NCBI GenBank assembly: GCA_022451485.1
Contig: JAKUQS010000005.1
Span: 1 to 64,000, forward strand
Length of the DNA: 64,000 nt
Source: Gammaproteobacteria bacterium
Lineage (GTDB): Bacteria; Pseudomonadota; Gammaproteobacteria; Arenicellales; UBA868
Direction of reading: 5' to 3'
Shown here: piece after piece, positions 1 to 64,000 of the stretch
How positions within the stretch are numbered: the first letter of the stretch is position 1
How the letters are laid out: each line of letters begins with the position of its first letter
Notes under the pieces: generated by a model
The model's input: the letters and a program-made list of their open reading frames with translations, nothing else
Told to the model about the DNA's origin: nothing
Databases searched by the model: none
Program-made: the position numbers and the translations under genes

Positions 1-2
1 AT

Positions 3-554
3 AATCCTGAGCCTAAGGTGGTATTAGCGGTTTCTTCGCGTGGCCAGATTGTTGGCGCAACACTGGGCAACGATGTCAATCTGCGCGATGGCGAAGGTCG
101 TTCCGCTTTGTTATTGGGCAAGGCCAAGCACAACAATGCGTCCTGTGCAATCGGTCCATTTATTCGGCTGCTAGATACGACATTCACGATAACCGAGTTG
201 GAGCAACTCGAGGTATCACTGCGGGTAGAGGGTGAGGATGGTTTTTCAATCCAAGGAGTGAGTCCTATGAAGGAGATCAGCCGCTCGCCATCTGACCTGG
301 TCAGCCAAACGCTTAACCGGAATCATCAGTATCCAGATGGCGTCATGCTGTTTCTCGGCACCATGTTCGCGCCCACTCAAGACCGACGTGGCCCCGGCAC
401 GGGTTTTACGCATGAGATCGGTGATCGTGTTGAGATCTCGGCACCGGAATTGGGTTGCCTGATTAACTGGGTTCGTAGGACCGATGACATTGTGCCCTGG
501 ACTTTTGGCACACGTGCGCTGATGGAGAATCTGGCGGGCCGAGGACTGCTATAA
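3..554 (+). CDS. Fumarylacetoacetate hydrolase family protein, C-terminal part (5' end outside window)
   Basis: The reading frame is open from base 3 to a TAA at 552-554, giving about 183 residues with no start inside the window; this is the C-terminal half of a longer protein. The end of the sequence (GDRVEISAPELGCLINWV, then PWTFGTRALMENLAGRGLL) matches the conserved tail of FAH-fold hydrolases, metal-dependent enzymes that cleave C-C bonds or hydrate/decarboxylate acylpyruvate-type products of sugar-acid and aromatic catabolism. The metal-binding residues normally lie further upstream or are not clear here, so the substrate cannot be stated. It converges on the thioesterase gene 50 bases downstream, so it belongs to a unit extending left of the window. 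Confidence 0.8.
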   Translation, partial: NPEPKVVLAVSSRGQIVGATLGNDVNLRDGEGRSALLLGKAKHNNASCAIGPFIRLLDTTFTITELEQLEVSLRVEGEDGFSIQGVSPMKEISRSPSDLVSQTLNRNHQYPDGVMLFLGTMFAPTQDRRGPGTGFTHEIGDRVEISAPELGCLINWVRRTDDIVPWTFGTRALMENLAGRGLL

Positions 555-604
555 GCAACTCGTCGTGCGATTAGGTCAGCCTATTGACGCTGGCAGTGGG
601 TGTA

Positions 605-1045
605 CTAGGGGGTTGTGTCGTAAATACCCTCGGCGGAGAGGCGTTGGCGAAATTCATCGGGAATTCGTTCCGCAATCAGTCGTATGGGGTCCTCCGGATC
701 AGTGCATCCCCAGACACGCACTTCGAATCCATCCGCTAGTAGGACGTCACCTTTGTGGAATTCGTGTCGCATGGTGAAGGATTTATTTCCAAATTTTTCC
801 ACAGTGGTGGTCAACTCAATCCGGTCGTTGCAGTAGCCCTGGTGCCGAAAAGTCATGCCGCTTGAAACGAGTGCGCAACCTCTGAACGTTGTCGTTTCAA
901 GCATCTCAGTGGTCGGAAAGCCAGCGGCTTCAATTAACTGGTGAGACCCACTATCCATCCAGATATAGTAATTAGGGTTAAAGACAAGGCCGCTGGGGTC
1001 GCAGTGGCCCCACTCGATTCTTATTCGTTGTTTCGCTTTTAGCAT
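605..1045 (-). CDS. 4-hydroxybenzoyl-CoA thioesterase-like hotdog thioesterase
   Basis: A 146-residue single-domain protein of the usual 4HBT length. The N-terminal motif WGHCDPSG puts Asp16 at the position of the catalytic Asp17 of Pseudomonas 4-hydroxybenzoyl-CoA thioesterase, followed by NPNYYIWMD in the long hotdog helix. It should hydrolyse a CoA thioester in the cytoplasm; the acyl group is unknown. It is the last gene of a - strand operon (acyl-CoA ligase, FlK thioesterase, molybdoenzyme, FeS/membrane subunit), 59 bases after the FeS subunit, which fits release of a CoA-bound product or salvage of CoA. It is also the nearest clear hotdog candidate for a betainyl-CoA thioesterase, but lies over 50 kb from the carnitine genes. 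Confidence 0.85.
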   Translation of the reverse strand: MLKAKQRIRIEWGHCDPSGLVFNPNYYIWMDSGSHQLIEAAGFPTTEMLETTTFRGCALVSSGMTFRHQGYCNDRIELTTTVEKFGNKSFTMRHEFHKGDVLLADGFEVRVWGCTDPEDPIRLIAERIPDEFRQRLSAEGIYDTTP

Positions 1046-1104
1046 GTATTAATGGATGTGATTGTGAGGTTGTTGAATCATGGCATTCGATCTGTTGCTT
1101 CAGT

Positions 1105-2742
1105 TTAAGCCACCAGGCTAGGTGCTGCCCGAGTACCGGAGCCTCGTTGCGGCAGTCGGCTGAGGGTAAAACCGTGCTGGTAAGAAGCTTTGAGAATCAG
1201 GCCGCATTTCCAAAATGTCCCACCTGCTATGACTAAGAAACCCGCCGTGGCTAGCAACGCGGAGGTGTCCGCTGCGTGAAACCAAGCGGCCAACGCTAGC
1301 AAAACGGGTGCCAGATGTCCGACTATGAGTAATGGCCACGACATATTGTCGACTATTCGATTTGCGAGCGGTGGTCTGACTGCGCGATCCGCTCCATAGC
1401 GGTAGCCGAGCCACAAAATCATGTTCAGTACTGCGAGCGTTACCATGACTCCTGCTAGCTTCGACGGGTCAAGATAAAAGGTGCCGTCGTTAGAGACTAG
1501 GTTGGTTGATACTAACAGTAGCGTGAGACCAACGCCCTCAAACAAACCAGATACGACGATAAGCCAGGGAACTCGAGGTGTACGCCATGCGGGGATGCCT
1601 TTGGCACTATGAAGAATTCGTGCTTGGCATAAGAGGAAACAGGCGGCTGCAAAACCCGCGAGATGATACAGCCCGACCACAGGTTGGCTGATCTGGGTTG
1701 TCACCAGTACGGAGATGAGAAACACTCCGGCTGCATAAAGCTCACGGGTCATCCAGGACGTCTGGGGTCGCCACAACGCCCGCCAGGCGCGCCATCGACG
1801 TCCAAGTTTTAGCCAGACGAAGAACAAACCGGCCAACATCATGACGCCAGCAATCAGCTGTAGCTGATGGGTTGCCTGCATAGAAATCTGGCCGATGACG
1901 TAGGCGACCCACGCTGAGACGGCGAGCCCGCTGCCAAGGCCGCCAAGACACCAGTTCATGGTTGCTCGCCAGTCCCAGAAATTTTGTCGTTTGCCGACCA
2001 GTGGATTAGTCGGATCAGACTGATGTTTTTCGTCAAGATCGTCCGCGTCCGCGTCGCGTCCCGGTACGGTGGGGGTGGAATAAAGGTACTTGATTTGTGG
2101 GTCAGTACCCAGGTCCTCATTCAAACGTATCGTCGGTTGGTCGTGAACTAAAGTGGAAACATTGCTGGTTGGATTATTGAAGTCACCGAACGAAATAGCA
2201 TTGCTGATACAAGATGCGGCGCACGCAGGCATCACGTCAAAATCAACCTCGGGATCAAGTTTGCGAGAGGTTGCCTCGTCTACTTTGTCAACGCAAAAAG
2301 TACATTTCTGTGCAACCCCTTCGCGCTCTGGGTGCCGCGCGCTTTCCTCCTGTAGCGTTTCTGTGCCGTAGTACCATTGGTGCTCGTGGGCAATGGTGCG
2401 TGCGTCATAGGGGCAGGCAACTGCACAGGCAGCGCAGCCGATGCAGCTGTCATAGTTCATTGTGACGAGGCCGTCGTCTCTTTGTTGGGTAGCACCTGTC
2501 GGGCAGACCGGGACGCAAGGTGGTACTGCACAATGTTGGCAGCCAACGACCAGGAAAAACCGTTCCACATTGGGATATCGTCCCGTTTCAACATCGATCA
2601 CACTGCGCCATTGCACTCCAGGTTGCGTGTCGTTCCAGTGCTTGCAGGCCACAGTACAGGTTTGACAACCCACACATCGATTGACATCAACGACCATTCC
2701 CCAGCGTGGGGGAGTGGAACTTTCAGAAAGTCTATTGGTCAT
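1105..2742 (-). CDS. Fused ferredoxin-type FeS electron-transfer and membrane-anchor subunit (DmsB-DmsC / PadC-PadD-like)
   Basis: 545 residues in two parts. Residues about 13-200 are a four-cluster ferredoxin domain: CVGCQTCTVAC (from Cys23), CQHCAVPPCVPVCP, CIGCAACAVACPYDAR, and CTFC with a distant CAASC, together sixteen cluster cysteines. Residues about 255-535 hold roughly eight hydrophobic segments of the DmsC/NrfD type that would anchor the complex and pass electrons to quinone. In DMSO reductase and phenylacetyl-CoA:acceptor oxidoreductase these are normally separate proteins, so this is a natural fusion. Its ATG overlaps the stop of the catalytic subunit by four bases (ATGA), which points to translational coupling and a 1:1 complex. 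No Tat or Sec signal is visible. Confidence 0.9.
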   Translation of the reverse strand: MTNRLSESSTPPRWGMVVDVNRCVGCQTCTVACKHWNDTQPGVQWRSVIDVETGRYPNVERFFLVVGCQHCAVPPCVPVCPTGATQQRDDGLVTMNYDSCIGCAACAVACPYDARTIAHEHQWYYGTETLQEESARHPEREGVAQKCTFCVDKVDEATSRKLDPEVDFDVMPACAASCISNAISFGDFNNPTSNVSTLVHDQPTIRLNEDLGTDPQIKYLYSTPTVPGRDADADDLDEKHQSDPTNPLVGKRQNFWDWRATMNWCLGGLGSGLAVSAWVAYVIGQISMQATHQLQLIAGVMMLAGLFFVWLKLGRRWRAWRALWRPQTSWMTRELYAAGVFLISVLVTTQISQPVVGLYHLAGFAAACFLLCQARILHSAKGIPAWRTPRVPWLIVVSGLFEGVGLTLLLVSTNLVSNDGTFYLDPSKLAGVMVTLAVLNMILWLGYRYGADRAVRPPLANRIVDNMSWPLLIVGHLAPVLLALAAWFHAADTSALLATAGFLVIAGGTFWKCGLILKASYQHGFTLSRLPQRGSGTRAAPSLVA

Positions 2743-5522
2743 GTCTTGGTTGTGTGGGGCATTGGGTCAGGATGCGTCGCAAGATGTTGATCGGTCGGGT
2801 AAACGTTTACCCTGACCAGGTCAGCGCTGCTACCAGTGGAATCGGTTAGTTTGAGAGAGATATCAGTGACGCTGTTGATACTCGCCAGACCGAAATCGCG
2901 GGCTAATGGTGTTTTCCAGTGGTCAAACTGTCCAATCATTAAGATGGTGTCCGGCCGGATACCCTCTCGCAGGACCGCTCTACCTTGAGTGGTCCCAGTC
3001 ACTGATTTGATGATGACGGGATCTCCCTCGTTAATTGAAAGATCACGGGCTCGTGCGCGATTAATGATCACCCCGTCGTGGCCGGATAGATTCAGTGCGG
3101 CCTCGTGCATTAATGGAATGCCGACATTCGCGCCCCAAGAATACGGCATAGAGTGTGCAGTTAGCGCCCAGAAGGGATAGGTCTCGGGATCTTCGCCTAA
3201 GTCGCTTACGTGGTTTTTCCAGATATCGGAGAAAGATTGGTAAGTCGGCATGAACTCGTACTCCGCTAACTGGTCCTTCCACCAAGCCAAGCCAATCTCA
3301 CGAAGTCGGTGCTCGAGCTGTTTTCCATGACGCGTGAGTCGTTCTTGGTAGGGCATCTCAAAACGGAGTCCCTGGCGTTCCAAAGCCGGATATAGGTACC
3401 AGTCGAGTTCCTGGAATTCTCGAAGCATGTAGCCTTCACGACGAAACCATTCGAGGTCATGTACTTCTTTTCCATCACTCATATCCCAACTTACGGCTTT
3501 GCACATCGCATTCCAGATGTCATCGCCTTTCGGCATAGTTTCCGCATCGAGAGAAAAGTCATAACAGTTAGTTCGCGACAATCGACTGCCCGCCGCTCCG
3601 CGGTTAATGGCGTCAACATAGTCATCCAAGATGCCAGCTTCTCGCGCGAGGTGACTGGCAATGTCAGTCATATCCATCGTGTCATGGATTGGATCGACAG
3701 CTTTTTGCCTAATTGCCCAGCCATCGTGATGCCAATAATTTTCAACAAACTTAGTGCCGCCAATTCGAACCAGTTGTGTGCTTTCGAGATCCGTCGCCTC
3801 TGGTAGCAATATATCGGCAAAATGATTGGTTTCATCTTCGGTATAGGCAAAGGCCACAATGAAGGGAAACTCTGCGAGTCGAGTGGAGACTTCTGGTGCA
3901 TTCCACGAACTGATTGCCGGATTCGTTCGATAACAGAACCACAAATCGGGTGGCTGTGTTCTTGGCCAGTTTTTAGGCGCGGATTTCTGGAACAACCAAG
4001 GCAGATGCGCCGGCCCGAGGGCTGGTGACCAGGGTGAGTCACACGCGAGAGGAACCAGCATTTTGTAGGCATTACGAACCTTTGGTTCCCGCTCCCATTC
4101 GTTGGCACTGGTTGGGTTAAAGGAATGATGCATGAAACCATCTTCACCAGGTAACACGGAGCCTACTCTGCTGGTGGCCGGGCGCACCAGCTTGACAGTT
4201 GTACCCAATGTGCCCCCCGGTACTTCTAGTGCCCCGACCAGGGTTGCGAGTAACGTGCGCGCCCAGCAGCAGTGGTATCCGCCCCAGCCATTGTTGACCC
4301 CCTTGCCTAACATCACAGCAACGGGTCTGTAGGGCATCGTATGCCCTTGGATATCGATTGTTTCACCAATCTTCGCCTGTGATACATATTCGTCTGCAAT
4401 GCGTCGTATCGTTTCTGCTGGCACCTCACATTCGGTTTCCGCCCAGTCGGCATCGTACGGACGCATGTGCTCGATTAGACATTGGAAGGCAGGCTGTGTT
4501 CGGCATTCGTTGTGTTGAATAGTTTCGTTGTCAGCACCGCGCTCAAAGCCAGCCGCCTGGAACGTACCTGTCAGTGCAACCTCACCTACCTCACTATCGA
4601 ATGGTTTAGCGCTATCAGTAGACAGATCCCACACCTGAGGTTTACCGCTTTCTGCGTCGCGTAGAAACCAACCATTGGGACCGACCAGGTAGGGAGAATT
4701 GGTCATCTTTTTAAGGTGTGGTAAGTCGCAGGTGGTCTCGAAGGGTTGTTCGATGAGCATTCGATGTAATAACGCGTATAGAAACGCGGCATCGGTTTTA
4801 GGTTTGATCGGGACCCATTCTGCTGACACGGCGCCGGTTACCGAAAGATGCGGTTCAACCTGTACTCGTTTTACGCCTCGCGCTCGGGCATCGGCGCCTC
4901 GCCAAACCCCAATAACGCCGCCAGTCGATTCAACGTTGTTACCACAATTGATGATGTAATTTACCCGGGGTGTGTCGGGGGAGACTGTGAAGGCGCGGTG
5001 CCACAGTTCACCGTAGAGATGTTCAGAGTGATAGCACTTGACCCCTTGGCCAGCGCCATAGCTCTGGTCAATGGGTCCCCAGGCCGCCATGAAGGCGGGG
5101 AAAGAACCCATATATTGCACTGGCGTACCACCACCGCCAGTAGTAGACGCAACACGGGGCATGCCCTCTTCGTTAACCAGGCCGCGTTCTCGAATTTCAC
5201 GTAGTTTCTCTCCAACAATGTGAAAAGCTTCTCGCCAACTGATCGGAACAAATCGTGGATCCTCATTGCGTCCTTTGTTCGGATTGGTTCGTTTCATCGG
5301 TTGGCGAATACGGTGTGGGTTGTACGTTTTCTGAATCAGTCCGTATGCTTTTACACAAACCCTTCCACCACCCGGGTGTTCCTCAGCGATATCAAAATTT
5401 GAGACAATCCGTTTAGCGACTCCGTCTTCCACTTCAACCCGCATCAGATCCGGCCCTGCGACGCACTGATAACAATAGAGTGGGACAGATTGTTTGTTGC
5501 CGTCGTTCACATCATCTTTCAT
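2739..5522 (-). CDS. Molybdopterin oxidoreductase catalytic subunit, phenylacetyl-CoA:acceptor oxidoreductase (PadB)-like
   Basis: 927 residues, typical of DMSO-reductase-family Mo/W-bisMGD enzymes. The N-terminal cluster region is CYQC at 17-20 and Cys56 in GGGRVCVKAYG; the third usual ligand (C-x2-C-x3-C) falls on Pro24, so the 4Fe-4S site is incomplete or uses another ligand. The segment around VKCYHSEHLYGELWH lies where the metal ligand is expected, but I cannot name the ligand. There is no Tat signal, so the active site should face the cytoplasm, which suits a CoA-ester substrate. The ligase and two thioesterases in the operon support oxidation of an acyl- or aryl-acetyl-CoA. PadB is the best analogy by domain and context; other cytoplasmic molybdoenzymes remain possible. 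Confidence 0.75.
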   Translation of the reverse strand: MKDDVNDGNKQSVPLYCYQCVAGPDLMRVEVEDGVAKRIVSNFDIAEEHPGGGRVCVKAYGLIQKTYNPHRIRQPMKRTNPNKGRNEDPRFVPISWREAFHIVGEKLREIRERGLVNEEGMPRVASTTGGGGTPVQYMGSFPAFMAAWGPIDQSYGAGQGVKCYHSEHLYGELWHRAFTVSPDTPRVNYIINCGNNVESTGGVIGVWRGADARARGVKRVQVEPHLSVTGAVSAEWVPIKPKTDAAFLYALLHRMLIEQPFETTCDLPHLKKMTNSPYLVGPNGWFLRDAESGKPQVWDLSTDSAKPFDSEVGEVALTGTFQAAGFERGADNETIQHNECRTQPAFQCLIEHMRPYDADWAETECEVPAETIRRIADEYVSQAKIGETIDIQGHTMPYRPVAVMLGKGVNNGWGGYHCCWARTLLATLVGALEVPGGTLGTTVKLVRPATSRVGSVLPGEDGFMHHSFNPTSANEWEREPKVRNAYKMLVPLACDSPWSPALGPAHLPWLFQKSAPKNWPRTQPPDLWFCYRTNPAISSWNAPEVSTRLAEFPFIVAFAYTEDETNHFADILLPEATDLESTQLVRIGGTKFVENYWHHDGWAIRQKAVDPIHDTMDMTDIASHLAREAGILDDYVDAINRGAAGSRLSRTNCYDFSLDAETMPKGDDIWNAMCKAVSWDMSDGKEVHDLEWFRREGYMLREFQELDWYLYPALERQGLRFEMPYQERLTRHGKQLEHRLREIGLAWWKDQLAEYEFMPTYQSFSDIWKNHVSDLGEDPETYPFWALTAHSMPYSWGANVGIPLMHEAALNLSGHDGVIINRARARDLSINEGDPVIIKSVTGTTQGRAVLREGIRPDTILMIGQFDHWKTPLARDFGLASINSVTDISLKLTDSTGSSADLVRVNVYPTDQHLATHPDPMPHTTKT

Positions 5523-5548
5523 TTTTCAATCGCTTCGAGTTTTATTGC

Positions 5549-5956
5549 TTATAGTTCACTGGCGCGGGCCGCCTTCTTGCGTAATCGTCCAGCCTGCTTT
5601 TCCTTGTTGATGATAAAGCGTACGTGTTGTCCGCGTCCGACTTGTTCAATCGCGTCGTGTACGTCTACATCAAAGCTGATTCGTGATCCTTCAACACCGG
5701 TTACCGTTACGGTCACATCCACCCACATACCAAACAGGGTTGGCGCCAGATGATCGACACGGATGTGTGCGCCAACTGAATCCTCATCACCTTCAGCATG
5801 ATCCATGATGAGATCACGACAGCTATATTCCATGTCACTCACCATATTGGGTGTTGAGTAGACCCTCAGTTCATCACCCATAAAGTCGATAGTTCGTTCC
5901 TTGTCAATCTGTATCCGTTTTTTAAGACTGGCGCCCGGTTCTAGGGAAGTTTTCAT
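5549..5956 (-). CDS. FlK-family (fluoroacetyl-CoA thioesterase-like) hotdog thioesterase
   Basis: 135 residues, the normal FlK length. The motif YSTPNMVSDME gives Thr35 and Glu43, and VDHLAPT gives His69; the spacings (8 and 26 residues) equal those of the Thr42-Glu50-His76 triad known from FlK of Streptomyces cattleya. The protein should therefore be an active acyl-CoA thioesterase. It sits 26 bases upstream of the molybdoenzyme gene in the same - operon and 66 bases after the acyl-CoA ligase, so it probably hydrolyses the substrate or product CoA ester of that complex. FlK relatives act on several small acyl-CoAs, so fluoroacetate is not implied. The C-terminus is rich in Lys and Arg. Confidence 0.85.
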   Translation of the reverse strand: MKTSLEPGASLKKRIQIDKERTIDFMGDELRVYSTPNMVSDMEYSCRDLIMDHAEGDEDSVGAHIRVDHLAPTLFGMWVDVTVTVTGVEGSRISFDVDVHDAIEQVGRGQHVRFIINKEKQAGRLRKKAARASEL

Positions 5957-6022
5957 GGTGTGACATCCTCGTTTGCTAGATTTCTTATGTAATTGCTGAT
6001 TTGTGCCCTAAGCCTCAGGTTT

Positions 6023-7570
6023 TTAACTGTTATGTGCCGAAAATATGCGACGCAATTCGTTCTTCAGAATTTTGTTCATGGCGCTCTTGGGTAGTTCGTC
6101 GACAAATTGGTATAGCCGGGGAATCTTATAGCCGCCAATACGATCGCGGCAGTGCGCGATGAGCATCGCATCAGTTAATACGGCGCCCGGGGTGGTCACA
6201 ACGACTGCTAACAGCGCTTCGCCATAGGTTTCGTCGGGCACGCCGACGACTGCGCACTCGTGCACGTCTGGATGCTGGTATAAGCACGCTTCGACTTCGG
6301 AGGAGTAAACATTTTCTCCCCCAGTAATGATCATGTCCTTCTTGCGATCTAGAAGAAAAAGGTAGCCTTCATTATTCATGCGCCCGATGTCTCCGGTATG
6401 TAACCATCCCTCGCGGAAGCTAACCCGATTTTCATCAGGTCGATTCAGGTAACCTTTTGAAACATTGGCCCCGCGGACAATAATTTCACCAGCCGCATCG
6501 ATGGGTACATCAACAGCGTTGTCGTCGACGATGCGCATTTCAACGCCTGGTATAGGGCGCCCGACGCTTTGTAACAGCGAGGGATTTTCTCCCGCCATCG
6601 CTTCTTGGTGTTCGGCCATAGGCAGGATTGTCAGGATGGGTGAGGTTTCGGTTAATCCATAGGCCTGGATAATCTCAACGTCGCGAAATCCGCTCAGTGC
6701 TTTTTGTATCCACTCGGCTGCCATTGGTGATGAGCCATATAACAATTGTCGAAATGATGACAGATCCGTGCGAGCGAGCGCCGTATCCTGCAAAGTCATG
6801 ATGATCATAGTGGGTGTCAACATGGCGTGTGTTGCACGAAGGCTCTCTATCGTGGAGAGCGCAATTTCCGGCGTGAATTGAGGCAGATACGCATGTGCCC
6901 CACCAGCGATTGTGTGTGTTGTCCCCAACAGATCTGCTGAGTGAAACATAGGTGGAATATGAAGGTAAATATCGCTGTGATGGGGCCGCACCAGGAAAGA
7001 GAGTTGAAAGGCGTTCGCAACAATATTCCTGTGGCTCAGCCTGACGCCTTTGGATTGACCGGTTGTACCACCGGTGTAAAGGAGCAGCGCATCATCATCT
7101 TCACTTGCCTCACGCATGGGTGCTGGTCGAGCCGCTTGGAGTTCCTCTTCATAATCAGAGGCGCCTTGCTGCTTTCCCCCAGACGGTATCCATACGATGT
7201 GATCGGACAAATGATCTAAACAGCCGTCGGCAACAAAGTCATCAAAAAATTCTTCGACTGCTATCAGTCCACAATTCGCATCTTTGAAGATTGCTTTGAT
7301 TTCCGACGCCGCCAGTCGATAATTGACGGGTACCGGGATTGCGCCCAGCCAATACCCTGCGTGCATGAGTTCTGCCTGACGGAAGGAATTACGTGAAAGG
7401 ATGCCAAAACGATCGCCGCGGTTGATGCCGCGATTGCTCAGGAGTCCGGCACAGTGTGCTATCCGATTACTAAACTCAGACCATGTAAACTGTCTCTCAA
7501 CATCGACAATGGCCGGGCGTTCTCCGTAAAGGCGAATGGTGCGGGCCAGCATAGCGGTCAAAGTTAACAT
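6023..7570 (-). CDS. AMP-forming acyl-CoA synthetase (class I adenylate-forming ligase)
   Basis: 515 residues covering the whole ANL fold. The P-loop is LLYTGGTTGQSKGVRLSH, the A5 region IIQAYGLTETSP, the A7-A8 region WLHTGDIGRMNNEGYLFLLD followed by RKKDMIITGGENVYSSEVE, and the C-terminal PKSAMNKILKNELRR carries the adenylation lysine. It activates a carboxylic acid with ATP to the acyl-CoA. It is the first gene of the - operon that leads to the FlK thioesterase and the molybdoenzyme, so its product is likely to be their substrate. Chain length or aromaticity cannot be read from the sequence. Start ATG at 7570; the divergent neighbour begins 77 bases away. Confidence 0.9.
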   Translation of the reverse strand: MLTLTAMLARTIRLYGERPAIVDVERQFTWSEFSNRIAHCAGLLSNRGINRGDRFGILSRNSFRQAELMHAGYWLGAIPVPVNYRLAASEIKAIFKDANCGLIAVEEFFDDFVADGCLDHLSDHIVWIPSGGKQQGASDYEEELQAARPAPMREASEDDDALLLYTGGTTGQSKGVRLSHRNIVANAFQLSFLVRPHHSDIYLHIPPMFHSADLLGTTHTIAGGAHAYLPQFTPEIALSTIESLRATHAMLTPTMIIMTLQDTALARTDLSSFRQLLYGSSPMAAEWIQKALSGFRDVEIIQAYGLTETSPILTILPMAEHQEAMAGENPSLLQSVGRPIPGVEMRIVDDNAVDVPIDAAGEIIVRGANVSKGYLNRPDENRVSFREGWLHTGDIGRMNNEGYLFLLDRKKDMIITGGENVYSSEVEACLYQHPDVHECAVVGVPDETYGEALLAVVVTTPGAVLTDAMLIAHCRDRIGGYKIPRLYQFVDELPKSAMNKILKNELRRIFSAHNS

Positions 7571-7647
7571 CAGAAGGTCTCAGCCTATGTCATCGGTAGT
7601 CATTCTAGCTTGGGTAACACCAAGTACGGCGCAATAATAGGACACAT

Positions 7648-8631
7648 ATGGACGCTCTTTCATTGGAAAACATTCGTTGTGCTGCGGAACGGTTGGCGCC
7701 GTATGTTGATCCTACACCGTTGGTTCGATGTTATGAAAAAAGGGTAATCGACGCGGTTGGTTCAGATATGTTGACTCTGAAACTCGAGTTCCTGCAGCGA
7801 ACGGGAAGTTTTAAGGTCCGCGGTGCCATCAACAATATCTTAACAAGGCCGGACGGTGAGAGAGGTAAGGGTGTAACCGCGGTCAGTGCTGGTAATCATG
7901 CGATTGCGGTCGCATATGCGGCTCAGGTGTTGGGAGTGTCGGCTAAGGTGTTAATGCCAAGAAAGGCAAGTCCCGTCCGTATTGAAAAATGCAGAAGATA
8001 TGGTGCCGAGGTCGTGTTTTTTGATGATATTGGTGAAGGGTTTGGGAAAATGAACACAATCGCGATTGCTGAAGAGCGCACGATCGTGCACCCGTTCGAT
8101 GGAATGGCTACGTTGCAGGGCACTGCTACAGTTGGTTTGGAAATTGGTGATGCACTGGACGATATTGATGTCATCGTCGTTGCTGTTGGAGGCGGCGGTT
8201 TGATCGGTGGTGTGGGAGCAGCACTTAAATCGATGAAGCCTGGTATACAGGTCATTGGTGTTGAACCGAAAGGGGCATGTGGAATGAGTCAGAGCCTCGA
8301 GCGTGGTGAACCCCTAGAAAGTGTCGTGGTGAATACAATTGCAGACAGTATGGGCGCTCCACTTCATTGCGCGGAAAGCTTTGCTGTCTGCCAGCGCGTG
8401 ATTGATCGTATAGTGCTCGTCGATGACGATGCCTTATGTCAGGCGATGGCATTAATTTACGATACCTTCCGTTTTGCTCTAGAACCTGCCGGCGTTTCGG
8501 TGATTGCAGCATTAACTGGCCCACTGGCAGACAGCTTACGTGATCAGCGCATTGCGGCGCTGCTGTGTGGGAGTAACATTGATGAACCAAGTTGGTGTAA
8601 CTTGGTGCAAAGAGGTCGTAACGGCGCGTGA
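7648..8631 (+). CDS. Serine/threonine dehydratase (threonine ammonia-lyase family), no regulatory domain
   Basis: 327 residues, fold-type II PLP enzyme. Lys56 in QRTGSFKVRGA is the Schiff-base lysine, SAGNHA follows the substrate loop, and AVGGGGLIGG (about 178-187) is the glycine-rich phosphate-binding loop. The protein ends after the catalytic domain, so there is no ACT domain as in biosynthetic IlvA; it resembles catabolic TdcB-type or hydroxyectoine-utilisation EutB-type dehydratases. The product from threonine would be 2-oxobutyrate and ammonia. AGGA lies just upstream of the ATG. It is followed after 100 bases by the HpaB-type gene on the same strand; no ectoine genes are seen nearby. 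Confidence 0.85.
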   Translation: MDALSLENIRCAAERLAPYVDPTPLVRCYEKRVIDAVGSDMLTLKLEFLQRTGSFKVRGAINNILTRPDGERGKGVTAVSAGNHAIAVAYAAQVLGVSAKVLMPRKASPVRIEKCRRYGAEVVFFDDIGEGFGKMNTIAIAEERTIVHPFDGMATLQGTATVGLEIGDALDDIDVIVVAVGGGGLIGGVGAALKSMKPGIQVIGVEPKGACGMSQSLERGEPLESVVVNTIADSMGAPLHCAESFAVCQRVIDRIVLVDDDALCQAMALIYDTFRFALEPAGVSVIAALTGPLADSLRDQRIAALLCGSNIDEPSWCNLVQRGRNGA

Positions 8632-8691
8632 GGATGTGACCAGTGCGAGTCGATGGTTAACCATCAGGCGAGGCCAATTCGTGCGACATTG

Positions 8692-8719
8692 TTGACCTAG
8701 AGACAACATAAACTATATT
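8692..8719 (+). promoter_or_regulatory. Possible sigma70-type promoter before the HpaB-like gene
   Basis: TTGACC (8692-8697) and TATATT (8714-8719) each match the consensus at five of six bases, with a 16-base spacer. Transcription would start near 8726, leaving almost no leader before the TTG start at 8732 and excluding the AGGA at 8721-8724, so the site may be fortuitous or the message nearly leaderless. Confidence 0.3.
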
Positions 8720-8731
8720 CAGGACAAATCG

Positions 8732-10261
8732 TTGGACAAAGACACACAAGAGAACCTATTGTTCACGGGCGAAAACTTTCTCGATAGTCTGCGGGATGGC
8801 CGTGAGATTTGGCTCGATGGCGAGCGGGTAAAGGATGTCACGCGCCACGTTGCGTTCCGAAATTCCGCACGCAATATTGCGCGCTTGTATGATGCGCTGC
8901 ACGATCCGGAAACAGCGTCACTGATGACGACCACTGATCGTTCAGGGATTCTGACCCATCGCTTTTTCACACCCAGCTACAGTGCCGACGACTTATTGGC
9001 GTCTAGGGATGCAATTGCCCACTGGCAGAGACTCACGCACGGATGGATGGGGCGCACGCCAGATTACAAGGCGGCATTTATGGCACAACTTGCTGAAGGG
9101 CATGACTTTTACGAGCCGTTTGGTGCTAATGCATTGGCCTGGTACAACCGCTGCGCCAGTAAAGCATTGTTCATGAACCACGTCCTTGTCGACCCACCGG
9201 TGGATAGGGACAGACCGCATCACGAAGGCACTGACATTTATGTCAATGTCACGGGTGAAAATGATCGGGGTATCATCGTGAGCGGAGCCAAAATGGCGGC
9301 AACTGGCTCCGCGCTGACACACGCGACTTTTGTGGCCCCGAATAGCGGAACAGCGGCGCGCATGGAGGAAGGTAAGGACGAGGCGTTTGCACTGGTTTTC
9401 ATCGTCGACATGGATACGCCTGGATTAAAATTGATCAGTCGACCTTCTTACGAAAAAAATGCCAACAGTCCTTTCGATGCACCATTGTCGAGTCGATTTG
9501 ATGAAAATGATGCGGTTTTGATCTTTGATGATGTTTTTATCCCGTGGGAAAACGTGTTGGTGTATCGTGACGTTGAAAAGGCAAAAGGATTTTACGCGGC
9601 CTCTGGATTTTTCAATCGTTTTAACCTGCAGGCTAGTACGCGATTAGCGGTTAAGCTTGAATTTGCGGCTGGGTTACTCATTAAGGGCGTAGAGGCGACC
9701 GGCACGGCATCATTTCGAGGTGTGCAAAGCCAGGTTGGTGAGCTGATTGGAATGAGTAATCTGGTTTGGGCGCTGACTACGGCGCTCGCGTTGGACCCGG
9801 AAGCGGGCGTTGGCAACTCTGTTGTGCCCAAGTTACAGACTGCAGCTGCCGCCCGAATGTACATGACGTCGGCGTGGTCAAAAGTAAGGGAGATTTTTGA
9901 GACGATACTGGCTGGAGCACCCATCGTCACCGTATCCTCCAACATGGATTTGAAAGTTCCGGAACTCAGTCCAGTCATCGAGCGTTATTTCCGCGGTACT
10001 GGACTACCTGCAAAGGAAAGAATCAAATTATTTAAGTTGATTTGGGATGCGTTGTACTCGGAATTCGCCGGCCGCCATGCTTTGTATGAGCGGAACTATG
10101 CTGGCAATGTGGAGCAACAGCGCCTCGATATTTTGCGCTGGTCAGATGCCCGGGGGGACAGTGATCGCTACAAAGCGGCAGTCGATGCGTGTATGTCCGA
10201 CTATGACGTGGAAGGTTGGCGGGTTCCCTATTTAGCTGGCATCGATGAGAGTGTTGCTTGA
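8732..10261 (+). CDS. 4-hydroxyphenylacetate 3-hydroxylase family (HpaB-like) flavin monooxygenase, large component
   Basis: 509 residues, the usual HpaB length. The N-terminal FTGENFLDSLRDGREIW and the block PHHEGTDIYVNVTGEND with IIVSGAKMAATGSALTH are family hallmarks; the enzyme hydroxylates a phenolic ring using FADH2 supplied by a separate flavin reductase. The start is TTG with AGGA about eight bases upstream; no ATG lies in frame until about residue 65, which would delete conserved sequence, so TTG is preferred. No reductase (HpaC) is adjacent; the only flavin reductase seen is at 63632. It follows the dehydratase gene on the + strand and converges on a luciferase-like gene. The exact phenol is unknown. 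Confidence 0.88.
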   Translation: MDKDTQENLLFTGENFLDSLRDGREIWLDGERVKDVTRHVAFRNSARNIARLYDALHDPETASLMTTTDRSGILTHRFFTPSYSADDLLASRDAIAHWQRLTHGWMGRTPDYKAAFMAQLAEGHDFYEPFGANALAWYNRCASKALFMNHVLVDPPVDRDRPHHEGTDIYVNVTGENDRGIIVSGAKMAATGSALTHATFVAPNSGTAARMEEGKDEAFALVFIVDMDTPGLKLISRPSYEKNANSPFDAPLSSRFDENDAVLIFDDVFIPWENVLVYRDVEKAKGFYAASGFFNRFNLQASTRLAVKLEFAAGLLIKGVEATGTASFRGVQSQVGELIGMSNLVWALTTALALDPEAGVGNSVVPKLQTAAAARMYMTSAWSKVREIFETILAGAPIVTVSSNMDLKVPELSPVIERYFRGTGLPAKERIKLFKLIWDALYSEFAGRHALYERNYAGNVEQQRLDILRWSDARGDSDRYKAAVDACMSDYDVEGWRVPYLAGIDESVA

Positions 10262-10296
10262 GCGAACGACAGTTTTCAGACTCAGGGTTCTATAGG

Positions 10297-11355
10297 CTAC
10301 TGATTTAATGAATCGAGTGGCCCTAGTTCTTTCTCAACTAGTGGTTTGATATCACTTTGGAATTTCTCCATCGTTTCGATGGCACTCGCATGTCCAGATG
10401 ATCCCACTTGAAAGTGGAACATCATATGGGAGGGTTTGCCAGCCTCGATTTCGGCAACCAGTTTCTCTGCGATGGTTTCGCAGTCTCCAATCAGTAGGTT
10501 GTCCGCGATTTCCTCAAGCGGGGGCTCATTAGCTGTTGGTGTTTCAATCAACATCGCACCATCCATCACCTCTTCACGCCGCCGGAGATTGGCGGCATGG
10601 CGCATTTGATGTCTTGCGTTGTCGGCATATTCCAGCGCAGCCTTACGACTGTTGGCGACGCACATGAAGCGCTGTATGCCAAGTGGAACGCTCGTTGGGT
10701 CAAGGCCTTCTTCACGCCAGGATGATTCTATATTCTCCCGCATGGTGCGAAGATAGTCAGGGCCATTGAAGCGCCCTGTGAACATCGGTATGTAGCCACG
10801 CCGTGCCGCAAGGCGGTGGATTGCTGGGTTGTCGCCCGCGATCCATATTTCCGGAGGCTGATTGACGGGTCTAGCGCTGATGTGGGTCTCTGGTAGTTTG
10901 AAATGTTGCCCATCGTAACTGAATGTATCTTGCGTAAATGCAAGGTCATACATGTCCATGAATTCTTCGGTCATTGACTTTGAGTTTTTAAGATCGACAT
11001 CAAAGCGATCAAATTCATAAGGTTGATAACCGCTTCCGATTCCCAAAATCAACCGTCCGTCACAAAGTGCATCGGTCATTCCTATTTCGGCCAGTAAACG
11101 GACCGGCTCATACAGCGGTATTACGACCACAGCGCTACCGAGGCGAATTCGTTGAGTCGTCGCAGCGCAGTGCGCAATCATCATGAGCGGTGATGGACAC
11201 ACACAGTAGTTCGAAAAGTGATGTTCGGCGAACCACGCAATATCGTAGCCTAGCTGATCTGCGATACGGGTCTGTTCAGCGGCCTCCTCAAGGATTTGCT
11301 TGGTTGAGGCTCCTCGCTCGCGGTAACCCATCAGGCTGAATACACCAAATTCCAT
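10297..11355 (-). CDS. LLM-class flavin-dependent oxidoreductase (luciferase-like)
   Basis: 352 residues with the bacterial-luciferase TIM-barrel pattern: MEFGVFSLMG at the start, WFAEHHFSNY (about 42-51), ILGIGSGYQPYEFDRF after the third strand, and EIWIAGDNPAIHRLAARRG. Members use FMN or F420 to oxygenate aldehydes, sulfonates, nitrilotriacetate-like chelators or other small molecules; nothing here fixes the substrate. It lies 107 bases after livM, last in the - strand transporter unit, suggesting it acts on an imported compound. A second LLM protein of a different subgroup is at 30985. Confidence 0.85.
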   Translation of the reverse strand: MEFGVFSLMGYRERGASTKQILEEAAEQTRIADQLGYDIAWFAEHHFSNYCVCPSPLMMIAHCAATTQRIRLGSAVVVIPLYEPVRLLAEIGMTDALCDGRLILGIGSGYQPYEFDRFDVDLKNSKSMTEEFMDMYDLAFTQDTFSYDGQHFKLPETHISARPVNQPPEIWIAGDNPAIHRLAARRGYIPMFTGRFNGPDYLRTMRENIESSWREEGLDPTSVPLGIQRFMCVANSRKAALEYADNARHQMRHAANLRRREEVMDGAMLIETPTANEPPLEEIADNLLIGDCETIAEKLVAEIEAGKPSHMMFHFQVGSSGHASAIETMEKFQSDIKPLVEKELGPLDSLNQ

Positions 11356-11462
11356 GGCTCTCCCCTTATGATCTAGCTTCCTTCGTCGAAATTACATAGA
11401 GGCATCATTCACACATTTGTTTGTCATGGTCGAGGTCTAACATTGATTAGGTATTGGTAACG

Positions 11463-12542
11463 TTATTCCACTGTAAACGGCGGTGCTTTCCCAATCAGAT
11501 TCTTCTGTTTAAGCCAAGGAGAAACCAGGCCAAATAGTCCGCCACGAAAGAACTTCATCACCACGATGACGAGCGTGGCAAACAGAAGCATGTGGGCGTA
11601 TGGACTGATATCACGCATAAATTCCCACAGTATGACGAGCAGCAGTGCGCCGATCACTGGGCCGGTTAGAGTGCCTAGACCTCCAACGATGGTCATGGCC
11701 AGAATTAAACCCATCTCAAGAATCATTAGCATTTTGGGGTCAAGAACCTGTACAAAAAGGTGTGCGTAGAGAGCCCCTGCGAAACCGGCGAATGCGCTGG
11801 AGATAACGAACGCTCGGACTTTCCACTTGACCAGATCAACCCCCATCACTTGAGCTACGTCTTCATCTTCACGCATCGCTTTTAGATACAACCCCTTTTC
11901 GGAGTTGACCAAACGATAGAGCACGACAATCGTAATCACGGTTAGTGCCAGCATCATGATGTAACCGAGAACATGATTGGGTAATCCATCGTCCGTCACC
12001 CACAGGTAGGGAATTCGAAGCCCGAGCGAGCCGCGGGTATAATCATGTTCGATCTGCAGAGTGAGGCGCACGGTTTCCGAGAAGCCGAGCGTCATTAGTG
12101 CTAGGTATGGGCCGCGAGTTTTAAGGCACATACGTCCAAGGCCCCACCCGATGCCAGCGGCGACAAGACCGCCGGCAAAGACACCGATAACGGGATGAAC
12201 GCCTGCACTAAAATCCCGCGAGTAGCCTTCGGCGCAGACTCCACCAAAGACAAAACCTCCGGCATTAAGTAGGAGGTCTAGTTGGACCAAACTAGCACAC
12301 ACGTGGTGACCAAGAAAGCCAGCGCTAAGTAACCCTGTGGTGTACGCACCAATACCAGCAAACGCCGCATGAGCGAAAGATAAAACGCCAGCATAGCCGA
12401 GCAGCAGGTTCCAGGATGATGCGAGAACAATGAAGTACAACACGGAAGCTGCAACTCGCAGTGCGTATGATTCGAAGATGTAGGGGACAATCAGCGCAAC
12501 AGCTAGTGTCAGTAACAATACGCATTTTTCGAAGCGTGTCAT
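11463..12542 (-). CDS. Branched-chain amino acid-type ABC transporter permease LivM
   Basis: 359 residues, polytopic inner-membrane protein with the LivM signature YAGVLSFAHAAFAGIGAYTT (about 50-69), a central GLRIPYLW segment and the EAA-like loop near GGLGTLTGPVIGALLLV. Compared with common LivM proteins it has an extra stretch at about 78-116 containing two cysteines (VCASL and GVCAEG), probably an enlarged loop. It forms the channel with LivH and is energised by the LivG/LivF ATPases encoded upstream. The start ATG overlaps the livH stop by four bases. The imported substrate could be an amino acid, amide or other small polar compound. Confidence 0.9.
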   Translation of the reverse strand: MTRFEKCVLLLTLAVALIVPYIFESYALRVAASVLYFIVLASSWNLLLGYAGVLSFAHAAFAGIGAYTTGLLSAGFLGHHVCASLVQLDLLLNAGGFVFGGVCAEGYSRDFSAGVHPVIGVFAGGLVAAGIGWGLGRMCLKTRGPYLALMTLGFSETVRLTLQIEHDYTRGSLGLRIPYLWVTDDGLPNHVLGYIMMLALTVITIVVLYRLVNSEKGLYLKAMREDEDVAQVMGVDLVKWKVRAFVISSAFAGFAGALYAHLFVQVLDPKMLMILEMGLILAMTIVGGLGTLTGPVIGALLLVILWEFMRDISPYAHMLLFATLVIVVMKFFRGGLFGLVSPWLKQKNLIGKAPPFTVE

Positions 12543-13450
12543 GCGCGCCGTTCCTTCTGTCCAAACAAGCCATGCGGCCGGAACAGCAGGACGCCAATGA
12601 GGACGAGAAACGCAAATACGTCGCGATAGGCAACTGACAGGTAGACGGACCCAAGGCTTTCGACCAAGCCTAGAATAATTGCTGCGATCACAGCACCCGG
12701 TATTGAGCCCATGCCCCCAAGGACAATGATGACGAATGCTTTGATAACCGGAATCTGGCCTACATCCGGGTAGACGAGAAATATTGGTGCCATCGCGGCG
12801 CCGGCTGCGCCTGCTAGCAGGCCTGCCAAGGCCATGGCGATGATGTTCATCCGCACGGTATTGATGCCCACAATTGTTGAGCCAACACGATTTTGCGCTG
12901 TCGCCATTAGTGCGCGACCTGTCCAGGTGCCGTAAATAAAGTACAGCGTTATTGCGATCAGCAGCGCGGATGTTCCTGCTGCGAAAAGTCGGTCACCAGC
13001 TAGGTATAGGTCACCGAAGATATGTTTTGATCCGTCCCAGAATGAACCGGGTGTCATCTCGTAAGGGCCCACGGTGGTCAACGCGCCGTATTGAAGGAAG
13101 AGCGACAGCCCGAACGTAAGAATGATCGCGTATTCTTCGGGTCGGTCCATGCGCACTGTGTAGACAGGGCGCAAAAGTCCGCGTTCAACCGCTATGCCAA
13201 ATATGGCTACGGCGATCATCGCTAGCGGTAGCCCGACGATGGTTGGTAGCGACAGCGGGATAGAGAAAATTGTGACGGCACCCGCAGTCAATGCATACAA
13301 AGTGTAACCACCGATCATATAGAACTCACCATGCGAAAAGTTAACGACTCGCATGATGCTGAAGACGATAGTTAGGCCAAGGGCGATCAGGGCATAAATC
13401 AGGCCAAAAATGACGCCGTTAACCAGCTGCGATAGTAGGTAATAGTCCAT
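12539..13450 (-). CDS. Branched-chain amino acid-type ABC transporter permease LivH
   Basis: 303 residues with about eight membrane segments. The N-terminal half has GLTIVFSIMRVVNFSHGEFY (about 26-45), the diagnostic LivH motif, and the C-terminal part has FVIIVLGGMGSIPGAVIAA, the ATPase-contact loop. It pairs with LivM (four-base ATGA overlap). Upstream on the - strand lies the solute-binding-protein gene, separated by 70 bases that contain a strong hairpin. The gene order G-F-binding protein-H-M differs from the classical order in E. coli but is common for HAAT transporters. Confidence 0.92.
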   Translation of the reverse strand: MDYYLLSQLVNGVIFGLIYALIALGLTIVFSIMRVVNFSHGEFYMIGGYTLYALTAGAVTIFSIPLSLPTIVGLPLAMIAVAIFGIAVERGLLRPVYTVRMDRPEEYAIILTFGLSLFLQYGALTTVGPYEMTPGSFWDGSKHIFGDLYLAGDRLFAAGTSALLIAITLYFIYGTWTGRALMATAQNRVGSTIVGINTVRMNIIAMALAGLLAGAAGAAMAPIFLVYPDVGQIPVIKAFVIIVLGGMGSIPGAVIAAIILGLVESLGSVYLSVAYRDVFAFLVLIGVLLFRPHGLFGQKERRA

Positions 13451-13473
13451 TGATTAGATCGTGATGCTGGAGC

Positions 13474-13516
13474 ATCTAGACCAGGGGTGGGCTTTCGTCC
13501 ACCCCTGGTCAGATGT
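13474..13516 (-). promoter_or_regulatory. Strong intercistronic hairpin between binding-protein gene and livH
   Basis: A perfect 12-bp inverted repeat (GACCAGGGGTGG at 13479-13490, CCACCCCTGGTC at 13499-13510) with an 8-base loop; after one bulged A (13478) the stem gains about five more pairs (CATCT/AGATG). It begins a few bases after the binding-protein stop. No T-run follows on the transcribed (-) strand, so it is more likely a partial attenuator or an mRNA-stabilising structure, as seen after many periplasmic binding-protein genes, than a full terminator. Confidence 0.7.
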
Positions 13517-13520
13517 CAGG

Positions 13521-14747
13521 TTACGGGCGTGCAATCCCCGCAGTGGCAAATTGCTTGGGAAACAGTACTGCTGCGTCCCCTGCCGACTGGCCTACCTTTG
13601 TGTACTGGAAGATAAACGTCGGTACAGCTTTCCACTGGTGATGCCAGACGCCGTCTTCCTGGGAGAACTCAATATCGCCTCGAGTACCGGCAATTTTCAG
13701 TTCCTGAAGGGCTTTAATGATAGCTTTGCTGTCAGTTGAGCCAGCGTTCTTGATCGCGGTCAGTAGCGAGATCATCGCATCGTATCCCTGCAACGGCAGG
13801 TAGTTTGGTTGGCGGTCAAATTTGTCAATGTAGCGTTTTTTTATTTTTTCACCGAGATCCGTCAGTTTGACACTTGGGCTGTACGGGCAGGACATCAAGA
13901 CGTAATTCCCCGCATCTTTGACTGCTTCCCAGAAAACTTTGTCGTTCTGTGCCGTACACGTCCCATCGAGGTAGAGCGTCTCTGCAGTCGGAGCAAAACG
14001 GATCTCATGAGCTTGCTTGAGAATCAAGAAGCCACCCGGTTGGGTTACGGCGACGATGAGAACTTCAGGCTTTACCTGCGTCTTGTATTTCAACAGGATT
14101 GGTACAAAATCCTTAGATGTTTTCTCGACCACTTCATATTGGAAGTCAATATCCGCGTTTAACTTTTTGATCGCATTTTCGATGTTTTTCGCAATTCCGA
14201 TGCCGTAGTCCGTATCTTCAACCAGGCTTGCGGCCTTCTTGATCCCGTTAGCAGCCATTACGGCGACCATATTTTCAGCCAATTTCGACGAGTAGACGCT
14301 CGTGCGAAAGACTTCATCGTAGCCTGCATCAGTTAGTGCATCTGACCAGCATGATCCAATGACAAATGGAATGCCGTGTTGATGAAATACTTCGATCTCT
14401 GCTTTGCACACCGAGGAGTGGTACTCGCCCGCTGCAGCAACTACTTTGTCTTTGGTAATGAGTTTTTCTACAACGGTGGCGCCTGTCGGGGGACGGCCTT
14501 GTGTATCTTCAACAATTAATTCCACCTGTTTTCCCAGAACGCCCCCAGCAGCGTTAACATCGGCCACCGCCCATTCCAATCCAAGAACGAGTTCCGGGCC
14601 TTGTTGGTAACTGCCTGGTGACGACAAGGGTGCCATGCCACCGATTTTGATGGTGTCGCCCGCGTGGGTTGCACCGAAGGGTAACGCTAGTGTTGCCACC
14701 AGTGCGATCCCAGATAGGAACTTCCTTTTAGGTACTGCAGTCATCAT
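13521..14747 (-). CDS. Periplasmic solute-binding protein of a LIV/HAAT-type ABC transporter
   Basis: 408 residues, type 1 periplasmic-binding fold. Residues about 1-29 form a Sec signal (KRKFLSG, a hydrophobic run, then ATHAG with likely cleavage after Ala). The mature start DTIKIGGMAPLSSPGSYQQG and the motif AAAGEYHSSVCKAEIEVFHQ are typical of the family. A very good AGGAGG lies about six bases before the ATG pair (14747 and 14744 are both possible). It binds the substrate outside the inner membrane and delivers it to LivH-LivM. The sequence is diverged from true Leu/Ile/Val-binding proteins, and the surrounding catabolic genes suggest an amide, hydantoin or amino-acid-like ligand. Confidence 0.9.
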   Translation of the reverse strand: MMTAVPKRKFLSGIALVATLALPFGATHAGDTIKIGGMAPLSSPGSYQQGPELVLGLEWAVADVNAAGGVLGKQVELIVEDTQGRPPTGATVVEKLITKDKVVAAAGEYHSSVCKAEIEVFHQHGIPFVIGSCWSDALTDAGYDEVFRTSVYSSKLAENMVAVMAANGIKKAASLVEDTDYGIGIAKNIENAIKKLNADIDFQYEVVEKTSKDFVPILLKYKTQVKPEVLIVAVTQPGGFLILKQAHEIRFAPTAETLYLDGTCTAQNDKVFWEAVKDAGNYVLMSCPYSPSVKLTDLGEKIKKRYIDKFDRQPNYLPLQGYDAMISLLTAIKNAGSTDSKAIIKALQELKIAGTRGDIEFSQEDGVWHHQWKAVPTFIFQYTKVGQSAGDAAVLFPKQFATAGIARP

Positions 14748-14825
14748 CTTATCCTCCTGGTTATGATTAACATCAGTGTCGAACTTGTATCAAATAACGG
14801 TTGTGTTGAGTTTTGACAGCATTTT

Positions 14826-15539
14826 TTAGATTTGGAGCCAGTTCTTAATCATGTCATGCAGGTCGGTTTCAAACTCCGCTTTTGTGCCGCTCACCTTATT
14901 TTGACCGACTTCTAACACATAGACGAAATCACCGATCCGGATAGCTTCTCGTACATTCTGATCAACGAGAAGAATGGTTAGGCCATCTTGTTTGAGACGT
15001 TCGATAGTGTCGTAAACTTCCTTTGCAATAATCGGTGCTAGACCGACTGTAGGCTCATCGCAGATCAATATTTGGGGTTTGATCATCATCCCCCGAGCGA
15101 TTTCAAGAATTTTCTGCATGCCACCGGACAAGTCTCCAGCTTTCGAGTTCCGTCGCTCGCGCATTAATGGAAAAAGTTCGTAAACACGGTCTAAGGCGCT
15201 ATCTATCCGGTTTTTGTCGTTACGAAATGTCCAGGCGCCGAGGTGAATGTTTTGTTCCACTGTTAGGTGGGGGAAAACTGTACGTTCTTGGGGCAGGTAA
15301 CAAATTCCTAGCCCTGCCATGCTGTGACTGGGTCGACCCGTAAGATCATTTCCGTCCCAAAGCACTTGCCCTGATTTGGGCGTGAGGAAGCCACAAATCA
15401 CTCGCATTAGGGTGGATTTTCCAGAACCATTGGGCCCAATGACTGAGGTAATGTGTTTGTCCTGGACCTCGACCGATACATCTTGGAGGATGTCTATCTC
15501 GTCCACGTAACCGGCAACAATGTTGTTTGCGGTCAGCAT
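14826..15539 (-). CDS. ABC transporter ATP-binding protein LivF
   Basis: 237 residues. Walker A GPNGSGKST (about 35-43), Q-loop near CYLPQERTVFPHLTVEQN, signature LSGGMQ and Walker B ILICDEPTVGLAP are all present, so the protein should hydrolyse ATP. The short length and C-terminal region are of the LivF kind. The upstream livG stop lies two bases away; 78 bases separate it from the binding-protein gene downstream. Cytoplasmic, bound to the LivH/LivM permeases. Confidence 0.93.
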   Translation of the reverse strand: MLTANNIVAGYVDEIDILQDVSVEVQDKHITSVIGPNGSGKSTLMRVICGFLTPKSGQVLWDGNDLTGRPSHSMAGLGICYLPQERTVFPHLTVEQNIHLGAWTFRNDKNRIDSALDRVYELFPLMRERRNSKAGDLSGGMQKILEIARGMMIKPQILICDEPTVGLAPIIAKEVYDTIERLKQDGLTILLVDQNVREAIRIGDFVYVLEVGQNKVSGTKAEFETDLHDMIKNWLQI

Positions 15540-15541
15540 AG

Positions 15542-16312
15542 TCAGACTCCGAGATAAGCCTCGATGACACCCGGGTCTTCACGAACTTCGTCGGGTGTAC
15601 CGTCTGCGATCAGCTGACCGTTAGCAAGAACAATAACCCGTGTCGCGAGTCCCATAATGGTTGGTAGGTCATGGCTTACCACAATGAAGTCAATGCCGCG
15701 GCCACGTAAATCCCCAATGCGATTGAGTATGCGCTCGACTAAGAGCGGATGGATTCCCCCAAAAGGTTCATCCAATAGCATCAGCCGCGGTTTAAGCATG
15801 AGGGCACGGGCAAATTGCAGCAGCATACGTTGGCCGCCGGAAAGGTCGGCAGCTTGTTCATGAGCGAAGCCGTCAATGTCGAGAAATTCCAAGTATTCTC
15901 TTGCTCGGCGAATTAGCGTAATTCGGTCTTCACTCTGAGAATCGCGGACGGTAAAGCCGGGTGCCAGCATGTTCTCTAGGGCAGTCATCTGCGGAAAGAT
16001 TCGGGCGATCTGAAACGTGCGGGCAATGCCGGCACGGGCAATCACGTGCGGTGTCGACTTTTCGATCGATGCTCCTTCAAAGTGGATTGTCCCTTGGTTG
16101 AGCGGATATATGCCGCTCGTTGCGTTGAGTAACGTGGTTTTGCCAGAACCATTAGGTCCGATGAGTCCGAGCAATTGGCCCTTGGTCATGCTAAAGGAAA
16201 CCGAGTTCAGAGCCTGGTTGCCACCAAAGGCAATACTCGCGTTGGCTACCTTAAAAACATCTGGGGCGGTAACGGAGGTTCCCCCTTTAATAGCTGTCGA
16301 AGCTTCCTTCAA
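15542..16312 (-). CDS. ABC transporter ATP-binding protein LivG
   Basis: 256 residues with Walker A GPNGSGKTT, the LivG-type RAGIARTFQIARIFPQMTALEN segment (shown here in part), signature LSGGQ, Walker B LMLLDEPFGGIHP and the H-switch VSHDLPTIMG. The LivG extension after Walker A distinguishes it from LivF. The start is TTG at 16312: upstream in frame there is no ATG or GTG before a stop, and the next internal Met lies inside the nucleotide-binding fold. First gene of the - strand transporter unit, 169 bases from the divergent hyuA. A plausible promoter with overlapping dyad lies at 16348-16379. Confidence 0.92.
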   Translation of the reverse strand: MKEASTAIKGGTSVTAPDVFKVANASIAFGGNQALNSVSFSMTKGQLLGLIGPNGSGKTTLLNATSGIYPLNQGTIHFEGASIEKSTPHVIARAGIARTFQIARIFPQMTALENMLAPGFTVRDSQSEDRITLIRRAREYLEFLDIDGFAHEQAADLSGGQRMLLQFARALMLKPRLMLLDEPFGGIHPLLVERILNRIGDLRGRGIDFIVVSHDLPTIMGLATRVIVLANGQLIADGTPDEVREDPGVIEAYLGV

Positions 16313-16347
16313 TTCTAGAGAGCCTGGATGAACATGTTTGTTGCCTC

Positions 16348-16379
16348 ACGTTATCGCCCGTTATAAGGTGTAACGTCAA
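16348..16379 (-). promoter_or_regulatory. Candidate livG promoter with overlapping inverted repeat
   Basis: On the - strand TTGACG (16379-16374) and GATAAC (16355-16350) are spaced by 18 bases and match the sigma70 boxes at five and four of six positions. A perfect dyad ACGTTA (16348-16353) / TAACGT (16371-16376) lies exactly over both boxes, the geometry of a repressor operator. Start of transcription would fall near 16343, about 30 bases before the TTG start. Confidence 0.4.
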
Positions 16380-16481
16380 GTCAGAAGCTCTTAAATCAAG
16401 CATTAAAGTTAGGGTTTGAGTCGCCAACATGGGTAAACGCATGTCAGGTTGAGGCGGCTCAGACGCTAAAGGACATCTTAA

Positions 16482-18569
16482 ATGCCGTCATCGTACCGTC
16501 TTGCCGTTGACGTTGGAGGTACTTTTACCGACTTTGCCCTCTTGAACGAGGGTTCGGGGGAGATTCACATTGCCAAATCTCTTACGACACCTGACGACCC
16601 ATCCGTGGGTGTGTTAACGGGCATCACCGCATTCAATCAGGCTGTGGCCGGTCATGTGGAATCCACTAAGCGAATTGCGCATGCAACTACACTGGTGGCT
16701 AATGCTGTAATCGAAAGGAAGGGCGCGCTCACGGCGTTACTGACAACGGCAGGGTTTCGTGATGTATTGGAACTTCGACGTCACGTCCGAGTGACGACGT
16801 ATGAGTTGTGGGCTGATCCACCAGAGCCCCTTGTGCCACGGTGGTTACGGTTGCCTGTCAATGAACGGGTGTTCTCTGATGGAACGATATTGAAAGAAGT
16901 TGAGTCGTCAGATATTGCGGAAGTCGCTAAGGTGTTGCGGAATGAAGGTGTGACTTCGGTCGCGGTTTCATTTTTGCACTCGTACGCAAATGCTGAGAAT
17001 GAGCGAAAAGTGGTCGAATTGTTGGAAACGTTGGTGCCAAATATCGCAGTGACACGTTCATCGGAAGTCTTACCGCAAATTAAGGAGTACGAGCGAACCA
17101 GCACGACAGTGGTCAATGCGTATGTTAAACCGCTGACGCAAAGATATCTAACCAACTTGGAAAGGGGTCTTGTCGAATCAGGTTACAACGCACCTCTTAA
17201 TATCATGTTGTCGAATGGTGGTTTAGGTTCCATCAAAACGGCCGCCGATTTTCCTATTCGGTTGATTGAGTCGGGGCCGGTTGCGGGTGCCATCGTTGGG
17301 CGAGAGCTTGCGACCTTGCTGGGGCTTTCGGAAGTATTGTCATTTGATATGGGTGGAACGACTGCCAAGGCTTGCCTGATTCGAAATCAAACGTTACCAA
17401 TTACTGATGAACTTGAGGTCGCTCGATCAAAACGCTTCACCAAATCGAGTGGTTTTCCGGTCGGTGTCCCAGCTGCCAATATGATTGAAATTGGTGCCGG
17501 TGGCGGGAGTATCGCCCGAGTCAACCAGATGGGCGTTGTACAGGTCGGTCCGGAAAGTGCGGGAGCAGATCCAGGTCCTATCTGTTATGGGCATGGGGGA
17601 TTAGGGGCCACGGTAACGGATGCGGATCTGGTACTCGGGTACCTCAACCCAGACCATTTTGCTGGCGGGTCTATAGCGCTTGATTTGGCTGAGGCATCGG
17701 CGGGGATAACCGAGCAGATTGCGGGTAAACAGGGACGGACACTGGTGGAAGCGGCGTGGACGATTCATGACGTGATTAACGAGACGATGGCAACAGCGGT
17801 TCGCATGCACGTGACCGAACGCGGTGGTAACCCTGACACTGCAACAATGGTTGCCTTTGGGGGCGCAGGCCCCGTTCATGCATGTAATTTGGCGAGAAAG
17901 TTGCGTATGGAGCGTTTTATCATACCGCTGCGCGCGGGCGTCTTATCTGCGTTGGGGTTGCTTATCGCGCCACCGGCCTACGATATCGTGAAGACCTATA
18001 AATCACCACTCGACACGCTTGATTGGAAAGATGTCTTGAGTCGCATGAAAAAAATGGAAGAGGAAATCGGGCTCTCACTGGATGGTATCGACACGGTTGG
18101 CAAGCGTTCTTACTGGCGGGAAGTCGATGTTGGCTATATTGGGCAGAGCTACCAGGTGACTGTCGGTATTGAGGATCAATTTGATGGTGCGATGCTGCAG
18201 CAGCACTTTGCCGCATTGTATCGGGAGAAATATGGATACTTTTATGCTGATGTCCCTGCGGAAATCGTTAATCTGCGTGTTCGCGGTGAGATTGTTCAGA
18301 TGGGCTTTCGCCTAAAACCGCTTGAAACGCCGGACGCAGGCGCCGTTGCTCCGTCAAGTGGGGTTCGTGAAGCCTATTCTGCTTCTGAGCGTAGGATGAT
18401 GCCGCATCAGGTTTATCAAAGAACAATGCTTGTTCCCGGGATGCGATTGATTGGTCCCGCAATTGTGGAGGAGGCGACTTCAACGACGGTGATCGATCAG
18501 GGATGGACACTGGATGTCGACAGTTTTGGGTCGCTGTCTGTACGCCGCACAGGAGTGACTGATCGATGA
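16482..18569 (+). CDS. hyuA: Hydantoinase/oxoprolinase subunit A (HyuA-type), copy 1
   Basis: 695 residues, the normal size of HyuA / N-methylhydantoinase A. The start VDVGGTFTDFALL (about 8-20) is the phosphate-1 loop of the actin-like ATPase fold, EYERTSTTVVNAYV marks the Hydant_A_N domain boundary, and the second domain carries SFDMGGTTAKAC, GAGGGSIARV and FGGAGPVHAC. Relatives open a cyclic amide (5-oxoproline, N-methylhydantoin) with ATP, or carboxylate acetone/acetophenone, together with HyuB. AAAGGA lies eight bases before the ATG. It overlaps hyuB by four bases and is divergent from the ABC transporter, which may bring in its substrate. Confidence 0.9.
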   Translation: MPSSYRLAVDVGGTFTDFALLNEGSGEIHIAKSLTTPDDPSVGVLTGITAFNQAVAGHVESTKRIAHATTLVANAVIERKGALTALLTTAGFRDVLELRRHVRVTTYELWADPPEPLVPRWLRLPVNERVFSDGTILKEVESSDIAEVAKVLRNEGVTSVAVSFLHSYANAENERKVVELLETLVPNIAVTRSSEVLPQIKEYERTSTTVVNAYVKPLTQRYLTNLERGLVESGYNAPLNIMLSNGGLGSIKTAADFPIRLIESGPVAGAIVGRELATLLGLSEVLSFDMGGTTAKACLIRNQTLPITDELEVARSKRFTKSSGFPVGVPAANMIEIGAGGGSIARVNQMGVVQVGPESAGADPGPICYGHGGLGATVTDADLVLGYLNPDHFAGGSIALDLAEASAGITEQIAGKQGRTLVEAAWTIHDVINETMATAVRMHVTERGGNPDTATMVAFGGAGPVHACNLARKLRMERFIIPLRAGVLSALGLLIAPPAYDIVKTYKSPLDTLDWKDVLSRMKKMEEEIGLSLDGIDTVGKRSYWREVDVGYIGQSYQVTVGIEDQFDGAMLQQHFAALYREKYGYFYADVPAEIVNLRVRGEIVQMGFRLKPLETPDAGAVAPSSGVREAYSASERRMMPHQVYQRTMLVPGMRLIGPAIVEEATSTTVIDQGWTLDVDSFGSLSVRRTGVTDR

Positions 18570-20227
18570 CAAGAAATGAGATGCCCCTGGATGTGATATG
18601 GCCCCGGTTGATCGCTATAGCAGACGAGATGGCCACTACTATGTTGCGGACGGCCTTCTCGCATGATGTTGTGGAGGTCCACGACATGTCGACCGGGCTA
18701 CTTGATTCTCGTGGTTATCTATTGGCGCAAACTTGGTTGGGCGCTACTGGCCATACGGGGTGCATGCCTGCGTTTGGTGCAAACTTGGTCAGCGCCTTTC
18801 CTCCCGAGACCGTTGTTCCAGGGGATGTATTTATTTGTAATGATCCCTGGTTGTGTAACGGGCAGACGGCCGACATTTTTATTGTCACGCCCGCGTTCGT
18901 AGATCAAAGGCTGATCGGATTCACAGTGAATACCATTCACCACGTCGACATTGGAGGTCGAAAAGGATCAGGGTTGTCAGAAGAGGTTTACGAGGAAGGT
19001 TTGATCATTCCCATGTTAAGACTTTTTGCTGCCGGCCAGGAAAATACTGATCTGTTTGAGATGATACGGCGCAACGTGCGTTACTCGGACAAGATGATCG
19101 GCGACCTGAGGGCGCAGGTAGCTACCGGTTGGGCTGGTTGCCGGGAGTTGGAACGCCTGTGTATTGAATTTGGTCAAGTTGATCTTTGTGATCTTACTGA
19201 CGAGGTGACCGCTCGAACTGAGGCGGGTATTCGTGCAGGCTTGCTCGAGTTGCCTGATGGCCAGTGGGAGGACGAGTTATTGATGGACATCGATGGCTTG
19301 GAACAACCCCAACCCCTGAAGGCCTCGGTTACCATTAATGGTGACAGTTTGTCTGTCGATTTTACGGGAACCGCGCCCCAAGTTCGGCGGCCGGTTAATT
19401 GCCCTATTAACTTTACGCGGGCTTATGTTGCGGTGCCGATGAAGATGATTTGTGATCCCAGTTTGCCGAACAATCAGGGGACCTACCGCCCATTGGATAT
19501 ATTGGTCCCTGAAGGAACGCTACTCAACCCTACTTACCCGGCTGCCTGTTTTTGGCGACTAAGTGCCGGAATGTTGGTTGCGGAGTTGATGTTTCGTATT
19601 TTTGCGCGGATTGCACCTGAGCGAGTGCCTGCGGAGTCGGGCTCTTTGCCTACGTGGCAATTTTATGTGTCTGGCAATCGGCCAACTGGCGAGGGATATG
19701 CTTTGCACCAGCATTCTTATGGTGGTATGGGGGGGCGACCTGGTCGAGATGGTCTATCAGCCGTTAGTTTTCCCTACAACGTCCGTGATGTCTCCATTGA
19801 GTGGTCCGAACATGAGACACCCGTTTTATATCATTCGCGCGAGCTGATTCCGGATTCTGGTGGGGCCGGCACCTTTCGTGGTGGGCTAGGTCAGCAATTG
19901 ACTTTTGAAGCCTATGCCACTGGTACTAAAGCTAATCAGCCACTGGTTTTTTCAGGAGCTGCGGGTCGAATGCGCACGCCTCCACAAGGATTTGGGGGTG
20001 GGGAGCCGGGTGCGTGTTCGCGGATTGAAGTGAATGGGGTACCGATAGCGCCGACGAGTTCTCCAGAATTCTCATTCGAGGTGGGCGATGTTGTGCGGCT
20101 GTCGCTGCCCGGTGGGGGAGGCTATGGTGATCCTGGGGGCAGATCTCCAGAGGCTATTCGTCGAGATCTTAAGGGGGGTTACATTACGAGCGAGTCGGCC
20201 AAGCGCGATTACGGATTTGATGAGTAA
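18566..20227 (+). CDS. hyuB: Hydantoinase/oxoprolinase subunit B (HyuB-type), copy 1
   Basis: 553 residues, the expected length for HyuB. The typical start DVIWPRLIAIADEMATTMLR is followed by HDVVEVHDMSTGLLD, the block DVFICNDPWLCNGQTADIF, and the C-terminal LPGGGGYGDPGGRSPEAI, all family landmarks. HyuB forms the ATP-dependent cyclic-amidase complex with HyuA. ATGA overlap with hyuA and AGGAG at 18551 support coupled translation. It lacks neighbours that would define a unique substrate; the unit converges on a short-chain dehydrogenase gene 41 bases downstream. Confidence 0.9.
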   Translation: MTRNEMPLDVIWPRLIAIADEMATTMLRTAFSHDVVEVHDMSTGLLDSRGYLLAQTWLGATGHTGCMPAFGANLVSAFPPETVVPGDVFICNDPWLCNGQTADIFIVTPAFVDQRLIGFTVNTIHHVDIGGRKGSGLSEEVYEEGLIIPMLRLFAAGQENTDLFEMIRRNVRYSDKMIGDLRAQVATGWAGCRELERLCIEFGQVDLCDLTDEVTARTEAGIRAGLLELPDGQWEDELLMDIDGLEQPQPLKASVTINGDSLSVDFTGTAPQVRRPVNCPINFTRAYVAVPMKMICDPSLPNNQGTYRPLDILVPEGTLLNPTYPAACFWRLSAGMLVAELMFRIFARIAPERVPAESGSLPTWQFYVSGNRPTGEGYALHQHSYGGMGGRPGRDGLSAVSFPYNVRDVSIEWSEHETPVLYHSRELIPDSGGAGTFRGGLGQQLTFEAYATGTKANQPLVFSGAAGRMRTPPQGFGGGEPGACSRIEVNGVPIAPTSSPEFSFEVGDVVRLSLPGGGGYGDPGGRSPEAIRRDLKGGYITSESAKRDYGFDE

Positions 20228-20268
20228 ACGTTTTGAATGTGCGTGGACCGTGAATTGACGTTGCCAAC

Positions 20269-21051
20269 CTATATCATCCAGCCACCATCGACAATGATGT
20301 CTTGACCAGTCATGTTGCGACTGTCCTCACTTGCTGCAAAGACGACAGCATTAGCTATGTCTTCTGGCGTGGTAATCGACCGGAGACTGGTTTCTTCCAC
20401 ATACTCCGCGTAGACCTCATCCTTAGTCCAACCACGCTTGCGCGCTTTTTCTTCGCATAACTTCTCCATTCGCGGAGTTTCGACAATACCCGGAACAACA
20501 TTGTTCACTGCGATTCCATAGGGGCCCGCTTCAAGTGCGACCGTTCGAGTCAGTCCCCGGATTGCCCACTTTGATGAACTATAAGCGGTGCGGTAACGGT
20601 ACCCGCGTAGGCCTGACGTGCCGCCGATGTTGACGATTCTGCCGCTACGCTGTTCGATCATCACTGGCATCACGTGTTTTATTGGCAAAAACGTCCCGAC
20701 GATATTGGCGGTGATGACAGCGAGGTAGTCGTCGTGCTCGATTTCCCAGACCGGTGTCTCAATCGGGCCGGTAACCCCCGCAACATTTACTAGAAAATCG
20801 ATGCGTCCGTTGAACGCTTTTATAGTGTCATCGACCATCGCTTTGACTTCAGTCTCGCGGGTTACATCGGTTGACTGAGTTCTCGCCTGATGCCCTTCTT
20901 CCTGAAGATGCTTGGCTAGGTCCTCAAGGGGATTGATGTCGCGGGCAGCTAATGTCAAACGTGCCCCTTCTTTGGCAAGGGCACGGCAAATAGCGCTTCC
21001 CATACCTTTCGCGGCACCGGTCACAATACCTGTCTGGTTGTCAAGCTTCAT
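20269..21051 (-). CDS. Short-chain dehydrogenase/reductase (classical SDR)
   Basis: 260 residues. The cofactor loop TGAAKGMGSAI (about 11-21), the NVAG motif (NVAGVTGP), the catalytic Ser in NIGGTSG and the YSSSK Tyr/Lys pair, and a C-terminal DGGWMI make a complete classical SDR. It should interconvert an alcohol and a ketone with NAD(P). It is the last gene of a - cassette after the class IV and class III aminotransferases, which suggests that it reduces or oxidises a hydroxy/keto intermediate generated by amine transfer. Gap to the upstream gene is 42 bases. Substrate unknown. Confidence 0.9.
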   Translation of the reverse strand: MKLDNQTGIVTGAAKGMGSAICRALAKEGARLTLAARDINPLEDLAKHLQEEGHQARTQSTDVTRETEVKAMVDDTIKAFNGRIDFLVNVAGVTGPIETPVWEIEHDDYLAVITANIVGTFLPIKHVMPVMIEQRSGRIVNIGGTSGLRGYRYRTAYSSSKWAIRGLTRTVALEAGPYGIAVNNVVPGIVETPRMEKLCEEKARKRGWTKDEVYAEYVEETSLRSITTPEDIANAVVFAASEDSRNMTGQDIIVDGGWMI

Positions 21052-21093
21052 GGGTTATCTCCGTGCGTCGCTGGTGCGTAATCGATTTAGCGC

Positions 21094-22413
21094 TCATTGT
21101 TGTCCCAGTACCTCACCGTACTCTATGGCAACAGACTCAAAAGCGTTCGCAAATGCATCGTGATCAGCGCTTGTTAAGGGTAGGGAAAGGCTCATGAATC
21201 CTCTTCGAGCGATGTAGCATCCGCGCATGTGCATCTCAAGATGAAAAAGCTTTCGTGCGCTCGAGCTTGAGGCGTTGGTGTGTGCGGGGTTAGTAATCGG
21301 TTCCCGTTGGGGATGAATGCAGATCATTGACCCGCGTCCCATAACTCGAAACGGTGCATCGTGTTGATCGGCAATTCCCTGGAGTCGCGTGCGCAATTCA
21401 TCACCGGACTGATTCAGTTTATTGACTACGTCAGGGGTAAAGACTTTTGTTAACCCTGCGATACCGGCCGCCATGGTCAAGACATTGTTGTTATAAGTGC
21501 CCGAATGCACCAGCGCATCAGGCTGTCGAGGATCAAGTCGGGCCATTAATTCAGTGGAGCCGCCAAATGCCCCAAAGGTTACACCGCCGCCAAGGTATTT
21601 ACCGAACGACACAAGGTCGGGTTTGATGGCAACCAGTTCGTGCAGTCCGCCGGGCGACAATCTCGAAGTCATTACTTCGTCAAAGATAAAGACAATGCCG
21701 TGTTTTTCTGATTCGTCACGCAGCATGTGGAGAAATTCGTCGCTTGCCGGTATGCAACCGCCACCGCCCATGACCGGTTCAATAATGATGGCCGCCAGGC
21801 TGTTCGCGTGTTGACGTATCAGTTGACGAGAATTTTCAACGTCGTTGAACTCAGCAATGACAGTTTCAATCGGTGCATTCATGGGCGAGGGGGCTCCGCC
21901 GGCGAAGGAAAACAGGCCGCCGTGATAACTCCCGTTAAAAGCCATCACAGCCGGGCGTTTTGTCACAGCCCGCGCGATTGAAATATTCATCATGTTGGCT
22001 TCGGTGCCAGAGTTACAGAATCGGACCAGTTCAACCGCTGGGAACCGCTCAACCATTAACTGTGCGAGCTGGGCGTCATATGTATTGGGCCCGCCGAGGA
22101 CAAATCCTCCCGAGAGGGCATCTTGTATTGCCTTCTTGATCGTTGGTTCCGAGTGTCCGTATAGTCCCGCGGTGTACTCGCCGAGAAAATCGACATACTC
22201 GTTCTCATCGAGATCGGTAAGTTTGGCACCATGACCTTTGACCAGTACTACAGGAAATGGGTCGTGGTAAATCGTTGTGCGGGTATTCGCCCCGGGCATA
22301 TTTTTTGTAGCCGCCTGATAATGCGCTTCGCTTTTTGGATTCGCGGCGACATATCGTTTTTCTACGTCTGATATTGCATCCTGAAGCGTGAAGTTACGAG
22401 TGGGTTCATTCAT
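21094..22413 (-). CDS. Class III aminotransferase, glutamate-1-semialdehyde aminomutase-like
   Basis: 439 residues, PLP fold-type I. The order is LVKGHGAKLTDLDENEYVDF near residue 60, FCNSGTEANMMNISIAR (about 130), IIIEPVMGGGG, FIFDEVMTSRLSPGG with the ring-stacking Asp, and the Schiff-base lysine in VSFGKYLGGGVTFGAFGG. GSA-aminomutase HemL has the same plan, but no haem genes are near, and such relatives often act on beta-amino acids or other amines in catabolic clusters. Six bases separate it from the upstream class IV aminotransferase, so both are co-translated. Two aminotransferases of different folds in one cassette could remove and transfer one amino group. Confidence 0.88.
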   Translation of the reverse strand: MNEPTRNFTLQDAISDVEKRYVAANPKSEAHYQAATKNMPGANTRTTIYHDPFPVVLVKGHGAKLTDLDENEYVDFLGEYTAGLYGHSEPTIKKAIQDALSGGFVLGGPNTYDAQLAQLMVERFPAVELVRFCNSGTEANMMNISIARAVTKRPAVMAFNGSYHGGLFSFAGGAPSPMNAPIETVIAEFNDVENSRQLIRQHANSLAAIIIEPVMGGGGCIPASDEFLHMLRDESEKHGIVFIFDEVMTSRLSPGGLHELVAIKPDLVSFGKYLGGGVTFGAFGGSTELMARLDPRQPDALVHSGTYNNNVLTMAAGIAGLTKVFTPDVVNKLNQSGDELRTRLQGIADQHDAPFRVMGRGSMICIHPQREPITNPAHTNASSSSARKLFHLEMHMRGCYIARRGFMSLSLPLTSADHDAFANAFESVAIEYGEVLGQQ

Positions 22414-22419
22414 CGTGCA

Positions 22420-23352
22420 TTACTCCGTATGAAGATGTTTCAGATATTGGTCAGCGATATTGCAGTCGACCAATTTTGAGTAAGCCTCTAGAAGTCGCCC
22501 GGTGATGGGTCCGGGAATCGATTCTTCTGCGACCGCATTACCATTAATTGAAGAGACTGGGCAGATGCAAAAACTTGTGGAAGTGACGAAGATCTCATCT
22601 GCGGTATACGCGTCGTAGAGGTCAAGGTCACGTTCCTCGCACCGCAGGCCTATCTCATCTGCTAGTTCGATGGCAGTGCCTCTGCTGACCCCAGCCAGAA
22701 CGTACTGTGCCTTTGGAGTGAAAAGCTCCTCATTTTTCACGATGAAAATATTGGAACCTAACCCTTCGCATAGATTGCCGTTGTAGTCGAGTAGCACAGC
22801 CCACGCCGAAGGATTCTGTGCGTGGACCTCGAGTTCTGCCATCACCAGATTGAGGTAGTTATGGGTCTTGGTCCGTGGGCTCAGGTTTTGTGGTGGTGTT
22901 CTTCGGACCGATGGCACGATCACCTTGAGTCCGTCACGGTAATATTGTGCGCGTTCGCGGAAGGGCAATGGTTGACACTCTACAATTACTGCAGGGCCCG
23001 TGTGATCCCAACCCTCGTCGCCCACGGCTTTGACACCGCGCGAGATCCTTTGACCGAGCCAGTAGTCATCGCCATCGGCCAGTAAGTGGCGGTTTCGGTC
23101 GAGCACATCCTCACTGATCCGGATCACCTCGGCGGGTGACAGCCCGATGTCGATTTGCAGATAAGCCAGCGATCGGAACAGGCGCTCCACGTGTTCTTCA
23201 ATCTTGAAAAGGTTACCGTTGAAGGTTCGCGTCATATCAAAGCAGCCGTCACCGTATAGAAAGCTGCGGTCACGAAATGGTACTCGCACGTCATGCTCTG
23301 GCATGATTTCACCATTGAAGTAGGCAACCCGTTGATTCGCACGCTCGTTCAT
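22420..23352 (-). CDS. Class IV aminotransferase (branched-chain / D-amino acid aminotransferase-like)
   Basis: 310 residues with the class IV fold: YFNGEIMPEHDVRVPFRDRS at the N-terminus, YGDGCFDMTRTFNG, the Schiff-base lysine in PRTKTHNYLNLVMAELE (about 160), and EGLGSNIFIV with TSTSFCICPVSSING near the C-terminus. It transfers an amino group with PLP in the cytoplasm. It is the first gene of the - cassette with the GSA-aminomutase-like enzyme and the SDR, and faces the divergent second hyuAB operon across a region with paired palindromes. Whether L- or D-amino acids are used cannot be told. Confidence 0.88.
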   Translation of the reverse strand: MNERANQRVAYFNGEIMPEHDVRVPFRDRSFLYGDGCFDMTRTFNGNLFKIEEHVERLFRSLAYLQIDIGLSPAEVIRISEDVLDRNRHLLADGDDYWLGQRISRGVKAVGDEGWDHTGPAVIVECQPLPFRERAQYYRDGLKVIVPSVRRTPPQNLSPRTKTHNYLNLVMAELEVHAQNPSAWAVLLDYNGNLCEGLGSNIFIVKNEELFTPKAQYVLAGVSRGTAIELADEIGLRCEERDLDLYDAYTADEIFVTSTSFCICPVSSINGNAVAEESIPGPITGRLLEAYSKLVDCNIADQYLKHLHTE

Positions 23353-23393
23353 GATTGAGACCTCATATCCCGATTGAATTTAAGGAATTACAG

Positions 23394-23444
23394 CTACCTT
23401 GACGGTAGGGTTCTTTATCCCACATATAGTAGCCTACCCGGTAG
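23394..23444. promoter_or_regulatory. Paired CTACC/GGTAG palindromes in divergent promoter region
   Basis: Two copies of the same dyad: CTACC-TTGAC-GGTAG at 23394-23408 and CTACC-C-GGTAG at 23434-23444, centred 38 bases apart. A TTGACG box lies in the first dyad (23399-23404) and TATAGT lies between the two (23425-23430), but with a long 20-base spacer. The arrangement suggests an operator controlling the class IV aminotransferase cassette (-) and hyuA2 operon (+). Confidence 0.45.
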
Positions 23445-23539
23445 CCTGGGCACGAAGTCGAGTAGCTAGCGCTTTCTCCGATTTTCCCATGCTTAATTCT
23501 AGGTAATTGCGATTAGTTGGAAGGACACGGAGGAGCAAG

Positions 23540-25573
23540 ATGGGTACTTGGCAAGTTGGCGTTGATGTTGGGGGAACTAATACGGATCTGCTTTTCCTCG
23601 ATCACGATTCAGGTCGCTTTAATGTAGCCAAAGTGCCAACTACTCCCCATGATCAATCGGATGCAGTAATGAATGGTCTAGGGACTGGTGAATGCGAAAT
23701 TGCTGACCTGTTGGCCATTGTTCATGGCACTACCATTGCTACCAATGCTGTGCTTGAGCGGAAGGGGTCGCGATGTGGTTTGATTACCACGCGGGGTTTT
23801 CGCGATGTACTCGAACTCGGGCGTCGTACTCGGCCGAATAACTATGGATTAATTGGGACATTTGAAGCATTAATAGACCGTGAATTACGTTTTGAAGTGT
23901 CCGAACGGATTGATGCGCGTGGTCGTATTGTCCAACCACTAAATGAGGCCGAGGTCACCGCTGCCCTGAAAAAACTGTCGGAGGCAGGCGCGGAAACAGT
24001 CGTTATCCATTTTCTTCATGCGTATGCAAACCCTGAACATGAATCACGCGCGGCTGAGATCGCCAGGAATCAGTGGCCAAACGAGTACATTTCAGTCAGT
24101 AGCGAGATACTTCGCGAAGTCAGGGAGTTTGAGCGCGGCACCACGGCTGCGGTCAATGCTTTTGTCCAGCCCGTTGTAGCCAGTTATCTGAATCGGTTGC
24201 TGACGCGCTTGCAGGTTAGTCGTTACGACCGCGAGTTGCTGGTGATGCAAGGTAACGGAGGAACGCTCAACGCTTCGGCTGCTGCCCGGCAACCCGTTCA
24301 TACCGTCATGTCGGGGCCGGCAGCGGGAGCGGTGGCGGCGGCACGGATCGGTGCGCAGGCGGGCTTTGAAAATCTGATTGCGTGTGACATGGGTGGTACC
24401 AGTTTCGACGTCAGTCTGATTTTGGGTGGTGCGCCGGCACTCAGTGCAGAAAAGGATCTCGCTTACGGAGTTCCGGTACACGTGCCAATGGTAGATATAC
24501 ACACAATCGGTGCCGGTGGTGGGTCGATCGCCAGGGTTGATGCAGCCGGCCTCTTACGGGTGGGTCCGGAAAGTGCGGGCGCGGAACCGGGCCCCGTATG
24601 TTACGGACGGGGCGGTGAAAGGCCTACAGTCACCGATGCTAACTTACTTTTGGGACGTGTTGATCCTTCGGGATTTGCCGGTGTTGGAGATGCGTCTGGA
24701 ACTGAAAAGGTTGCTAATGCGGTTGGAGTTACAGTCGGAGCCGCGCTCTCGCTCAGTCCTGTGGACGCCGCGGCCGCGGTGCTGGCGGTTGCTGGGAATC
24801 AATTGGCATCGGCGATAAGGTTGGTCTCGATCGAGCAAGGGCATGATCCGCGAGATTTTGTCTTATTTGCGTTCGGTGGGGCTGGACCGCTACACGCCGT
24901 CGAATTAGCTCGTGAACTCGGGATACCCAAAGTCCTTGTGCCCAGATTTCCTGGTATTACCTCTGCGCTCGGTTGTTTGTTGTCCAATCTACGACATGAT
25001 TATGTTCACTCACTTTGGAGACCGTTGGCAGAGATTGATCCTCTGGACGCGGATGCTATCCTAGCCGAGCAGGCAGATAGGGGTCGACGCGCAATTGCAT
25101 CGGATGCGGTGCCTATTGAGGGTATTAAGGTGATTCATGAGGCCGACCTTATGTACCGTGGGCAGAGTCATGTCTTTCGTGTGCCAGTACAAAGTCCTGC
25201 ATTTACTATCGACGATGTTAACGCGGTCTTTGCTGAACATTATGCTAAACGCTTCGAGATCGGACTGTCTGAGATGACTCCGGTGCTCGCAAGTCTGCGT
25301 ACAACGGTTGTTGGACAACGGGCGGATGTCGATCTTGCAATGTTTGGTGGTGGCGAGACGGAAGCTACGCGCGAGACTAGGCGGCAGGTCTATTTTGACG
25401 GTGACTGGCTCGATACGCCGGTTGTTGCACGACAGAGTCTGAGTACCGGTGCTACGATCGATGGACCCGTGATTATTGAACAGCCGGATACGACCTGTGT
25501 CATCAACCCGGGGGCACGGGCAACGGTGGATAGTGCAGGTAACCTTCTTATTGATTTAGATCCAACTACGTGA
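23540..25573 (+). CDS. hyuA: Hydantoinase/oxoprolinase subunit A (HyuA-type), copy 2
   Basis: 677 residues from ATG 23540, chosen because GGAGGAGCAAG precedes it; an in-frame TTG 33 bases upstream lacks such a site. The ATPase loop VDVGGTNTDLLFL opens the protein; EFERGTTAAVNAFV, ACDMGGTSFDVSL, GAGGGSIARVD and FGGAGPLHAVELAREL follow, as in functional HyuA proteins. The first copy (16482) reads GGTFTD where this reads GGTNTD, and the two are clearly diverged, so they are not a recent duplication. It begins a four-gene operon with hyuB, a BKACE and a D-threonine-aldolase-like gene, giving it a different context from copy 1. Confidence 0.9.
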   Translation: MGTWQVGVDVGGTNTDLLFLDHDSGRFNVAKVPTTPHDQSDAVMNGLGTGECEIADLLAIVHGTTIATNAVLERKGSRCGLITTRGFRDVLELGRRTRPNNYGLIGTFEALIDRELRFEVSERIDARGRIVQPLNEAEVTAALKKLSEAGAETVVIHFLHAYANPEHESRAAEIARNQWPNEYISVSSEILREVREFERGTTAAVNAFVQPVVASYLNRLLTRLQVSRYDRELLVMQGNGGTLNASAAARQPVHTVMSGPAAGAVAAARIGAQAGFENLIACDMGGTSFDVSLILGGAPALSAEKDLAYGVPVHVPMVDIHTIGAGGGSIARVDAAGLLRVGPESAGAEPGPVCYGRGGERPTVTDANLLLGRVDPSGFAGVGDASGTEKVANAVGVTVGAALSLSPVDAAAAVLAVAGNQLASAIRLVSIEQGHDPRDFVLFAFGGAGPLHAVELARELGIPKVLVPRFPGITSALGCLLSNLRHDYVHSLWRPLAEIDPLDADAILAEQADRGRRAIASDAVPIEGIKVIHEADLMYRGQSHVFRVPVQSPAFTIDDVNAVFAEHYAKRFEIGLSEMTPVLASLRTTVVGQRADVDLAMFGGGETEATRETRRQVYFDGDWLDTPVVARQSLSTGATIDGPVIIEQPDTTCVINPGARATVDSAGNLLIDLDPTT

Positions 25574-25592
25574 TGCCATCAGGGAATAAATT

Positions 25593-27251
25593 ATGACGCT
25601 CGATCCGGTAACACTCGCTGTTGTTGAAAATGGACTGAAGCAAGTATGTTCAGAGATGGATCTTGTCCATGAGAAAACGTCTTTTTCACCGGTAATTTCC
25701 GAAGCGTTCGATCGTTCTAATGGAATCTACGGTCGAGAGAACGGGGAAATGATCGCCCAGGGCGAGCTTGGACTTCCGATATTCCTCGGTGTGATGCAGT
25801 TTGCCACTGGTGCGGTTCTCGAACGGCGGCGCGACTTGGAGCCGGGTGACATTATTATCCAGAATGACCCATATCTCGGCGGGACACATCTAATGGATGT
25901 GAAAATGGTTATGCCGTTTTATTACCGCGGGTCTCTGTGGTGTTTTCTTTCCAACACTGGTCATTGGCCCGACACGGGTGGCATGGTCCCGGGAGGATTC
26001 TGCTCGACTGCGACTGAAATTCAGCAGGAAGGATTGCGGCTGCCGCCGGTAAAGCTGGTTCGGAACGGAGAGTTGGTGCAGGACGTGGTGGATATCATTC
26101 TGAACAACATCCGTGTTCCTGAAGAACGTATCGGTGATATTCGTGCCCAGATTGGTGCGCTGAAGACCGGCGAGCGAAGGCTGACCGCGCTACTTGATCG
26201 CTATGGGGTCGATACCATTGAGGTGGCGATCGAAGAATTGAAACGGCGGTCGGAGAGGCATATGCGAGAGGTGCTGTCCAGTGTGCCTGACGGTTGTTAC
26301 AGTTTCACGGCATTGTTGGATAGCGACGGCGTTGTCGATGAGCCGCTTGAAATTGCACTCGACATGACGATCGATGGGAGCGATGCGTATTTCGATTTTT
26401 CCCGGTCAAGTCCTCCGTGCAGGGGCCCGATGAACTCAGTGTGGGCAACGACGCAGTCGGCGGTTTACGTTGCGATGAAGCATATTTTTCCGGAGGTGCC
26501 TATCAATGCTGGCTGTTTCGCCCCGTTACACATTCAAGCTCCTAAAGGGACAGTACTCTTTGCTGAGTATCCGAAACCGGTAGCTGGCTGTGCGGCCGAA
26601 GTTGCTCAGCGAATTATGGAAGCTGTGTTCGGTGCAATGGCAAAAGCCCTTCCTGAAAGACTTTTTGGTGCTCCCGCAGGCACCAGTGGGAACTTTGCAT
26701 TGGGGGGTTACGACCCGGAGGAAGGGCGGGACTACATCATGTATTTTTTTACCGGCGGGGGTTATGGTGGTTCCGCGCGTACCGACGGTTTGACCAACGG
26801 TTGTTCTACGGTGGGCATCTCGAAAACTCAGCCGGTTGAAATTCTCGAACAACACTATCCACTGCTCTTCGAGGAATACGCACTGCGAGAGGGGTCGGCT
26901 GGGGCGGGGCAACACCGGGGTGGATTTGGCGTGAGCTACCGAGTGCGATTGTTACGTGGTGAAGCTAAGGCCTCATTTCTTATGGATCATGGTCGTACCG
27001 GTCCTCCCGGAATTCTCGGGGGCGAGGCAGGTGGAACCAATGAAATTCGAGTTAGTCAATCAGATACGGTATGTGAACCAGAGCATCTCTCCAAGGGTGA
27101 AGGTTATCTTCTGGGCGCGAATGATTGGGTCCAAATTCGAACACCCGGGGGTGGGGGGTATGGGCCGGTGATAGAACGTGATCCTGAACTGATTGCACGG
27201 GATCTGCAGCGTGGTTATTTTGATCCGTCCGGCACGACAACGAATGAATAA
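25593..27251 (+). CDS. hyuB: Hydantoinase/oxoprolinase subunit B (HyuB-type), copy 2
   Basis: 552 residues. It starts with DPVTLAVVENGLKQVCSEMD, then DRSNGIYGRENGEMIAQGE, the block DIIIQNDPYLGGTHLMDVKM and HWPDTGGMVPG, and ends with RTPGGGGYGPVIERDP; these are the standard HyuB landmarks. It lies 19 bases after hyuA2 and should form the second ATP-dependent cyclic-amidase (or carboxylase) complex. HyuB copy 1 has CNDPW in place of QNDPY, another sign of different substrates. A small hairpin follows within four bases of the stop. Confidence 0.9.
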   Translation: MTLDPVTLAVVENGLKQVCSEMDLVHEKTSFSPVISEAFDRSNGIYGRENGEMIAQGELGLPIFLGVMQFATGAVLERRRDLEPGDIIIQNDPYLGGTHLMDVKMVMPFYYRGSLWCFLSNTGHWPDTGGMVPGGFCSTATEIQQEGLRLPPVKLVRNGELVQDVVDIILNNIRVPEERIGDIRAQIGALKTGERRLTALLDRYGVDTIEVAIEELKRRSERHMREVLSSVPDGCYSFTALLDSDGVVDEPLEIALDMTIDGSDAYFDFSRSSPPCRGPMNSVWATTQSAVYVAMKHIFPEVPINAGCFAPLHIQAPKGTVLFAEYPKPVAGCAAEVAQRIMEAVFGAMAKALPERLFGAPAGTSGNFALGGYDPEEGRDYIMYFFTGGGYGGSARTDGLTNGCSTVGISKTQPVEILEQHYPLLFEEYALREGSAGAGQHRGGFGVSYRVRLLRGEAKASFLMDHGRTGPPGILGGEAGGTNEIRVSQSDTVCEPEHLSKGEGYLLGANDWVQIRTPGGGGYGPVIERDPELIARDLQRGYFDPSGTTTNE

Positions 27252-27254
27252 ACT

Positions 27255-27270
27255 GCCTGATAAATCAGGC
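27255..27270 (+). promoter_or_regulatory. Short hairpin after hyuB2
   Basis: GCCTGA (27255-27260) and TCAGGC (27265-27270) form a perfect 6-bp stem with a TAAA loop just behind the hyuB2 stop and 35 bases before the BKACE start. There is no T-run, so termination is unlikely; it may separate expression of hyuAB2 from the downstream pair. Confidence 0.35.
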
Positions 27271-27304
27271 TGATCACAACTAATCGAGAAGACTGGAGGA
27301 TGTA

Positions 27305-28189
27305 ATGAAAGCCACCATATTGAGTTGTGCTGTAACGGGCAGTTTCACCACGCGAGAGCACAATCCTAATTTGCCCGTGACGCCAGAAGAAATCGCAGGC
27401 GAGAGCATCGCCGCAGCCAAGGCCGGTGCCGCGATTTGTCATATCCATGTCCGTGATCCGAATAGCGGATTACCCAGTATGGAACTGGAGTACTACCGAG
27501 AAGTGGTTAAACGTATTCGGGCGAGTGATACTGATCTCATTATTAACCTCACGACGGGCCCCGGTGGCCGTTTCGTACCTTCTGAAGAGGATCCCAAAGT
27601 AGCCGATCCGGCAACCAGTCTGACTCGACCGGAAATTCGTACAGCACACGTCGTAGAGTTAAAACCCGAAATCTGCAGTCTTGATTTGAACACAATGTGG
27701 TTTGGTGGCGGTGCGGTGATTAATCATCCCCCCGCAATTCGAGTCATGGCCGAACGTATTTATGCTGCGGGCATCAAACCGGAACTGGAAGTTTTTGATA
27801 CGGGGGATCTGCAGATTGCGGCTGACCTTTTGAAAGATGGCACCTTAAAACAGCCTGTACTCTTTCAGCTGGTGATGGGTGTGAAATATGGAATGGCTGC
27901 GACAACAGAATCGTTGGCATACGCACGTTCGATGTTGCCACCGGGTGCCGAATGGGCAGCCTTCGGAGCGAGTCGAATGGCGTTCCCAATGCTGGCTCAG
28001 GCCTTTCTTCTTGGCGGACACTGCCGGATAGGAATGGAGGACACGGTATACCTTTCTAAAGGCGTCAAGACACCTGGTAACGCAGCACTCGTCGACAAAT
28101 CTGTCAGAATCATTAATGAGCTGGGTGGTCAGATTGCAACGGTTGCCGAAGCTCGGCAGATGCTTGGTCTATCCGGGCCCGCTTCCTGA
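27305..28189 (+). CDS. Beta-keto acid cleavage enzyme (BKACE, DUF849), copy 1
   Basis: 294 residues, TIM-barrel zinc enzyme. HIHVRDPNSG (about 46-55) supplies the His-x-His zinc ligands, NLTTGPGG follows, [10 protein letters not shown] and GMEDTVYL supply further conserved acids. Family members condense a beta-keto acid with acetyl-CoA and split it to acetoacetate and a new acyl-CoA. This copy differs from the carnitine-linked copy at 54951 (MWFGG against INFSD at the substrate face), so its keto acid is probably different, perhaps lacking the trimethylammonium group. CTGGAGGA precedes the ATG. Its stop overlaps the next start (TGATG), linking it to the PLP enzyme. Confidence 0.9.
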   Translation: MKATILSCAVTGSFTTREHNPNLPVTPEEIAGESIAAAKAGAAICHIHVRDPNSGLPSMELEYYREVVKRIRASDTDLIINLTTGPGGRFVPSEEDPKVADPATSLTRPEIRTAHVVELKPEICSLDLNTMWFGGGAVINHPPAIRVMAERIYAAGIKPELEVFDTGDLQIAADLLKDGTLKQPVLFQLVMGVKYGMAATTESLAYARSMLPPGAEWAAFGASRMAFPMLAQAFLLGGHCRIGMEDTVYLSKGVKTPGNAALVDKSVRIINELGGQIATVAEARQMLGLSGPAS

Positions 28190-29310
28190 TGGGTGTCGAT
28201 GCACCGGCTACGGTTGGAACACTTTTGCGGGATGTTGATACACCGGCGTTGCTGGTTGATCTCGATGTGTTTGAATCCAACCTAAAGCGTATGGCAACAG
28301 ATGTCAGTGCGCTCAGTATCGACCTTCGCCCCCATGCCAAGACGCATAAGTCGGCTGATATTGCGAAAGCGCAAATCGAGAGCGGTGCTGTCGGCGTATG
28401 TTGTCAGAAAGTTTCGGAGGCCGAGGCCCTGGTAGAGGCGGGGATATCGGATATTCTTATTACGAATGAGGTTGTCGGCACTCGCAAAATCGATCGTCTG
28501 GCGGCGCTTTCCAAACGTGCCAAGATTGTGGCCTGTGTGGACAATGTCGCGAATGTGGAAGCACTTGAAAATGCTGCGGGATATTCGGGACAGACCTTAG
28601 ACCTTTTGGTTGAGGTCAACGTAGGTAGTTCTCGATGTGGAGTAGACCCTAAAACTGCCGTTGCGTTAGCGCAGAGAATTTCTGAATCTCCACATCTTCG
28701 ATTCTCGGGACTACAGGCCTACCATGGTAGCGCGCAACACGTTCGCGAGTTTGCAGAGCGTCGCGAGGCGATTGCCTCTGCTTCGGCAGTGGTATCAGAT
28801 GTGGTTAATCAACTCCAAATCGCGGGCATTCAATGCCAACGTGTTACGGGTGCTGGAACCGGTACATGGCAGTTTGAGGCAACCAGTGGTGTTTATACTG
28901 AACTGCAAGCTGGCTCTTATATTTTCATGGATGCTGACTATGCGCGGAACCGCCATGAGCCTATAGAGCAACCGGGAAATTTCGGTCACAGTCTTTTTGT
29001 TTATGCAACTGTGATGAGCACACCCGAGCCGGGGCGTGTGGTGGTGGACGCGGGCCTCAAATCAATGGCCTTTGATGCCGGCATGCCCTTAGTGGTTGAT
29101 GACTTGGCCACCCAATACGAACGTCCCTCGGACGAACATGGCAATTTGATTCTTTCGAAGGCCAGTATGGCTTACGAACTGGGAGATAAGTTGAAACTGA
29201 TACCGGGTCATTGTGATCCGACGGTTAACCTTCATGATTGGTATGTTTGTGTTCGTGGTGATGTCGTCGAAGCAATCTGGCCGGTGACTTGTCGGGGTGC
29301 GCTCTTCTGA
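28189..29310 (+). CDS. D-threonine aldolase / DSD1-type PLP enzyme (alanine racemase N-terminal fold)
   Basis: 373 residues. DTPALLVDLDVFESNL opens the fold-type III barrel and Lys51 in RPHAKTHKSADIAK is the PLP lysine, as in known D-threonine aldolases. Near the C-terminus PGHCDPTVNLHDWYV carries the His-x-Asp pair that binds the divalent metal in D-threonine aldolase and the related zinc-dependent D-serine dehydratase. It may cleave a D-beta-hydroxy-alpha-amino acid to glycine and an aldehyde, or dehydrate one. It is translationally coupled (TGATG) to BKACE copy 1, so the two probably handle successive or alternative products of the HyuAB2 reaction. The exact reaction is uncertain. Confidence 0.85.
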   Translation: MGVDAPATVGTLLRDVDTPALLVDLDVFESNLKRMATDVSALSIDLRPHAKTHKSADIAKAQIESGAVGVCCQKVSEAEALVEAGISDILITNEVVGTRKIDRLAALSKRAKIVACVDNVANVEALENAAGYSGQTLDLLVEVNVGSSRCGVDPKTAVALAQRISESPHLRFSGLQAYHGSAQHVREFAERREAIASASAVVSDVVNQLQIAGIQCQRVTGAGTGTWQFEATSGVYTELQAGSYIFMDADYARNRHEPIEQPGNFGHSLFVYATVMSTPEPGRVVVDAGLKSMAFDAGMPLVVDDLATQYERPSDEHGNLILSKASMAYELGDKLKLIPGHCDPTVNLHDWYVCVRGDVVEAIWPVTCRGALF

Positions 29311-29348
29311 ATTAGTGATGATGGTGAGGGGTTGTGTAGAAGAAACGC

Positions 29349-30854
29349 TTAAAGAAAAGTTTTGGCATCGAGGTGGCGCTGTACGTGATAGTGTTGCTGG
29401 GTGAGGCCGATACAAAAGAGACCTACGGCTGATTCTAATTCGTTCCCTAAGGCCCTTCTGTCGGCATTGGTTTCACTGAGTCGCTGTGCCGCTATGCGAG
29501 CTTCCTCGACAAGCGCATCGTAGTCAAAAGTCGTGAATTGTCGATTTTTCAGGACCAGCTTTCCGCCGATCATGACGCTTTCCACTGCGCTTGAATCCTC
29601 ACACAGAACCAATTGGTTAATCGCGTTATTGAGTGGCACAAAGTTGATATTCGCAAGATCAAGAAAAACGATATCGGCTAGGTAGCCTGGTTTTAGTTGG
29701 CCCATTTCGGTGTCATAACCTAAGACGGCCGCACTTCCTCGAGTCGCAAGATCAAGTGCTTCACTCGCACCGAGCCATGTAGTGTAATCAGGTGAAGCAA
29801 CGCGAGAGACGAATGCGGCTGTTCGCATAGCCTCGAACATATTTTGATTATCGGAACAACTGGAGCCGTCGGTGCCGATACCCAGCGTCAGTCCGTTTTC
29901 TATAAAGGCGCGTGCAGGGGCAATGCCCGAACCGAGTCGTAGATTGCTGCCTGGGTTATGGGCAACCGAACACCCGTGGTCAGCCATCCGTAAGATATCG
30001 TCTTCGTCTGGCCATACGAAATGTGCGGCGGTGAAGCGCGGGCTGAGTAATCCCAGTTCATCAATATGGGCCGTCAGTGTTTTACCGTAACGTTCGATCG
30101 CAGAGACGGCCTGAGTTTTTGATTCGGCGAGATGCATATGAATAGATGAGTCGAACTCTTCTGCTAGGTCACGACAGCCAATGATAAATGGGTCACTACA
30201 GTGAAGGGGTACTGTCGGCGCCAGAGCGAGTTTTGAGATCAAACGGTCGAATGGCCAGTCATGTAGCAGACGTCTGCATGTATCGAGAGAAGCCTGATAG
30301 TTAGCAGGTCTGATACTTCGAGCATAGTCGACATTATTCTCAGGTAATGCATCCATCAGTCCAGGTATTGCCTGGTAAAAAGATTGGTCGGACATCATCG
30401 CGGCGACCACGGAGCGCATTCCGACAGCCTGATAGCCACTGGCAACGGCCTGTAAGCCTTCGATAGTCGGTTGTGGGAATTCAACAAAAAGATCGTAGGC
30501 AGCGGTCGTTCCTTTGAGGACCATCTCAGCCGCATTCAGCCTGGCCGCAAGGGATTTATCTTGGAGCGTGTAGCCTCCATTTAGCCAAGGAGCAGCGTTC
30601 AGGAGTAGCTCTAGTGACCACTTATCCCCCATGCCTTTGCCAAGGCTTCCGTGCCCATGGGTATGCGCATTGACGAGTCCCGGGATTAACATCTTGCCGG
30701 TAGCATCGATGAGGCGGGTGTTGTCATTCGTTGAGGTACCGGGTCTGATCAAGTCGACGATACGTTGGTCCTTGATCAGGATATCCATCGGTTCTAGTTT
30801 TTCGGAACGGATGTCGAGCACTTGGCCGCCACGAATCAGAGAGAGATTATTCAT
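29349..30854 (-). CDS. Metal-dependent amidohydrolase / deaminase (TRZ-ATZ, SAH-deaminase-like)
   Basis: 501 residues from ATG 30854; a TTG five codons upstream is less likely. The metal ligands of the amidohydrolase barrel are visible: HTHGHGSLGKG (about 65-75), HMHLAES, an isolated His in TAAHFVWPDED, and GIGTDGSSCSDN with the catalytic Asp. The pattern DGSSCSDNQNMFE is typical of N-deaminating enzymes such as guanine, SAH, ammeline or hydroxyatrazine hydrolases. It would release ammonia or an amine from a heterocycle or amidine. It stands alone on the - strand between the hyuAB2 operon and a luciferase-like gene. The substrate cannot be assigned. Confidence 0.85.
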   Translation of the reverse strand: MNNLSLIRGGQVLDIRSEKLEPMDILIKDQRIVDLIRPGTSTNDNTRLIDATGKMLIPGLVNAHTHGHGSLGKGMGDKWSLELLLNAAPWLNGGYTLQDKSLAARLNAAEMVLKGTTAAYDLFVEFPQPTIEGLQAVASGYQAVGMRSVVAAMMSDQSFYQAIPGLMDALPENNVDYARSIRPANYQASLDTCRRLLHDWPFDRLISKLALAPTVPLHCSDPFIIGCRDLAEEFDSSIHMHLAESKTQAVSAIERYGKTLTAHIDELGLLSPRFTAAHFVWPDEDDILRMADHGCSVAHNPGSNLRLGSGIAPARAFIENGLTLGIGTDGSSCSDNQNMFEAMRTAAFVSRVASPDYTTWLGASEALDLATRGSAAVLGYDTEMGQLKPGYLADIVFLDLANINFVPLNNAINQLVLCEDSSAVESVMIGGKLVLKNRQFTTFDYDALVEEARIAAQRLSETNADRRALGNELESAVGLFCIGLTQQHYHVQRHLDAKTFL

Positions 30855-30984
30855 TGGTCCGCCATTCAATAGGTTGAAGGATGGAAGCGAAAGGAGGGTG
30901 ACCGATAGGGAAGAACATATTTAGCTGCAAGACATGCGATACTCTGGATCGATTCACGTAAACAAGCATTTAAGGAACGCCGAG

Positions 30985-31977
30985 ATGAAATTTGGTTTCA
31001 CATTGCCATCATACACCTGGCCTGGACTCGATTATGAAATGACTTACCGGGTGACCAAGGACATGGCCCGCCGGGCCGAGGCGTTGGGTTATGACTCACT
31101 TACGGTGTGGGATCATCTTTTGACCGCGCCGGGATTATACGGCGGTTCGTGGCTGGATCCTTTGATGGTCCTTTCTTGTGCGGCGGGCGCTACCGAAACG
31201 ATCCCCCTTGGGACTAACATTCTCGTTGTCCCCATTCGTCATCCGGTATTGTTGGCAAAAGAGCTGGGCACATTGGATGCCATGTCAGGCGGTCGCTTCT
31301 TTTTTGGTGTGGGTCCGGGTTGGAATGAGCCGGAATTTACCTCTATGGGAATCTCGATGAGTGAGCGGGGACGGCGAACTGACGAAATTCTAGATGCGGT
31401 CAAGTTGTTGCTAACTGAAGAGAACGTATCTTTTAACGGTGAGTTCTATCAATTTGAGGACGTCACTATTGAGCCTCGTCCAGAAACATATTTCCCCGTG
31501 TGGGTGGCAGGGGGTTCCCGCGTACCTGGTCCACTCTCACCTGACCGACCGTACATGGTGAAATCTGTGCTCAAACGAATTGCCAAGCATGCTGATGTCT
31601 TTACCTGCCGAGCTTCTGGCAGCACAGAATGGGTGGCGCGTGATTATCAAACGGTACGTGAATACATCGCAGCAGAGGGTCGGGATCCAGCGTCACTGGA
31701 ATTAGCTCACGTTCAGGCGGGCTATGTTGTTGATACAGCGGATTCAAAGAAAGCATTGTCGATGCAGCGCGCACCGATGGAAACCATTATGGGTAAGAAT
31801 CGCGATTGGGATCATCTCCAAGGCTGTTATCTCGTGGGCAGCATTGACGACATTGTGGAGAAATTAAAATTTCTCGAGAGTCATGGCCTTCAGCACGTGA
31901 CCATTCAGCCCGCTGGTCCCGAGATGGATCAATTGGATCTTTGGATGGAAAAAATTATCGAACCTTACTTCCGTTAG
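30985..31977 (+). CDS. LLM-class flavin/F420-dependent oxidoreductase
   Basis: 330 residues from ATG 30985, preceded by AAGGA; an in-frame ATG at 30934 would add 17 residues unlike the family. MKFGFTLPSYTWPG starts the barrel, SLTVWDHLLTAPG follows, and GGRFFFGVGPGWNEPEFTSMG (in part) with VWVAGGSR are the LLM landmarks of the F420/FMN reductase-monooxygenase group. It is a different branch from the protein at 10297. A small cupin gene follows after 28 bases, which suggests a two-gene unit acting on one small molecule. Cofactor and substrate are unresolved. Confidence 0.85.
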   Translation: MKFGFTLPSYTWPGLDYEMTYRVTKDMARRAEALGYDSLTVWDHLLTAPGLYGGSWLDPLMVLSCAAGATETIPLGTNILVVPIRHPVLLAKELGTLDAMSGGRFFFGVGPGWNEPEFTSMGISMSERGRRTDEILDAVKLLLTEENVSFNGEFYQFEDVTIEPRPETYFPVWVAGGSRVPGPLSPDRPYMVKSVLKRIAKHADVFTCRASGSTEWVARDYQTVREYIAAEGRDPASLELAHVQAGYVVDTADSKKALSMQRAPMETIMGKNRDWDHLQGCYLVGSIDDIVEKLKFLESHGLQHVTIQPAGPEMDQLDLWMEKIIEPYFR

Positions 31978-32005
31978 CTAGTATGCGTTCAGGGACATTA
32001 CCAAT

Positions 32006-32320
32006 ATGAGTTCAGACTTCAAAATTGAAGCTCGGGAATTGATCGCAGAGGTCGATGGTCTAAGAACTTCGATTCTTACCATCGGACCCGGCCAGTGTGT
32101 CCCCTGGCATCATCATAGTATCGTGACGGATACGTTTTTCTGTATCGAAGGGCCGATGCAAATCGAACTGAGAAACCCAGAGGAGCAGCGCGTGCTAGCG
32201 CCGGGAGAGACGACTGCGGTTCAGTCACTGCGGCCCCACCGCGTATCGGGAATAGAAGGTGGTCGCTGTAAGTTTCTTATTATTCAGGGGGTAGGTCATT
32301 ATGACTTCGTTCCCTGTTGA
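32006..32320 (+). CDS. Small cupin-domain protein
   Basis: 104 residues, a single cupin barrel. The metal motif is CVPWHHHSIVTDTFFCIEGP, with three consecutive histidines and the usual Glu; a later His lies in SLRPHRVSG. Single-domain cupins of this size can be dioxygenases, isomerases, lyases or binding proteins, so no reaction is claimed. AGGGA precedes the ATG. It is cotranscribed with the luciferase-like oxidoreductase and converges on the split ThDP decarboxylase gene only 16 bases away. Confidence 0.8.
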   Translation: MSSDFKIEARELIAEVDGLRTSILTIGPGQCVPWHHHSIVTDTFFCIEGPMQIELRNPEEQRVLAPGETTAVQSLRPHRVSGIEGGRCKFLIIQGVGHYDFVPC

Positions 32321-32336
32321 TTCGTCCTTTGCTGGG

Positions 32337-32957
32337 CTAAATGATCTTCGGGTTAACATGTAACGCGCGACGGAATTTGGCTTTTGTTTCGACGGCATCG
32401 AAATTGCGGTTATATTTCGCTGGCGCCCCATCACTGACGCGTAATACGACAAAAGAGGGCCCGTTTCGACTGCGTAGGAGGCGAGCCGCCTGTGCAAACT
32501 CTGTTTCTGATCGGACGGTTAAGGTGGCCTCGATACCCGAGCCTTGTGCGACCTTCGCAAGGTCAACGGTGTGATGAGTGTGACTTTTTTGATTGCCGGT
32601 TTCTCCGTAGCGACCGTTATCTATGCACAGCATCGTGAGATTGTGTGGACGCATGTGGCCTATGGTTGCTAGTGTGCCCACGTTCATCAGTAATTCACCG
32701 TCACCACTCACTACCAGGACCTGTCTCTCTGGCTGCGCGAGTGCAAGTCCAAGGCCCATTGATGCGGCCGCACCCATGGCGCCACCAAGCAGATAGGCAT
32801 TTGGAGTCTCTTCCGTCAGATAACCTATATCCCTGGCGGCACCCGATAGGCCACTGATAATCAAGAAGTCTGACGGATCGCCGATCAATGCCGGTACCGC
32901 CGATCGCCGGTCAAGGAGCAAGTCTTCATTTGTATGCGTGTCTCGATCTTTTCGCAT
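32337..32957 (-). CDS. ThDP-dependent decarboxylase, beta subunit (sulfopyruvate/phosphonopyruvate decarboxylase ComE-like)
   Basis: 206 residues corresponding to the ThDP pyrophosphate-binding domain. The motif VSGDGELLMNVGTLATIGHM (about 84-103) with CIDNGRYGETG is the GDG...N Mg-ThDP site. With the preceding 174-residue gene it reconstitutes a full ThDP decarboxylase in two chains, as in archaeal sulfopyruvate decarboxylase ComDE and some phosphonopyruvate decarboxylases. It should remove CO2 from a 2-oxo acid with a polar tail. Six bases separate it from the alpha gene. No sulfonate- or phosphonate-specific genes are adjacent, so the substrate is open. Confidence 0.85.
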   Translation of the reverse strand: MRKDRDTHTNEDLLLDRRSAVPALIGDPSDFLIISGLSGAARDIGYLTEETPNAYLLGGAMGAAASMGLGLALAQPERQVLVVSGDGELLMNVGTLATIGHMRPHNLTMLCIDNGRYGETGNQKSHTHHTVDLAKVAQGSGIEATLTVRSETEFAQAARLLRSRNGPSFVVLRVSDGAPAKYNRNFDAVETKAKFRRALHVNPKII

Positions 32958-32963
32958 CGTGGG

Positions 32964-33488
32964 TTAAAAGTTTTTGGCTCCGATTAGACGCTGGGACAAA
33001 AGGATGGCTACCGATTGATCCGACCGAAAGGCCATAGCAGTCGCCGCATCGCTCGTTGGAACGACTTCGCTGGCTGTCTCAATTCGATAGCAGTGTGTGC
33101 CCATAGCTTCCAGACAGGGTCGAGCACCTTGTCCCATAGGAAACTGCCATGGATTCTGTTCTCCAAAATCACCTCTCATACTGACAATCGTTAGGAAAGG
33201 AAATCTGCCGATTGCAATCAACGACAGCATATTGATGCAATTACCGACACCGCTACTTTGCATCAGCAGAACGCCACGTTTGTCTCCCAAGTGGGCTCCG
33301 GCCAGAAGGCCGACGCCTTCCTCCTCGGTTGTCAGCGGAACCGAAATCACTTCTGGATCTTGCGCCGAGTGCTCGATCAGCGTTGCGTGGCCCGCATCGG
33401 GAACATAAGCGAAGAGTGTGACTCCGTTTCTTCGCAGGCTCTCATACAACTGGTCCTGCCACAGCGGCGTTTTCGTCTCGGAAGACAT
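32964..33488 (-). CDS. ThDP-dependent decarboxylase, alpha subunit (ComD-like)
   Basis: 174 residues, the PYR domain of a two-chain ThDP decarboxylase. FAYVPDAGHATLIEH, PLTTEEEGVGLLAGAHLGDK (one of Glu55-57 should be the cofactor-activating Glu) and LMQSSGVGNCINML match sulfopyruvate decarboxylase alpha chains. It is placed directly upstream of the beta chain and 70 bases after the class II aldolase gene. The aldolase could supply or consume the aldehyde; this is inference from order only. Confidence 0.85.
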   Translation of the reverse strand: MSSETKTPLWQDQLYESLRRNGVTLFAYVPDAGHATLIEHSAQDPEVISVPLTTEEEGVGLLAGAHLGDKRGVLLMQSSGVGNCINMLSLIAIGRFPFLTIVSMRGDFGEQNPWQFPMGQGARPCLEAMGTHCYRIETASEVVPTSDAATAMAFRSDQSVAILLSQRLIGAKNF

Positions 33489-33558
33489 GATCTACAGTGG
33501 TATTTAAAAAGCATCTAGGCGGTGCACTGCAACTAATTGGCAGATACAGCGCGCTAAC

Positions 33559-34338
33559 CTAGTGTCGATAGGAATCATCAACTTTGTCGATTTTCCGCAT
33601 GAGAGCAGCATATTCAAGTTGACCAAAAGTATCTTCCTGTTCCATGAAGCGATTTACGTCACGGCCGGATGTACGCGCCAACGTGCTGTCGATGATGTCT
33701 AGTGTTCCCGCCGCTCCGGCATCAAGCTGTACCCTGCAGGCGCTTTCCAATCGATAGAGCCGAATGAATGCCTCGGCTACCGTTTTACCAACTGTTAGCA
33801 AGCCATGGTTTCTCAATATTAGAGTTTTCTTTTCCCCCAATGACTTCTGCAAGCGTTCTCGTTCATCCAGGTAAAGGCTTGGTCCTTCATAGTCATGATA
33901 GGCGACATCATCATAAAACGCCGTAGAGCCCATACTGATCGGAAGTAGACCTTCTTTTAATGCAGCGATTGCCATTCCCGCTCGGCTATGTGTGTGCATG
34001 ACAACACGATTGGTATCGTCACTTAACATATGAATAGCGGAATGAATCACAAAGCCTGCCTCATTCACCGCGTGAGTCGTCGGTTCAACGATTTTCCCGT
34101 CAATGTCAATCTTGACCAGATTGGAGGCGGTCACTTCATCGTAGTTCAGTCCATAGGGGTTGATAAGAAAATGAGGCTCGGGCCCAGGGACATGGGCAGT
34201 CAGATGGCCGTAGATCAACTCACACCAGCCAAAATAATCGACTAGCCGATAGGCAGCCGCAAGATCGATCCTTAAGGAGCGTTCTTCATTTGATGGGGAT
34301 ACCGACTTTAGCGTATGAGATTCAAGTGCTTGCGCCAT
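33559..34338 (-). CDS. Class II aldolase/adducin family protein
   Basis: 259 residues. The zinc site is RVVMHTHSRAG (His-x-His, about 117-119) with the later His in LRNHGLLTVGKTVAEAF, as in fuculose-phosphate aldolase. HFLINPYGLNYDEVTASNLV is the usual family block before it. Family members perform retro-aldol cleavage or decarboxylation of hydroxy acids, often on non-phosphorylated substrates when found in catabolic clusters. It is first in a - strand unit with the split ThDP decarboxylase and has a good promoter upstream. The substrate is unknown. Confidence 0.87.
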   Translation of the reverse strand: MAQALESHTLKSVSPSNEERSLRIDLAAAYRLVDYFGWCELIYGHLTAHVPGPEPHFLINPYGLNYDEVTASNLVKIDIDGKIVEPTTHAVNEAGFVIHSAIHMLSDDTNRVVMHTHSRAGMAIAALKEGLLPISMGSTAFYDDVAYHDYEGPSLYLDERERLQKSLGEKKTLILRNHGLLTVGKTVAEAFIRLYRLESACRVQLDAGAAGTLDIIDSTLARTSGRDVNRFMEQEDTFGQLEYAALMRKIDKVDDSYRH

Positions 34339-34370
34339 GGCGTTCCACTCTATTGATGCGTATTGGAGTC

Positions 34371-34399
34371 ATTATTTTGCTATTGTTTCAGTAAGTCAA
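34371..34399 (-). promoter_or_regulatory. Good sigma70-type promoter for the aldolase-ThDP unit
   Basis: Read on the - strand, TTGACT (34399-34394) and AATAAT (34376-34371) each match the consensus at five of six bases with an ideal 17-base spacer. Transcription would begin near 34364, leaving a leader of about 26 bases with AGTGGA before the ATG at 34338. It is the most convincing promoter I can see in the window. Confidence 0.5.
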
Positions 34400-34478
34400 A
34401 CACCGAAGACTTGGCGCGTCGGAATCTGGTAACCTCATTTTCGGCGGCGAGTTACTGTATTTGGTTGGTAAATGCGCG

Positions 34479-35303
34479 ATGGCTGAATTTCTAGACCTTG
34501 AGAGATTGGTAAGTCGAATAGATGACGGCGCAAGCGTCGCGCTGCCGCCTGATTACTCGGGTTGTGCGATGAGCGCTGTTCGCTTGCTCATTGAACGTGG
34601 TGTGAGAAATCTTAAGATCATCACCGTTCCACAAGGGGGCTTGCAGGTCGATTGGTTAATTGGGGCGGGCTGTGTCGAGAATTTAGAGTCTGCCGCGGTG
34701 ACGCTAGGTGAGCACGGTTTAGCACCTCGATTTACTGATGCGGTGCGGACTGGTTCGATCAATATGCGTGATTCAACCTGCCCCGCGATTCATGCCGGCT
34801 TGCAGGCAGCGGAGAAGGGGCTCCCGTTTATGCCGCTCCGAGGCATCATCGGATCCGACCTTCTGCGCTATAGGCCTGACTGGAAGACTCAAAATAATCC
34901 TTTTGCCGATGACGATCCCATAGTGCTGTTACCTGCAATTCGTCCCGATGTTGCGCTTTTTCACTCACCCCTAGCTGATACAGATGGCAACGTTTGGGTG
35001 GGCATAAGGCGTGAATTAATGACCATGTCACATGCAGCTGCGACTACGCTGGTAACGGTTGAAGAAGTACAGTCAGACTCACTTCTGACCGACGAACGCA
35101 CTGCGGCAGGTGTCATTCCCAGTATGTATATCGGTGGCATTTCAGTTGCCAAGAATGGTGCTTGGCCCGTTGGCCTTTGGGGTTGTTACGGAGCTGACCA
35201 CGGAAATCTGAAAGATTATGTGAAGCGGGCGACTACCACGGAAGGTTTTAATGAGTACCTGAATGATTACGCACAAGGATCTGCCGTGACCAGCACACCG
35301 TGA
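34479..35303 (+). CDS. CoA-transferase subunit A (glutaconate / 3-oxoadipate CoA-transferase family I)
   Basis: 274 residues from ATG 34479 (a TTG at 34461 is less likely). KIITVPQGGLQVDWLIGAGC, SRVTLGEHG-like AAVTLGEHGLAPRF, LPFMPLRGIIGSDLL and DVALFHSPLADTDGNVW are typical of the alpha chain of heteromeric family I CoA-transferases. The complex moves CoA from an acyl-CoA donor to a carboxylate. Its stop overlaps the GTG start of subunit B (GTGA). It starts the operon continuing to the M24, DapA-like and GGT-like genes, so a CoA ester of their common substrate may be used. Confidence 0.85.
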   Translation: MAEFLDLERLVSRIDDGASVALPPDYSGCAMSAVRLLIERGVRNLKIITVPQGGLQVDWLIGAGCVENLESAAVTLGEHGLAPRFTDAVRTGSINMRDSTCPAIHAGLQAAEKGLPFMPLRGIIGSDLLRYRPDWKTQNNPFADDDPIVLLPAIRPDVALFHSPLADTDGNVWVGIRRELMTMSHAAATTLVTVEEVQSDSLLTDERTAAGVIPSMYIGGISVAKNGAWPVGLWGCYGADHGNLKDYVKRATTTEGFNEYLNDYAQGSAVTSTP

Positions 35304-36028
35304 GTTACCGCATCGAAGAATTACTTATTGTCACGATTGCTGATTTATTGAGGGAACGCTCGCATGTGGCTGTCGGCGCAGCGTCGCCGATCCCCGGCGC
35401 CGGTGCCTTGCTGGCGAGGGAAAGATCCCCTGCGCTTAGAGTATCGGTGTTGGGTAGCGAGCGGCATAACACCTTTACCGACGGCGGCCGAGAGCTGTTC
35501 GATTGCGCAGCTCAGGGTCGGATCGATGGGTTTTTTCTCGGCGGTGCGCAGATCGATGGTCGTGCGAATATCAATCTTGTGGGGATCGGAGACTATCCCG
35601 CCCAACCGGTTAGGTTTCCAGGATCTTTCGGTTCCGCTTACCTATATTTTCTGGTCCCCAATGTGATTCTCTTCAGCTTGGCGCACAGCCAACGTAATCT
35701 GGTATCAAAGGTTGATTTTGTCAGTGCACCAGGGACCAGCGGGGAAAATATCTTTCGTCCCGGGGGACCACGATTTCTGTTAACAAGTCGATGTCTGTTC
35801 GACTTTGATCAATCGGTGCCCGGATTTCGGTTACGAAGCGTACACCCGGGAGAGACTATTGAAACCGTTACCGACAACACAGGGTTTGAGTTTGATGTGA
35901 CTGAGGAGGTTGCTGTAACTAGGATTCCTAGTGTCGAAGAACTTGAATTGATTCGAGGTCCGATTGGTTCTGCGATTGGTGAAACCTATCCGGCCTTTGC
36001 GCGCACTGTATTGGGAATTGGTTGTTAG
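35300..36028 (+). CDS. CoA-transferase subunit B
   Basis: 242 residues, starting at GTG 35300 inside the stop of subunit A. VAVGAASPIPGAGALLARE and RIDGFFLGGAQIDGRANINL are family landmarks of the beta chain. Glu54 in VLGSERHNTF is the candidate for the glutamate that forms the CoA thioester; its number equals that of the catalytic beta-Glu54 of glutaconate CoA-transferase, though I cannot align the two here. The next gene begins 116 bases later, a gap with no convincing promoter. Confidence 0.82.
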   Translation: MSYRIEELLIVTIADLLRERSHVAVGAASPIPGAGALLARERSPALRVSVLGSERHNTFTDGGRELFDCAAQGRIDGFFLGGAQIDGRANINLVGIGDYPAQPVRFPGSFGSAYLYFLVPNVILFSLAHSQRNLVSKVDFVSAPGTSGENIFRPGGPRFLLTSRCLFDFDQSVPGFRLRSVHPGETIETVTDNTGFEFDVTEEVAVTRIPSVEELELIRGPIGSAIGETYPAFARTVLGIGC

Positions 36029-36144
36029 ACTTGACTCTAATAGTTTGGCACAACATGTAACCGGAGTATCTGCTAGATTTTATTTGCTTCGTATGAATCG
36101 AGAGAGTGCCCCGATGGTTCGGTTTCTATTTCCAGGAGAAACGT

Positions 36145-37434
36145 ATGTCCGTAACACAAGCTGAAGGACCAAGATTTCCTCGTCAGCAATTGCCTGAGAA
36201 ATTTTGCAATCTCGAGCGTCTGGTCGACGGAATGTCGCGTCGCAAACTTGATGGTATCGTGGTTTCGACGCCCTATAACGTCTTCTACTTATCGGGTTTC
36301 AGCGGCATTGCCCACAAATCAGATGAACCGCGTCCTTATGCTGTGGTGATTTCAAGGCATGCGCCGGATAACCCGGTGCTGTTGCTGGCTGATTACTATG
36401 TGAGTTCGTTGATGAGCCAACCCACTTGGATCACTGATGTAAGATCATTTCGGGCAGTTATGCTGCCCTTGGATATTCCCCCCGCTAAAAATGACATCGA
36501 TCGATTTATCTCTGCTGGATCTGGAGCGAACGGCTGGGTGCAAAACGTTCGAAACAATTTCTCCAATTCAATATCAGCAGCATGTCGGGGAGCGCTTGCT
36601 GATCTTGGGTTATCGCAGGGTAGAGTGGCATTTGACGATATGCGTTTCGGTTTTCAGTTAGGCATGGATGACGTTGAAGTGGTGGATGGTTATGACCCGA
36701 TGATGTACGCACGTGCGGTGAAGACCGAGCATGAGATAACTATGCTGAAACGATCAACAGCACTGAACCAGGCTGCGATCGAGCAATCGATTGCGAGCTG
36801 GCAGCGTGGCATGACATGGCGGGAATTCAACCACGTGTATCATTGCGCTGCCGTGAACCTAGGTGGTTTTGTGCGTGATCCCGGTGCGATGATCTGGGGG
36901 CACCCGCAGGGGGTAGATTCCACCGTAATGCTGCAGAGCGGGCTGGAAGATTTCGAAGTGCGGCAGGGGTTGCATGTCATGTTTGATTGTCACGGGACAC
37001 TTGATCTTTACTGTTGGGATGGCGGCAAAACCTGGGTTGTCGATGGTGAACTTGTGGGCACGGCTCGAACCAATGCTTCGGCGACATCTGAGGCAGCTGC
37101 GGTTGTCATGGCGGCGATGCGTCCAGGTACGCGTGTGAGCGAACTACAGGCACTTGGTCGTTCTGTCTATCGCAAGGCTGGTGTTAGTGCTGCAGATTCT
37201 GTTTTGATATTTTTTCATGGGCTGGGACTCAGTCACATGGATTTGGAACAGGTAACAGCTGATGGAGCACCAAATGCTGATTGGTGCCTTGAGGCTGGCA
37301 TGGTAGTCCCATTGCATATTCTCTATCCAGGTCCAGAAACTGAACGTGTCTGGGTAGAAGAGGTGGTGCAGGTAACGGCGGATGGCGGTGTACCGTTCTT
37401 TAGCTGGGGGTTTGATCCGATTACGAGTACTTAA
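36145..37434 (+). CDS. M24 (creatinase / Xaa-Pro aminopeptidase) family protein with an altered metal ligand
   Basis: 429 residues from ATG 36145, which has AGGAG nearby; the in-frame ATG at 36106 is less likely. The N-terminal creatinase domain (VVSTPYNVFYLSGFSG) precedes the pita-bread domain. Two metal Asp residues, 11 apart, lie in FDCHGTLDLYCWD, the His in FFHGLGLSH, and the last Glu in VWVEEVVQVT. The remaining Glu of aminopeptidases (GMV-x3-E) is His here (GMVVPLHIL). It may be a peptidase with a changed site or a non-peptidase such as creatinase, which has lost metal binding. It sits between CoA-transferase and DapA-like genes, so a C-N hydrolysis role in small-molecule breakdown is possible. 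Confidence 0.82.
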   Translation: MSVTQAEGPRFPRQQLPEKFCNLERLVDGMSRRKLDGIVVSTPYNVFYLSGFSGIAHKSDEPRPYAVVISRHAPDNPVLLLADYYVSSLMSQPTWITDVRSFRAVMLPLDIPPAKNDIDRFISAGSGANGWVQNVRNNFSNSISAACRGALADLGLSQGRVAFDDMRFGFQLGMDDVEVVDGYDPMMYARAVKTEHEITMLKRSTALNQAAIEQSIASWQRGMTWREFNHVYHCAAVNLGGFVRDPGAMIWGHPQGVDSTVMLQSGLEDFEVRQGLHVMFDCHGTLDLYCWDGGKTWVVDGELVGTARTNASATSEAAAVVMAAMRPGTRVSELQALGRSVYRKAGVSAADSVLIFFHGLGLSHMDLEQVTADGAPNADWCLEAGMVVPLHILYPGPETERVWVEEVVQVTADGGVPFFSWGFDPITST

Positions 37435-37463
37435 ACAAATTTGGATTGCCAAAAGGACTTCTA

Positions 37464-38393
37464 ATGACTACATCTGCGGCAGGACGTTACTCGGGTGTAT
37501 TTCCTATTGCGCCAACACCATTCAAGGAGAACGGTGACCTGGACGTGGAAGGACAACGCAGGGTATTGGACTGCATGGTCGACCAGGGTGTTGATGGCAT
37601 CTGTATCTTAGCCAACTACTCAGAACAATTCTTATTGTCTGATGAGGAACGAGACCAATTGCTCGAAATTTGTCTTGGGCATGTAGCGGGCCGCGTTCCT
37701 GTCATCGTGACTTGTAGTCATTTCAGCACTCATGTCGCTATCGCCCGCGCGCGACGAGCGGCTGGGGAAGGCGCCGCGATGTTGATGATGATGCCGCCTT
37801 ATCATGGGGCCGCGCTACGCGCTGACGAAGAGGGAATGTTTGGACATTTTTCTGCGGTGGCTGGAGCCATTGATATTCCTATCATGGTGCAGGATGCACC
37901 TTTGAGCGGAGTCACGCTGACGGTGTCGTTTTTGGTTCGATTGGCGCAAGAGCTACCGCAGGTGCGTTATTTCAAAATAGAGACGCCGGCGGCTGCTGAC
38001 AAACTGCGGGCGTTAATTTCGGTAGGCGAAAATGTTGTTGAAGGCCCGTTCGATGGCGAAGAAGCAATTACCTTGATGGCAGATCTAGAGGCCGGTGCAA
38101 CGGGTACGATGCCAAGCGCAATGTTGCCCGACTTGATCAAACCGGTGCTTAAGGATTTTTTTGATGGACGTCGTGATCAAGCCCGTGCGAGGTACGCACG
38201 CATCTTGCCTTTAATTAATTATGAAAACCGTCAGTGTGGGTTACGTGCGACAAAAACCATTATGCAGGAAGGTGGTGTCATTGCCAGTGATACCGTGCGC
38301 CATCCTTTGACTGTATTGCCTCCGGTAACTCGCGAAGGCCTTCTGGAGCTCGCCCGTGAATTAGACCCAGTGGCACTGCGTTGGGGTCGGTAG
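37464..38393 (+). CDS. Dihydrodipicolinate synthase/N-acetylneuraminate lyase superfamily protein
   Basis: 309 residues from ATG 37464 with AAGGA upstream. It is a Schiff-base TIM barrel: the lysine lies in RYFKIETPAAADKL, and VEGPFDGEEAITLMADLEAG follows. The usual YN-x-P, whose Tyr relays protons in DapA, reads VQDAPLSG here, as in a subfamily of uncharacterised aldolases, so lysine biosynthesis is unlikely. It may carry out aldol cleavage or dehydration of a 2-oxo acid. It lies 29 bases after the M24 gene and 48 before the GGT-like gene on the same strand. Confidence 0.87.
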   Translation: MTTSAAGRYSGVFPIAPTPFKENGDLDVEGQRRVLDCMVDQGVDGICILANYSEQFLLSDEERDQLLEICLGHVAGRVPVIVTCSHFSTHVAIARARRAAGEGAAMLMMMPPYHGAALRADEEGMFGHFSAVAGAIDIPIMVQDAPLSGVTLTVSFLVRLAQELPQVRYFKIETPAAADKLRALISVGENVVEGPFDGEEAITLMADLEAGATGTMPSAMLPDLIKPVLKDFFDGRRDQARARYARILPLINYENRQCGLRATKTIMQEGGVIASDTVRHPLTVLPPVTREGLLELARELDPVALRWGR

Positions 38394-38441
38394 CCTGAAC
38401 CGCATCATGCGAATCACCAATGTCTCGAGGTTGATATTGCC

Positions 38442-40049
38442 ATGACGCATGGCATGGTTGTCGCTCCTCAGCCTGAGGCGGTGGAAGCGGGAGCGATAAT
38501 TCTTAAGGAAGGTGGAAATGCGGTTGATGCGGGGATCGCCTGTGCTCTGGTTCAGGGGGTCGTTGATCCCCAAATGACGGGCATCGCGGGTTTTGGCAGT
38601 CTGCAAGCCTATCTTCCTGACAGAGCCATACACGAATGTATTGATTTTCACGGTAAATCGCCGGCTGCGACCCGTGACGATATGTGGGCTGACCTCATTG
38701 AAGGAGAGACACGGGATGGTTTTGGCTTCATCCTGAAAGGGCGGGTGAATGATGTCGGTTATCAATCCATTACTGTGCCGGGCAGCCTTAAGGCTTATTC
38801 GGAAGCGCAAAAAGCGTGGGGTCGCTTGTCTTGGGAGGATGTAATGCAGCCAGCGATTGCCGAGGCAAAGGTCGGAGCCATCGTTCGCCCCCATGTTTAC
38901 AATTGGTGGACAACTGACGACGCATCGGGTCGAGTGCTTTCGGCAGAACGCTTGAGACTGACGGCATCAGGGCGCCGAATCTATTTCAATAAAGATGGTT
39001 CACTGAAGCGTGTTGGTGAACGATTGAATAATCCGGAAATGGTCGATACCTTGCGGCACATTGCTGCGCGCGGAGCGGAAGATTTCTACACGGGTGAATT
39101 GGGGGGCCATATTGCAAGTGACATGATGGCCAATGGGGCGTTGCTGTCGGCAAAGGATCTCTCGGATTACCAAACCTGTCACTGCACACCGCTTAGTGGA
39201 AACTATCGGAAGCTAGGAATCTCTACCAATCATCCACCGGGTGGCGGCATTATGCTAATCCAAATGCTGAACATACTGGAGAATTTTGATCTAAGTGATG
39301 TAGGGCACAATTCCGTCGAATATATTCGCATCGTCAGTGAGGCGATGAAACGGGCCACGATTGACAAGGACACTCACGTGGGTGATCCGGCGTTCGTCGA
39401 TATACCCTTAGAGCGCTTAACGTCGAAGCCTTATGCAGCCACGTTGGCCGCGCTGATACGCGATGGACAACAGGCCCGCGTTGAGCGATTGCCCCGTGTT
39501 CCTGAATCTAAGGACACGACCCACGTGTCGGTTATTGATCAGGAGGGTAATGCTTTTTCGATGACCCATTCACTCGGTATGCCATCAGGTGTGATTACCG
39601 ATGGATTGGGATTTATGTACAACGGTTGTATGGGCGTTTTCGATCCACGGCCGGGTCGGGCAGGGAGCCTCGCTCCGGGCAAAAGTCGTTTCTCATCCCT
39701 TTGTCCGACGATCGTCTTTCAAAACGATGAGCCATTTATTGTGATCGGGGCGCCAGGGGGTACGCAGATTGCGATGGGAGTCCTACAGGTGCTGCTCAAT
39801 TTGATTGATTTTGATATGTCGATGTCTGATGCAGTGATTGCGCCGCGTTTCTCTGGAACCAGTACGCCAATTGATGTCAGTAATCGTATTCCCCGTTTTG
39901 TGACGCGAGAGCTTGAGGCGATGAATTACGAGGTCATCCGTTGGGCGCAGTCATATGCGTTTGGTTGGGTCCACGGCATACGTATCGATGACGGCATCTG
40001 GAGCGGTGGTGCTGACCCAGCAACCGATGGGATGGCCTTGGCCGTGTAG
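38442..40049 (+). CDS. Gamma-glutamyltransferase superfamily (Ntn) amidohydrolase lacking the glutamyl-binding Arg
   Basis: 535 residues, the usual length without an export signal. THGMVVAPQPEAVEAG and GGNAVDAGIACAL open the family domain. KDTTHVSVIDQEGNAFS places the autocatalytic nucleophile at Thr359, so self-cleavage into two chains is expected. The Arg of E. coli GGT that holds the gamma-glutamyl carboxylate (REKAP context) is replaced (DFHGKSPAAT), and GSPGG reads GAPGG. It is therefore likely an intracellular amidohydrolase for another amide, like oxamate amidohydrolase, rather than a glutathione enzyme. Last gene of the CoA-transferase operon. Confidence 0.83.
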   Translation: MTHGMVVAPQPEAVEAGAIILKEGGNAVDAGIACALVQGVVDPQMTGIAGFGSLQAYLPDRAIHECIDFHGKSPAATRDDMWADLIEGETRDGFGFILKGRVNDVGYQSITVPGSLKAYSEAQKAWGRLSWEDVMQPAIAEAKVGAIVRPHVYNWWTTDDASGRVLSAERLRLTASGRRIYFNKDGSLKRVGERLNNPEMVDTLRHIAARGAEDFYTGELGGHIASDMMANGALLSAKDLSDYQTCHCTPLSGNYRKLGISTNHPPGGGIMLIQMLNILENFDLSDVGHNSVEYIRIVSEAMKRATIDKDTHVGDPAFVDIPLERLTSKPYAATLAALIRDGQQARVERLPRVPESKDTTHVSVIDQEGNAFSMTHSLGMPSGVITDGLGFMYNGCMGVFDPRPGRAGSLAPGKSRFSSLCPTIVFQNDEPFIVIGAPGGTQIAMGVLQVLLNLIDFDMSMSDAVIAPRFSGTSTPIDVSNRIPRFVTRELEAMNYEVIRWAQSYAFGWVHGIRIDDGIWSGGADPATDGMALAV

Positions 40050-40067
40050 CTCCATAAATAAAAACCC

Positions 40068-42272
40068 TTAGTCGATCAAGAAGCGGTGAAAGACGTTATC
40101 AAGTAGCGTTGAGATATTGTTTCGAAAATCGTTAGTTGGCAGGCTGCCGCAGAATGTAATGGAACCGGTGGAGAAGATTGCACCACCCGTCTCCGTTTCG
40201 ATATAAGCGAGATCTGCCCTGATGAGTTGTTCTTTGGGTGCGCCGGGCCAGTTCGTAATATGCGTCAGGTGTTCTTCAGGGACCAATACAAACGAATCAT
40301 CGTGATTTTCTGATGAGGCTAGGATCGCAGTGTTCTCCGGAGAACCGAGGCGATAGTCAACGCGATCGAGTTCAAAACCGGCAGCACCGTTTCCACAGAG
40401 TCCGAAATCTCCCAAGGTCTCGTCTTCGATACCATCGAACATCCATGAGTACTTCTGGTCGTAGCTTTCGGGAGTGCGGCGATAATAAGAGCCAGAGAAG
40501 GTGCCCTGCGCGGAAAATCCAACCCCAGCAAGACGTTGAGGGGGACGGCCGTTTCGTCGCCAGAGGCCACCATACGTGCCATCCATCGCGCTGTAATACT
40601 CTCCCGGTTCCGCGGCCCAGGCTCGAATACCGCCCTCCGCCCGCCGAATCTCGACCAGTCCTTTATTTTCAGGGTGTAGCGATACTCGCCAGTAAAATCC
40701 GTTTCCACCGAGATAGGCTAGGTTTCCGCCCTGGTCGCGATAGGCTTCCAGCGCATCTAGACTCTCCAGTGTGTGGTATTCGGGGTGCGATCCGGTGGTG
40801 ACGGCGGCATAGGGTGCAAGCACTTCCACCCCTTCTTCATGCAAGAGTTCATCGGTAATGACATCGTAGTCATGGCCTTTGGCCTCTAGCCATGCGGTGA
40901 GATGGCTGTCAGCTTGATAGTGACGTAGCCCAGAGCACTGGCTGGCGCCAAAGGTCAAATAGCCTGGTCTCAGGTTGAACAAGGGCCGGAGGTAACTTGC
41001 ATGACAAATACCGCTACCATCGCTATGGAAGTTATAGGTTGAAAGACCGTAATCACGAAATTCAGCGGGATTCCATGGATACGCATTCCAGTTTGCTATT
41101 TTTTCCTGCCAGGTCGTGTTGTAGTCGGGCCGCGCGTGGTTTCCATACACGGTCCAGGTAAAGGTCGAAATCAGCACGCATAAACGGGCCGATTGCTGTC
41201 CTCGTGGCGGACAGATAACAAGGGGTACGGTGTCTGTATAGTCGCCGTGGGTGAGACGGATTCCATACACACCAGACTTCAGGTTATCGGGAATCTCAAA
41301 AGAAAAATCTGTTTCCCAATTGAAATCATAGATATCGTCATCGTGAAAGTGAATAGCACCATACTGCGAGGGAGCATGGCGCCAGCACATCTCAGAGCCG
41401 TCCCAGTTCCATCCCGTCATTGCCCGAGCAGGGTAATTGATCAGTGAGCCGTTGAGCGAGTGAGGGCCAATATCGTGAATCTGTGTGGTGTTCACCCCGA
41501 TTCCGAAATCCCAACGCGCAAATAGGTACTTCTCCAACTTGTTGTTCTCGTCAAGTATGGCGGTGTGATCGACATAGCGGTCGTAGATGGTGGGTGAGTC
41601 GATTTTCCCATTGAAATGAAACGATCGACCCTCGGCGCGGGCTGCCGCTATTAGGATTTCGCCAGGTTTCGATCTTTTCCCCGTGACTCTTCCTGTCAGT
41701 GTCGTTATGTTGTTTTCCCCCCGACCTTCGCTATGACTGCCGACTATGAGTTGACCGTTTTCTTCGTCGATATTGACCCACAGGTGACACCATTTTCGTT
41801 CGCGTAGGGGTGCCAGTAGCGTCGCCTGGGCTGTTGATCCATCGTCCATGACAACTCGGCAGAACCCATGACCGGTATCGTCGATTCCTAGTACGAACCA
41901 CGGCTGAGGCACATTCTGTGCCGAAAAAGAGATAACGGCTTGTTCTGAGTGTCCAGGTCTGGTCGGCCAGATCATTGCGCTGACTGTCATCGATGCCGGT
42001 AGCGGGACGCCTTTTTTCAGGGAGACAGCGGCACATGATCCTGGAGTAAAAATTTGCACACGTGCTGGATAATCTCCGTCTAAAGCAGCAGGTACGGGTT
42101 CTTCGATAATGCCTGGACCCGAAGGATTTGGATCGGCAGAGATAATTCGGACTAGACTCGCATTAAAGGTGTCAGGGAGTGTGCAGCTAACTTTGACGCC
42201 AACGGTTTCACCGGGTCGGACCGACAAACGGTCGGCATATCCAAGTAAGGGGGGTATCGTTTCCGCTGTCAT
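40068..42272 (-). CDS. N,N-dimethylformamidase large-subunit-like protein
   Basis: 734 residues from ATG 42272 (a TTG four codons upstream is possible). The N-terminal part, roughly 1-320, is beta-rich and includes a lectin/LamG-like region (WFVLGIDDTGHGFCRVVMDD, IGPHSLNGSLINYP). The C-terminal half has FNLRPGYLTFGASQCSGLRH, VITDELLHEEGVEVL, TTGSHPEYHTLESLDAL and LAYLGGNGFYWRVSLH, as in DmfA2, where Tyr and Glu residues hold a mononuclear iron that hydrolyses dimethylformamide. The HPEY Glu and nearby Tyr residues are candidates. No gene for the small subunit DmfA1 is adjacent. Last of a - operon; the amide substrate is unproven. Confidence 0.83.
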   Translation of the reverse strand: MTAETIPPLLGYADRLSVRPGETVGVKVSCTLPDTFNASLVRIISADPNPSGPGIIEEPVPAALDGDYPARVQIFTPGSCAAVSLKKGVPLPASMTVSAMIWPTRPGHSEQAVISFSAQNVPQPWFVLGIDDTGHGFCRVVMDDGSTAQATLLAPLRERKWCHLWVNIDEENGQLIVGSHSEGRGENNITTLTGRVTGKRSKPGEILIAAARAEGRSFHFNGKIDSPTIYDRYVDHTAILDENNKLEKYLFARWDFGIGVNTTQIHDIGPHSLNGSLINYPARAMTGWNWDGSEMCWRHAPSQYGAIHFHDDDIYDFNWETDFSFEIPDNLKSGVYGIRLTHGDYTDTVPLVICPPRGQQSARLCVLISTFTWTVYGNHARPDYNTTWQEKIANWNAYPWNPAEFRDYGLSTYNFHSDGSGICHASYLRPLFNLRPGYLTFGASQCSGLRHYQADSHLTAWLEAKGHDYDVITDELLHEEGVEVLAPYAAVTTGSHPEYHTLESLDALEAYRDQGGNLAYLGGNGFYWRVSLHPENKGLVEIRRAEGGIRAWAAEPGEYYSAMDGTYGGLWRRNGRPPQRLAGVGFSAQGTFSGSYYRRTPESYDQKYSWMFDGIEDETLGDFGLCGNGAAGFELDRVDYRLGSPENTAILASSENHDDSFVLVPEEHLTHITNWPGAPKEQLIRADLAYIETETGGAIFSTGSITFCGSLPTNDFRNNISTLLDNVFHRFLID

Positions 42273-42312
42273 GGTTGTATCCAATATGTTGTTTTACTGC
42301 TACCTGTTCAGT

Positions 42313-43932
42313 TTATGTGCAGTCAGATCGATTGCGGTTGCGTAACAAGTTACGTTGAATTTTCCCGCTGATTGTTTTTGGCAGCCCCTCAACGAATTCA
42401 ATTTGTCGAGGGTATTTATATGGCGCGGTAGTTGTCTTAGTGTGTTCTTGGAGTTGCGTAATTAGTGCGGGACTAGCGAGGCCAGGGTCGTTCAATATGA
42501 CAAATGCCTTGACAATTTCACCGCGCTCTTCATCGGGTATTCCAACAACAGCGCTTTCCTGAACTGCCGGATGCTCAATCAGCGCATTTTCCACCTCCTG
42601 TGGCCCAATTCGATAGCCCGATGAGCTGATAATGTCATCGGTTCGCCCACGGTAATAGTAGTATCCGTCGGTATCCTGAATCACATTGTCACCCGTTTTG
42701 AACCAGGTCTTATCGTTTCTGACACAGAACGCGGCGTTGGTTTTTTCGGGATCGTTCCAGTAGTAAAGCATGGTTTGTGTATTGGGCAGGCCTATTAAAA
42801 GTTCGCCCTCCTGCCCTGGTCGCGCCAATTTGTTTGAGTGAAGCAGAACACTTGTTTCAACTCCTGGTAAGGCTCGCCCCATCGAACCAGGTTTCACTGG
42901 CATACCGGGATAGTTGAGAACCGTCATCAGTGTTTCCGTTTGGCCATAACCGTCTAGTAACGGAACGCCGGTCAGCTTTTCCCACTGATCAAGTATTTCA
43001 GGATTCACCGATTCACCGGCGGAGACCGTTAGTCGAAGCGAAGACAGATCAAATGCATCGACAGGTTCTCGGACCAGACGCCGCAGTTCTGTGGCAGCGG
43101 CACAAAAGACAGTCACTTTGTATTTTTCGATCAGTTCGAAGCGACGTTTGGTTTCAAACGGTCCGTCATAGAAAAATACGGTACTCCCCTTGCTCCATGG
43201 TCCGAAGAGGATGCTGGTGCCTGCCTTTGACCATCCCGTGTCTGCTGTGCACCACATCACATCTTGTTCCGTTAAGGCTAGCCAATAGTGTGCAGAATAA
43301 CGCCAGGTAAATAGGCTCTGCGCCGGGTGACAGACTCCTTTGGGTTGTCCTGTCGAGCCGGAGGTGTAATACATGATGGCCGGATCTAACCGGCTCATCG
43401 AGCAACTGTTAAATGTTTCGGGAAAGTGATCGACGATGGAGAAGTGATCCCATGATACATCCGCGTTTCCAATAGCGAGTCGGGCACTGAATTGATGATC
43501 ACACTCTGCGAACTTGTCTATTTCCGAAGATAGTGTGACAGCCCCAACTGCACCGGAATGCTCTATACGGTAGTGCACATCTTTTGCTGAAAGGATAGTA
43601 ATACACGGAATGGGGATGGCTCCCACTTTGAGACAGGCAATTAGGCAAATCTGCCATTCCGGGATTCGCGGTAGCATCACGATAACTCGGTCGCCTTTAT
43701 GAATTGATTTTGATGTCAAGTAATTGGCAACTCGGTTTGAAGCTCTGGAGATATCGGCGTAGGAAAAAGTATGTTCGTTACCTTCTTTGTCGCACCAGAC
43801 AAGCGCAATATTTTTTTCGTCGCGAGCAAATTGGTCGACGATATCCGCTCCAAAATTGAAATACTCCGGCACCGCCAGATTGTGCGCATCGTATGTCGCA
43901 GCGTAGTCCACCATATGATGAGGGTGACTCAC
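42313..43932 (-). CDS. AMP-forming acyl-CoA synthetase, medium-chain/benzoate-type
   Basis: 539 residues. GTG at 43932 is preceded by AAGGA and is preferred to ATG 43914. The ANL motifs are IMYYTSGSTGQPKGVCH, DGYGQTETLMTVL, TGDNVIQDTDGYYYYRGRTD, SSSGYRIGPQEVENAL and TISGKIQRNLLRN with the catalytic Lys. The start DYAATYDAHNLAVPEYFNF is of the medium-chain (AcsM/benzoate-CoA ligase) type. It activates a carboxylic acid to its CoA ester; with the neighbouring decarboxylase and formamidase genes, an acid released from an amide or oxo acid is a reasonable guess. 28 bases before the formamidase-like gene. Confidence 0.9.
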   Translation of the reverse strand: MSHPHHMVDYAATYDAHNLAVPEYFNFGADIVDQFARDEKNIALVWCDKEGNEHTFSYADISRASNRVANYLTSKSIHKGDRVIVMLPRIPEWQICLIACLKVGAIPIPCITILSAKDVHYRIEHSGAVGAVTLSSEIDKFAECDHQFSARLAIGNADVSWDHFSIVDHFPETFNSCSMSRLDPAIMYYTSGSTGQPKGVCHPAQSLFTWRYSAHYWLALTEQDVMWCTADTGWSKAGTSILFGPWSKGSTVFFYDGPFETKRRFELIEKYKVTVFCAAATELRRLVREPVDAFDLSSLRLTVSAGESVNPEILDQWEKLTGVPLLDGYGQTETLMTVLNYPGMPVKPGSMGRALPGVETSVLLHSNKLARPGQEGELLIGLPNTQTMLYYWNDPEKTNAAFCVRNDKTWFKTGDNVIQDTDGYYYYRGRTDDIISSSGYRIGPQEVENALIEHPAVQESAVVGIPDEERGEIVKAFVILNDPGLASPALITQLQEHTKTTTAPYKYPRQIEFVEGLPKTISGKIQRNLLRNRNRSDCT

Positions 43933-43950
43933 AAAGTTTTCCTTAGCATT

Positions 43951-44574
43951 TCAAATTGGTTCACCAAACACTTCGCAAAGTCCGCTGACCACGTCTTCAA
44001 CACTCCCAACCTTAATGGTGTGCATACCCAAGGCGCGCGCAGGTTTCAGGTTAATACCGAAGTCATCAAGAAAAACGGTCTCTTCCGGGCGTGCACCAAC
44101 GCGGCTCAACACCAGTTGATAGATAGCGGCCTCTGGTTTGCGCAGCCCAACCTTCCAAGACTCGACCATCAGATCGAATTCCTCTCGTAACTCAGCAAAC
44201 CGATCTTCCAGAATGCCACCTGAATGCCAGTTATTGGTCAACGCTGCAACCGTTTGGCCACGTTTTCTAAGCGATCGCACGACTTCAATAACCTGTGGTC
44301 GAACCCTCGCCATCTCATCGAAGGCACTCATTAAGTGTTGACTCGAAAAGGGGGTACCAGCCTTTTTTGATTGATGGTCCATCTCGTGACAGAAATCCGC
44401 CATGGAGATTTGACCTCGTTCCAAACACGCCCAAGGGCCCGTGTCTCCACCTTCAAGAATGACTTTGTTAACTGTCCCATGGCGCAATCCAACTGTTTTC
44501 TCGAAGTTGGTGATGACCTCTAGTGGTGATTCCAGAACAACCCCTCCCAGATCAAACAATACCGTTTTAATCAA
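43951..44574 (-). CDS. HAD-superfamily hydrolase (EPHX2/ACAD10 N-domain-like)
   Basis: 207 residues. FDLGGVVLESP has nucleophile Asp8 with Gly at the second acid position, as in the subgroup that includes the N-terminal phosphatase domain of epoxide hydrolase 2 and ACAD10. AALTNNWHSGG is motif II and VFLDDFGINLKPA motif IV. A Lys lies in GLRKPEAAIY. It starts with TTG (44574) behind TAGGA. Lying between the ThDP enzyme and the acyl-CoA ligase it may act on a phosphorylated or halogenated intermediate, or simply do metabolite repair. Confidence 0.85.
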   Translation of the reverse strand: MIKTVLFDLGGVVLESPLEVITNFEKTVGLRHGTVNKVILEGGDTGPWACLERGQISMADFCHEMDHQSKKAGTPFSSQHLMSAFDEMARVRPQVIEVVRSLRKRGQTVAALTNNWHSGGILEDRFAELREEFDLMVESWKVGLRKPEAAIYQLVLSRVGARPEETVFLDDFGINLKPARALGMHTIKVGSVEDVVSGLCEVFGEPI

Positions 44575-44609
44575 GGCGAAGTTCCTAGCGGCGTTTTTCG
44601 AGTACCACT

Positions 44610-46286
44610 TCAGTTTGGCGCGCGACGCTGTGGTCCGGGTTCAACCATGACTTCTATTAATCGTGGCCTGGAATCAGTCAGAGCGGTATCGAACGATTGC
44701 GCGAAATCTTTCGGATTGGTAACCGTTTGCGCTTCAACACCGAGTGAGCGCGCAAGTCCAGCAAGATCGATCGTAGGGGCGTCAAAATCCATTCCGATAA
44801 AACGATCGTCGCCATGGAAAGCGATCAGGCGCTCTTTCAAAATGCGATAGCCTCTATTGTTGAGCATAACAAATGTGATCGGGAGATTGAGATGTGCGGC
44901 AGACCACAAAGCCTGAGGGCTGTAGAGGGAACTGCCATCACCCAGAACAGCAACAACGGGCCGGTCAGGTTGGGCCAGCTGCACACCGACAGCTGCTGCG
45001 ATGCCCCATCCAATTCCCCCGCTTACCATTCCGAAATAGCTGTATCGATCACGCAACGGAACAAATCCCAGCAGGTTCTTTGCTCCCGTCAGTCCCTCGT
45101 CGACAATGATTGCGTTCTCAGGTATCGACTCGGCAAGCTGCAGCATCAACCAGTCCGGGTTGATGGGCATCTCATTTGCTAAGCCTACGGTTTTACCACG
45201 CATTTCTTCACGCCGCGCAGACCAGTTATTAGGTGCGATCGACTCTAGACGTTCGACAGACGTGAACTGCCCCTTCGCGTCAATTTTGTCTTGAAGCATC
45301 GGCACCAGCACCCGTAGGGTGACCCCGACATCGCTTCGAAGAGCAATTTCAGAGGGATAGTTTTTCCCCATTTCCCAGTCTCGTAGGCCGATCTGAACGA
45401 TTGGCATGCCCGTTGGCAGGGGTTCGATTTCGCTCCAGACCGACATTTGTAAAACATCAGCGCCGATACAGATGAGCAGGTCATAGGGTGACAACGTTGC
45501 CTGGACCTGTTTCTGATCGCGCGACAGGGCGCCCATGAAGGCCGGATGTTCAGAGGGAAAGTGGGCGCCGGAGGGCACACTCTGTTGAAACACAGGGGCA
45601 CCTAGCGCTTCAGCGAGTTGGATGGCTTCCGTTTGAGCATCACTTGAAATAATCTCGCTACCCACCAGAATCATTGGATTGTTCGCGGCTAGGATGCGCT
45701 CTGCGGTCGCTAACAGCGCGTCTTGGGAGGGTTGCACCAGCGTGTCAACGCGAGTTGCAGTGGCAAGTTCGACACCGGCAACCGCATTCAAGACATCGCC
45801 AGGCAACGACAGAAAGACGGGCCCCGTTGGAGCAGTAGTCGCGATTTTGGCAGCTCGCCGAATAACGCGTGGCAGATCTTCAACTCTGCTGATTTCGAAA
45901 GCCCACTTCACGACGGGTCGCGCCATTTCAACCAGTGGGCCATAAAGGAGTGGCTCGGTTAGGCCGTGTCCTTGTTCCTGCTGCCCGGCGGTTATGATCA
46001 ATGGCGAGCCTGACATGTGAGCGGTGTACAGGGAGCCCATGGCGTTGCCAAGGCCGGGGGCGACATGAACGTTGCACGCAGCGAGCTTTCCCGAGGCCCG
46101 TGCATAGCCATCGGCCATAGCAACGACAACCGCTTCCTGCAGGCCAAGCACATAAGTGAGATCAGGGTGATCGTTAAGCGCGTGCATGATGGCAAGTTCG
46201 GTTGTGCCTGGGTTCCCAAAGATATGAGTCACCCCTTCATCCTTCAGCAGTGAGAGGAAGGTGTCACGTCCATAGTTTTCGTTCAA
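44610..46286 (-). CDS. ThDP-dependent 2-oxo acid decarboxylase, benzoylformate decarboxylase-like
   Basis: 558 residues with all three ThDP-enzyme domains. GNPGTTELA is the start of the PYR domain, Glu51 in GLQEAVVVAMADGYAR activates the cofactor, NVHVAPGLGNAMG matches the His-bearing loop (His70) of benzoylformate decarboxylase, and LGDGSSLYSPQALW with MLNNRGY forms the Mg-ThDP site. The TTG start at 46286 has an excellent AAGGAG eight bases upstream. It may decarboxylate an aryl- or alkyl-glyoxylate to the aldehyde; acetolactate synthase-like or oxalyl-CoA-type activities are less likely. In operon with HAD, acyl-CoA ligase and formamidase-like genes. Confidence 0.85.
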   Translation of the reverse strand: MNENYGRDTFLSLLKDEGVTHIFGNPGTTELAIMHALNDHPDLTYVLGLQEAVVVAMADGYARASGKLAACNVHVAPGLGNAMGSLYTAHMSGSPLIITAGQQEQGHGLTEPLLYGPLVEMARPVVKWAFEISRVEDLPRVIRRAAKIATTAPTGPVFLSLPGDVLNAVAGVELATATRVDTLVQPSQDALLATAERILAANNPMILVGSEIISSDAQTEAIQLAEALGAPVFQQSVPSGAHFPSEHPAFMGALSRDQKQVQATLSPYDLLICIGADVLQMSVWSEIEPLPTGMPIVQIGLRDWEMGKNYPSEIALRSDVGVTLRVLVPMLQDKIDAKGQFTSVERLESIAPNNWSARREEMRGKTVGLANEMPINPDWLMLQLAESIPENAIIVDEGLTGAKNLLGFVPLRDRYSYFGMVSGGIGWGIAAAVGVQLAQPDRPVVAVLGDGSSLYSPQALWSAAHLNLPITFVMLNNRGYRILKERLIAFHGDDRFIGMDFDAPTIDLAGLARSLGVEAQTVTNPKDFAQSFDTALTDSRPRLIEVMVEPGPQRRAPN

Positions 46287-46320
46287 AGCGACGTCTCCTT
46301 GAAATCATTATGTGTCAGCA

Positions 46321-46815
46321 TCAAACAGGATCCTTAGCTAGCCCTTCGACAACTGTCGTATTGGACATTGTTTGGAAAACCGTCGGATCGATCTTGATTT
46401 TAATTGCGCGGCTACCGCCTCCTAGTAGCACATAATCTAATGTCATAACTCGTTGATCAACCCACAGCGGTAATGTTTCTGGTAAGCCGAACGGTGTCAC
46501 GCCCCCAATTTCCATATGGGTCAGTGTCCGAGTTTCTTCTGCCGACGCGAACGAGGCACGACTCACACCAAGACGTTTGCGTACGCACCGGTTTACATCC
46601 AGCCGTGTTGTCGCAAGTAACACACAGGCGACATAGCATTTAGGTTCGCTTTTACCTGCCGCAACAATCACATTGGCTGAATGTGATAAGGAGTAGCCGT
46701 AGTGAGCACAAAACTCGTGGGTATCTGCTAATTCAGGGTCACACGGGATAACTTCGTATTCCGCTTCCAATACATCCAATGCAGCAAGTGTTGTCTGGGT
46801 AGCATCGATAGTCAT
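46321..46815 (-). CDS. YbaK/EbsC-family aminoacyl-tRNA deacylase
   Basis: 164 residues. HEFCAHYGYSLSHSANVIVA, the lysine-bearing YVACVLLATTRLDVN segment, and MEIGGVTPFGLPETLPLWVD are typical of the YbaK/ProX editing domain, which hydrolyses mischarged Cys- or Ala-tRNA(Pro) and similar esters. It is a free-standing domain, expected to be cytoplasmic. It lies 34 bases before the benzoylformate-decarboxylase-like gene; a functional link is not obvious. The preceding 224 bases (46816-47039) hold no gene or clear signal. Confidence 0.85.
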   Translation of the reverse strand: MTIDATQTTLAALDVLEAEYEVIPCDPELADTHEFCAHYGYSLSHSANVIVAAGKSEPKCYVACVLLATTRLDVNRCVRKRLGVSRASFASAEETRTLTHMEIGGVTPFGLPETLPLWVDQRVMTLDYVLLGGGSRAIKIKIDPTVFQTMSNTTVVEGLAKDPV

Positions 46816-47039
46816 TGTTGTAGTGTTTATGAATAGTGATGTTGTATTCAGGGTCGATCAGACGAACTAATTGATTGGGCTAGCGTCAATGCAAGCAATT
46901 TGGGCCTATGTCCGTATCGTATACCAGTTCTCGCGCGAATGGCGTGGTTCCCAGCTAGCCTATCGGGCAGAACAAATTCATGTCCCCATCCTGCTTGATT
47001 GGTGTCAAGATGAGTGGTTTTACTGATGTCAGAGTGTGA
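46816..47039. other. Intergenic spacer without recognisable content
   Basis: Between the methyltransferase stop and the YbaK start, 224 bases. I find no ORF with a ribosome-binding site, tRNA-like fold, strong hairpin or convincing promoter. It may hold a promoter for the five-gene operon that begins with the YbaK gene. Confidence 0.4.
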
Positions 47040-47729
47040 CTAACTTTGATGACAGTCGATGTGGGAGCTTACCTCAGGATCGACCGGGCGCGACTTCCTC
47101 CAAACCGATGCCAACCAGGGTTGTTGGTCACGTGGTTTTCCAACGGGGCGGTAATAGTGTTCGAGCTCACAGAACCCGGCATCCTCAACAAATTCTCGCC
47201 AAGTAGTGAGTGAAAGGAAGGTGGCGTAGCGGTCGTCTTCATCACGCTCAATATCGGGTCCTCTTGGATTCGATGCGAACAGCACCCCGTCTAATTTCAA
47301 ACATGCATTCAATTGCCGCAGGACTCGACTGAGAATTTGAGAGGGCACGTGAAAGAGTGATGCGTTCGCAAAGATCCCGTCAAACGTTGCAGGTGGCAAT
47401 TCCAATGAATCAAACCTTTGGTGTAGCACCGGACAACCGGTGAGTTGATGTGCCATGCTTACAAATGCCTCGCAGCCATCTAAACCGACTGGTTTGTGAC
47501 CGAGTTTCGTGAAGGACTCCAGATCTCTCCCGGGCCCACATCCGAAGTCGAGCACTCGAAAGGGGGGCGTTCCTCTTATATGTTTGAGCAGAGATTCAAT
47601 GTTCTGTGTGACGTCATGGTCGGCAGTGCCCGCCTGAAACGCAGATGCGACTTGCTGGTAATGATCGATCGTTCGGCGACAATGGTAGTCAACCTCTTGT
47701 GATGTCAGATGACGAAGAATCTTGCTCAA
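47040..47729 (-). CDS. Class I SAM-dependent methyltransferase
   Basis: 229 residues. FRVLDFGCGPGRDLESF (about 74-90) is motif I, GLDGCEAFVSMAHQ motif post-I, FDGIFANASLFHVP motif II and GVLFASNPRGPD motif III, a complete Rossmann-like methyltransferase of the small-molecule type. It starts with TTG at 47729, the only start in frame before motif I. It is divergent from the MetF-like gene, so transfer of methyl groups derived from folate via SAM is an attractive but unproven link. The acceptor is unknown. Confidence 0.82.
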   Translation of the reverse strand: MSKILRHLTSQEVDYHCRRTIDHYQQVASAFQAGTADHDVTQNIESLLKHIRGTPPFRVLDFGCGPGRDLESFTKLGHKPVGLDGCEAFVSMAHQLTGCPVLHQRFDSLELPPATFDGIFANASLFHVPSQILSRVLRQLNACLKLDGVLFASNPRGPDIERDEDDRYATFLSLTTWREFVEDAGFCELEHYYRPVGKPRDQQPWLASVWRKSRPVDPEVSSHIDCHQS

Positions 47730-47771
47730 GGCTCTATTGTTCGCTGTAAAGGTTAGATACTGGCTGACAGG

Positions 47772-47828
47772 GACATGTTATCTTTCAGGTTCACTGTGAA
47801 ATAGTGGCACTGGTGAATTGATAATGTC
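47772..47828. promoter_or_regulatory. Dyad elements between methyltransferase and metF-like genes
   Basis: A short perfect dyad TTCAC-T-GTGAA lies at 47790-47800, enclosed by longer imperfect arms: GACATgTTATC (47772-47782, one bulged G) and GATAATGTC (47820-47828). This could be an operator or a structured leader for the - strand methyltransferase. I cannot match it to a known riboswitch. Confidence 0.3.
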
Positions 47829-47972
47829 TCTCGTGAGGAAGGATCATTCGCGCCGGTGACTGCATCATATTGTGAAAGGACCATAAAGTCTGCAGTAGCC
47901 AACGCATAACGGATATTGTTCACTATTGCACTGGTTGAAGAAATTGAATCGAAACTGCAAGGAGTACTATTG

Positions 47973-48851
47973 ATGAGCCGGCTCGCGCAGGCACTTTCAC
48001 AATCCGAATTTGTAGTAACAAGTGAGTTGATTCCCCCGAAGGGAATAGACTTGGAGCCATTGTTTATGAAAGCAGATGCGCTGCATCAAGTGGTGACGGC
48101 TTTCAATCTGACCGAATCTCATACCGCCAAGATGTCCATGGATCCCGTCGCAGTGGGGCATCTATTGCTTGATCGTGGTATTGAACCCATTGTCCAGATG
48201 ACTTCGAGGGATAAGAACCGTATTGCCATTCAGGCCAGCATGTTGGGTGCCGCAGCGCTCGGTATTTCAAACATCGTTATCATGGGTGGTGATCCGCCTC
48301 AGAATGGCGATCATCCTGAAGCGAAGGGGGTATTTGATCTTTACTCATCACAAGTCCTCGATGCAGCCAGTGCGCTCAATGCCGGTGCCGATTACATGGG
48401 GAATCTATTGAAAGGTAAACCGGCTATGAATATTGGTGCGGTTGTTAATCCTGGTGCTTCTGATCTCGGTGCAGAGATCGAGAATCTGCATCGAAAAATA
48501 GCAGCAGGTGCCGGCTTTTTTCAAAGTCAGGCTATTTATGATGTCGATGCATTGGCTACATTCTTAGATAGAGCAAATACAGATGCACCTATATTGGCCG
48601 GAATTATTCCAATCAAGTCCGTTCGAATGGCACGTTTTATGAATGAGAAGGTGCCGGGTATTGACATTCCGGAGCACTTAATTTCAGAGATTGAGGCGGC
48701 GGGGGATGATTCAGAGCGGTTGGCTGAGACCAGCATCGATATCGCCGCACGTATCGTTAGAGAAGTAAGGTCGTTGGTCAAGGGCGTACATATTATGGCG
48801 ATCGGCTGGGAAGATAAGATTCCGGCCATTGTGCAACGCGCCACGAACTAA
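47973..48851 (+). CDS. Methylenetetrahydrofolate reductase family protein (MetF-like)
   Basis: 292 residues from ATG 47973, which follows AAGGAG; an in-frame TTG at 47916 is unlikely. Glu18 in VVTSELIPPKG is the catalytic Glu position, and QASMLGAAALGISNIVIMGGDPPQNGD (quoted in part: LGISNIVIMGGDPPQ) is the usual FAD/folate block. It converts 5,10-methylene-THF and methyl-THF. Its place upstream of an amidinotransferase and M20 hydrolase suggests a one-carbon role in catabolism of a methylated compound rather than the housekeeping copy, but this is not proven. Confidence 0.85.
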   Translation: MSRLAQALSQSEFVVTSELIPPKGIDLEPLFMKADALHQVVTAFNLTESHTAKMSMDPVAVGHLLLDRGIEPIVQMTSRDKNRIAIQASMLGAAALGISNIVIMGGDPPQNGDHPEAKGVFDLYSSQVLDAASALNAGADYMGNLLKGKPAMNIGAVVNPGASDLGAEIENLHRKIAAGAGFFQSQAIYDVDALATFLDRANTDAPILAGIIPIKSVRMARFMNEKVPGIDIPEHLISEIEAAGDDSERLAETSIDIAARIVREVRSLVKGVHIMAIGWEDKIPAIVQRATN

Positions 48852-48871
48852 TCATATTTAAGCGAATCGAT

Positions 48872-49891
48872 ATGAAGGACATGACAGGTGATATATCTTA
48901 CGATGTAGATGAGCAAACCAACTTTGGAGCTTATACAGATTTTGGAAGGCTTCGCGCTGCCATCGTTGGGAGTGCGGATGGCTTGGCACTGCCCCCATTC
49001 AACCCCACGTTGCATCATTACAACGACGAGGTGCAAGCAGCGCTTCGACGGTCGGGAGATCAAGCCCTGTTAGTAGCTGAGGTGATGCCAGAACGTTGGC
49101 ACAAGACAGTCGAGCAATTGGATCAGCTGGCCGCACTTTATGAAAGCAACGGTGTTCAGGTGTACCGGCCGCGTCCATATTCAGAAGAAGAGACTGAGTA
49201 TCTTGCCCATCTCCAGCCTGGACACTCGTTGCTGTATCCCGCAGATCCTGTCTATACCCTCGGCAAACGATATTTTGAATTGAATATTCGACGTGCTTAT
49301 CGTCGCAAAGAAGTGTTCCCTCTGCGTGAGATCGTTGCACCGATGATTTCCAGCGATGCTGAGGCCAGCCATGTCGTGATGCCGGCACCGCAGCCTTTTG
49401 AGCCTTCAAGTGGTGGGCCTGGTCCATATTTGGAAGGCGGCGACATCATCTGTTACCAGAATCACGTGTTTGTTGGTGAATCGGATATTGCCAGTAATCG
49501 AGCCGGCACTGACTGGCTGGAGAGTCACATTACGCCTGAATATCAAATGCACAGAATGCCGATGAAAGGTACGGTTCTGCACCTTTTAGGAGCCATGGTA
49601 TTGATACGTGAAGGATTGTTAATACTCTATCGTGACGAGTTGAATTGTGACCTCCCTGAGCCATTGAAAGATTGGGATGTAATAGAAATTTCCGAGGCGG
49701 AAGCAAGGGCGTATGCAACTGTGGGCGTCAGTCTCGATGACGAGCGTTATATTATTCCAGCGGGACTCCATCGCGTGAACGAAGAGCTTGATCGACGCGG
49801 TGTTCAGCCAATACCGATTGATTTTGAACATGTTGGTTACTGGGGTGGTTGCGTTTCCTGTGCAACCCAGGCCATCAGTCGTGACCCGTAG
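48872..49891 (+). CDS. Amidinotransferase / arginine-deiminase superfamily enzyme
   Basis: 339 residues, five-fold pseudo-symmetric guanidino-group-modifying fold. Asp191 in YLEGGDIICYQNHVFVG, His237 in VLHLLGAMV, and Cys330 (with a second Cys, 327) in GYWGGCVSCATQAI form the expected Asp-His-Cys site. Glycine amidinotransferase has HLD where this has HLL, and the R of the usual RD pair is Ala (YPADPVY), so the substrate is probably not arginine-glycine. It may transfer or hydrolyse an amidino group of another guanidino compound. It lies 20 bases after the metF-like gene and six bases before the M20 gene. Confidence 0.82.
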   Translation: MKDMTGDISYDVDEQTNFGAYTDFGRLRAAIVGSADGLALPPFNPTLHHYNDEVQAALRRSGDQALLVAEVMPERWHKTVEQLDQLAALYESNGVQVYRPRPYSEEETEYLAHLQPGHSLLYPADPVYTLGKRYFELNIRRAYRRKEVFPLREIVAPMISSDAEASHVVMPAPQPFEPSSGGPGPYLEGGDIICYQNHVFVGESDIASNRAGTDWLESHITPEYQMHRMPMKGTVLHLLGAMVLIREGLLILYRDELNCDLPEPLKDWDVIEISEAEARAYATVGVSLDDERYIIPAGLHRVNEELDRRGVQPIPIDFEHVGYWGGCVSCATQAISRDP

Positions 49892-49897
49892 AGTGAG

Positions 49898-51214
49898 ATG
49901 GGTGAGACCAAATTGCCTGAACGCTTAACGCCTCAGCAGTCAAAAGAGATTTTGATCGCCGTTGAGCAGGGTTTTGACAAGCAGGTTGCATTTACTCAGC
50001 AGTTGATGGCTTATCCATCTCTTCGAGGACAAGAACACTTAGCCCAAGAGTTTCTTTATCAAACGCTCGATGACCGTGGTTATGAGATGGATCGGTGGGC
50101 TATCGATGTAGACGAAATTTCAAGTCACCCCGGATTCTCTCCGGTCAAAGTTGATTACACCAACGCGATAAACGTGGTGGCGACGCATCATCCGGAGAGT
50201 GCAATCGGTCGTTCCTTGATATTAAACGGACACATCGACGTCGTGCCTACTGGACCGGAGACTATGTGGAATACGCCACCTTTCCAGCCAACCATTAACG
50301 GTGATTGGTTATATGGTAGGGGTGGTGCCGACATGAAGGCGGGTCTCGTTGCCAATATCGCTGCTCTGGATGCTTTGCGGGGCATTGGAATGCAGCCGGC
50401 TGCTCAAGTTTGTTTGCAATCAGTGACGGAAGAAGAATGTACGGGTAATGGTGCTCTTTCCTGTCTTGTGCGCGGGTATCGGGCTGACGCCGTATTAATA
50501 CCAGAACCAGAAGAGAATATGCTGGTAAGAGCAAATGTGGGTGTCATTTGGTTTCGCCTACATGTTCGCGGCCGCCCGATCCATGTTCGTGAAGCGTCTT
50601 CGGGCGCCAACGCGATCGAGGCGACCTTTTATCTTTTTCAAGCTCTCAAGCAATTGGAAGAAGAGTGGAATAGCCGAAATCAAAGCTATCGCTATTTTGA
50701 AGCACTTGATCATCCAATTAATTTCAATTTGGGAAAAATCGAAGGAGGTGACTGGGCTTCGTCAGTTCCTTCTTGGTGTACGGCTGATATTCGAGTGGCC
50801 ATTTACCCCGGGGTTGATCCGCGTGACGCCAGTAAAGAAATCGAGGATTGTGTTGCCCGTGCCAGTCGACATCATCCGTTCCTAGCACAGCAACAGCCGG
50901 AAATTGAATACAACGGCTTTTTTTCTGAGGGGTACGTGCTTGAAGAGGGCAGCGATGCGGAGGCAGTTCTGCATCGCGCCCATGCGTCAAGCTTCGGTGC
51001 GGATTTAAAGTCGTTTGTTACCCCAGGTTATTTAGATGGGCGGGTATTTATCTTGTACGATGACTGCCCGTGTCTGGTTTACGGTCCTGTTTCGAAAGAC
51101 ATTCATGCTTTTGATGAGTGTGTTAGCTTGTCGTCATTACGCCAGGTGACTGGAACCATTGCTCTCTTCATCGCCGAGTGGTGTGGCCTGGAGCCATTGT
51201 CGCCACATTACTAA
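49898..51214 (+). CDS. M20-family metallohydrolase (ArgE/DapE/acylase type)
   Basis: 438 residues. The dinuclear zinc site is complete: LILNGHIDVVP (His, Asp), GRGGADMKAGLVAN (bridging Asp), SVTEEECTGNG (catalytic and metal Glu) and a C-terminal SKDIHAFDE (His). The dimerisation domain lies at roughly 210-330. Members hydrolyse an amide or carbamoyl bond of an N-substituted amino acid, including N-carbamoyl- and N-acetyl-amino acids. It ends the metF-amidinotransferase operon; a ureido or amide product of the amidinotransferase would be a sensible substrate (inference). Confidence 0.9.
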   Translation: MGETKLPERLTPQQSKEILIAVEQGFDKQVAFTQQLMAYPSLRGQEHLAQEFLYQTLDDRGYEMDRWAIDVDEISSHPGFSPVKVDYTNAINVVATHHPESAIGRSLILNGHIDVVPTGPETMWNTPPFQPTINGDWLYGRGGADMKAGLVANIAALDALRGIGMQPAAQVCLQSVTEEECTGNGALSCLVRGYRADAVLIPEPEENMLVRANVGVIWFRLHVRGRPIHVREASSGANAIEATFYLFQALKQLEEEWNSRNQSYRYFEALDHPINFNLGKIEGGDWASSVPSWCTADIRVAIYPGVDPRDASKEIEDCVARASRHHPFLAQQQPEIEYNGFFSEGYVLEEGSDAEAVLHRAHASSFGADLKSFVTPGYLDGRVFILYDDCPCLVYGPVSKDIHAFDECVSLSSLRQVTGTIALFIAEWCGLEPLSPHY

Positions 51215-51223
51215 ACTAAGTTC

Positions 51224-51604
51224 TTAGCTGTCTTCAAGCTCCGCCCAGATCCCTTTGGCGATTCGGTGGCATTCCACAGCGACGGGAACTCCGCAGTAAA
51301 TCGCGATCTGATTGATGATGGCACGCAATTCATCGCGACTGACACCGTTATTAATTGCACCGCGAAAGTGCAGTGCCCATTCGTGCATACGATTGAGGGC
51401 CGCCAACATCGTGAGGTTAAGCATGCTTCTGGTTTTTCGTGGCAGGGTCTCGTCTCCCCACACACCGCCCCAACAGTATTCGGTTAGTAGCTCTTGGAAT
51501 TCTCCTGCAAATGCACCGGCATTGGCCAGTGCTGTCTCGACGTACTCCGTACCCAGTACCTCTTTTCGAATAGCAAGTCCTTTGTCGTAGCGTTGTTGGT
51601 CCAT
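51224..51604 (-). CDS. Carboxymuconolactone decarboxylase family protein
   Basis: 126 residues, the length of PcaC. EYCWGGVWGDETLPRKTRSM (about 52-71), HEWALHFRGAINNGVSRDEL and QIAIYCGVPVAVECH align with 4-carboxymuconolactone decarboxylase motifs, including the tryptophan/arginine-rich lactone site. Together with the upstream alpha/beta hydrolase (PcaD-like) it resembles the last pair of protocatechuate catabolism, yet the other Pca genes are absent, so a related lactone or peroxide function is equally likely. AAGGAG precedes the ATG; it converges on the M20 gene nine bases away. Confidence 0.85.
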   Translation of the reverse strand: MDQQRYDKGLAIRKEVLGTEYVETALANAGAFAGEFQELLTEYCWGGVWGDETLPRKTRSMLNLTMLAALNRMHEWALHFRGAINNGVSRDELRAIINQIAIYCGVPVAVECHRIAKGIWAELEDS

Positions 51605-51664
51605 GTCATCTCCTTGTTTGTAACTGGTGAAGTGAGTTTGTCGTAAGCATTGCAGAATTCGACG

Positions 51665-52468
51665 TCATACCCCGGACGATGATGACGTCAGGAAGGAAAG
51701 CAGTGCCATATTAATTTGGTCTGGATCTTCGATCGGTGCCAGATGGCCTAATTGCTCGAAGATAATGACTGCACTATTGGGTAAGTCACTGATCATCCGA
51801 TGAGCTATTTGCGGAGTCGAACCGGGGTCTAGTCCGCCAGCGATGACCAGAGTCGGACAGGTGACCTGTTTCAAGCAATCTCCTATGTCATCATCAGCAC
51901 TTACAAAAATCCGATAAGCATCCAGGTAACCATCCAGATCATTAGAAACTAATCGATGTCGAATTTTGGCAATAGTGCTTGGGTTATTTTCAATAAACGA
52001 GGGTTTAAACCAACGATCAATGGCGGCATCAGCAATTGGTGAGAGGCCTTTATTTTCTGTTAAGGCGAGACGAGTGTGAACGCCAGCCAATTCCGCTGGT
52101 GTTCGTTGATAAACGGTATTCATTAACACGAGCTTTTCAAGTAACGTGGGGTGTTGAAACGCAAAATACTGCGCGATAACGCCTCCCATGGAATGGCCTA
52201 TCAGTGAGACGGACTCCAGTTCCAAGTAAGCTAAAAGGTTGAAGAGTTGGTCGCTAAAATCTCTGATACCTCGCACATTCGGTTGACGGGGGGTTTCTCC
52301 GTGCCCCAGCATGTCATAACGGAGAATCTGGAATTGGTGGGAGAGCACATCCACCTGTGCATTCCAGGCATTAAGGTCTAAGCCAACCCCATGACATAAA
52401 ACTACGGTGGGTAGTTGTGTCTGACCCTCGAGCCGGTAGGAAGTGCCGTCGGGGCTAAGATGTCTCAT
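51665..52468 (-). CDS. Alpha/beta hydrolase, 3-oxoadipate enol-lactonase-like
   Basis: 267 residues from ATG 52468 (a TTG three codons earlier is possible). The oxyanion HGVG in VLCHGVGLDLNAW, nucleophile Ser in LIGHSMGGVIAQY, an Asp in AGGLDPGSTPQ and the His in EQLGHLAPIEDPD form a complete catalytic triad. It is similar in layout to PcaD and is followed by the CMD gene 60 bases later. It should hydrolyse an ester or enol-lactone in the cytoplasm. Divergent from ridA over a region with a perfect dyad. Confidence 0.87.
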   Translation of the reverse strand: MRHLSPDGTSYRLEGQTQLPTVVLCHGVGLDLNAWNAQVDVLSHQFQILRYDMLGHGETPRQPNVRGIRDFSDQLFNLLAYLELESVSLIGHSMGGVIAQYFAFQHPTLLEKLVLMNTVYQRTPAELAGVHTRLALTENKGLSPIADAAIDRWFKPSFIENNPSTIAKIRHRLVSNDLDGYLDAYRIFVSADDDIGDCLKQVTCPTLVIAGGLDPGSTPQIAHRMISDLPNSAVIIFEQLGHLAPIEDPDQINMALLSFLTSSSSGV

Positions 52469-52538
52469 AGTAGGCAAGTTCCCAGCAGATGCATTGAGTG
52501 ATCAGGAAGGTCGATTTCTCGAACCATGATGCGTCCTG

Positions 52539-52564
52539 TCGATACGCAGTATCGAGTTTATAAA
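52539..52564 (+). promoter_or_regulatory. Perfect dyad next to a -10 box before ridA
   Basis: TCGATAC (52539-52545) and GTATCGA (52549-52555) form a perfect 7-bp inverted repeat with three bases between, ending four bases before TATAAA (52559-52564). No good -35 is present, which would fit an activator-dependent promoter for the RidA-aldehyde dehydrogenase unit or an operator shared with the divergent hydrolase gene. Confidence 0.4.
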
Positions 52565-52634
52565 GTTCTGTGAGTAAACGCTGACTATTCTTCAGCTGTG
52601 ATAAGTTGTCCCCTCAGTTTAGCGGAATAACACG

Positions 52635-53027
52635 ATGACTAAACCTAGTAAGGAAATTGTCGGTGCGCCGATTGTGATCGGTGGCCGCGAGTTAACCCTG
52701 TCAAAGGCTGTCAGGGCCGGTGATTTTGTTTTTCTCACTGGACAGGTGCCGATGCGAAACGGACACCCAATGACTTCGGGGTCAATTGAGGAGCAAACTC
52801 GAGCTTGTCTAGAAGATATTTCGGCCACATTAGCCGAGGCGCGCTGTGAACTTGGCGATGTGGTGAAGTCAATGGTGTGGCTTAAATCGCGCGATGACTT
52901 CCCCGGATTTAATGCTGTGTATGGAGAATATTTTCCAGAAGGACCGCCCGCACGATCAGCTCTAATCAGTGATTTTCTGGTGGACGTTCGCGTCGAAATC
53001 GAATGTATTGCATATAAGCCGCGTTGA
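52635..53027 (+). CDS. RidA (YjgF/YER057c/UK114) family protein
   Basis: 130 residues, usual RidA size. LSKAVRAGDFVFLTGQVPMR, EEQTRACLEDISATLAEARC and RSALISDFLVDVRVEIECIAY are typical, with the invariant Arg in the PPARSAL context that binds the carboxylate of imines. RidA proteins hydrolyse reactive enamine/imine intermediates made by PLP enzymes such as threonine dehydratase, or act as specific deaminases in catabolic operons. It lies 10 bases before the aldehyde dehydrogenase start, so both are one unit. Confidence 0.9.
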   Translation: MTKPSKEIVGAPIVIGGRELTLSKAVRAGDFVFLTGQVPMRNGHPMTSGSIEEQTRACLEDISATLAEARCELGDVVKSMVWLKSRDDFPGFNAVYGEYFPEGPPARSALISDFLVDVRVEIECIAYKPR

Positions 53028-53037
53028 GGAGGTCGAT

Positions 53038-54522
53038 ATGTCTGAGTTGAAAAACTACCAAATGTTTGTTGATGGCTCCTGGATAGATGCTGCGGGGGAG
53101 GCGTTATTTGAGAGTGTTAATCCTTCAACCGGCAAAGTATGGGCAATGATTCCTGAGGCCAGTGTCGCTGATGTTGATCGTGCGGTTCGAGCTGCGCATC
53201 ATGCATTCGCTGAAGGGCCATGGTCCCAAATGACTGCAACCGAGCGAGGCAAATTATTGCGAAAACTCGGTGACCTGTTGGGCGAGCACTCCGAATCATT
53301 AGGCCGGTCGGAGACGGTTGATACAGGGAAACTTTTTAAAGAAACGCGTTGGCAGGCTCGTTATATAGCCGATTTTTTTCATTATTATGCGGGGCTGGCC
53401 GATAAGGTGCACGGTGACACATTGCCCATCGACAAACCCAATATGTGGACCATGACTTTACGTGAACCACTGGGTGTGGTGGCAGCCGTGGTGCCCTGGA
53501 ACTCACAGTTGTTTCTGGTTGCGGTAAAGATAGCGCCGGCGCTAGCGGCCGGAAATACAGTGGTGTTGAAAGCATCTGAACATGCCTCTGCGCCAATGCT
53601 CGAGTTTGCAAAAGTTTTTGAAGAGGCAGGTTTCCCACCAGGAGTTTTCAATGTGGTGACTGGTTTCGGGGATCCCTGTGGTAAAGCCTTGACGTCCCAT
53701 CCGTTGGTCGACCGAATCAGTTTTACCGGGGGTACCGAAACGGCACGTCATGTAATTCGAAACTCGGCGGAAAATTTTGCTCAGGTTTCGCTTGAGTTGG
53801 GAGGCAAATCGCCTCTGATTATCTTTGAAGACGCTGAGATTGAGAGTGCGGTTAACGGAGTCTTACTCAGTATTTTCAGCGCCAGCGGGCAGAGCTGCGT
53901 GGCGGCATCACGCTTGTTGCTGCATGATGCGATCCACGACGAAGTGCTTACAAGAGTCGCGCAGCGAGCGAGCGAGATTCGTATTGGTGATCCATTGGAT
54001 GAGTCGAGTCAAATGGGCCCATTGGCGACTCAGGCCCAAATGGACAATATTGTGGCTACGGTGGCAGATGCTAAAGCTAATGGGGCAACGGTGATGCATG
54101 GTGGGCGTCAGCCGGCGACTCTCAAGCAGGGTTGGTTTTATGAACCTACCGTGGTCGCGTGTCCGAGTCAGTCGCTGTCAATTGTGCAGAAAGAACTATT
54201 CGGGCCGGTGGTCAGCGCGATCCGGTTCAAAGATGAATCGGATGCGATTCGTTTGGCTAATGACACACGGTTTGGTCTTGCAGCTGGTGTCTTCACAACC
54301 GATACGGGGCAAGCCCTTCGAGTTACCAAGGCCCTGCGTGCGGGTATTGTCTGGGTCAATACCTATCGGATGGTTTCACCTCTGGCGCCCTTTGGGGGTT
54401 ATAAAGAGAGTGGTTACGGTCGGGAATCAGGACTTCAGGCAATTTATGATTACACTCGACCGAAAACCGTTTGGCTCAACACGTCCCCGGATCCGATATC
54501 AGACCCGTTCATGATGCAGTAA
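53038..54522 (+). CDS. NAD(P)-dependent aldehyde dehydrogenase
   Basis: 494 residues from ATG 53038, with GAGGAGG seven bases upstream; the frame continues further up but without a ribosome-binding site. VVPWNSQLFL (cofactor loop), SFTGGTETARHV, general base Glu in LELGGKSPLI and nucleophile Cys in SASGQSCVAASRLL are all in place. It resembles betaine-aldehyde and gamma-aminobutyraldehyde dehydrogenases in length and motifs. Its position next to the carnitine module raises the possibility of 4-trimethylaminobutyraldehyde oxidation to gamma-butyrobetaine; benzaldehyde-type substrates from the decarboxylase at 44610 are another option. Confidence 0.88.
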   Translation: MSELKNYQMFVDGSWIDAAGEALFESVNPSTGKVWAMIPEASVADVDRAVRAAHHAFAEGPWSQMTATERGKLLRKLGDLLGEHSESLGRSETVDTGKLFKETRWQARYIADFFHYYAGLADKVHGDTLPIDKPNMWTMTLREPLGVVAAVVPWNSQLFLVAVKIAPALAAGNTVVLKASEHASAPMLEFAKVFEEAGFPPGVFNVVTGFGDPCGKALTSHPLVDRISFTGGTETARHVIRNSAENFAQVSLELGGKSPLIIFEDAEIESAVNGVLLSIFSASGQSCVAASRLLLHDAIHDEVLTRVAQRASEIRIGDPLDESSQMGPLATQAQMDNIVATVADAKANGATVMHGGRQPATLKQGWFYEPTVVACPSQSLSIVQKELFGPVVSAIRFKDESDAIRLANDTRFGLAAGVFTTDTGQALRVTKALRAGIVWVNTYRMVSPLAPFGGYKESGYGRESGLQAIYDYTRPKTVWLNTSPDPISDPFMMQ

Positions 54523-54533
54523 TGCGCAAGGCC

Positions 54534-54908
54534 TTAATCGGTGGTAACGACTTGCTTGTAGTAGGTGTCTTTTTTGATAATTTTTCCCTGCCTAAACTCC
54601 CACAGGTCGCAGCCAAGACAGTCGATTCTGCCTGTGGGTGCGGTTCCAGTAACCCGCCACTCCGAAAGCGCTTTGTCCCCCATGATCCATGACTCGCCAT
54701 CTCGCCACTGAATATCCGGCATGGATTGAAAGCGAGTTCCCAAGATCTCGCGAATCGCAGGTTTACCGACAAAACGTTCGCCGTGAGGTTCAGTACCCTT
54801 AGCTAGTAGGAATTCACTATCTTCTGCAAACCACTCCATGATGCCGTCCAGATCATGATCATTGAATGCGGAAAGTATCTGGTTCAATTGATCCATCGAT
54901 ACGCTCAT
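54534..54908 (-). CDS. SnoaL/NTF2-like small protein
   Basis: 124 residues. The pattern LSAFNDHDLDGIMEWFAEDSE, the FVGKPAIREIL turn and LWEFRQGKIIKKDTYYK identify the cone-shaped NTF2/SnoaL fold. Such proteins are isomerases, hydrolases or binding proteins, and the residues at the cavity are not diagnostic. It is the last gene of the - strand carnitine unit, just behind the BKACE, a place where Pseudomonas-type clusters carry the hotdog betainyl-CoA thioesterase. No catalytic function is claimed. Confidence 0.82.
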   Translation of the reverse strand: MSVSMDQLNQILSAFNDHDLDGIMEWFAEDSEFLLAKGTEPHGERFVGKPAIREILGTRFQSMPDIQWRDGESWIMGDKALSEWRVTGTAPTGRIDCLGCDLWEFRQGKIIKKDTYYKQVVTTD

Positions 54909-54950
54909 TATTAGGGCTCCAAGTAAGTGATGTGACGCACAGATGCAGCG

Positions 54951-55838
54951 TTATCCACGGAGGCCCAGTTTACCGCGGGCCTCATCGGCGGAACAGGCGC
55001 GTCCGCCAAGTTCCGTGATAATGCGAATTGCCTTGGAGACGAGTTCGCCATTGCTCGCGTGCACTCCGCGTTCTAGATAAAGGTTATCTTCCAAGCCGAC
55101 TCGAGCGTTGCCGCCCAGCAACATGGCCTGAGCCACCATGGGCATTTGCATTCGGCTGATTCCAAAACCCGACCAGACAGCATGCGCTGGCACTTGGGAA
55201 GCCATAGTCGACATAGTCGCTGTTGTGGCGTCGGCACCCCAGGGAATGCCAAGACAGATTTGGTACATTGGTGGGTCATCAAGCAAGCCTTCTTGCACCA
55301 TCTGGTTGGCAAATCGCAAATGCCCTAGGTCAAACACCTCGAGTTCCGGTTTTACGCCAATTTCCCGGTATCGAGTGGCCATGGTGCGAAGCATGTTGGG
55401 AGTTTGTACGTAAATGACATTGTCATCGCTGAAGTTGATGCTGCCGCAGTCAAGACTAGCGATATCAGGTCGAAGTGCTTCAACATGAGCCATTCGAGTC
55501 TCTGCATTAACAAGATCACTGCCCGGCCCGGGCGTAGCGGGGTCATCGTCGTCAACGATCAAGTCGCCACCCATACCCGCTGTTAGATTAATCAGTACAT
55601 CACGACCGCTGGCACGGACCTGTTCGACCGACTGCCGGAAGAGCTCTATGTCTCGACTGCCCGCCCCGGTCTCAGGATCTCGTACATGGATATGGACGAT
55701 AGCCGCTCCCGCATCGGCAGCCTCGATCGCCGCGCTGGCGACCTGTTCAGGCGTTACCGGAATGGCTGGGTGCTTGTCCACTGTGTCGCCTGCGCCCGTA
55801 ACAGCGCATGTGACGATTACTTCATAATTAATAGTCAT
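54951..55838 (-). CDS. Beta-keto acid cleavage enzyme, dehydrocarnitine-type (BKACE, copy 2)
   Basis: 295 residues. [20 protein letters not shown] at the start, the zinc motif [53 protein letters not shown] and [11 protein letters not shown] give a closely family-typical sequence resembling 3-dehydrocarnitine cleavage enzymes. The reaction is dehydrocarnitine + acetyl-CoA to betainyl-CoA + acetoacetate. Twelve bases separate it from the carnitine-dehydrogenase-like gene upstream, which would make its substrate. The assignment rests on that pairing and on recognised motifs; other 3-oxo acids are possible. Confidence 0.9.
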
Positions 55839-55849
55839 ACGGAGCCTCT

Positions 55850-56866
55850 CTAAGTCGATGGTTCTGTAGATGTCTCACGAGGCGATTGAAAATCAGGCCA
55901 ACCGTCCTCGCCGGGCGGATACCAGTGTTGTGCTAGCACTTTCTGTATTTCCATTAAGCAACGGTCGCGTTTTTTCTCAAGTTCAGCGAATGGACGTTGA
56001 CCGGTTTCTTGATCACAGCCCTCAATGATTCGCGTTTGCAGTGCCTCGGTTAATTCGGGCGCCTGCATATTGCACCATGGCAGCTCAAGTGCGGGACCAA
56101 ATTGGGCTAGATTCTGCCGCATACCCCCTGGTCCGCTGCCAAGATGCCAGCCAAGAAGCGTGCCCATGAACGCCCAGCGTAACCCGGGACCACCGGTAAT
56201 TGCTGCGTCGATTTCTGCGACAGATGCGATGCCATCATTGATCAAATGTAATGCTTCGCGCCAGATCGCCTCCTGTAAGCGGTCAGCGATGTATGCATCA
56301 ATTTCTTTTCGGACTCTAAGTGGACGCATTCCAATAGAAGCATAAAAGGTGCCCGCTGCATTGATCGCCTGTTCATTGGTTTTTTCCCCGCCGACGACCT
56401 CGACCAACGGCAGGAGGTAAACCGGAGCAAACGGATGACCGACTAGGTGTGACTCAGGCCGAATGCTTTGAGATTGAATATCGCTCGGCAGCAAACCGGA
56501 TGAGCTTGATGCAACGACGACGCCGGGACGAGTATGGCGACTGATTTCAGCATGTACGTCAGTCTTTAGAGTCGCTCGTTCTGGAACATTTTCTTGCACA
56601 AAATCTGCGTTAGCGACCGCTTTTTCTATATTAGACTCAAATACCAGGCGATCGCGGCTGGCGCCGGATGGCATGCCGATTTCTTCAAGCAGCGGCCAGG
56701 CCGCATCCACCGCCGCGCGCAGTTTCGATTCGCTTGAAGCATCGGGGTCAGTCACGCTGACATCCATACCGTTGGCCAGGCAGCGGGCAGCCCAACCGCT
56801 GCCAATCACACCCGCACCGACCAAGGCAATGTGCGTGATATCAGTTACGGCCGGAATCGAGTTCAT
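55850..56866 (-). CDS. L-carnitine 3-dehydrogenase
   Basis: 338 residues. [20 protein letters not shown] is the NAD-binding loop, and the segment [20 protein letters not shown] followed by [18 protein letters not shown] and [10 protein letters not shown] is the recognisable carnitine-dehydrogenase region rather than that of ordinary 3-hydroxybutyryl-CoA dehydrogenase. It oxidises L-carnitine to 3-dehydrocarnitine with NAD in the cytoplasm. It sits between the CaiD-like gene (24 bases) and the BKACE (11 bases). The C-terminus ([13 protein letters not shown]) is also as in that family. I am fairly confident of the family; the exact substrate needs a test. Confidence 0.88.
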
Positions 56867-56890
56867 TAGTCGTTCAACTTGGAGGTGAAA

Positions 56891-57703
56891 TTATTTTCCA
56901 CGAAAAACGGGCTCTCGTTTTTCAACAAATGCGCGGATTCCTTCGAGCGCATCTTCGGAACGCAGCATCTTACGATAAATAGGCAAGTCGACAGTGCGCA
57001 TCGTTTGGAAAGATTGCTCAATTGTGTCGCCTTCAATCGCACGCAGTACCTCCTTGATAGTCTGAACTGCGAGCGGTGCCGATGCTGCAAGCTGGTCGGC
57101 CCAGGCGCGCGCTCGAGTCATGAGTTCTGCTGTTGGGACGACCGCATTGACGAGGCCATGTTGATAAGCCTCGTTCGCTGGCATGCGTCGACCCAGGAGC
57201 AACATTTCGAGTGCCACGTTGTAGGGTAGACGCCGGGGTAGCCGTTGAATGGCTCCGGCATCAGGCACGATGCCGAGCGGCATTTCAGGCAAGGCGAACT
57301 CGACATGATCGGCCGCGATGACAAGGTCACACGCCAGCACCAATTCAAATCCTCCGCCAATTGCCAGGCCGTTCACCGCGGCGATTACGGGTTTGTTGAG
57401 ATCCCATAGTTCAGTGAGGCCGGCAAATCCTCCAGGAAGGCCAACATCGTCCTCCCACCATTCATCCAGCTTCGTATCACCACGGTCTACTGCCTTCAGA
57501 TCCCAACCGGCTGAAAACATACGCTCCCCGGTAGCAGTCACAATGCCGACTCTTAATTCGGGATCGTCACGCAATGTGACAACAGCTTCACTAATCATGC
57601 GACTCAGGTCATCATCAATGGCATTCACTTTGGGTCGGTCGAGGGTGATTTCAAGCACCGCACCACGGCGCCTGACCTGGACTTCGTTAGTTCTATCTGT
57701 CAT
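56891..57703 (-). CDS. caiD: Crotonobetainyl-CoA hydratase (CaiD-like, crotonase superfamily)
   Basis: 270 residues, equal in length to CaiD. Identical stretches with E. coli CaiD are easy to see: ILEITLDRPK-like AVLEITLDRPKVNAID, FSAGWDLKA, PGGFAGLTELWDLNKPVIAA, GGGFELVLACD, EMPLGIVPD and the tail EKREPVFRGK. The oxyanion-hole regions and acidic residues are thus conserved. It hydrates crotonobetainyl-CoA to L-carnitinyl-CoA. It is the first gene of the - unit with carnitine dehydrogenase and BKACE, and faces the acyl-CoA dehydrogenase gene. Nearest alternative: a general enoyl-CoA hydratase. Confidence 0.87.
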   Translation of the reverse strand: MTDRTNEVQVRRRGAVLEITLDRPKVNAIDDDLSRMISEAVVTLRDDPELRVGIVTATGERMFSAGWDLKAVDRGDTKLDEWWEDDVGLPGGFAGLTELWDLNKPVIAAVNGLAIGGGFELVLACDLVIAADHVEFALPEMPLGIVPDAGAIQRLPRRLPYNVALEMLLLGRRMPANEAYQHGLVNAVVPTAELMTRARAWADQLAASAPLAVQTIKEVLRAIEGDTIEQSFQTMRTVDLPIYRKMLRSEDALEGIRAFVEKREPVFRGK

Positions 57704-57724
57704 CGGGGTACCCTGTCTACTGGA

Positions 57725-57765
57725 TGAATTAATTCACATTGTTTGGAAAATTGCCTGCTTAAGCA
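57725..57765. promoter_or_regulatory. Two perfect palindromes between caiD and acyl-CoA dehydrogenase genes
   Basis: TGAATTAATTCA (57725-57736) is a 12-base perfect palindrome 22 bases before the caiD start, and TGCTTAAGCA (57756-57765) a 10-base perfect palindrome nearby. They sit in the 170-base divergent region and could be operators for both arms of the carnitine/gamma-butyrobetaine module. Clear -35/-10 pairs are not evident. Confidence 0.4.
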
Positions 57766-57873
57766 TCGAGTTTACGACAGTGCCACCTTTTTGCGCGTCT
57801 TTCTGTATGCAACAGGGGCTAGCCGCCATAACATAAGCGTTTGGAAGGCCGGGTTACCGAATGGGATAGATCG

Positions 57874-59034
57874 ATGGATCTAGAACTTAGCGACGAACAA
57901 CGACTCTTAGCGAGCTCAGTAAAGGCATTCGTTGATAGCGAATTAATGCCTTGGGAGGCAGAGAGTGATCGGGCTGGGGAAGTTTCTCCGGAGTTGGGTC
58001 GGCAGATTTCCGAGAAAGCATTGGCACTTGGTTTCTACGCGGCGAACCTGCCTGAGTCGGTGGGTGGTGGTGGGCTAGACAATGCCAGTCTCGCGATCAT
58101 GGAGCGAGAACTCGGTAAGGTTACTCACGCATTGCACGGTTACGTTTGGCGACCTACGGAGTTATTGCTGGCGTGTGAGGGAGATCAAATAGAACGTTAT
58201 CTCACGCCGTGCGTTCGCGGTGAAAAGACCGAATGTTTTGCAGTAACTGAGCCTGGCGCAGGTTCGGACATCTTGTCGATGTCAACACGGGCTACGAAAA
58301 AGGACGGTGATTGGATAATCAACGGTTCTAAACATTTCATCAGCAGTCACGTCTTGCCAGATTTTGCCATTGTCTTTGCAGTGACTGGAGAGGAGGAAAC
58401 TAATCGAGGTCTTCGTAAGCGCATCACCGCATTTCTTATTGATCGTGGCCACCAAGGCTTTGATATTCAGCGTGGACCACGTTCTGTGAGTCAACGTGCA
58501 TACCCGACCTATGTATTGTCATTCAACGAGTGTCGTTTGGGTGCGGATCAAGTACTCGGCAGTGAAGGGCAGGGCCTTGAGTTGGCCGACAAGTGGATAA
58601 AAATGGGCCGTGTCTGGGTTGGCGCTAATTGTTGTGGCCGCGCGGAACGGTTACTTGACTTATGTGCAGAATGGGCAGCTAGCCGTAAACAGTTCGGCCA
58701 GGCAATCGGTCGTTTTCAGGGAACTTCGTTTAAGTTGGCTGATATGGTGACTGAACTGCAAGCGGCTGACCTTCTCGTTATGCATGCAGCTCGGAAGGCT
58801 GATGCTGGGACGATGGTTCCTGCCGATGCGGCAATGGCGAAATTGTATGCCTCGGAGATGTTGCAGCGGGTAGCCGACAATGCAGTCCAGATTTTTGGAG
58901 GAATGGGCCTGATGGAAGAAATGCCGATAGAACGGTTGTGGCGCGATTCTCGCCTTGACCGAATCTGGGAAGGTACCTCCGAAATACAGCGTCACATTAT
59001 TAGCCGTCATGTACTTCGCCAATGGCAAGGGTGA
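57874..59034 (+). CDS. Acyl-CoA dehydrogenase, possibly gamma-butyrobetainyl-CoA dehydrogenase
   Basis: 386 residues from ATG 57874 (TTG at 57841 would add 11 unlikely residues). MDLELSDEQRLLASSVKAFV opens the family, AVTEPGAGSDI is the FAD signature, and RIWEGTSEIQRHIISRHVL holds the catalytic-type Glu near the C-terminus. It introduces a double bond into an acyl-CoA with FAD, passing electrons to ETF. Context (CaiD-like, carnitine dehydrogenase divergent; acyl-CoA ligase overlapping by one base downstream) suggests gamma-butyrobetainyl-CoA to crotonobetainyl-CoA. It does not look particularly close to E. coli CaiA, so the substrate is inferred from neighbours. Confidence 0.85.
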   Translation: MDLELSDEQRLLASSVKAFVDSELMPWEAESDRAGEVSPELGRQISEKALALGFYAANLPESVGGGGLDNASLAIMERELGKVTHALHGYVWRPTELLLACEGDQIERYLTPCVRGEKTECFAVTEPGAGSDILSMSTRATKKDGDWIINGSKHFISSHVLPDFAIVFAVTGEEETNRGLRKRITAFLIDRGHQGFDIQRGPRSVSQRAYPTYVLSFNECRLGADQVLGSEGQGLELADKWIKMGRVWVGANCCGRAERLLDLCAEWAASRKQFGQAIGRFQGTSFKLADMVTELQAADLLVMHAARKADAGTMVPADAAMAKLYASEMLQRVADNAVQIFGGMGLMEEMPIERLWRDSRLDRIWEGTSEIQRHIISRHVLRQWQG

Positions 59035-61130
59035 TGAGTGACAAACGTAAGAATCTCGAACGATTATTGTCGCCGCGTCACGCGGCGTTTGTCGGGGGAG
59101 AGGATGCGTTGCATGCCGCGATATGCTGTGCAGAAGGTGGGTTTACCGGCAAAATTTGGGGGGTAAACCCTGGCAGAAGGACATTGGGAGACTTCCCCTG
59201 TTTCCCCAGTGTTAGTGATCTGCCCACGCCGCCCGATGCGGTTTTCCTGGCAGTACCTAGCGCGACGGCGGTTGAGGTAGTGGCACAACTCGCGACGATC
59301 GGGGCCGGCGGGGTGGTCTGTTACACCGCGGGGTTTGGGGAATTAGGTGGCGCTGGTGCGAAACTTGAGAAAGTGCTCGCCAAGGTTGCGGGAGACTTGG
59401 CATTGGTTGGTCCCAACGTGTTTGGGTTACTTAATTATCTAAGCGGTGCGCATCTTTGGCCGTACGCGCATGGTGGTAAACGGGTTGAGCGGGGAGTAGC
59501 TCTCGTATCGCAAAGCGGCATGTTGTCTGGTTACGTCACGACCAATCAGCGTTCCGTAGACTTTTCGTATGTGATCGGCGCTGGCAATCAGACTTGTTTG
59601 GGTGTCGAGGATTACCTTGAGGCTCTGGTCGAAAACCCAGCAGTGAACGCGTTTGGACTATATGTTGAAGCCTTACGTGATATCCCTCGGTTTACCGATA
59701 TCGCGATACAAGCATTGGCCCATCATAAACCGATTGTTGTGTTAAAGGGAGGTGCGTCGGAGGTGGGGGCGGCCACCACCGTGACACACACCGGGTCACT
59801 TGCTGGCACGGATTCCTTTTACCAGGCACTTTTTGATCGGCTGGGTATCGTCCGTGTGACTACACCCAGTCAGATGCTGGAAACGCTGAAACTGTTAACG
59901 GTGGCCGGCGCCCCCAGTGGAAAAAAACTGGCAGCATTTACTTGTTCTGGTGGCGATGCTGCCATGGTAGCTGATGGAGGCGCCTTGTTGGGTCTTGAGT
60001 TTTCGCCGGTTTCCTTAAGTACTCGAAATACTTTGAATGAACTATTACCGTCGATCGCGACGGTCTCCAATCCACTCGACTACACAACCCCCCTTTGGGG
60101 CAACGAGCAAGTACTGACAAAGGTATTCGATGCCTTGGTCCGCGATGACTGCGATATGGCGCTATTGGTGCAAGACTATCCGCCCCTCGATATGAGTCAT
60201 GATGTCCAAATGTATCGCACCGATGCTCGTGCCTTTGCTGCTGCTACTTCAGCCGCAGGAGTGCCGGCTGCGGTTTGTAGCGTGTTGGCAGAGAATTTTG
60301 ATGTAGAAAGTCGTTCGTTGATGTCGCAACAGGGGGTTGCGCCCTTACAGGGTCTGGGCGACGCGCTCACGGCTATAGCCGCTAGCACAAATTTCACACA
60401 GCGTTGCGAACAGATTGTTTCTAATCGGAATGAATTGCGATTGACCCCAATCCAGTTGATTGACGACACCCCACTTACAGTTGATGAATGGGAGGGAAAG
60501 CAGTTGTTATCTGCGGCAGGTATCCAGGTGCCACGTGGGCACTGCGTGTCGTTTGACTTGGTGGAGGATGCTGCGGACACGCTGGGTTATCCTGTGGTGC
60601 TGAAACTCATTGGGACCGGTTTTGAACACAAGACAGATGTTGGAGCTGTACGAGTAGGCCTGGAAAATCGCGCAGCGGTCAGTCGCGCATTGGTAGAAAT
60701 GGTTTCGTCGATCAGTACAAATTCCCCATCGTTGGTGTTGGATAAGGTGCTGGTCGAGGAAATGATGCCCGCCCCACTAGCGGAGTTATTAATTGGTGTG
60801 CAAAGTGATCCGCAATTTGGACAGGCGTTGACCCTTGCGAGTGGCGGTACGTTGGTTGAATTAGTCCGAGATAGCCAAACTTTACTTTTGCCCAGTAGTA
60901 GAAGCGACATTGAACAGGCGTTATTGTCCTTGCGCTGCAGTGTCTTGCTTCGGGGTTACCGTGGCCAGAGTAGTGTGGCTATCGGAGGGTTGATTGACGT
61001 TGTGTACGCTGTGACCGAATTTTCCGCACAATACCGACATCGAAAACTGGAGTTAGATATTAATCCGTTGTTTGTGCTCGAAGATGGCCCTGTCGCGGTG
61101 GACGTATTATTGCGATTCATTCCTGATTAG
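59034..61130 (+). CDS. ADP-forming acyl-CoA synthetase, fused alpha-beta (acetate-CoA ligase family)
   Basis: 698 residues from ATG 59034, which overlaps the preceding stop by one base (TGATG). The N-terminal CoA-binding domain has HAAFVGGEDALHAAI; the succinyl-CoA-synthetase-like region has LVGPNVFGLLN, ALVSQSGMLSGYVT and the phospho-His in TVTHTGSLAGTDSFY; the C-terminal ATP-grasp domain starts near AGIQVPRGHCVSF with YPVVLKLIGTGFEHKTDVGA. This NDP-forming ligase activates a carboxylate with ATP giving ADP. It takes the place CaiC would hold, so gamma-butyrobetaine or crotonobetaine are the proposed substrates. It ends overlapping the convergent GFA gene by four bases. Confidence 0.9.
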   Translation: MSDKRKNLERLLSPRHAAFVGGEDALHAAICCAEGGFTGKIWGVNPGRRTLGDFPCFPSVSDLPTPPDAVFLAVPSATAVEVVAQLATIGAGGVVCYTAGFGELGGAGAKLEKVLAKVAGDLALVGPNVFGLLNYLSGAHLWPYAHGGKRVERGVALVSQSGMLSGYVTTNQRSVDFSYVIGAGNQTCLGVEDYLEALVENPAVNAFGLYVEALRDIPRFTDIAIQALAHHKPIVVLKGGASEVGAATTVTHTGSLAGTDSFYQALFDRLGIVRVTTPSQMLETLKLLTVAGAPSGKKLAAFTCSGGDAAMVADGGALLGLEFSPVSLSTRNTLNELLPSIATVSNPLDYTTPLWGNEQVLTKVFDALVRDDCDMALLVQDYPPLDMSHDVQMYRTDARAFAAATSAAGVPAAVCSVLAENFDVESRSLMSQQGVAPLQGLGDALTAIAASTNFTQRCEQIVSNRNELRLTPIQLIDDTPLTVDEWEGKQLLSAAGIQVPRGHCVSFDLVEDAADTLGYPVVLKLIGTGFEHKTDVGAVRVGLENRAAVSRALVEMVSSISTNSPSLVLDKVLVEEMMPAPLAELLIGVQSDPQFGQALTLASGGTLVELVRDSQTLLLPSSRSDIEQALLSLRCSVLLRGYRGQSSVAIGGLIDVVYAVTEFSAQYRHRKLELDINPLFVLEDGPVAVDVLLRFIPD

Positions 61131-61612
61131 TCAGTATCAGCGACTGTCTTCAGTTCAGATTCCCCCATTAGTCTAGCTGGATCACGATGAATCGGGTTGA
61201 AAGCCGGGTGGGTATCGAAGTGTTCAGGACTCTCAATACAAACAAAGGACGCGCTGCTTCGCGTGAAGACCTCACGATCTATAGCGTACCAGAATGTTGG
61301 TGGATCAAATGTTCCACCTGAAATGCCTATCGAGTCCGGCCTAGTGCCAATGGTCCACCAGACCGTGGTGCCGCAGTTTGTACAGAATCGCGTGTCGAAT
61401 GCCCTGCCGGACGCAGTCGTCAGGTGGTGAGTCTTTACCGCGCCGTTGCCCAGTTGAACTTGGTCTTGAGAAAAGTAAACAGAGACGCCGAAGGTACTGC
61501 CGCTTCGCAGTTGACAATAGCGACAGTGGCAGATCGATGCGACTTCTGGTGTTCCAGTAACCTGGTATCGAACTGCACCACACAGACATCCCCCTTCGTG
61601 AATATGGCTCAT
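61127..61612 (-). CDS. GFA family (CENP-V/glutathione-dependent formaldehyde-activating) zinc protein
   Basis: 161 residues. EGGCLCGAVRYQVTG, ICHCRYCQLRSGS and FCTNCGTTVWW give the zinc-cysteine pattern of the GFA fold. Members bind zinc and sometimes assist formaldehyde detoxification by glutathione, which would suit demethylation of N-methyl compounds, but many are uncharacterised. It overlaps the upstream oxaloacetate-decarboxylase-like gene by four bases (ATGA) and its stop overlaps that of the convergent acyl-CoA ligase. Confidence 0.85.
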   Translation of the reverse strand: MSHIHEGGCLCGAVRYQVTGTPEVASICHCRYCQLRSGSTFGVSVYFSQDQVQLGNGAVKTHHLTTASGRAFDTRFCTNCGTTVWWTIGTRPDSIGISGGTFDPPTFWYAIDREVFTRSSASFVCIESPEHFDTHPAFNPIHRDPARLMGESELKTVADTD

Positions 61613-62484
61613 GTTTTTCTTGGCGGCTCTAGGTATGTGTGGATAGCTTCTTCATAGCTAGAGGCACGAGTGAGTTGTCCGATTAGCTCAGCGCTTGGAA
61701 CATCGTTCAGTGTATCGGTTACCTGTCCTTCACGCAGGGCACGCAGGGTGTCGTAGGCAGCTTTGATAGCAGCCATGGCTGGTTTGTGACTCTGCAGCGC
61801 GATGCGCACACCAAGGTCTGAGAGATAGTCGCGATCCAGCATTTCGTTGGGTGCGCCGCCGAGGATAATGGGGGCCCGTAATGATTCCGCAATGGTCTCG
61901 AGATCAGACCTTGATTTGATACCGACAAGAAATATCATATCGACCCCCGCGTCTTCATAGGCGCGACACCGGTCAATGCAATCTGCCACACCGGTGATTG
62001 CCGTAGCGCTTGTTCTGCCGGCGATAACAAGGTCAGGGTCGTGGCGAGCGGAGATCGCGGCCTTCATTTTTCCCACCGCCTCGGGCCGTGAGATTAAACG
62101 TGCCTTTACACCGTGAGCATAAGGGCGCGGTAACTCCGTATCTTCGATAGAAAGAGCGGACACTCCAGAGTTCTCAAGTTCTTCGACCGTTCGCATGACA
62201 TTGAGTGCGTTACCATAACCATGGTCTGCATCCACCAGTAATGGCAGTTCTCCAGCACGACAGATACGATACGCCTGGGACGCAAATTCGGATAGCGTCA
62301 GTACGATGTGATCGGGTGCACCGAGTACCGTCAGCGATGCAATCGATCCTGCAAACATACCGATTTCATAACCAAGGTCTTCGGCTATCCGCGCCGATAT
62401 TGAGTCGTAGACCGAACCGGGATACACACACTGTTCGCTGTTGATTTGGCTGCGAAACCGGTGGCGCCGTTGTGTCCATTTCAT
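61609..62484 (-). CDS. Oxaloacetate decarboxylase-like PEP mutase/isocitrate lyase superfamily protein
   Basis: 291 residues from ATG 62484; an in-frame TTG at 62505 lacks a ribosome site. CVYPGSVYDSISARIAEDLG, LLVDADHGYGNALNVMRTVE, ALSIEDTELPRPYAHG and LVIAGRTSATAI are the landmarks of the PA4872-type oxaloacetate decarboxylase; the Asp-rich VDADHG binds Mg. It lacks the KKCGH loop of isocitrate lyases. It may decarboxylate oxaloacetate or act on a related 2-oxo or phosphono acid. First of a two-gene - strand unit with the GFA protein. Confidence 0.85.
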   Translation of the reverse strand: MKWTQRRHRFRSQINSEQCVYPGSVYDSISARIAEDLGYEIGMFAGSIASLTVLGAPDHIVLTLSEFASQAYRICRAGELPLLVDADHGYGNALNVMRTVEELENSGVSALSIEDTELPRPYAHGVKARLISRPEAVGKMKAAISARHDPDLVIAGRTSATAITGVADCIDRCRAYEDAGVDMIFLVGIKSRSDLETIAESLRAPIILGGAPNEMLDRDYLSDLGVRIALQSHKPAMAAIKAAYDTLRALREGQVTDTLNDVPSAELIGQLTRASSYEEAIHTYLEPPRKT

Positions 62485-62772
62485 CGTCAATATGCTCAGT
62501 ATCAATAATAGGGTGAAGCCCTGATCCTAAAATGCGAGACCCACTACAGGGTGTGGACAAGTTTTCCTAAATTAATGAATTTCATATTATCTTCTGGGGT
62601 CGGTGTGGTGCATTTCAGCGTGAGCGATAGTTCGTAGGCTTAGTTTGCCAAGTCTTGCCTAGTTCTTCAAAGACGGTTTGTCGGTCTAGGGTTGAGTCGA
62701 TTAGATCGTCCAGATAGTCTAGGGCACTGTCTACTTGCCAAAGCTACTGCATTTCGTTGGAGTAATACAAAG
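62485..62772. other. Divergent intergenic region with direct repeats
   Basis: 288 bases between the oxaloacetate-decarboxylase-like and methyltransferase genes. The octamer GTCTAGGG occurs twice on the + strand (62684-62691, 62717-62724), 33 bases apart, about three helical turns, and an A/T-rich TATTAT lies near 62585. No tRNA, ORF with ribosome site, or strong hairpin is apparent. Confidence 0.35.
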
Positions 62773-63603
62773 ATGGATGATGCCCGCAGTAAACAGATGA
62801 AGCTTTACCACCGTGTTGATCGGGTATTCAATGAGCTAAGAGCTATTGGTATGGGAGATAACGACCCAATTCCAATTGAGTTGTTGTGTGATTATGACCA
62901 GTACCATTACTTTGGAACCGACGCGATAGATGAGGCAGTCGAGTTATTGGGAATAACAGCAGAATCGCAAGTGCTGGAGGTCGGGTCAGGAATTGGTGGG
63001 CCGAGTCGCTATCTTGCCCACCGCCAAGGGTGCAAGGTCACGGCCTTGGAGATACAGCCGGATGTCGATGCCACGGGACGAGAACTGACTCACCGTTGTG
63101 GACTTGATGACCAGGTAGATCATCGTTGCGGCGATATGCTTGATGGCATTGGATCTAGGGGAACCTATGATGTCATTGTGAGCTGGCTTGCGTTTCTTCA
63201 TATTCCCGATCGAAACACACTCTACCGCCGATGTTTTGAGTCGCTGCGCCCCGGTGGACAGATGTTGGTGGAAGACTATTTTGAGCGGGGCACTTTGTCT
63301 GAACGGGAACAACTGATCCTGGCCCGGGATATCTGGTGTGATCGTGTGCCAACCATGACCGATTATCGAGTTGAGTTGAGTGATGCTGGTTTTGAAAATA
63401 TCGTATTGACTGACATGACGAGACCTTGGCAGTCATTTGTGATGGATCGTTTCCAAGGGTTTCGGGCGGCGAGTGACCGCAATCGATTGGTGCACGGTGA
63501 CGCAATCGTTGACGGGTTACATGGTTTTTATGAAGTCGTGGTTAAATTATTTCAGGACGGTAATCTGGGTGGAATCCGGTTTACCGCCAGTAAGCCTGTG
63601 TAA
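62773..63603 (+). CDS. SAM-dependent methyltransferase, UbiE / sarcosine-dimethylglycine methyltransferase-like
   Basis: 276 residues from ATG 62773 (GGAG about ten bases upstream); a TTG 81 bases earlier is unlikely. SQVLEVGSGIGGPSRYLAHR is motif I of the subgroup that includes glycine-betaine-forming N-methyltransferases and phosphoethanolamine methyltransferases; VTALEIQPD and YDVIVSWLAFLHIPDR follow, then LRPGGQMLVEDYFERG. It could make or modify a methylated amine, which would be the reverse direction of the catabolic theme. It precedes a flavin reductase by 28 bases. Confidence 0.85.
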   Translation: MDDARSKQMKLYHRVDRVFNELRAIGMGDNDPIPIELLCDYDQYHYFGTDAIDEAVELLGITAESQVLEVGSGIGGPSRYLAHRQGCKVTALEIQPDVDATGRELTHRCGLDDQVDHRCGDMLDGIGSRGTYDVIVSWLAFLHIPDRNTLYRRCFESLRPGGQMLVEDYFERGTLSEREQLILARDIWCDRVPTMTDYRVELSDAGFENIVLTDMTRPWQSFVMDRFQGFRAASDRNRLVHGDAIVDGLHGFYEVVVKLFQDGNLGGIRFTASKPV

Positions 63604-63631
63604 TTTTTGTATTGATTATCGGCATAGATAA

Positions 63632-64000
63632 ATGAAAGATTTCTCTGGCAGAGCAGTTGATGATGTGCGGAAGTTTAGAAATGCCCTTGCCACGTTTGCG
63701 ACAGGTGTAACAGTGGTTACTACCCGTGACGGTGAGGGAGCGCCCCAGGGGTTTACTGCTAATTCTTTTACCTCGGTGTCGCTGAACCCGCCCCTGATTC
63801 TGGTATGTGTTGCACGAAGCGCTAATTGTTTCCCGATTTTTGCTGCCTGCAAACACTTTGCTGTGAATATTTTGCATGAAGAGCAAAGGGCGGTTTCTGA
63901 AGTGTTTGCTGTGGGTACGGGAGATCGTTTTAGTGGTATTGACTGGGAGTGGTCGCCATTACGAAGTCCGCGCCTACGTGGAGTAGTCAGTTGGTTGGAC
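63632..64000 (+). CDS. Flavin reductase domain protein (HpaC/DIM6-NTAB type), 3' end outside window
   Basis: From ATG 63632 the frame is open to the window end, 123 residues. FRNALATFATGVTVVTTRDG, GFTANSFTSVSLNPPLILVC and CKHFAVNILHEEQR are typical of the FMN-binding split-barrel reductases that supply reduced flavin to two-component monooxygenases such as HpaB. It could partner the HpaB-like enzyme at 8732 or the luciferase-like enzymes, but those are more than 30 kb away; a monooxygenase to the right of the window is at least as likely. Confidence 0.88.
   Translation, partial: MKDFSGRAVDDVRKFRNALATFATGVTVVTTRDGEGAPQGFTANSFTSVSLNPPLILVCVARSANCFPIFAACKHFAVNILHEEQRAVSEVFAVGTGDRFSGIDWEWSPLRSPRLRGVVSWLD

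Follow-up and report, generated by a model that had tools for sequence, protein, structure and literature searches.

A putative arylacetate α-oxidation operon encoding a PadB-family molybdenum/tungsten enzyme and an FlK-type thioesterase in a gammaproteobacterium

The window, i.e., the whole 64,000-nucleotide stretch of gammaproteobacterial DNA analyzed here, carries a run of five genes on the minus strand, extending from position 7570 to 605 (table 1). They encode an acyl-CoA ligase, an FlK-type thioesterase, a catalytic Mo/W subunit, an FeS subunit fused to a membrane anchor, and a 4HBT thioesterase, and are spaced by 66 bp, 26 bp, a 4-bp overlap, and 59 bp, respectively. A codon-usage gene caller recovered the same genes. 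As the gaps are small, the five genes likely form one transcription unit, with which the 4HBT gene is probably co-transcribed. The first-pass annotation had described this set in this order, and all five genes are indeed present. However, the range that it gave, 2739–7570, covers the ligase, FlK, and Mo subunit genes, whereas those of the membrane subunit and of the second thioesterase lie just outside. It had also described the Mo subunit as devoid of a Tat signal, in agreement with the N-terminus MKDDVNDGNKQSVPLYCYQC, which carries no twin-arginine signal.

Table 1. Features of the five-gene run (window coordinates).
Feature	Position	Strand	Description
Acyl-CoA ligase, AMP-forming, FadD-like (orthologue group Lig19)	6023..7570	-	515 aa; PF00501 + PF13193
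FlK-type hotdog thioesterase	5549..5956	-	135 aa; PF22636
FlK triad codons T35, E43, H69	5750..5854	-	alignment to FlK structures
Catalytic Mo/W-bisPGD subunit, PadB family (by sequence)	2739..5522	-	927 aa; PF00384 + PF01568; no Tat signal
Codons 17-56, N-terminal FeS site, C17-x2-C20-x4-D25-x30-C56	5355..5474	-	aligned family members
Codons 162-176 KCYHSEHLYGELWHR, C163 predicted Mo/W ligand	4995..5039	-	conservation, position
Electron-transfer and membrane subunit (PadC-like fused to PadD-like)	1105..2742	-	545 aa; Fer4 + NrfD (PF03916)
4HBT-family thioesterase	605..1045	-	146 aa; PF03061

Over about 900 residues, the Mo subunit shares 56–57% identity with PadB of Thauera aminoaromatica S2. 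According to gene order, this PadB is the catalytic subunit encoded by a complete padBCDEFGHIJ cluster (locus L087), in which PadE to PadJ all exceed the cut-offs of their profiles (score/cut-off in bits: PadE 326/300, PadF 162/150, PadG 764/700, PadH 735/475, PadI 839/700, and PadJ, a PaaK, 690/646). As this is a verified pad cluster and the match is full length, the subunit belongs, on its sequence, to the PadB family. Its relatives were collected by a scan of 84,980 genomes, from which we took the best 80, 93 to about 56% identical. Curated profiles give it no name: the best NCBIfam match, PhsA, scores 144.9 bits for a cut-off of 694, and the cut-offs are likewise not reached for the ArrA equivalog (95.6 vs. 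1600 bits), EbdA (18 vs. 2000 bits), and the type II DMSO reductase profile TIGR03479 (76.5 vs. 984.75 bits). DmsA and other non-CoA families give scores far under their cut-offs. The subunit thus does not fall in a well-defined non-CoA family. Its AlphaFold model (pLDDT 86) has the full DMSO-reductase fold. The nearest folds, at 16–21% identity, are ArrA (Z 25.1), PsrA (Z 24.1), and acetylene hydratase (Z 23.8), the last with 16% identity and a profile match of 45.7 bits. The locus shares with PsrABC and ArrAB the DMSO-reductase superfamily fold and NrfD-type or FeS partners, but the identity is about 20% and those systems are without CoA genes.

Among 89 aligned family members, residues C17, C20, P24, D25, and C56 show no variation in any sequence that covers them, and C163 is identical in all 89. 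Given its position, C163 is likely the metal ligand of Mo/W. Relatives in the DMSO-reductase superfamily generally have four cysteines at the N-terminal FeS site. At this site, the PadB family has an aspartate (D25) where they carry another cysteine, and the first FeS cluster may be ligated by three cysteines and one aspartate across the whole enzyme family. The fused subunit contains 16 cysteines in four groups, corresponding to four [4Fe-4S] motifs, and six strongly hydrophobic segments; its anchor part is NrfD/DmsC-like.

We placed the Mo subunit in a careful IQ-TREE phylogeny of 87 family members, computed without outgroup, in which clades are defined by a bipartition and the root is not set. 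Thirty-three proteins, including that of the window, form a clade (clade A) apart from the branch with Thauera PadB (clade B), with a support of 100/100. Among these 87 proteins, the window subunit is therefore not inside the clade holding the verified PadB. Distant homologues on plasmids, from Sporomusa (30% identity), Cereibacter, and Azospirillum, were rejected as outgroup, as their branches saturate and leave the A/B root unset. Ten positions separate the two clades. The fusion of the FeS subunit to the anchor is found at 18/18 intact clade-A loci vs. six of 44 clade-B loci, the other 38 having separate genes (Fisher 7e-11). Gene neighborhoods also differ: among the best 80 relatives, a PaaK-type ligase is encoded near 25/49 clade-B vs. 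2/30 clade-A genes, PadE–I near 7/49 vs. 0/30, and HcrABC-like proteins near 13/49 vs. 1/30. Copies from the two clades coexist in at least four genomes (L097; L044 and L070; L046 and L085; L009 and L014), an indication that the two enzymes do different jobs. To our knowledge, no biochemistry exists for any clade-A enzyme.

The comparison with PadBCD of Thauera, Azoarcus, and Aromatoleum, which the first-pass annotation had drawn, stands for the homology of the Mo subunit (57% identity), the four-cluster FeS subunit, and the membrane anchor. It extends to the CoA ligase in the neighborhood, the lack of a Tat signal, the CxxC-x4-D-x30-C motif, and the C163 region. It fails for the position in the tree, in a clade separate from bona fide PadB, and for the fusion of PadC and PadD. 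In addition, the window operon has a FadD-like ligase instead of the PaaK-type PadJ and no linked PadEFGHI, and it resides in a genome with the oxygen-dependent Box pathway and paa genes, in which we found no benzoyl-CoA reductase.

The operon ligase is not of the PaaK type; its nearest solved proteins are FadD5 and feruloyl-CoA synthetase. Presumably, it activates an arylacetic acid. Among the best 80 loci, seven clade-A PadB genes are preceded within 1 kb by a Lig19 orthologue (45–59% identity), and an eighth has one at a distance of 6.9 kb; clade-B genes have none nearby at this level of similarity. Lig19 orthologues are also upstream of two copies from the window's own family of organisms (L120 and L121).

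The FlK domain (PF22636) is recognized in the first thioesterase with 111.6 bits for a cut-off of 27, and solved FlK matches it at E 5e-15. Residues T35, E43, and H69, read from the outset as an intact triad, match Thr, Glu, and His in the alignment to solved FlK, and none of the three varies among 47 FlK proteins encoded at PadB loci. This protein shares its Pfam domain and triad with the fluoroacetyl-CoA thioesterase FlK of Streptomyces cattleya but is just distantly similar to it, and it is encoded beside a PadB-type enzyme. At loci with enough flanking sequence, an FlK gene is directly upstream of PadB on the same strand in 13/25 cases in clade A and 26/45 in clade B, that is, 39 of the 70 testable loci. 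The padB gene of the Thauera cluster itself has no adjoining FlK. As about half of the loci are without it, FlK is not essential everywhere. We presume that FlK hydrolyzes a 2-oxoacyl-CoA. Its conservation beside PadB-type enzymes makes this compound a likelier substrate than fluoroacetyl-CoA, specificity for which is not expected from the context. The named FlK member cleaves α-electron-poor acyl-CoA, and the operon FlK would therefore be a natural candidate for this hydrolysis step. A similar FlK-PadB-PadC core was found here in Ramlibacter, Rubrivivax, and other Burkholderiales; however, these loci belong to clade B and have a PaaK-type ligase, a separate PadD, a Liv transporter, and HcrABC-like genes. 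The second thioesterase is nearest to solved 4-hydroxybenzoyl-CoA thioesterases and keeps the Asp motif HCDPSG. We rejected it as a core member, since no homologue is encoded among the genes of the best 80 PadB loci.

IorAB-type oxidoreductase genes were identified near eight PadB genes among the best 80 loci. In the nearest relatives with a complete operon (L022 and L025), IorA, IorB, ligase, FlK, Mo subunit, and FeS/anchor genes form one same-strand run. Away from the operon, on another contig, the window genome encodes adjoining IorA and IorB, the former sharing 63% identity with IorA of L022. This genome is a metagenome-assembled genome (MAG) of 3.14 Mb, 92.7% complete with 5.95% contamination, in which absences, based on single-family searches, are weak. 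It encodes BoxB (852 bits, cut-off 499) and BoxC (883 bits, cut-off 712), as well as a paa cluster, of which PaaA, PaaC, and PaaK exceed curated cut-offs and PaaB, PaaD, and PaaE were read from gene order and sequence; this PaaK is on a contig other than the operon's. Benzoyl-CoA reductase (subunit C) was not found in this 92.7% complete MAG, nor was a PadI match at E 1e-60. None of its four PF00384 proteins is a NarG or NapA; besides the operon subunit, they read as a formate dehydrogenase, a BisC-like enzyme, and NuoG.

Genomes with a PadB-family gene are strongly associated with benzoyl-CoA pathways. BoxB exceeds its cut-off in 40/46 of them vs. 34/397 other Pseudomonadota (Fisher p about 5e-30), and benzoyl-CoA reductase is encoded by 26/46 vs. 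2/397 (p about 3e-27), counts that give an association, not a proof, as most genomes are MAGs, kin are not independent, and the loci are the best 80. In the background set of 397, the reductase is confined to two genomes, the same two that carry a PadB-family gene. A PadI search of a random sample of the phylum gave no true Pad cluster. Among the kept loci, the reductase was found in seven of the 21 genomes with only clade-A copies vs. 16 of the 22 with only clade-B copies (p 0.015), and BoxB exceeds its cut-off in 19 of these 21 clade-A genomes. The distinct clade of the key enzyme is thus found in genomes mostly with Box, less often with the anaerobic reductase. These associations reflect lifestyle as much as pathway.

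From family membership, the operon, motif conservation, gene linkage, and genome context, all read from sequence, we infer the substrate, the direction of the reaction, quinone as acceptor, the roles of FlK and IorAB, and operation in oxygen. The operon would be an α-oxidation module for an arylacetic acid, whose product passes as aroyl-CoA, via IorAB, to the Box pathway; we give this reading a probability of about 0.7. The ligase would form arylacetyl-CoA from the acid. The cytoplasmic PadB-type subunit would then oxidize the α-CH2 to a keto group, removing four electrons and taking the oxygen from water. These electrons would pass from the FeS site of the Mo subunit itself, via the four sites in the fused subunit, into the quinone pool. 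FlK would cleave the electron-poor 2-oxoacyl-CoA to arylglyoxylate. The IorAB-type oxidoreductase, whose genes are on another contig, would convert this 2-oxo acid to aroyl-CoA, which would enter the oxygen-dependent Box pathway. Oxidative decarboxylation of aryl 2-oxo acids is the reaction of IorAB enzymes. IorAB may equally act after the Mo enzyme, from arylglyoxylate to aroyl-CoA, or before it, from arylpyruvate to arylacetyl-CoA, since both placements fit arylacetyl-CoA chemistry. The second conversion is that of the IorAB-type step in Aromatoleum (PMC9765128).

The predicted oxidation of a CoA ester at the α carbon, with electrons passed to the FeS/membrane anchor, is well supported by the 56–57% identity to verified PadB, as the first-pass annotation had proposed; its suggestion of a new substrate is plausible. 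Among the points against the proposed route, PadE–I are absent from all clade-A neighborhoods among the best 80 loci, and IorAB is not on the operon contig. The Pad route passes through phenylglyoxylyl-CoA and its hydrolysis, and these papers present phenylacetyl-CoA α-oxidation as anaerobic metabolism (PMC9765128; PMC5109826). We found no aerobic α-oxidation of arylacetates in open-licence papers. The chemistry is familiar, but we did not find this enzyme clade and genome setting described, and the operon probably represents an undescribed version of the arylacetic-acid α-oxidation route. More tentatively, and at somewhat less than even odds, an oxygen respirer would use this PadB sister clade and a dedicated FlK to supply aroyl-CoA to Box, without benzoyl-CoA reductase. 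If true, Paa ring epoxidation would be joined by a second bacterial route for arylacetates, in which the side chain is respired first and the ring opened after, and FlK-like thioesterases beside Mo enzymes would gain a concrete role in arylglyoxylyl-CoA hydrolysis.

The operon might instead encode an isofunctional PadBCD acting on phenylacetyl-CoA, with its ligase exchanged and its anchor fused, used, for example, at low oxygen. We consider this possible, with the odds against it. The identity to bona fide PadB argues for it, and benzoyl-CoA would be the expected product given how tightly the family is associated with BoxB and benzoyl-CoA reductase, an association that also favors phenylacetyl-CoA or a close analogue as substrate. 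A pad route beside a paa route would have a precedent in Aromatoleum, which has both (PMC9765128). Nevertheless, the fully supported clade, the ten dividing positions, and the genomes with both copies speak against it. Phenylacetyl-CoA, although a possible substrate, is made doubtful by this coexistence, by the PaaK and paa epoxidase cluster already available for phenylacetate, and by the extra ligase of the operon.

A substituted arylacetate, such as 4-hydroxyphenylacetate or indoleacetate, might also undergo PadB-type α-oxidation, the aroyl-CoA being hydrolyzed by the 4HBT protein; this, too, we judge somewhat improbable. It would account for the operon's own FadD-like rather than PaaK ligase, for the affinities of the 4HBT protein, and for an HpaB-family gene located 1.2 kb past the ligase gene. 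However, the HpaB-like protein is under its equivalog cut-off (550 vs. 885 bits), the 4HBT protein, HpaB, and a neighboring PLP enzyme have no homologues near any other PadB gene among the best 80 loci, and the Box association favors benzoyl-CoA itself. An acyl-CoA without an aromatic ring, such as a fatty or short-chain one, is an unlikely substrate: the ligase is FadD-like and sequence cannot tell the substrate, but aromatic CoA pathways occur in almost all PadB-family genomes and the genes are linked with those for IorAB or for proteins like 4-hydroxybenzoyl-CoA reductase. A respiratory reductase (thiosulfate, polysulfide, arsenate, or S/N-oxide) lying by chance beside CoA genes is largely refuted, since the PhsA match and the ArrA and PsrA folds are outweighed by a score of 145 for a cut-off of 694 bits, the 57% identity to PadB, and the conserved FlK and ligase linkage, which, with the missing signal, also led us to reject a Tat-exported form.

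Other genes of the window were considered as parts of the arylacetate module. The HpaB-like, PLP, and LLM genes next door were rejected, as they have no conserved linkage to PadB genes. Clade-B loci often carry a Liv transporter; that of the window (11463–16312) was set aside, as it is not orthologous to the clade-B ones (binding protein about 25–30% identity). Finally, the window contains, 39 kb away, a benzoylformate-decarboxylase-like gene, which is only a lead to another outlet for arylglyoxylate.

A ThDP enzyme encoded 39 kb from the operon falls short of the benzoylformate decarboxylase cut-off in a profile search, and its top matches among solved structures are benzoylformate decarboxylases without exception. 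The operon's route is presumed to yield phenylglyoxylate, which is the same compound as benzoylformate, but the distance to the ThDP gene is large. Neither of two subunits resembling sulfopyruvate/phosphonopyruvate decarboxylase reaches the curated cut-offs. The HpaB-family protein encoded beside the operon also scores below its family cut-off.

Features in the window and at compared loci (L-numbers)
Feature	Position	Strand	Basis or context
ThDP enzyme, nearest benzoylformate decarboxylase	44613-46286	-	430 bits, cut-off 493; solved structures
Decarboxylase-like alpha + beta subunits	32340-33488	-	Curated profiles, sub-cut-off
HpaB-family monooxygenase	8732-10261	+	550 bits, HpaB cut-off 885
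Two further HpaB-like genes	L128:1731-4985		Same contig as paa cluster
HyuA/HyuB pair 1, hydantoinase-type	16482-20224	+	
HyuA/HyuB pair 2, hydantoinase-type	23540-27248	+	
Clade-A PadB/PadCD pair, then directly Rieske ring-hydroxylating oxygenase gene	L122:8462-14011		
Distant homologue	L018:7869-10628		30%; Sporomusa termitida plasmid pSPTER

Within clade A, the branch holding the window's Mo subunit, the Mo genes of three loci (L045, L047, and L048) form a separate long branch. At these loci, no PadC or PadD gene adjoins the Mo gene in the region just 3' of it. The distant Sporomusa homologue neighbors NrfD, FeS, and TorD genes, with a sodium:solute symporter alongside. Its FeS motif differs by a third Cys at about the position of the PadB-family Asp.

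Both HyuA/HyuB pairs of the window lie inside 11 kb, in surroundings rich in catabolic genes.

Follow-up and report, generated by a model that had tools for sequence, protein, structure and literature searches.

A widespread marine gene cluster with an ADP-forming acyl-CoA ligase, probably for the catabolism of C4 betaines

The 64,000-nucleotide stretch of DNA from an uncultured marine gammaproteobacterium that we analysed (the window; GenBank assembly GCA_022451485.1, contig JAKUQS010000005.1, positions 1 to 64,000) carries five adjacent, intact open reading frames at 54951–61130; as in the original prediction, these are organized in two divergent units and in the same order. The features are:

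51224–54908, no single strand: CMD, alpha/beta hydrolase, RidA, aldehyde dehydrogenase and SnoaL genes, flanking and recurrent neighbours of the module (Pfam, locus scan)
54951–55838, minus strand: BKACE (PF05853), read as the 3-dehydrocarnitine:acetyl-CoA cleavage enzyme (Pfam, identities, alignment columns)
55850–56866, minus strand: L-carnitine-type 3-dehydrogenase (CDH), without a fused thioesterase domain (NF005471, identity, tree)
56891–57703, minus strand: CaiD-type crotonobetainyl-CoA hydratase (ECH), crotonase family (NCBIfam, identity to E. coli CaiD)
57704–57873, no strand: divergent intergenic region of 170 bp, presumed promoter region of both units (sequence read; regulatory role putative)
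57874–59034, plus strand: acyl-CoA dehydrogenase (ACAD), putative gamma-butyrobetainyl-CoA dehydrogenase (Pfam, identities)
59034–61130, plus strand: ADP-forming (NDP-forming, ACD superfamily) acyl-CoA ligase, putative gamma-butyrobetaine/crotonobetaine:CoA ligase (Pfam, phosphohistidine, structure model)

The most likely start of the ACAD is ATG 57874 because the majority of its homologues start at the same residue, and this revised start sets the length of the divergent gap. For the ligase, the likeliest start is ATG 59034, where it overlaps the ACAD stop as TGATG.

The protein families first assigned to the five products agree with the Pfam and NCBIfam placement of each. The ligase contains the CoA-binding, Succ_CoA_lig and ATP-grasp_5 domains, and its phosphohistidine (H256) occurs in 113 of 113 aligned ligase rows; the three domains, the phosphorylatable histidine and the fold match place it in the ACD superfamily. 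Its Pfam hits include no AMP-binding domain and BLASTP against E. coli CaiC gave no match at E 1e-5, so identity as a CaiC-type AMP-forming ligase was rejected, and the predicted ADP-forming type was supported. DddX is the top Foldseek match of the structure model (pLDDT 87.5); the VIA-align Z score for DddX is 39.0, tied with those for 4-hydroxybutyryl-CoA synthetase (38.9) and ACD1 (38.2). Y354, W359 and D385 are present in all 96 rows of the window-type and Rhizobium-type ligase clades; the aromatic pair Y354/W359 is found complete in none of 17 other ACD ligases. Counted on a phmmer alignment, Trp391, Phe435 and the catalytic Glu432 of DddX correspond to T355, M397 and D394, and the conserved Y354, W359 and Y398 adjoin these DddX-equivalent positions. 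The ligase is a candidate for activating gamma-butyrobetaine or crotonobetaine, and the annotation of its clade as ‘acetate--CoA ligase family protein’ could be corrected.

The ECH is CaiD-like, as predicted: over 266 aa it shares 51.9% identity with E. coli K-12 CaiD, and the two belong to an 85-row clade (97% SH-aLRT; only five rows, all long-branched, lie outside). Its best NCBIfam match among 73 families is crotonobetainyl-CoA hydratase, at 318.7 bits against an equivalog cut-off of 500; the Rhizobium CaiD likewise scores just 309 bits. For the CDH, the best NCBIfam match is L-carnitine dehydrogenase (NF005471), with 407.9 bits, that is, 6 bits short of the cut-off of 414, which the Caballeronia L-carnitine dehydrogenase passes at 614.6 bits. 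The CDH is 53% identical to the Caballeronia and Burkholderia L-carnitine dehydrogenases, both from Burkholderiales operons, and at most 49% identical to the CDHs of window-type clusters outside its own family, save one (L077, 58%). A split in the CDH tree with 98% SH-aLRT puts the window group on one side, together with the carnitine-locus CDHs and the outgroup, and 54 other window-type CDHs and that of Citricoccus on the other; when the tree is rooted on the single, long-branched outgroup, the set of window and carnitine-locus CDHs has 82%. These results uphold the assignment as a carnitine-type dehydrogenase. The BKACE (Pfam, 323 bits) keeps the HIH and R-x-G-x-E-D metal/catalytic motifs and is 64% identical to the BKACE of the Caballeronia carnitine operon, a level also reached with out-of-family window-type clusters (up to 66%). 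In thirteen columns, picked after the fact, it agrees with 9 or more of 10 carnitine-locus BKACEs and with none of seven paralogue rows; together with the motifs and the Pfam match, these carnitine-type columns bear out the predicted dehydrocarnitine type, and the protein is best read as cleaving 3-dehydrocarnitine with acetyl-CoA to betainyl-CoA and acetoacetate.

The ACAD contains the N, M and C domains of the Acyl-CoA_dh families. The NCBIfam models that it matches best, acryloyl-CoA reductase (257 bits) and FadE, are generic and far from reaching their cut-offs, and its best PDB matches are short-chain ACADs. The ligase and the ACAD were not found to group with fatty-acid enzymes, the outcome that would have spoken against a betaine role; the ACAD shares 54% identity with its counterparts in Rhizobium and Sinorhizobium carnitine clusters and 32% with CaiA. 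Its substrate may be gamma-butyrobetainyl-CoA. An orthologue (at least 57% identity) is missing from 7 of 11 genomes that still keep the ligase, these 11 having been chosen since their loci seemed to be without an ACAD; it is missing from none of three others.

The gene set is widespread in the sea. A named-genome scan covered the 80 best-ranked relatives of the ligase, mostly from marine alpha- and gammaproteobacterial MAGs; all four partners are located near the ligase in 46 of the 80 loci (median span, ~6.3 kb; ACAD in 69, ECH in 66, CDH in 63, BKACE in 57) and in 31 of the 45 with adequate flanks (ACAD in 38, ECH in 41, CDH in 40, BKACE in 37). A second, overlapping sample contained 39 relatives' loci, 28 of which recur among the 80; these 39 come from the taxonomic order of the window, all five genes occur together in 23, and several others are cut by contig ends. 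The named-genome scan finds the set kept together in gammaproteobacteria, alphaproteobacteria and SAR324, and this co-location exceeds chance. A GbdR-like regulator is present in 25 of the 80 loci (268 bits, under its cut-off of 480), in alphaproteobacteria opposite the BKACE gene; the context also includes acetoacetate-CoA ligase (Aminobacter), sarcosine oxidase (Parasedimentitalea) and, in 3 of the 39 loci, dimethylglycine-dehydrogenase-like and MttB-like genes. A set of LLM monooxygenase, ALDH, RidA, hydrolase and CMD genes recurs beside the clade, with at least three of these in 19 of the 80 loci; the simple route described below needs none of them.

The cluster is probably a module for breaking down betaines of the C4 family; as originally proposed, the gene order can be read as a route, the best reading being gamma-butyrobetaine or crotonobetaine to L-carnitine, then 3-dehydrocarnitine, then betainyl-CoA and acetoacetate. 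The sequence data show the gene content, its conserved co-location, the family and subfamily of each product and the catalytic residues; for these particular proteins, we infer the substrate, the direction and every reaction: the ADP-forming ligase, using a phospho-histidine mechanism, would make gamma-butyrobetainyl-CoA or crotonobetainyl-CoA; the flavin-containing ACAD would oxidize the former to the latter; the CaiD-type hydratase would convert crotonobetainyl-CoA to L-carnitinyl-CoA, whose CoA would be taken off either by an enzyme encoded outside the cluster or by the ligase in reverse; the NAD-dependent CDH would produce 3-dehydrocarnitine from L-carnitine; and the BKACE would use acetyl-CoA to yield betainyl-CoA and acetoacetate. 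Conservation of the cluster, placement of the ECH, CDH and BKACE, the aromatic pair in the ligase and the GbdR-like context argue for this betaine route; the CDH and ECH scores below cut-offs, the second ligase/CDH sets (vide infra), the ACAD losses and the extra LLM set argue against it. The five genes do not, as had been claimed, provide ‘complete breakdown’: no enzyme that frees L-carnitine from L-carnitinyl-CoA or glycine betaine from betainyl-CoA was recognized beside them, and demethylation of betaine takes place elsewhere.

The alternative that survives best, although we consider it unlikely, is that the substrate of the module is a close analogue of gamma-butyrobetaine (another N-alkyl or a sulfonium 4-substituted butyrate), converted by the same chemistry, while a Rhizobium-type set encoded in the same genomes handles carnitine. 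Of 33 genomes in the window's family, at least 19 by our own count encode two ligase types (in the five genomes fetched, the second is Rhizobium-type), and on contig C63 the window's genome has a further CDH, fused to a thioesterase, next to a Rhizobium-type ACAD; this redundancy of ligase and CDH sets suggests different substrates, and a different but related substrate is therefore possible for the window's set. The linked oxygenase set and the sulfonium substrate that DddX is described as taking (PMC8163506) point the same way. However, only one of the out-of-family window-type CDHs is closer to the window's CDH than the carnitine-operon CDHs are, both ligase clades share the aromatic pair, and the regulator in relatives is GbdR-like.

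Two further possibilities concern the missing CoA release. It is doubtful that a single reversible ligase charges gamma-butyrobetaine and recovers ATP by discharging L-carnitinyl-CoA and betainyl-CoA, replacing CaiC/CaiB and the betainyl-CoA thioesterase; if true, a ligase working at both ends would allow the betaine to be oxidized in energy-poor seawater with little or no net expense for its activation. That the ligase is mainly ATP-yielding, discharging betainyl-CoA and/or L-carnitinyl-CoA and so standing in for the thioesterase instead of CaiC, is quite improbable. Relatives of the carnitine-locus thioesterase are found in none of the 80 window-type loci and none of five further ones vs 11 of 11 hand-picked other carnitine loci; in the window, the best match is its own gene at 605–1045 (itself a query), 54 kb away. 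The ligase gene remains beside CDH/BKACE genes in six of the seven ACAD-less genomes (the seventh locus, L151, is without partner genes), and one operon (L114: LLM-CDH-BKACE-ligase) lacks ECH and ACAD, with the ligase start overlapping the BKACE stop. On the other hand, 31 of the 33 family genomes, among them the window's own, encode thioesterase relatives elsewhere, stand-alone or fused, as do 12 of 14 others; all 11 loci examined that have another kind of ligase (L077, dcw-type and CaiB-type, some of them short) lack such relatives as well, so their absence is not special to the window's ligase clade. Moreover, Rhizobium and Sinorhizobium have a ligase alongside a fused thioesterase, and S. 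meliloti BcoAB is described as running in the CoA-charging direction in vitro (PMC8364193). Finally, it is highly improbable that the genes have no betaine role and form an ordinary cluster for oxidizing short- or branched-chain fatty acids. The generic models and short-chain PDB matches of the ACAD would conform to such a cluster, but fatty-acid oxidation has no use for a BKACE or an L-carnitine-type CDH, no thiolase was recognized in the neighbouring genes that were read, and all five proteins have subfamily placements that point to carnitine.

The enzyme types, ligase family and route order of the original prediction are supported, but the joining of the two routes is not new: all five functions, including an ADP-forming ligase, are encoded in four opened plasmid loci (two from Rhizobium, one each from Sinorhizobium and Alloyangia), and gamma-butyrobetaine:CoA ligase activity is known for S. 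meliloti BcoAB (ATP + CoA + gamma-butyrobetaine to gamma-butyrobetainyl-CoA; PMC8364193). We infer that BcoAB is the ACD-type ligase of the Sinorhizobium carnitine cluster. The Rhizobium/Sinorhizobium cluster encodes a GlxA regulator, BKACE, CDH-thioesterase, ACAD, ADP-forming ligase, carnitinyl-CoA dehydratase and an ABC transporter. The window has the same five functions in adjacent genes (identities: ligase, 37–38%; CDH, 44%; BKACE, 48–49%; ECH, 45–46%; ACAD, 54%); unlike that cluster, it has two divergent units, no fused thioesterase and no regulator or transporter adjoining the five genes. With this sister version in root-nodule bacteria, the window's set is a variant of something known.

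E. coli caiTABCDE likewise combines a CaiD-type hydratase (52% identical), an acyl-CoA dehydrogenase and a CoA ligase in one locus; unlike the window, it has CaiB, no CDH or BKACE and a CaiA with just 32% identity to the ACAD, and we take its CaiC to belong to another ligase family. The Cai route runs reductively (PMC2131755). The aerobic carnitine operons (Pseudomonas caiX-cdhCAB-hocS; Caballeronia, Paracoccus, Novosphingobium) share CDH and BKACE, with a GlxA/CdhR-type regulator nearby; the three loci read are without ligase, ACAD and CaiD and contain a thioesterase, fused or separate. DddX, an ATP-dependent DMSP lyase that holds its onium substrate with aromatic residues (PMC8163506), shares the ADP-forming fold and phosphohistidine with the ligase; unlike the ligase (25–26% identical), it eliminates dimethyl sulfide, a reaction with no possible gamma-butyrobetaine counterpart. 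The bbu cluster for gamma-butyrobetaine catabolism in Emergencia timonensis is described with CoA transferases and release of trimethylamine (PMC8364193), unlike the window; the SAR11 Arctic island has CDH and BKACE with a gamma-butyrobetaine dioxygenase and, among the genes named in the source passage, no CoA ligase (PMC12421898). Carnitine is a nitrogen-containing osmolyte usable by marine roseobacters (PMC12478193); in Ruegeria pomeroyi, a carnitine transporter has been verified by experiment (PMC10130141), and glycine betaine, the product of carnitine, is demethylated by a cobalamin-linked methyltransferase (PMC12478193). With a conserved gene set that can be counted, flux through the butyrobetaine branch in marine alpha- and gammaproteobacteria would become readable from metagenomes. 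What differs here from the Rhizobium/Sinorhizobium clusters is the diverged ligase clade (37–38% identical) and its clusters without a thioesterase.

The five-gene module lies in the window, bases 1-64000 of the 169-kb contig C64 of its source genome (3.14 Mb in 118 contigs; completeness 92.7%, contamination 5.95%). The five genes described in the original prediction are all intact, and the names it gave to their proteins agree with Pfam and NCBIfam. The features of the window considered here are:

27305-28189, a second, distant BKACE gene, beside hydantoinase/oxoprolinase-like pairs (names by reading of the sequences)
51224-54522, beside the module, genes for CMD, a PcaD-like hydrolase, RidA and ALDH, likewise noted at the relatives' loci L108, L123, L139, L145, L161 and L164
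54951-61130, the module: on the minus strand, the CaiD-type hydratase (ECH), the carnitine-type dehydrogenase (CDH) and BKACE; on the plus strand, the acyl-CoA dehydrogenase (ACAD) and the ADP-forming acyl-CoA ligase
61127-61612, a GFA-family (formaldehyde-activating type) gene adjoining the ligase, as also in Pelagibius (L108, 11189-11680), and possibly linked to demethylation

The minus-strand unit, ECH-CDH-BKACE, matches the order of the reactions, with spacings of 24 bp and 11 bp; in the plus-strand unit the stop and start of ACAD and ligase overlap (TGATG). We consider that the module probably serves the breakdown of gamma-butyrobetaine and carnitine, that is, the conversion of gamma-butyrobetaine or crotonobetaine to L-carnitine, then to 3-dehydrocarnitine and finally to betainyl-CoA and acetoacetate.

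Among the NCBIfam matches listed, none of the five proteins passes a cut-off: CDH falls 6 bits short of that for L-carnitine dehydrogenase, ACAD matches generic models only, and the ligase matches ADP-forming ligases, far under every cut-off. For ECH, CaiD is the top of 73 families (319 bits vs 500 required); the hydratase of the Rhizobium carnitine cluster scores no higher on the same model (309 bits). With E. coli CaiD the window ECH shares 51.9% identity, and it lies inside the CaiD clade in a tree with only five outside rows. The CDH is 53% identical both to a Burkholderia CDH and to that of a Caballeronia operon (614.6 bits vs the cut-off of 414) that also encodes choline-type binding proteins and a thioesterase; its identity to "window-type" CDHs (those of loci with the window's ligase clade) from outside its family is at most 49%, save for 58% to L077. 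In a CDH tree of 86 rows (quick method, with SH-aLRT alone as support), a 98% split separates the window's group, the carnitine-locus CDHs and the outgroup from 54 other window-type CDHs and the Citricoccus carnitine-locus CDH; rooting on the single long-branched outgroup gives the window/carnitine set 82% support. Two CDH lineages in one slot of the cluster would fit a single substrate.

The BKACE is 64% identical to its Caballeronia counterpart, up to 66% identical to window-type BKACEs from outside the family and 48-49% identical to those of Rhizobium and Sinorhizobium, so we rejected the idea that it is nearer the Caballeronia operon than the window-type clusters; because it is not, we shifted our confidence in carnitine breakdown slightly toward a substrate analogue. 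In the tree, it groups with other window-type BKACEs (90%), beside the carnitine-locus ones and far from paralogues in its own genome. Thirteen columns are common to the window's clade and to 9 or more of the 10 carnitine-locus BKACEs and occur in 0 of 7 paralogue rows, although they were picked post hoc and the paralogues, which include two pairs of identical copies, are much more distant anyway. One of these columns, G17, aligns to Glu14 of Kce, the amine-binding residue of that enzyme.

A ligase relative (E ≤ 1e-60; window-type or "Rhizobium-type", the clade found in rhizobial carnitine clusters) is present in 85 of 109 genomes of the taxonomic order, and the five genes occur together in 23 of 39 relatives' loci fetched from it; several others stop at contig edges. 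We also scanned named genomes with 18 aligned orthologues as the query and kept the best 80 of 360 relatives, among which 28 of the 39 order loci recur. Partners were counted by tblastn, with score thresholds of our own choosing, because overlapping antisense ORFs hid some genes. Near these 80 ligases we found ACAD in 69, ECH in 66, CDH in 63 and BKACE in 57, with all four in 46 and none in 4; in the 45 well-flanked loci among them (5 kb or more ahead of the ligase and 3 kb or more behind it), the counts are 38, 41, 40 and 37, with all four in 31. Among the named genomes scanned, the nearest kin are two MAGs of gammaproteobacteria (L083 and L084; ligase identity 85%), and the hosts of the clade include Shimia, Pseudohalocynthiibacter, Defluviimonas, Pelagibius, SAR324 and many MAGs. 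The trait is scattered, since 14 of 394 sampled genomes of Shimia's family, Shimia among them, hold a close ligase orthologue (E ≤ 1e-200). In 14 genomes that keep the ligase, many of them MAGs and 11 chosen for an apparent lack of ACAD at the locus, orthologues of ACAD (at least 57% identity) are missing from 7 and those of ECH (at least 60%) from 1, by identity thresholds of our own. At L078 (7079-9790), ACAD and ligase share one 903-codon frame with parts of both missing, either an assembly error or a real fusion.

Alphaproteobacterial clusters frequently add a GbdR-like regulator (268 bits vs a cut-off of 480; 25 of the best 80 overall) and a Pot-type ABC transporter (12 of 80). One locus has an acetoacetate-CoA ligase, one a sarcosine oxidase, and 3 of the 39 relatives' loci have dimethylglycine-dehydrogenase-like and MttB-like genes; the window's genome holds five MTTB-family genes. 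Such additions are consistent with a route that ends in glycine betaine and acetoacetate.

The main alternative is that the module acts on a related but different substrate; we rank it so because of second ligase types, a CDH-thioesterase locus in the window's own genome and a second gene set. By our count, a second ligase type occurs in at least 19 of 33 genomes of the family; the six such loci fetched, from five genomes, are all Rhizobium-type, and five (the short L188 excepted) lie amid ftsZ/lpxC/secA-like genes. L186, L187, L189, L190 and L196 carry a Rhizobium-type ligase together with ACAD and CaiD amid genes of the cell-division/cell-wall region (names by reading); contig ends truncate some of these pieces. 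Contig C63 of the window's genome (L234) carries, side by side, genes for a CDH that has a thioesterase domain of the 4HBT family, for an ACAD sharing 72% identity with the one of the Rhizobium carnitine cluster and for a CaiB-like CoA transferase. The second gene set (LLM monooxygenase, flavin reductase, ALDH, RidA, PcaD-like hydrolase and CMD) recurs beside the ligase clade: counting LLM, ALDH, RidA, hydrolase and CMD, 34 of the best 80 loci have one member or more and 19 have three or more. In the window's genome the LLM is on contig C108 and four other members are beside the module; the set as such was not seen in four opened Rhizobium-type loci, two of which have an alpha/beta hydrolase. 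It looks like a further catabolic set. Trigonelline/homarine or Rut-like ring cleavage and trimethylaminoacetone salvage were considered for it and not adopted; literature searches gave no useful lead, the one paper listed that deals with trimethylaminoacetone being on Citrobacter. In Parasedimentitalea marina pW43B (L243, 6200-8323), a 707-aa fusion of a family III CoA-transferase and a flavin reductase domain lies beside RidA and hydrolase genes.

The idea that the ligase takes the place of a thioesterase looked strong at first. Relatives of the carnitine-locus thioesterases were found in none of the best 80 window-type loci and none of 5 further ones, whereas 11 of 11 other carnitine loci have one, these being hand-picked, some for a visible thioesterase (6 supplied the queries, 5 did not). 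The idea weakened because none of 11 loci whose ligases are of another type (L077, six dcw-type, L195 and three CaiB-type, some short) has the thioesterase either, and because 31 of 33 family genomes and 12 of 14 others have relatives of it, mostly stand-alone, outside the cluster; the thioesterase step can therefore run in trans. The stand-alone gene adjoins a parB-like gene in the window's genome and in relative G104, and in G108 lies near parA/parB-like genes (names by reading of the sequences).

For the ligase motif NPLDYTTPLWG, Y354, W359 and D385 are found in all 96 rows of the two clades, that is, 82 window-type (77 distinct) and 14 Rhizobium-type (carnitine loci supply 5 of these, dcw-type and similar loci 6 and CaiB-type loci 3). 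Among 17 further ADP-forming ligases, 16 of them from the order and 1 from the same genome, the three residues occur in 0, 3 and 3, respectively. At position 398, 95 of the 96 rows have Tyr or Trp. By analogy with DddX (available part of PMC8163506), the aromatic residues may bind a cation. In the AlphaFold2 model (mean pLDDT 87.5, pTM 0.89), the phosphohistidine loop is the sole stretch of at least three residues below 50. DddX is the top Foldseek match (E 2.5e-49), and its VIA-align score (Z 39.0, rmsd 2.8, 662 aligned) is tied with those of 4-hydroxybutyryl-CoA synthetase (38.9) and ACD1 (38.2). A DddX-type DMSP lyase, weighed because DddX is the best structural match, was not adopted: the cluster has CDH, BKACE and CaiD, and conservation of the residues of DddX is not clean.

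The joining of the Cai and CDH/BKACE routes, to which the original prediction drew attention, has precedents: Rhizobium TAL182, R. bangladeshense, Sinorhizobium B11 and Alloyangia pacifica each have a locus that unites BKACE, carnitine 3-dehydrogenase, ACAD, ligase and carnitinyl-CoA dehydratase/CaiD. Ligase relatives (E ≤ 1e-60) are found on 165 plasmids, 130 of them from Rhizobium. Bazire et al. 2019 reportedly treats S. meliloti carnitine metabolism. In the parts available, PMC12482172 cites that work and PMC8364193 credits it for a plasmid; the latter also describes gamma-butyrobetainyl-CoA made with S. meliloti BcoAB from gamma-butyrobetaine, ATP and CoA, and BcoAB is presumably the ADP-forming ligase of the rhizobial clusters. 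Soil strain HK4, placed between Agrobacterium and Rhizobium, converts gamma-butyrobetaine to L-carnitine by a fatty-acid-like route and breaks down carnitine via carnitine dehydrogenase (PMC2131755, available part). Among the titles listed by searches of open-licence literature, none concerns the marine ligase clade. We conclude that the five-gene module is real and that the original prediction of its function is supported in part; the module is best read as a diverged, widespread marine variant of the gamma-butyrobetaine/carnitine module of rhizobia.
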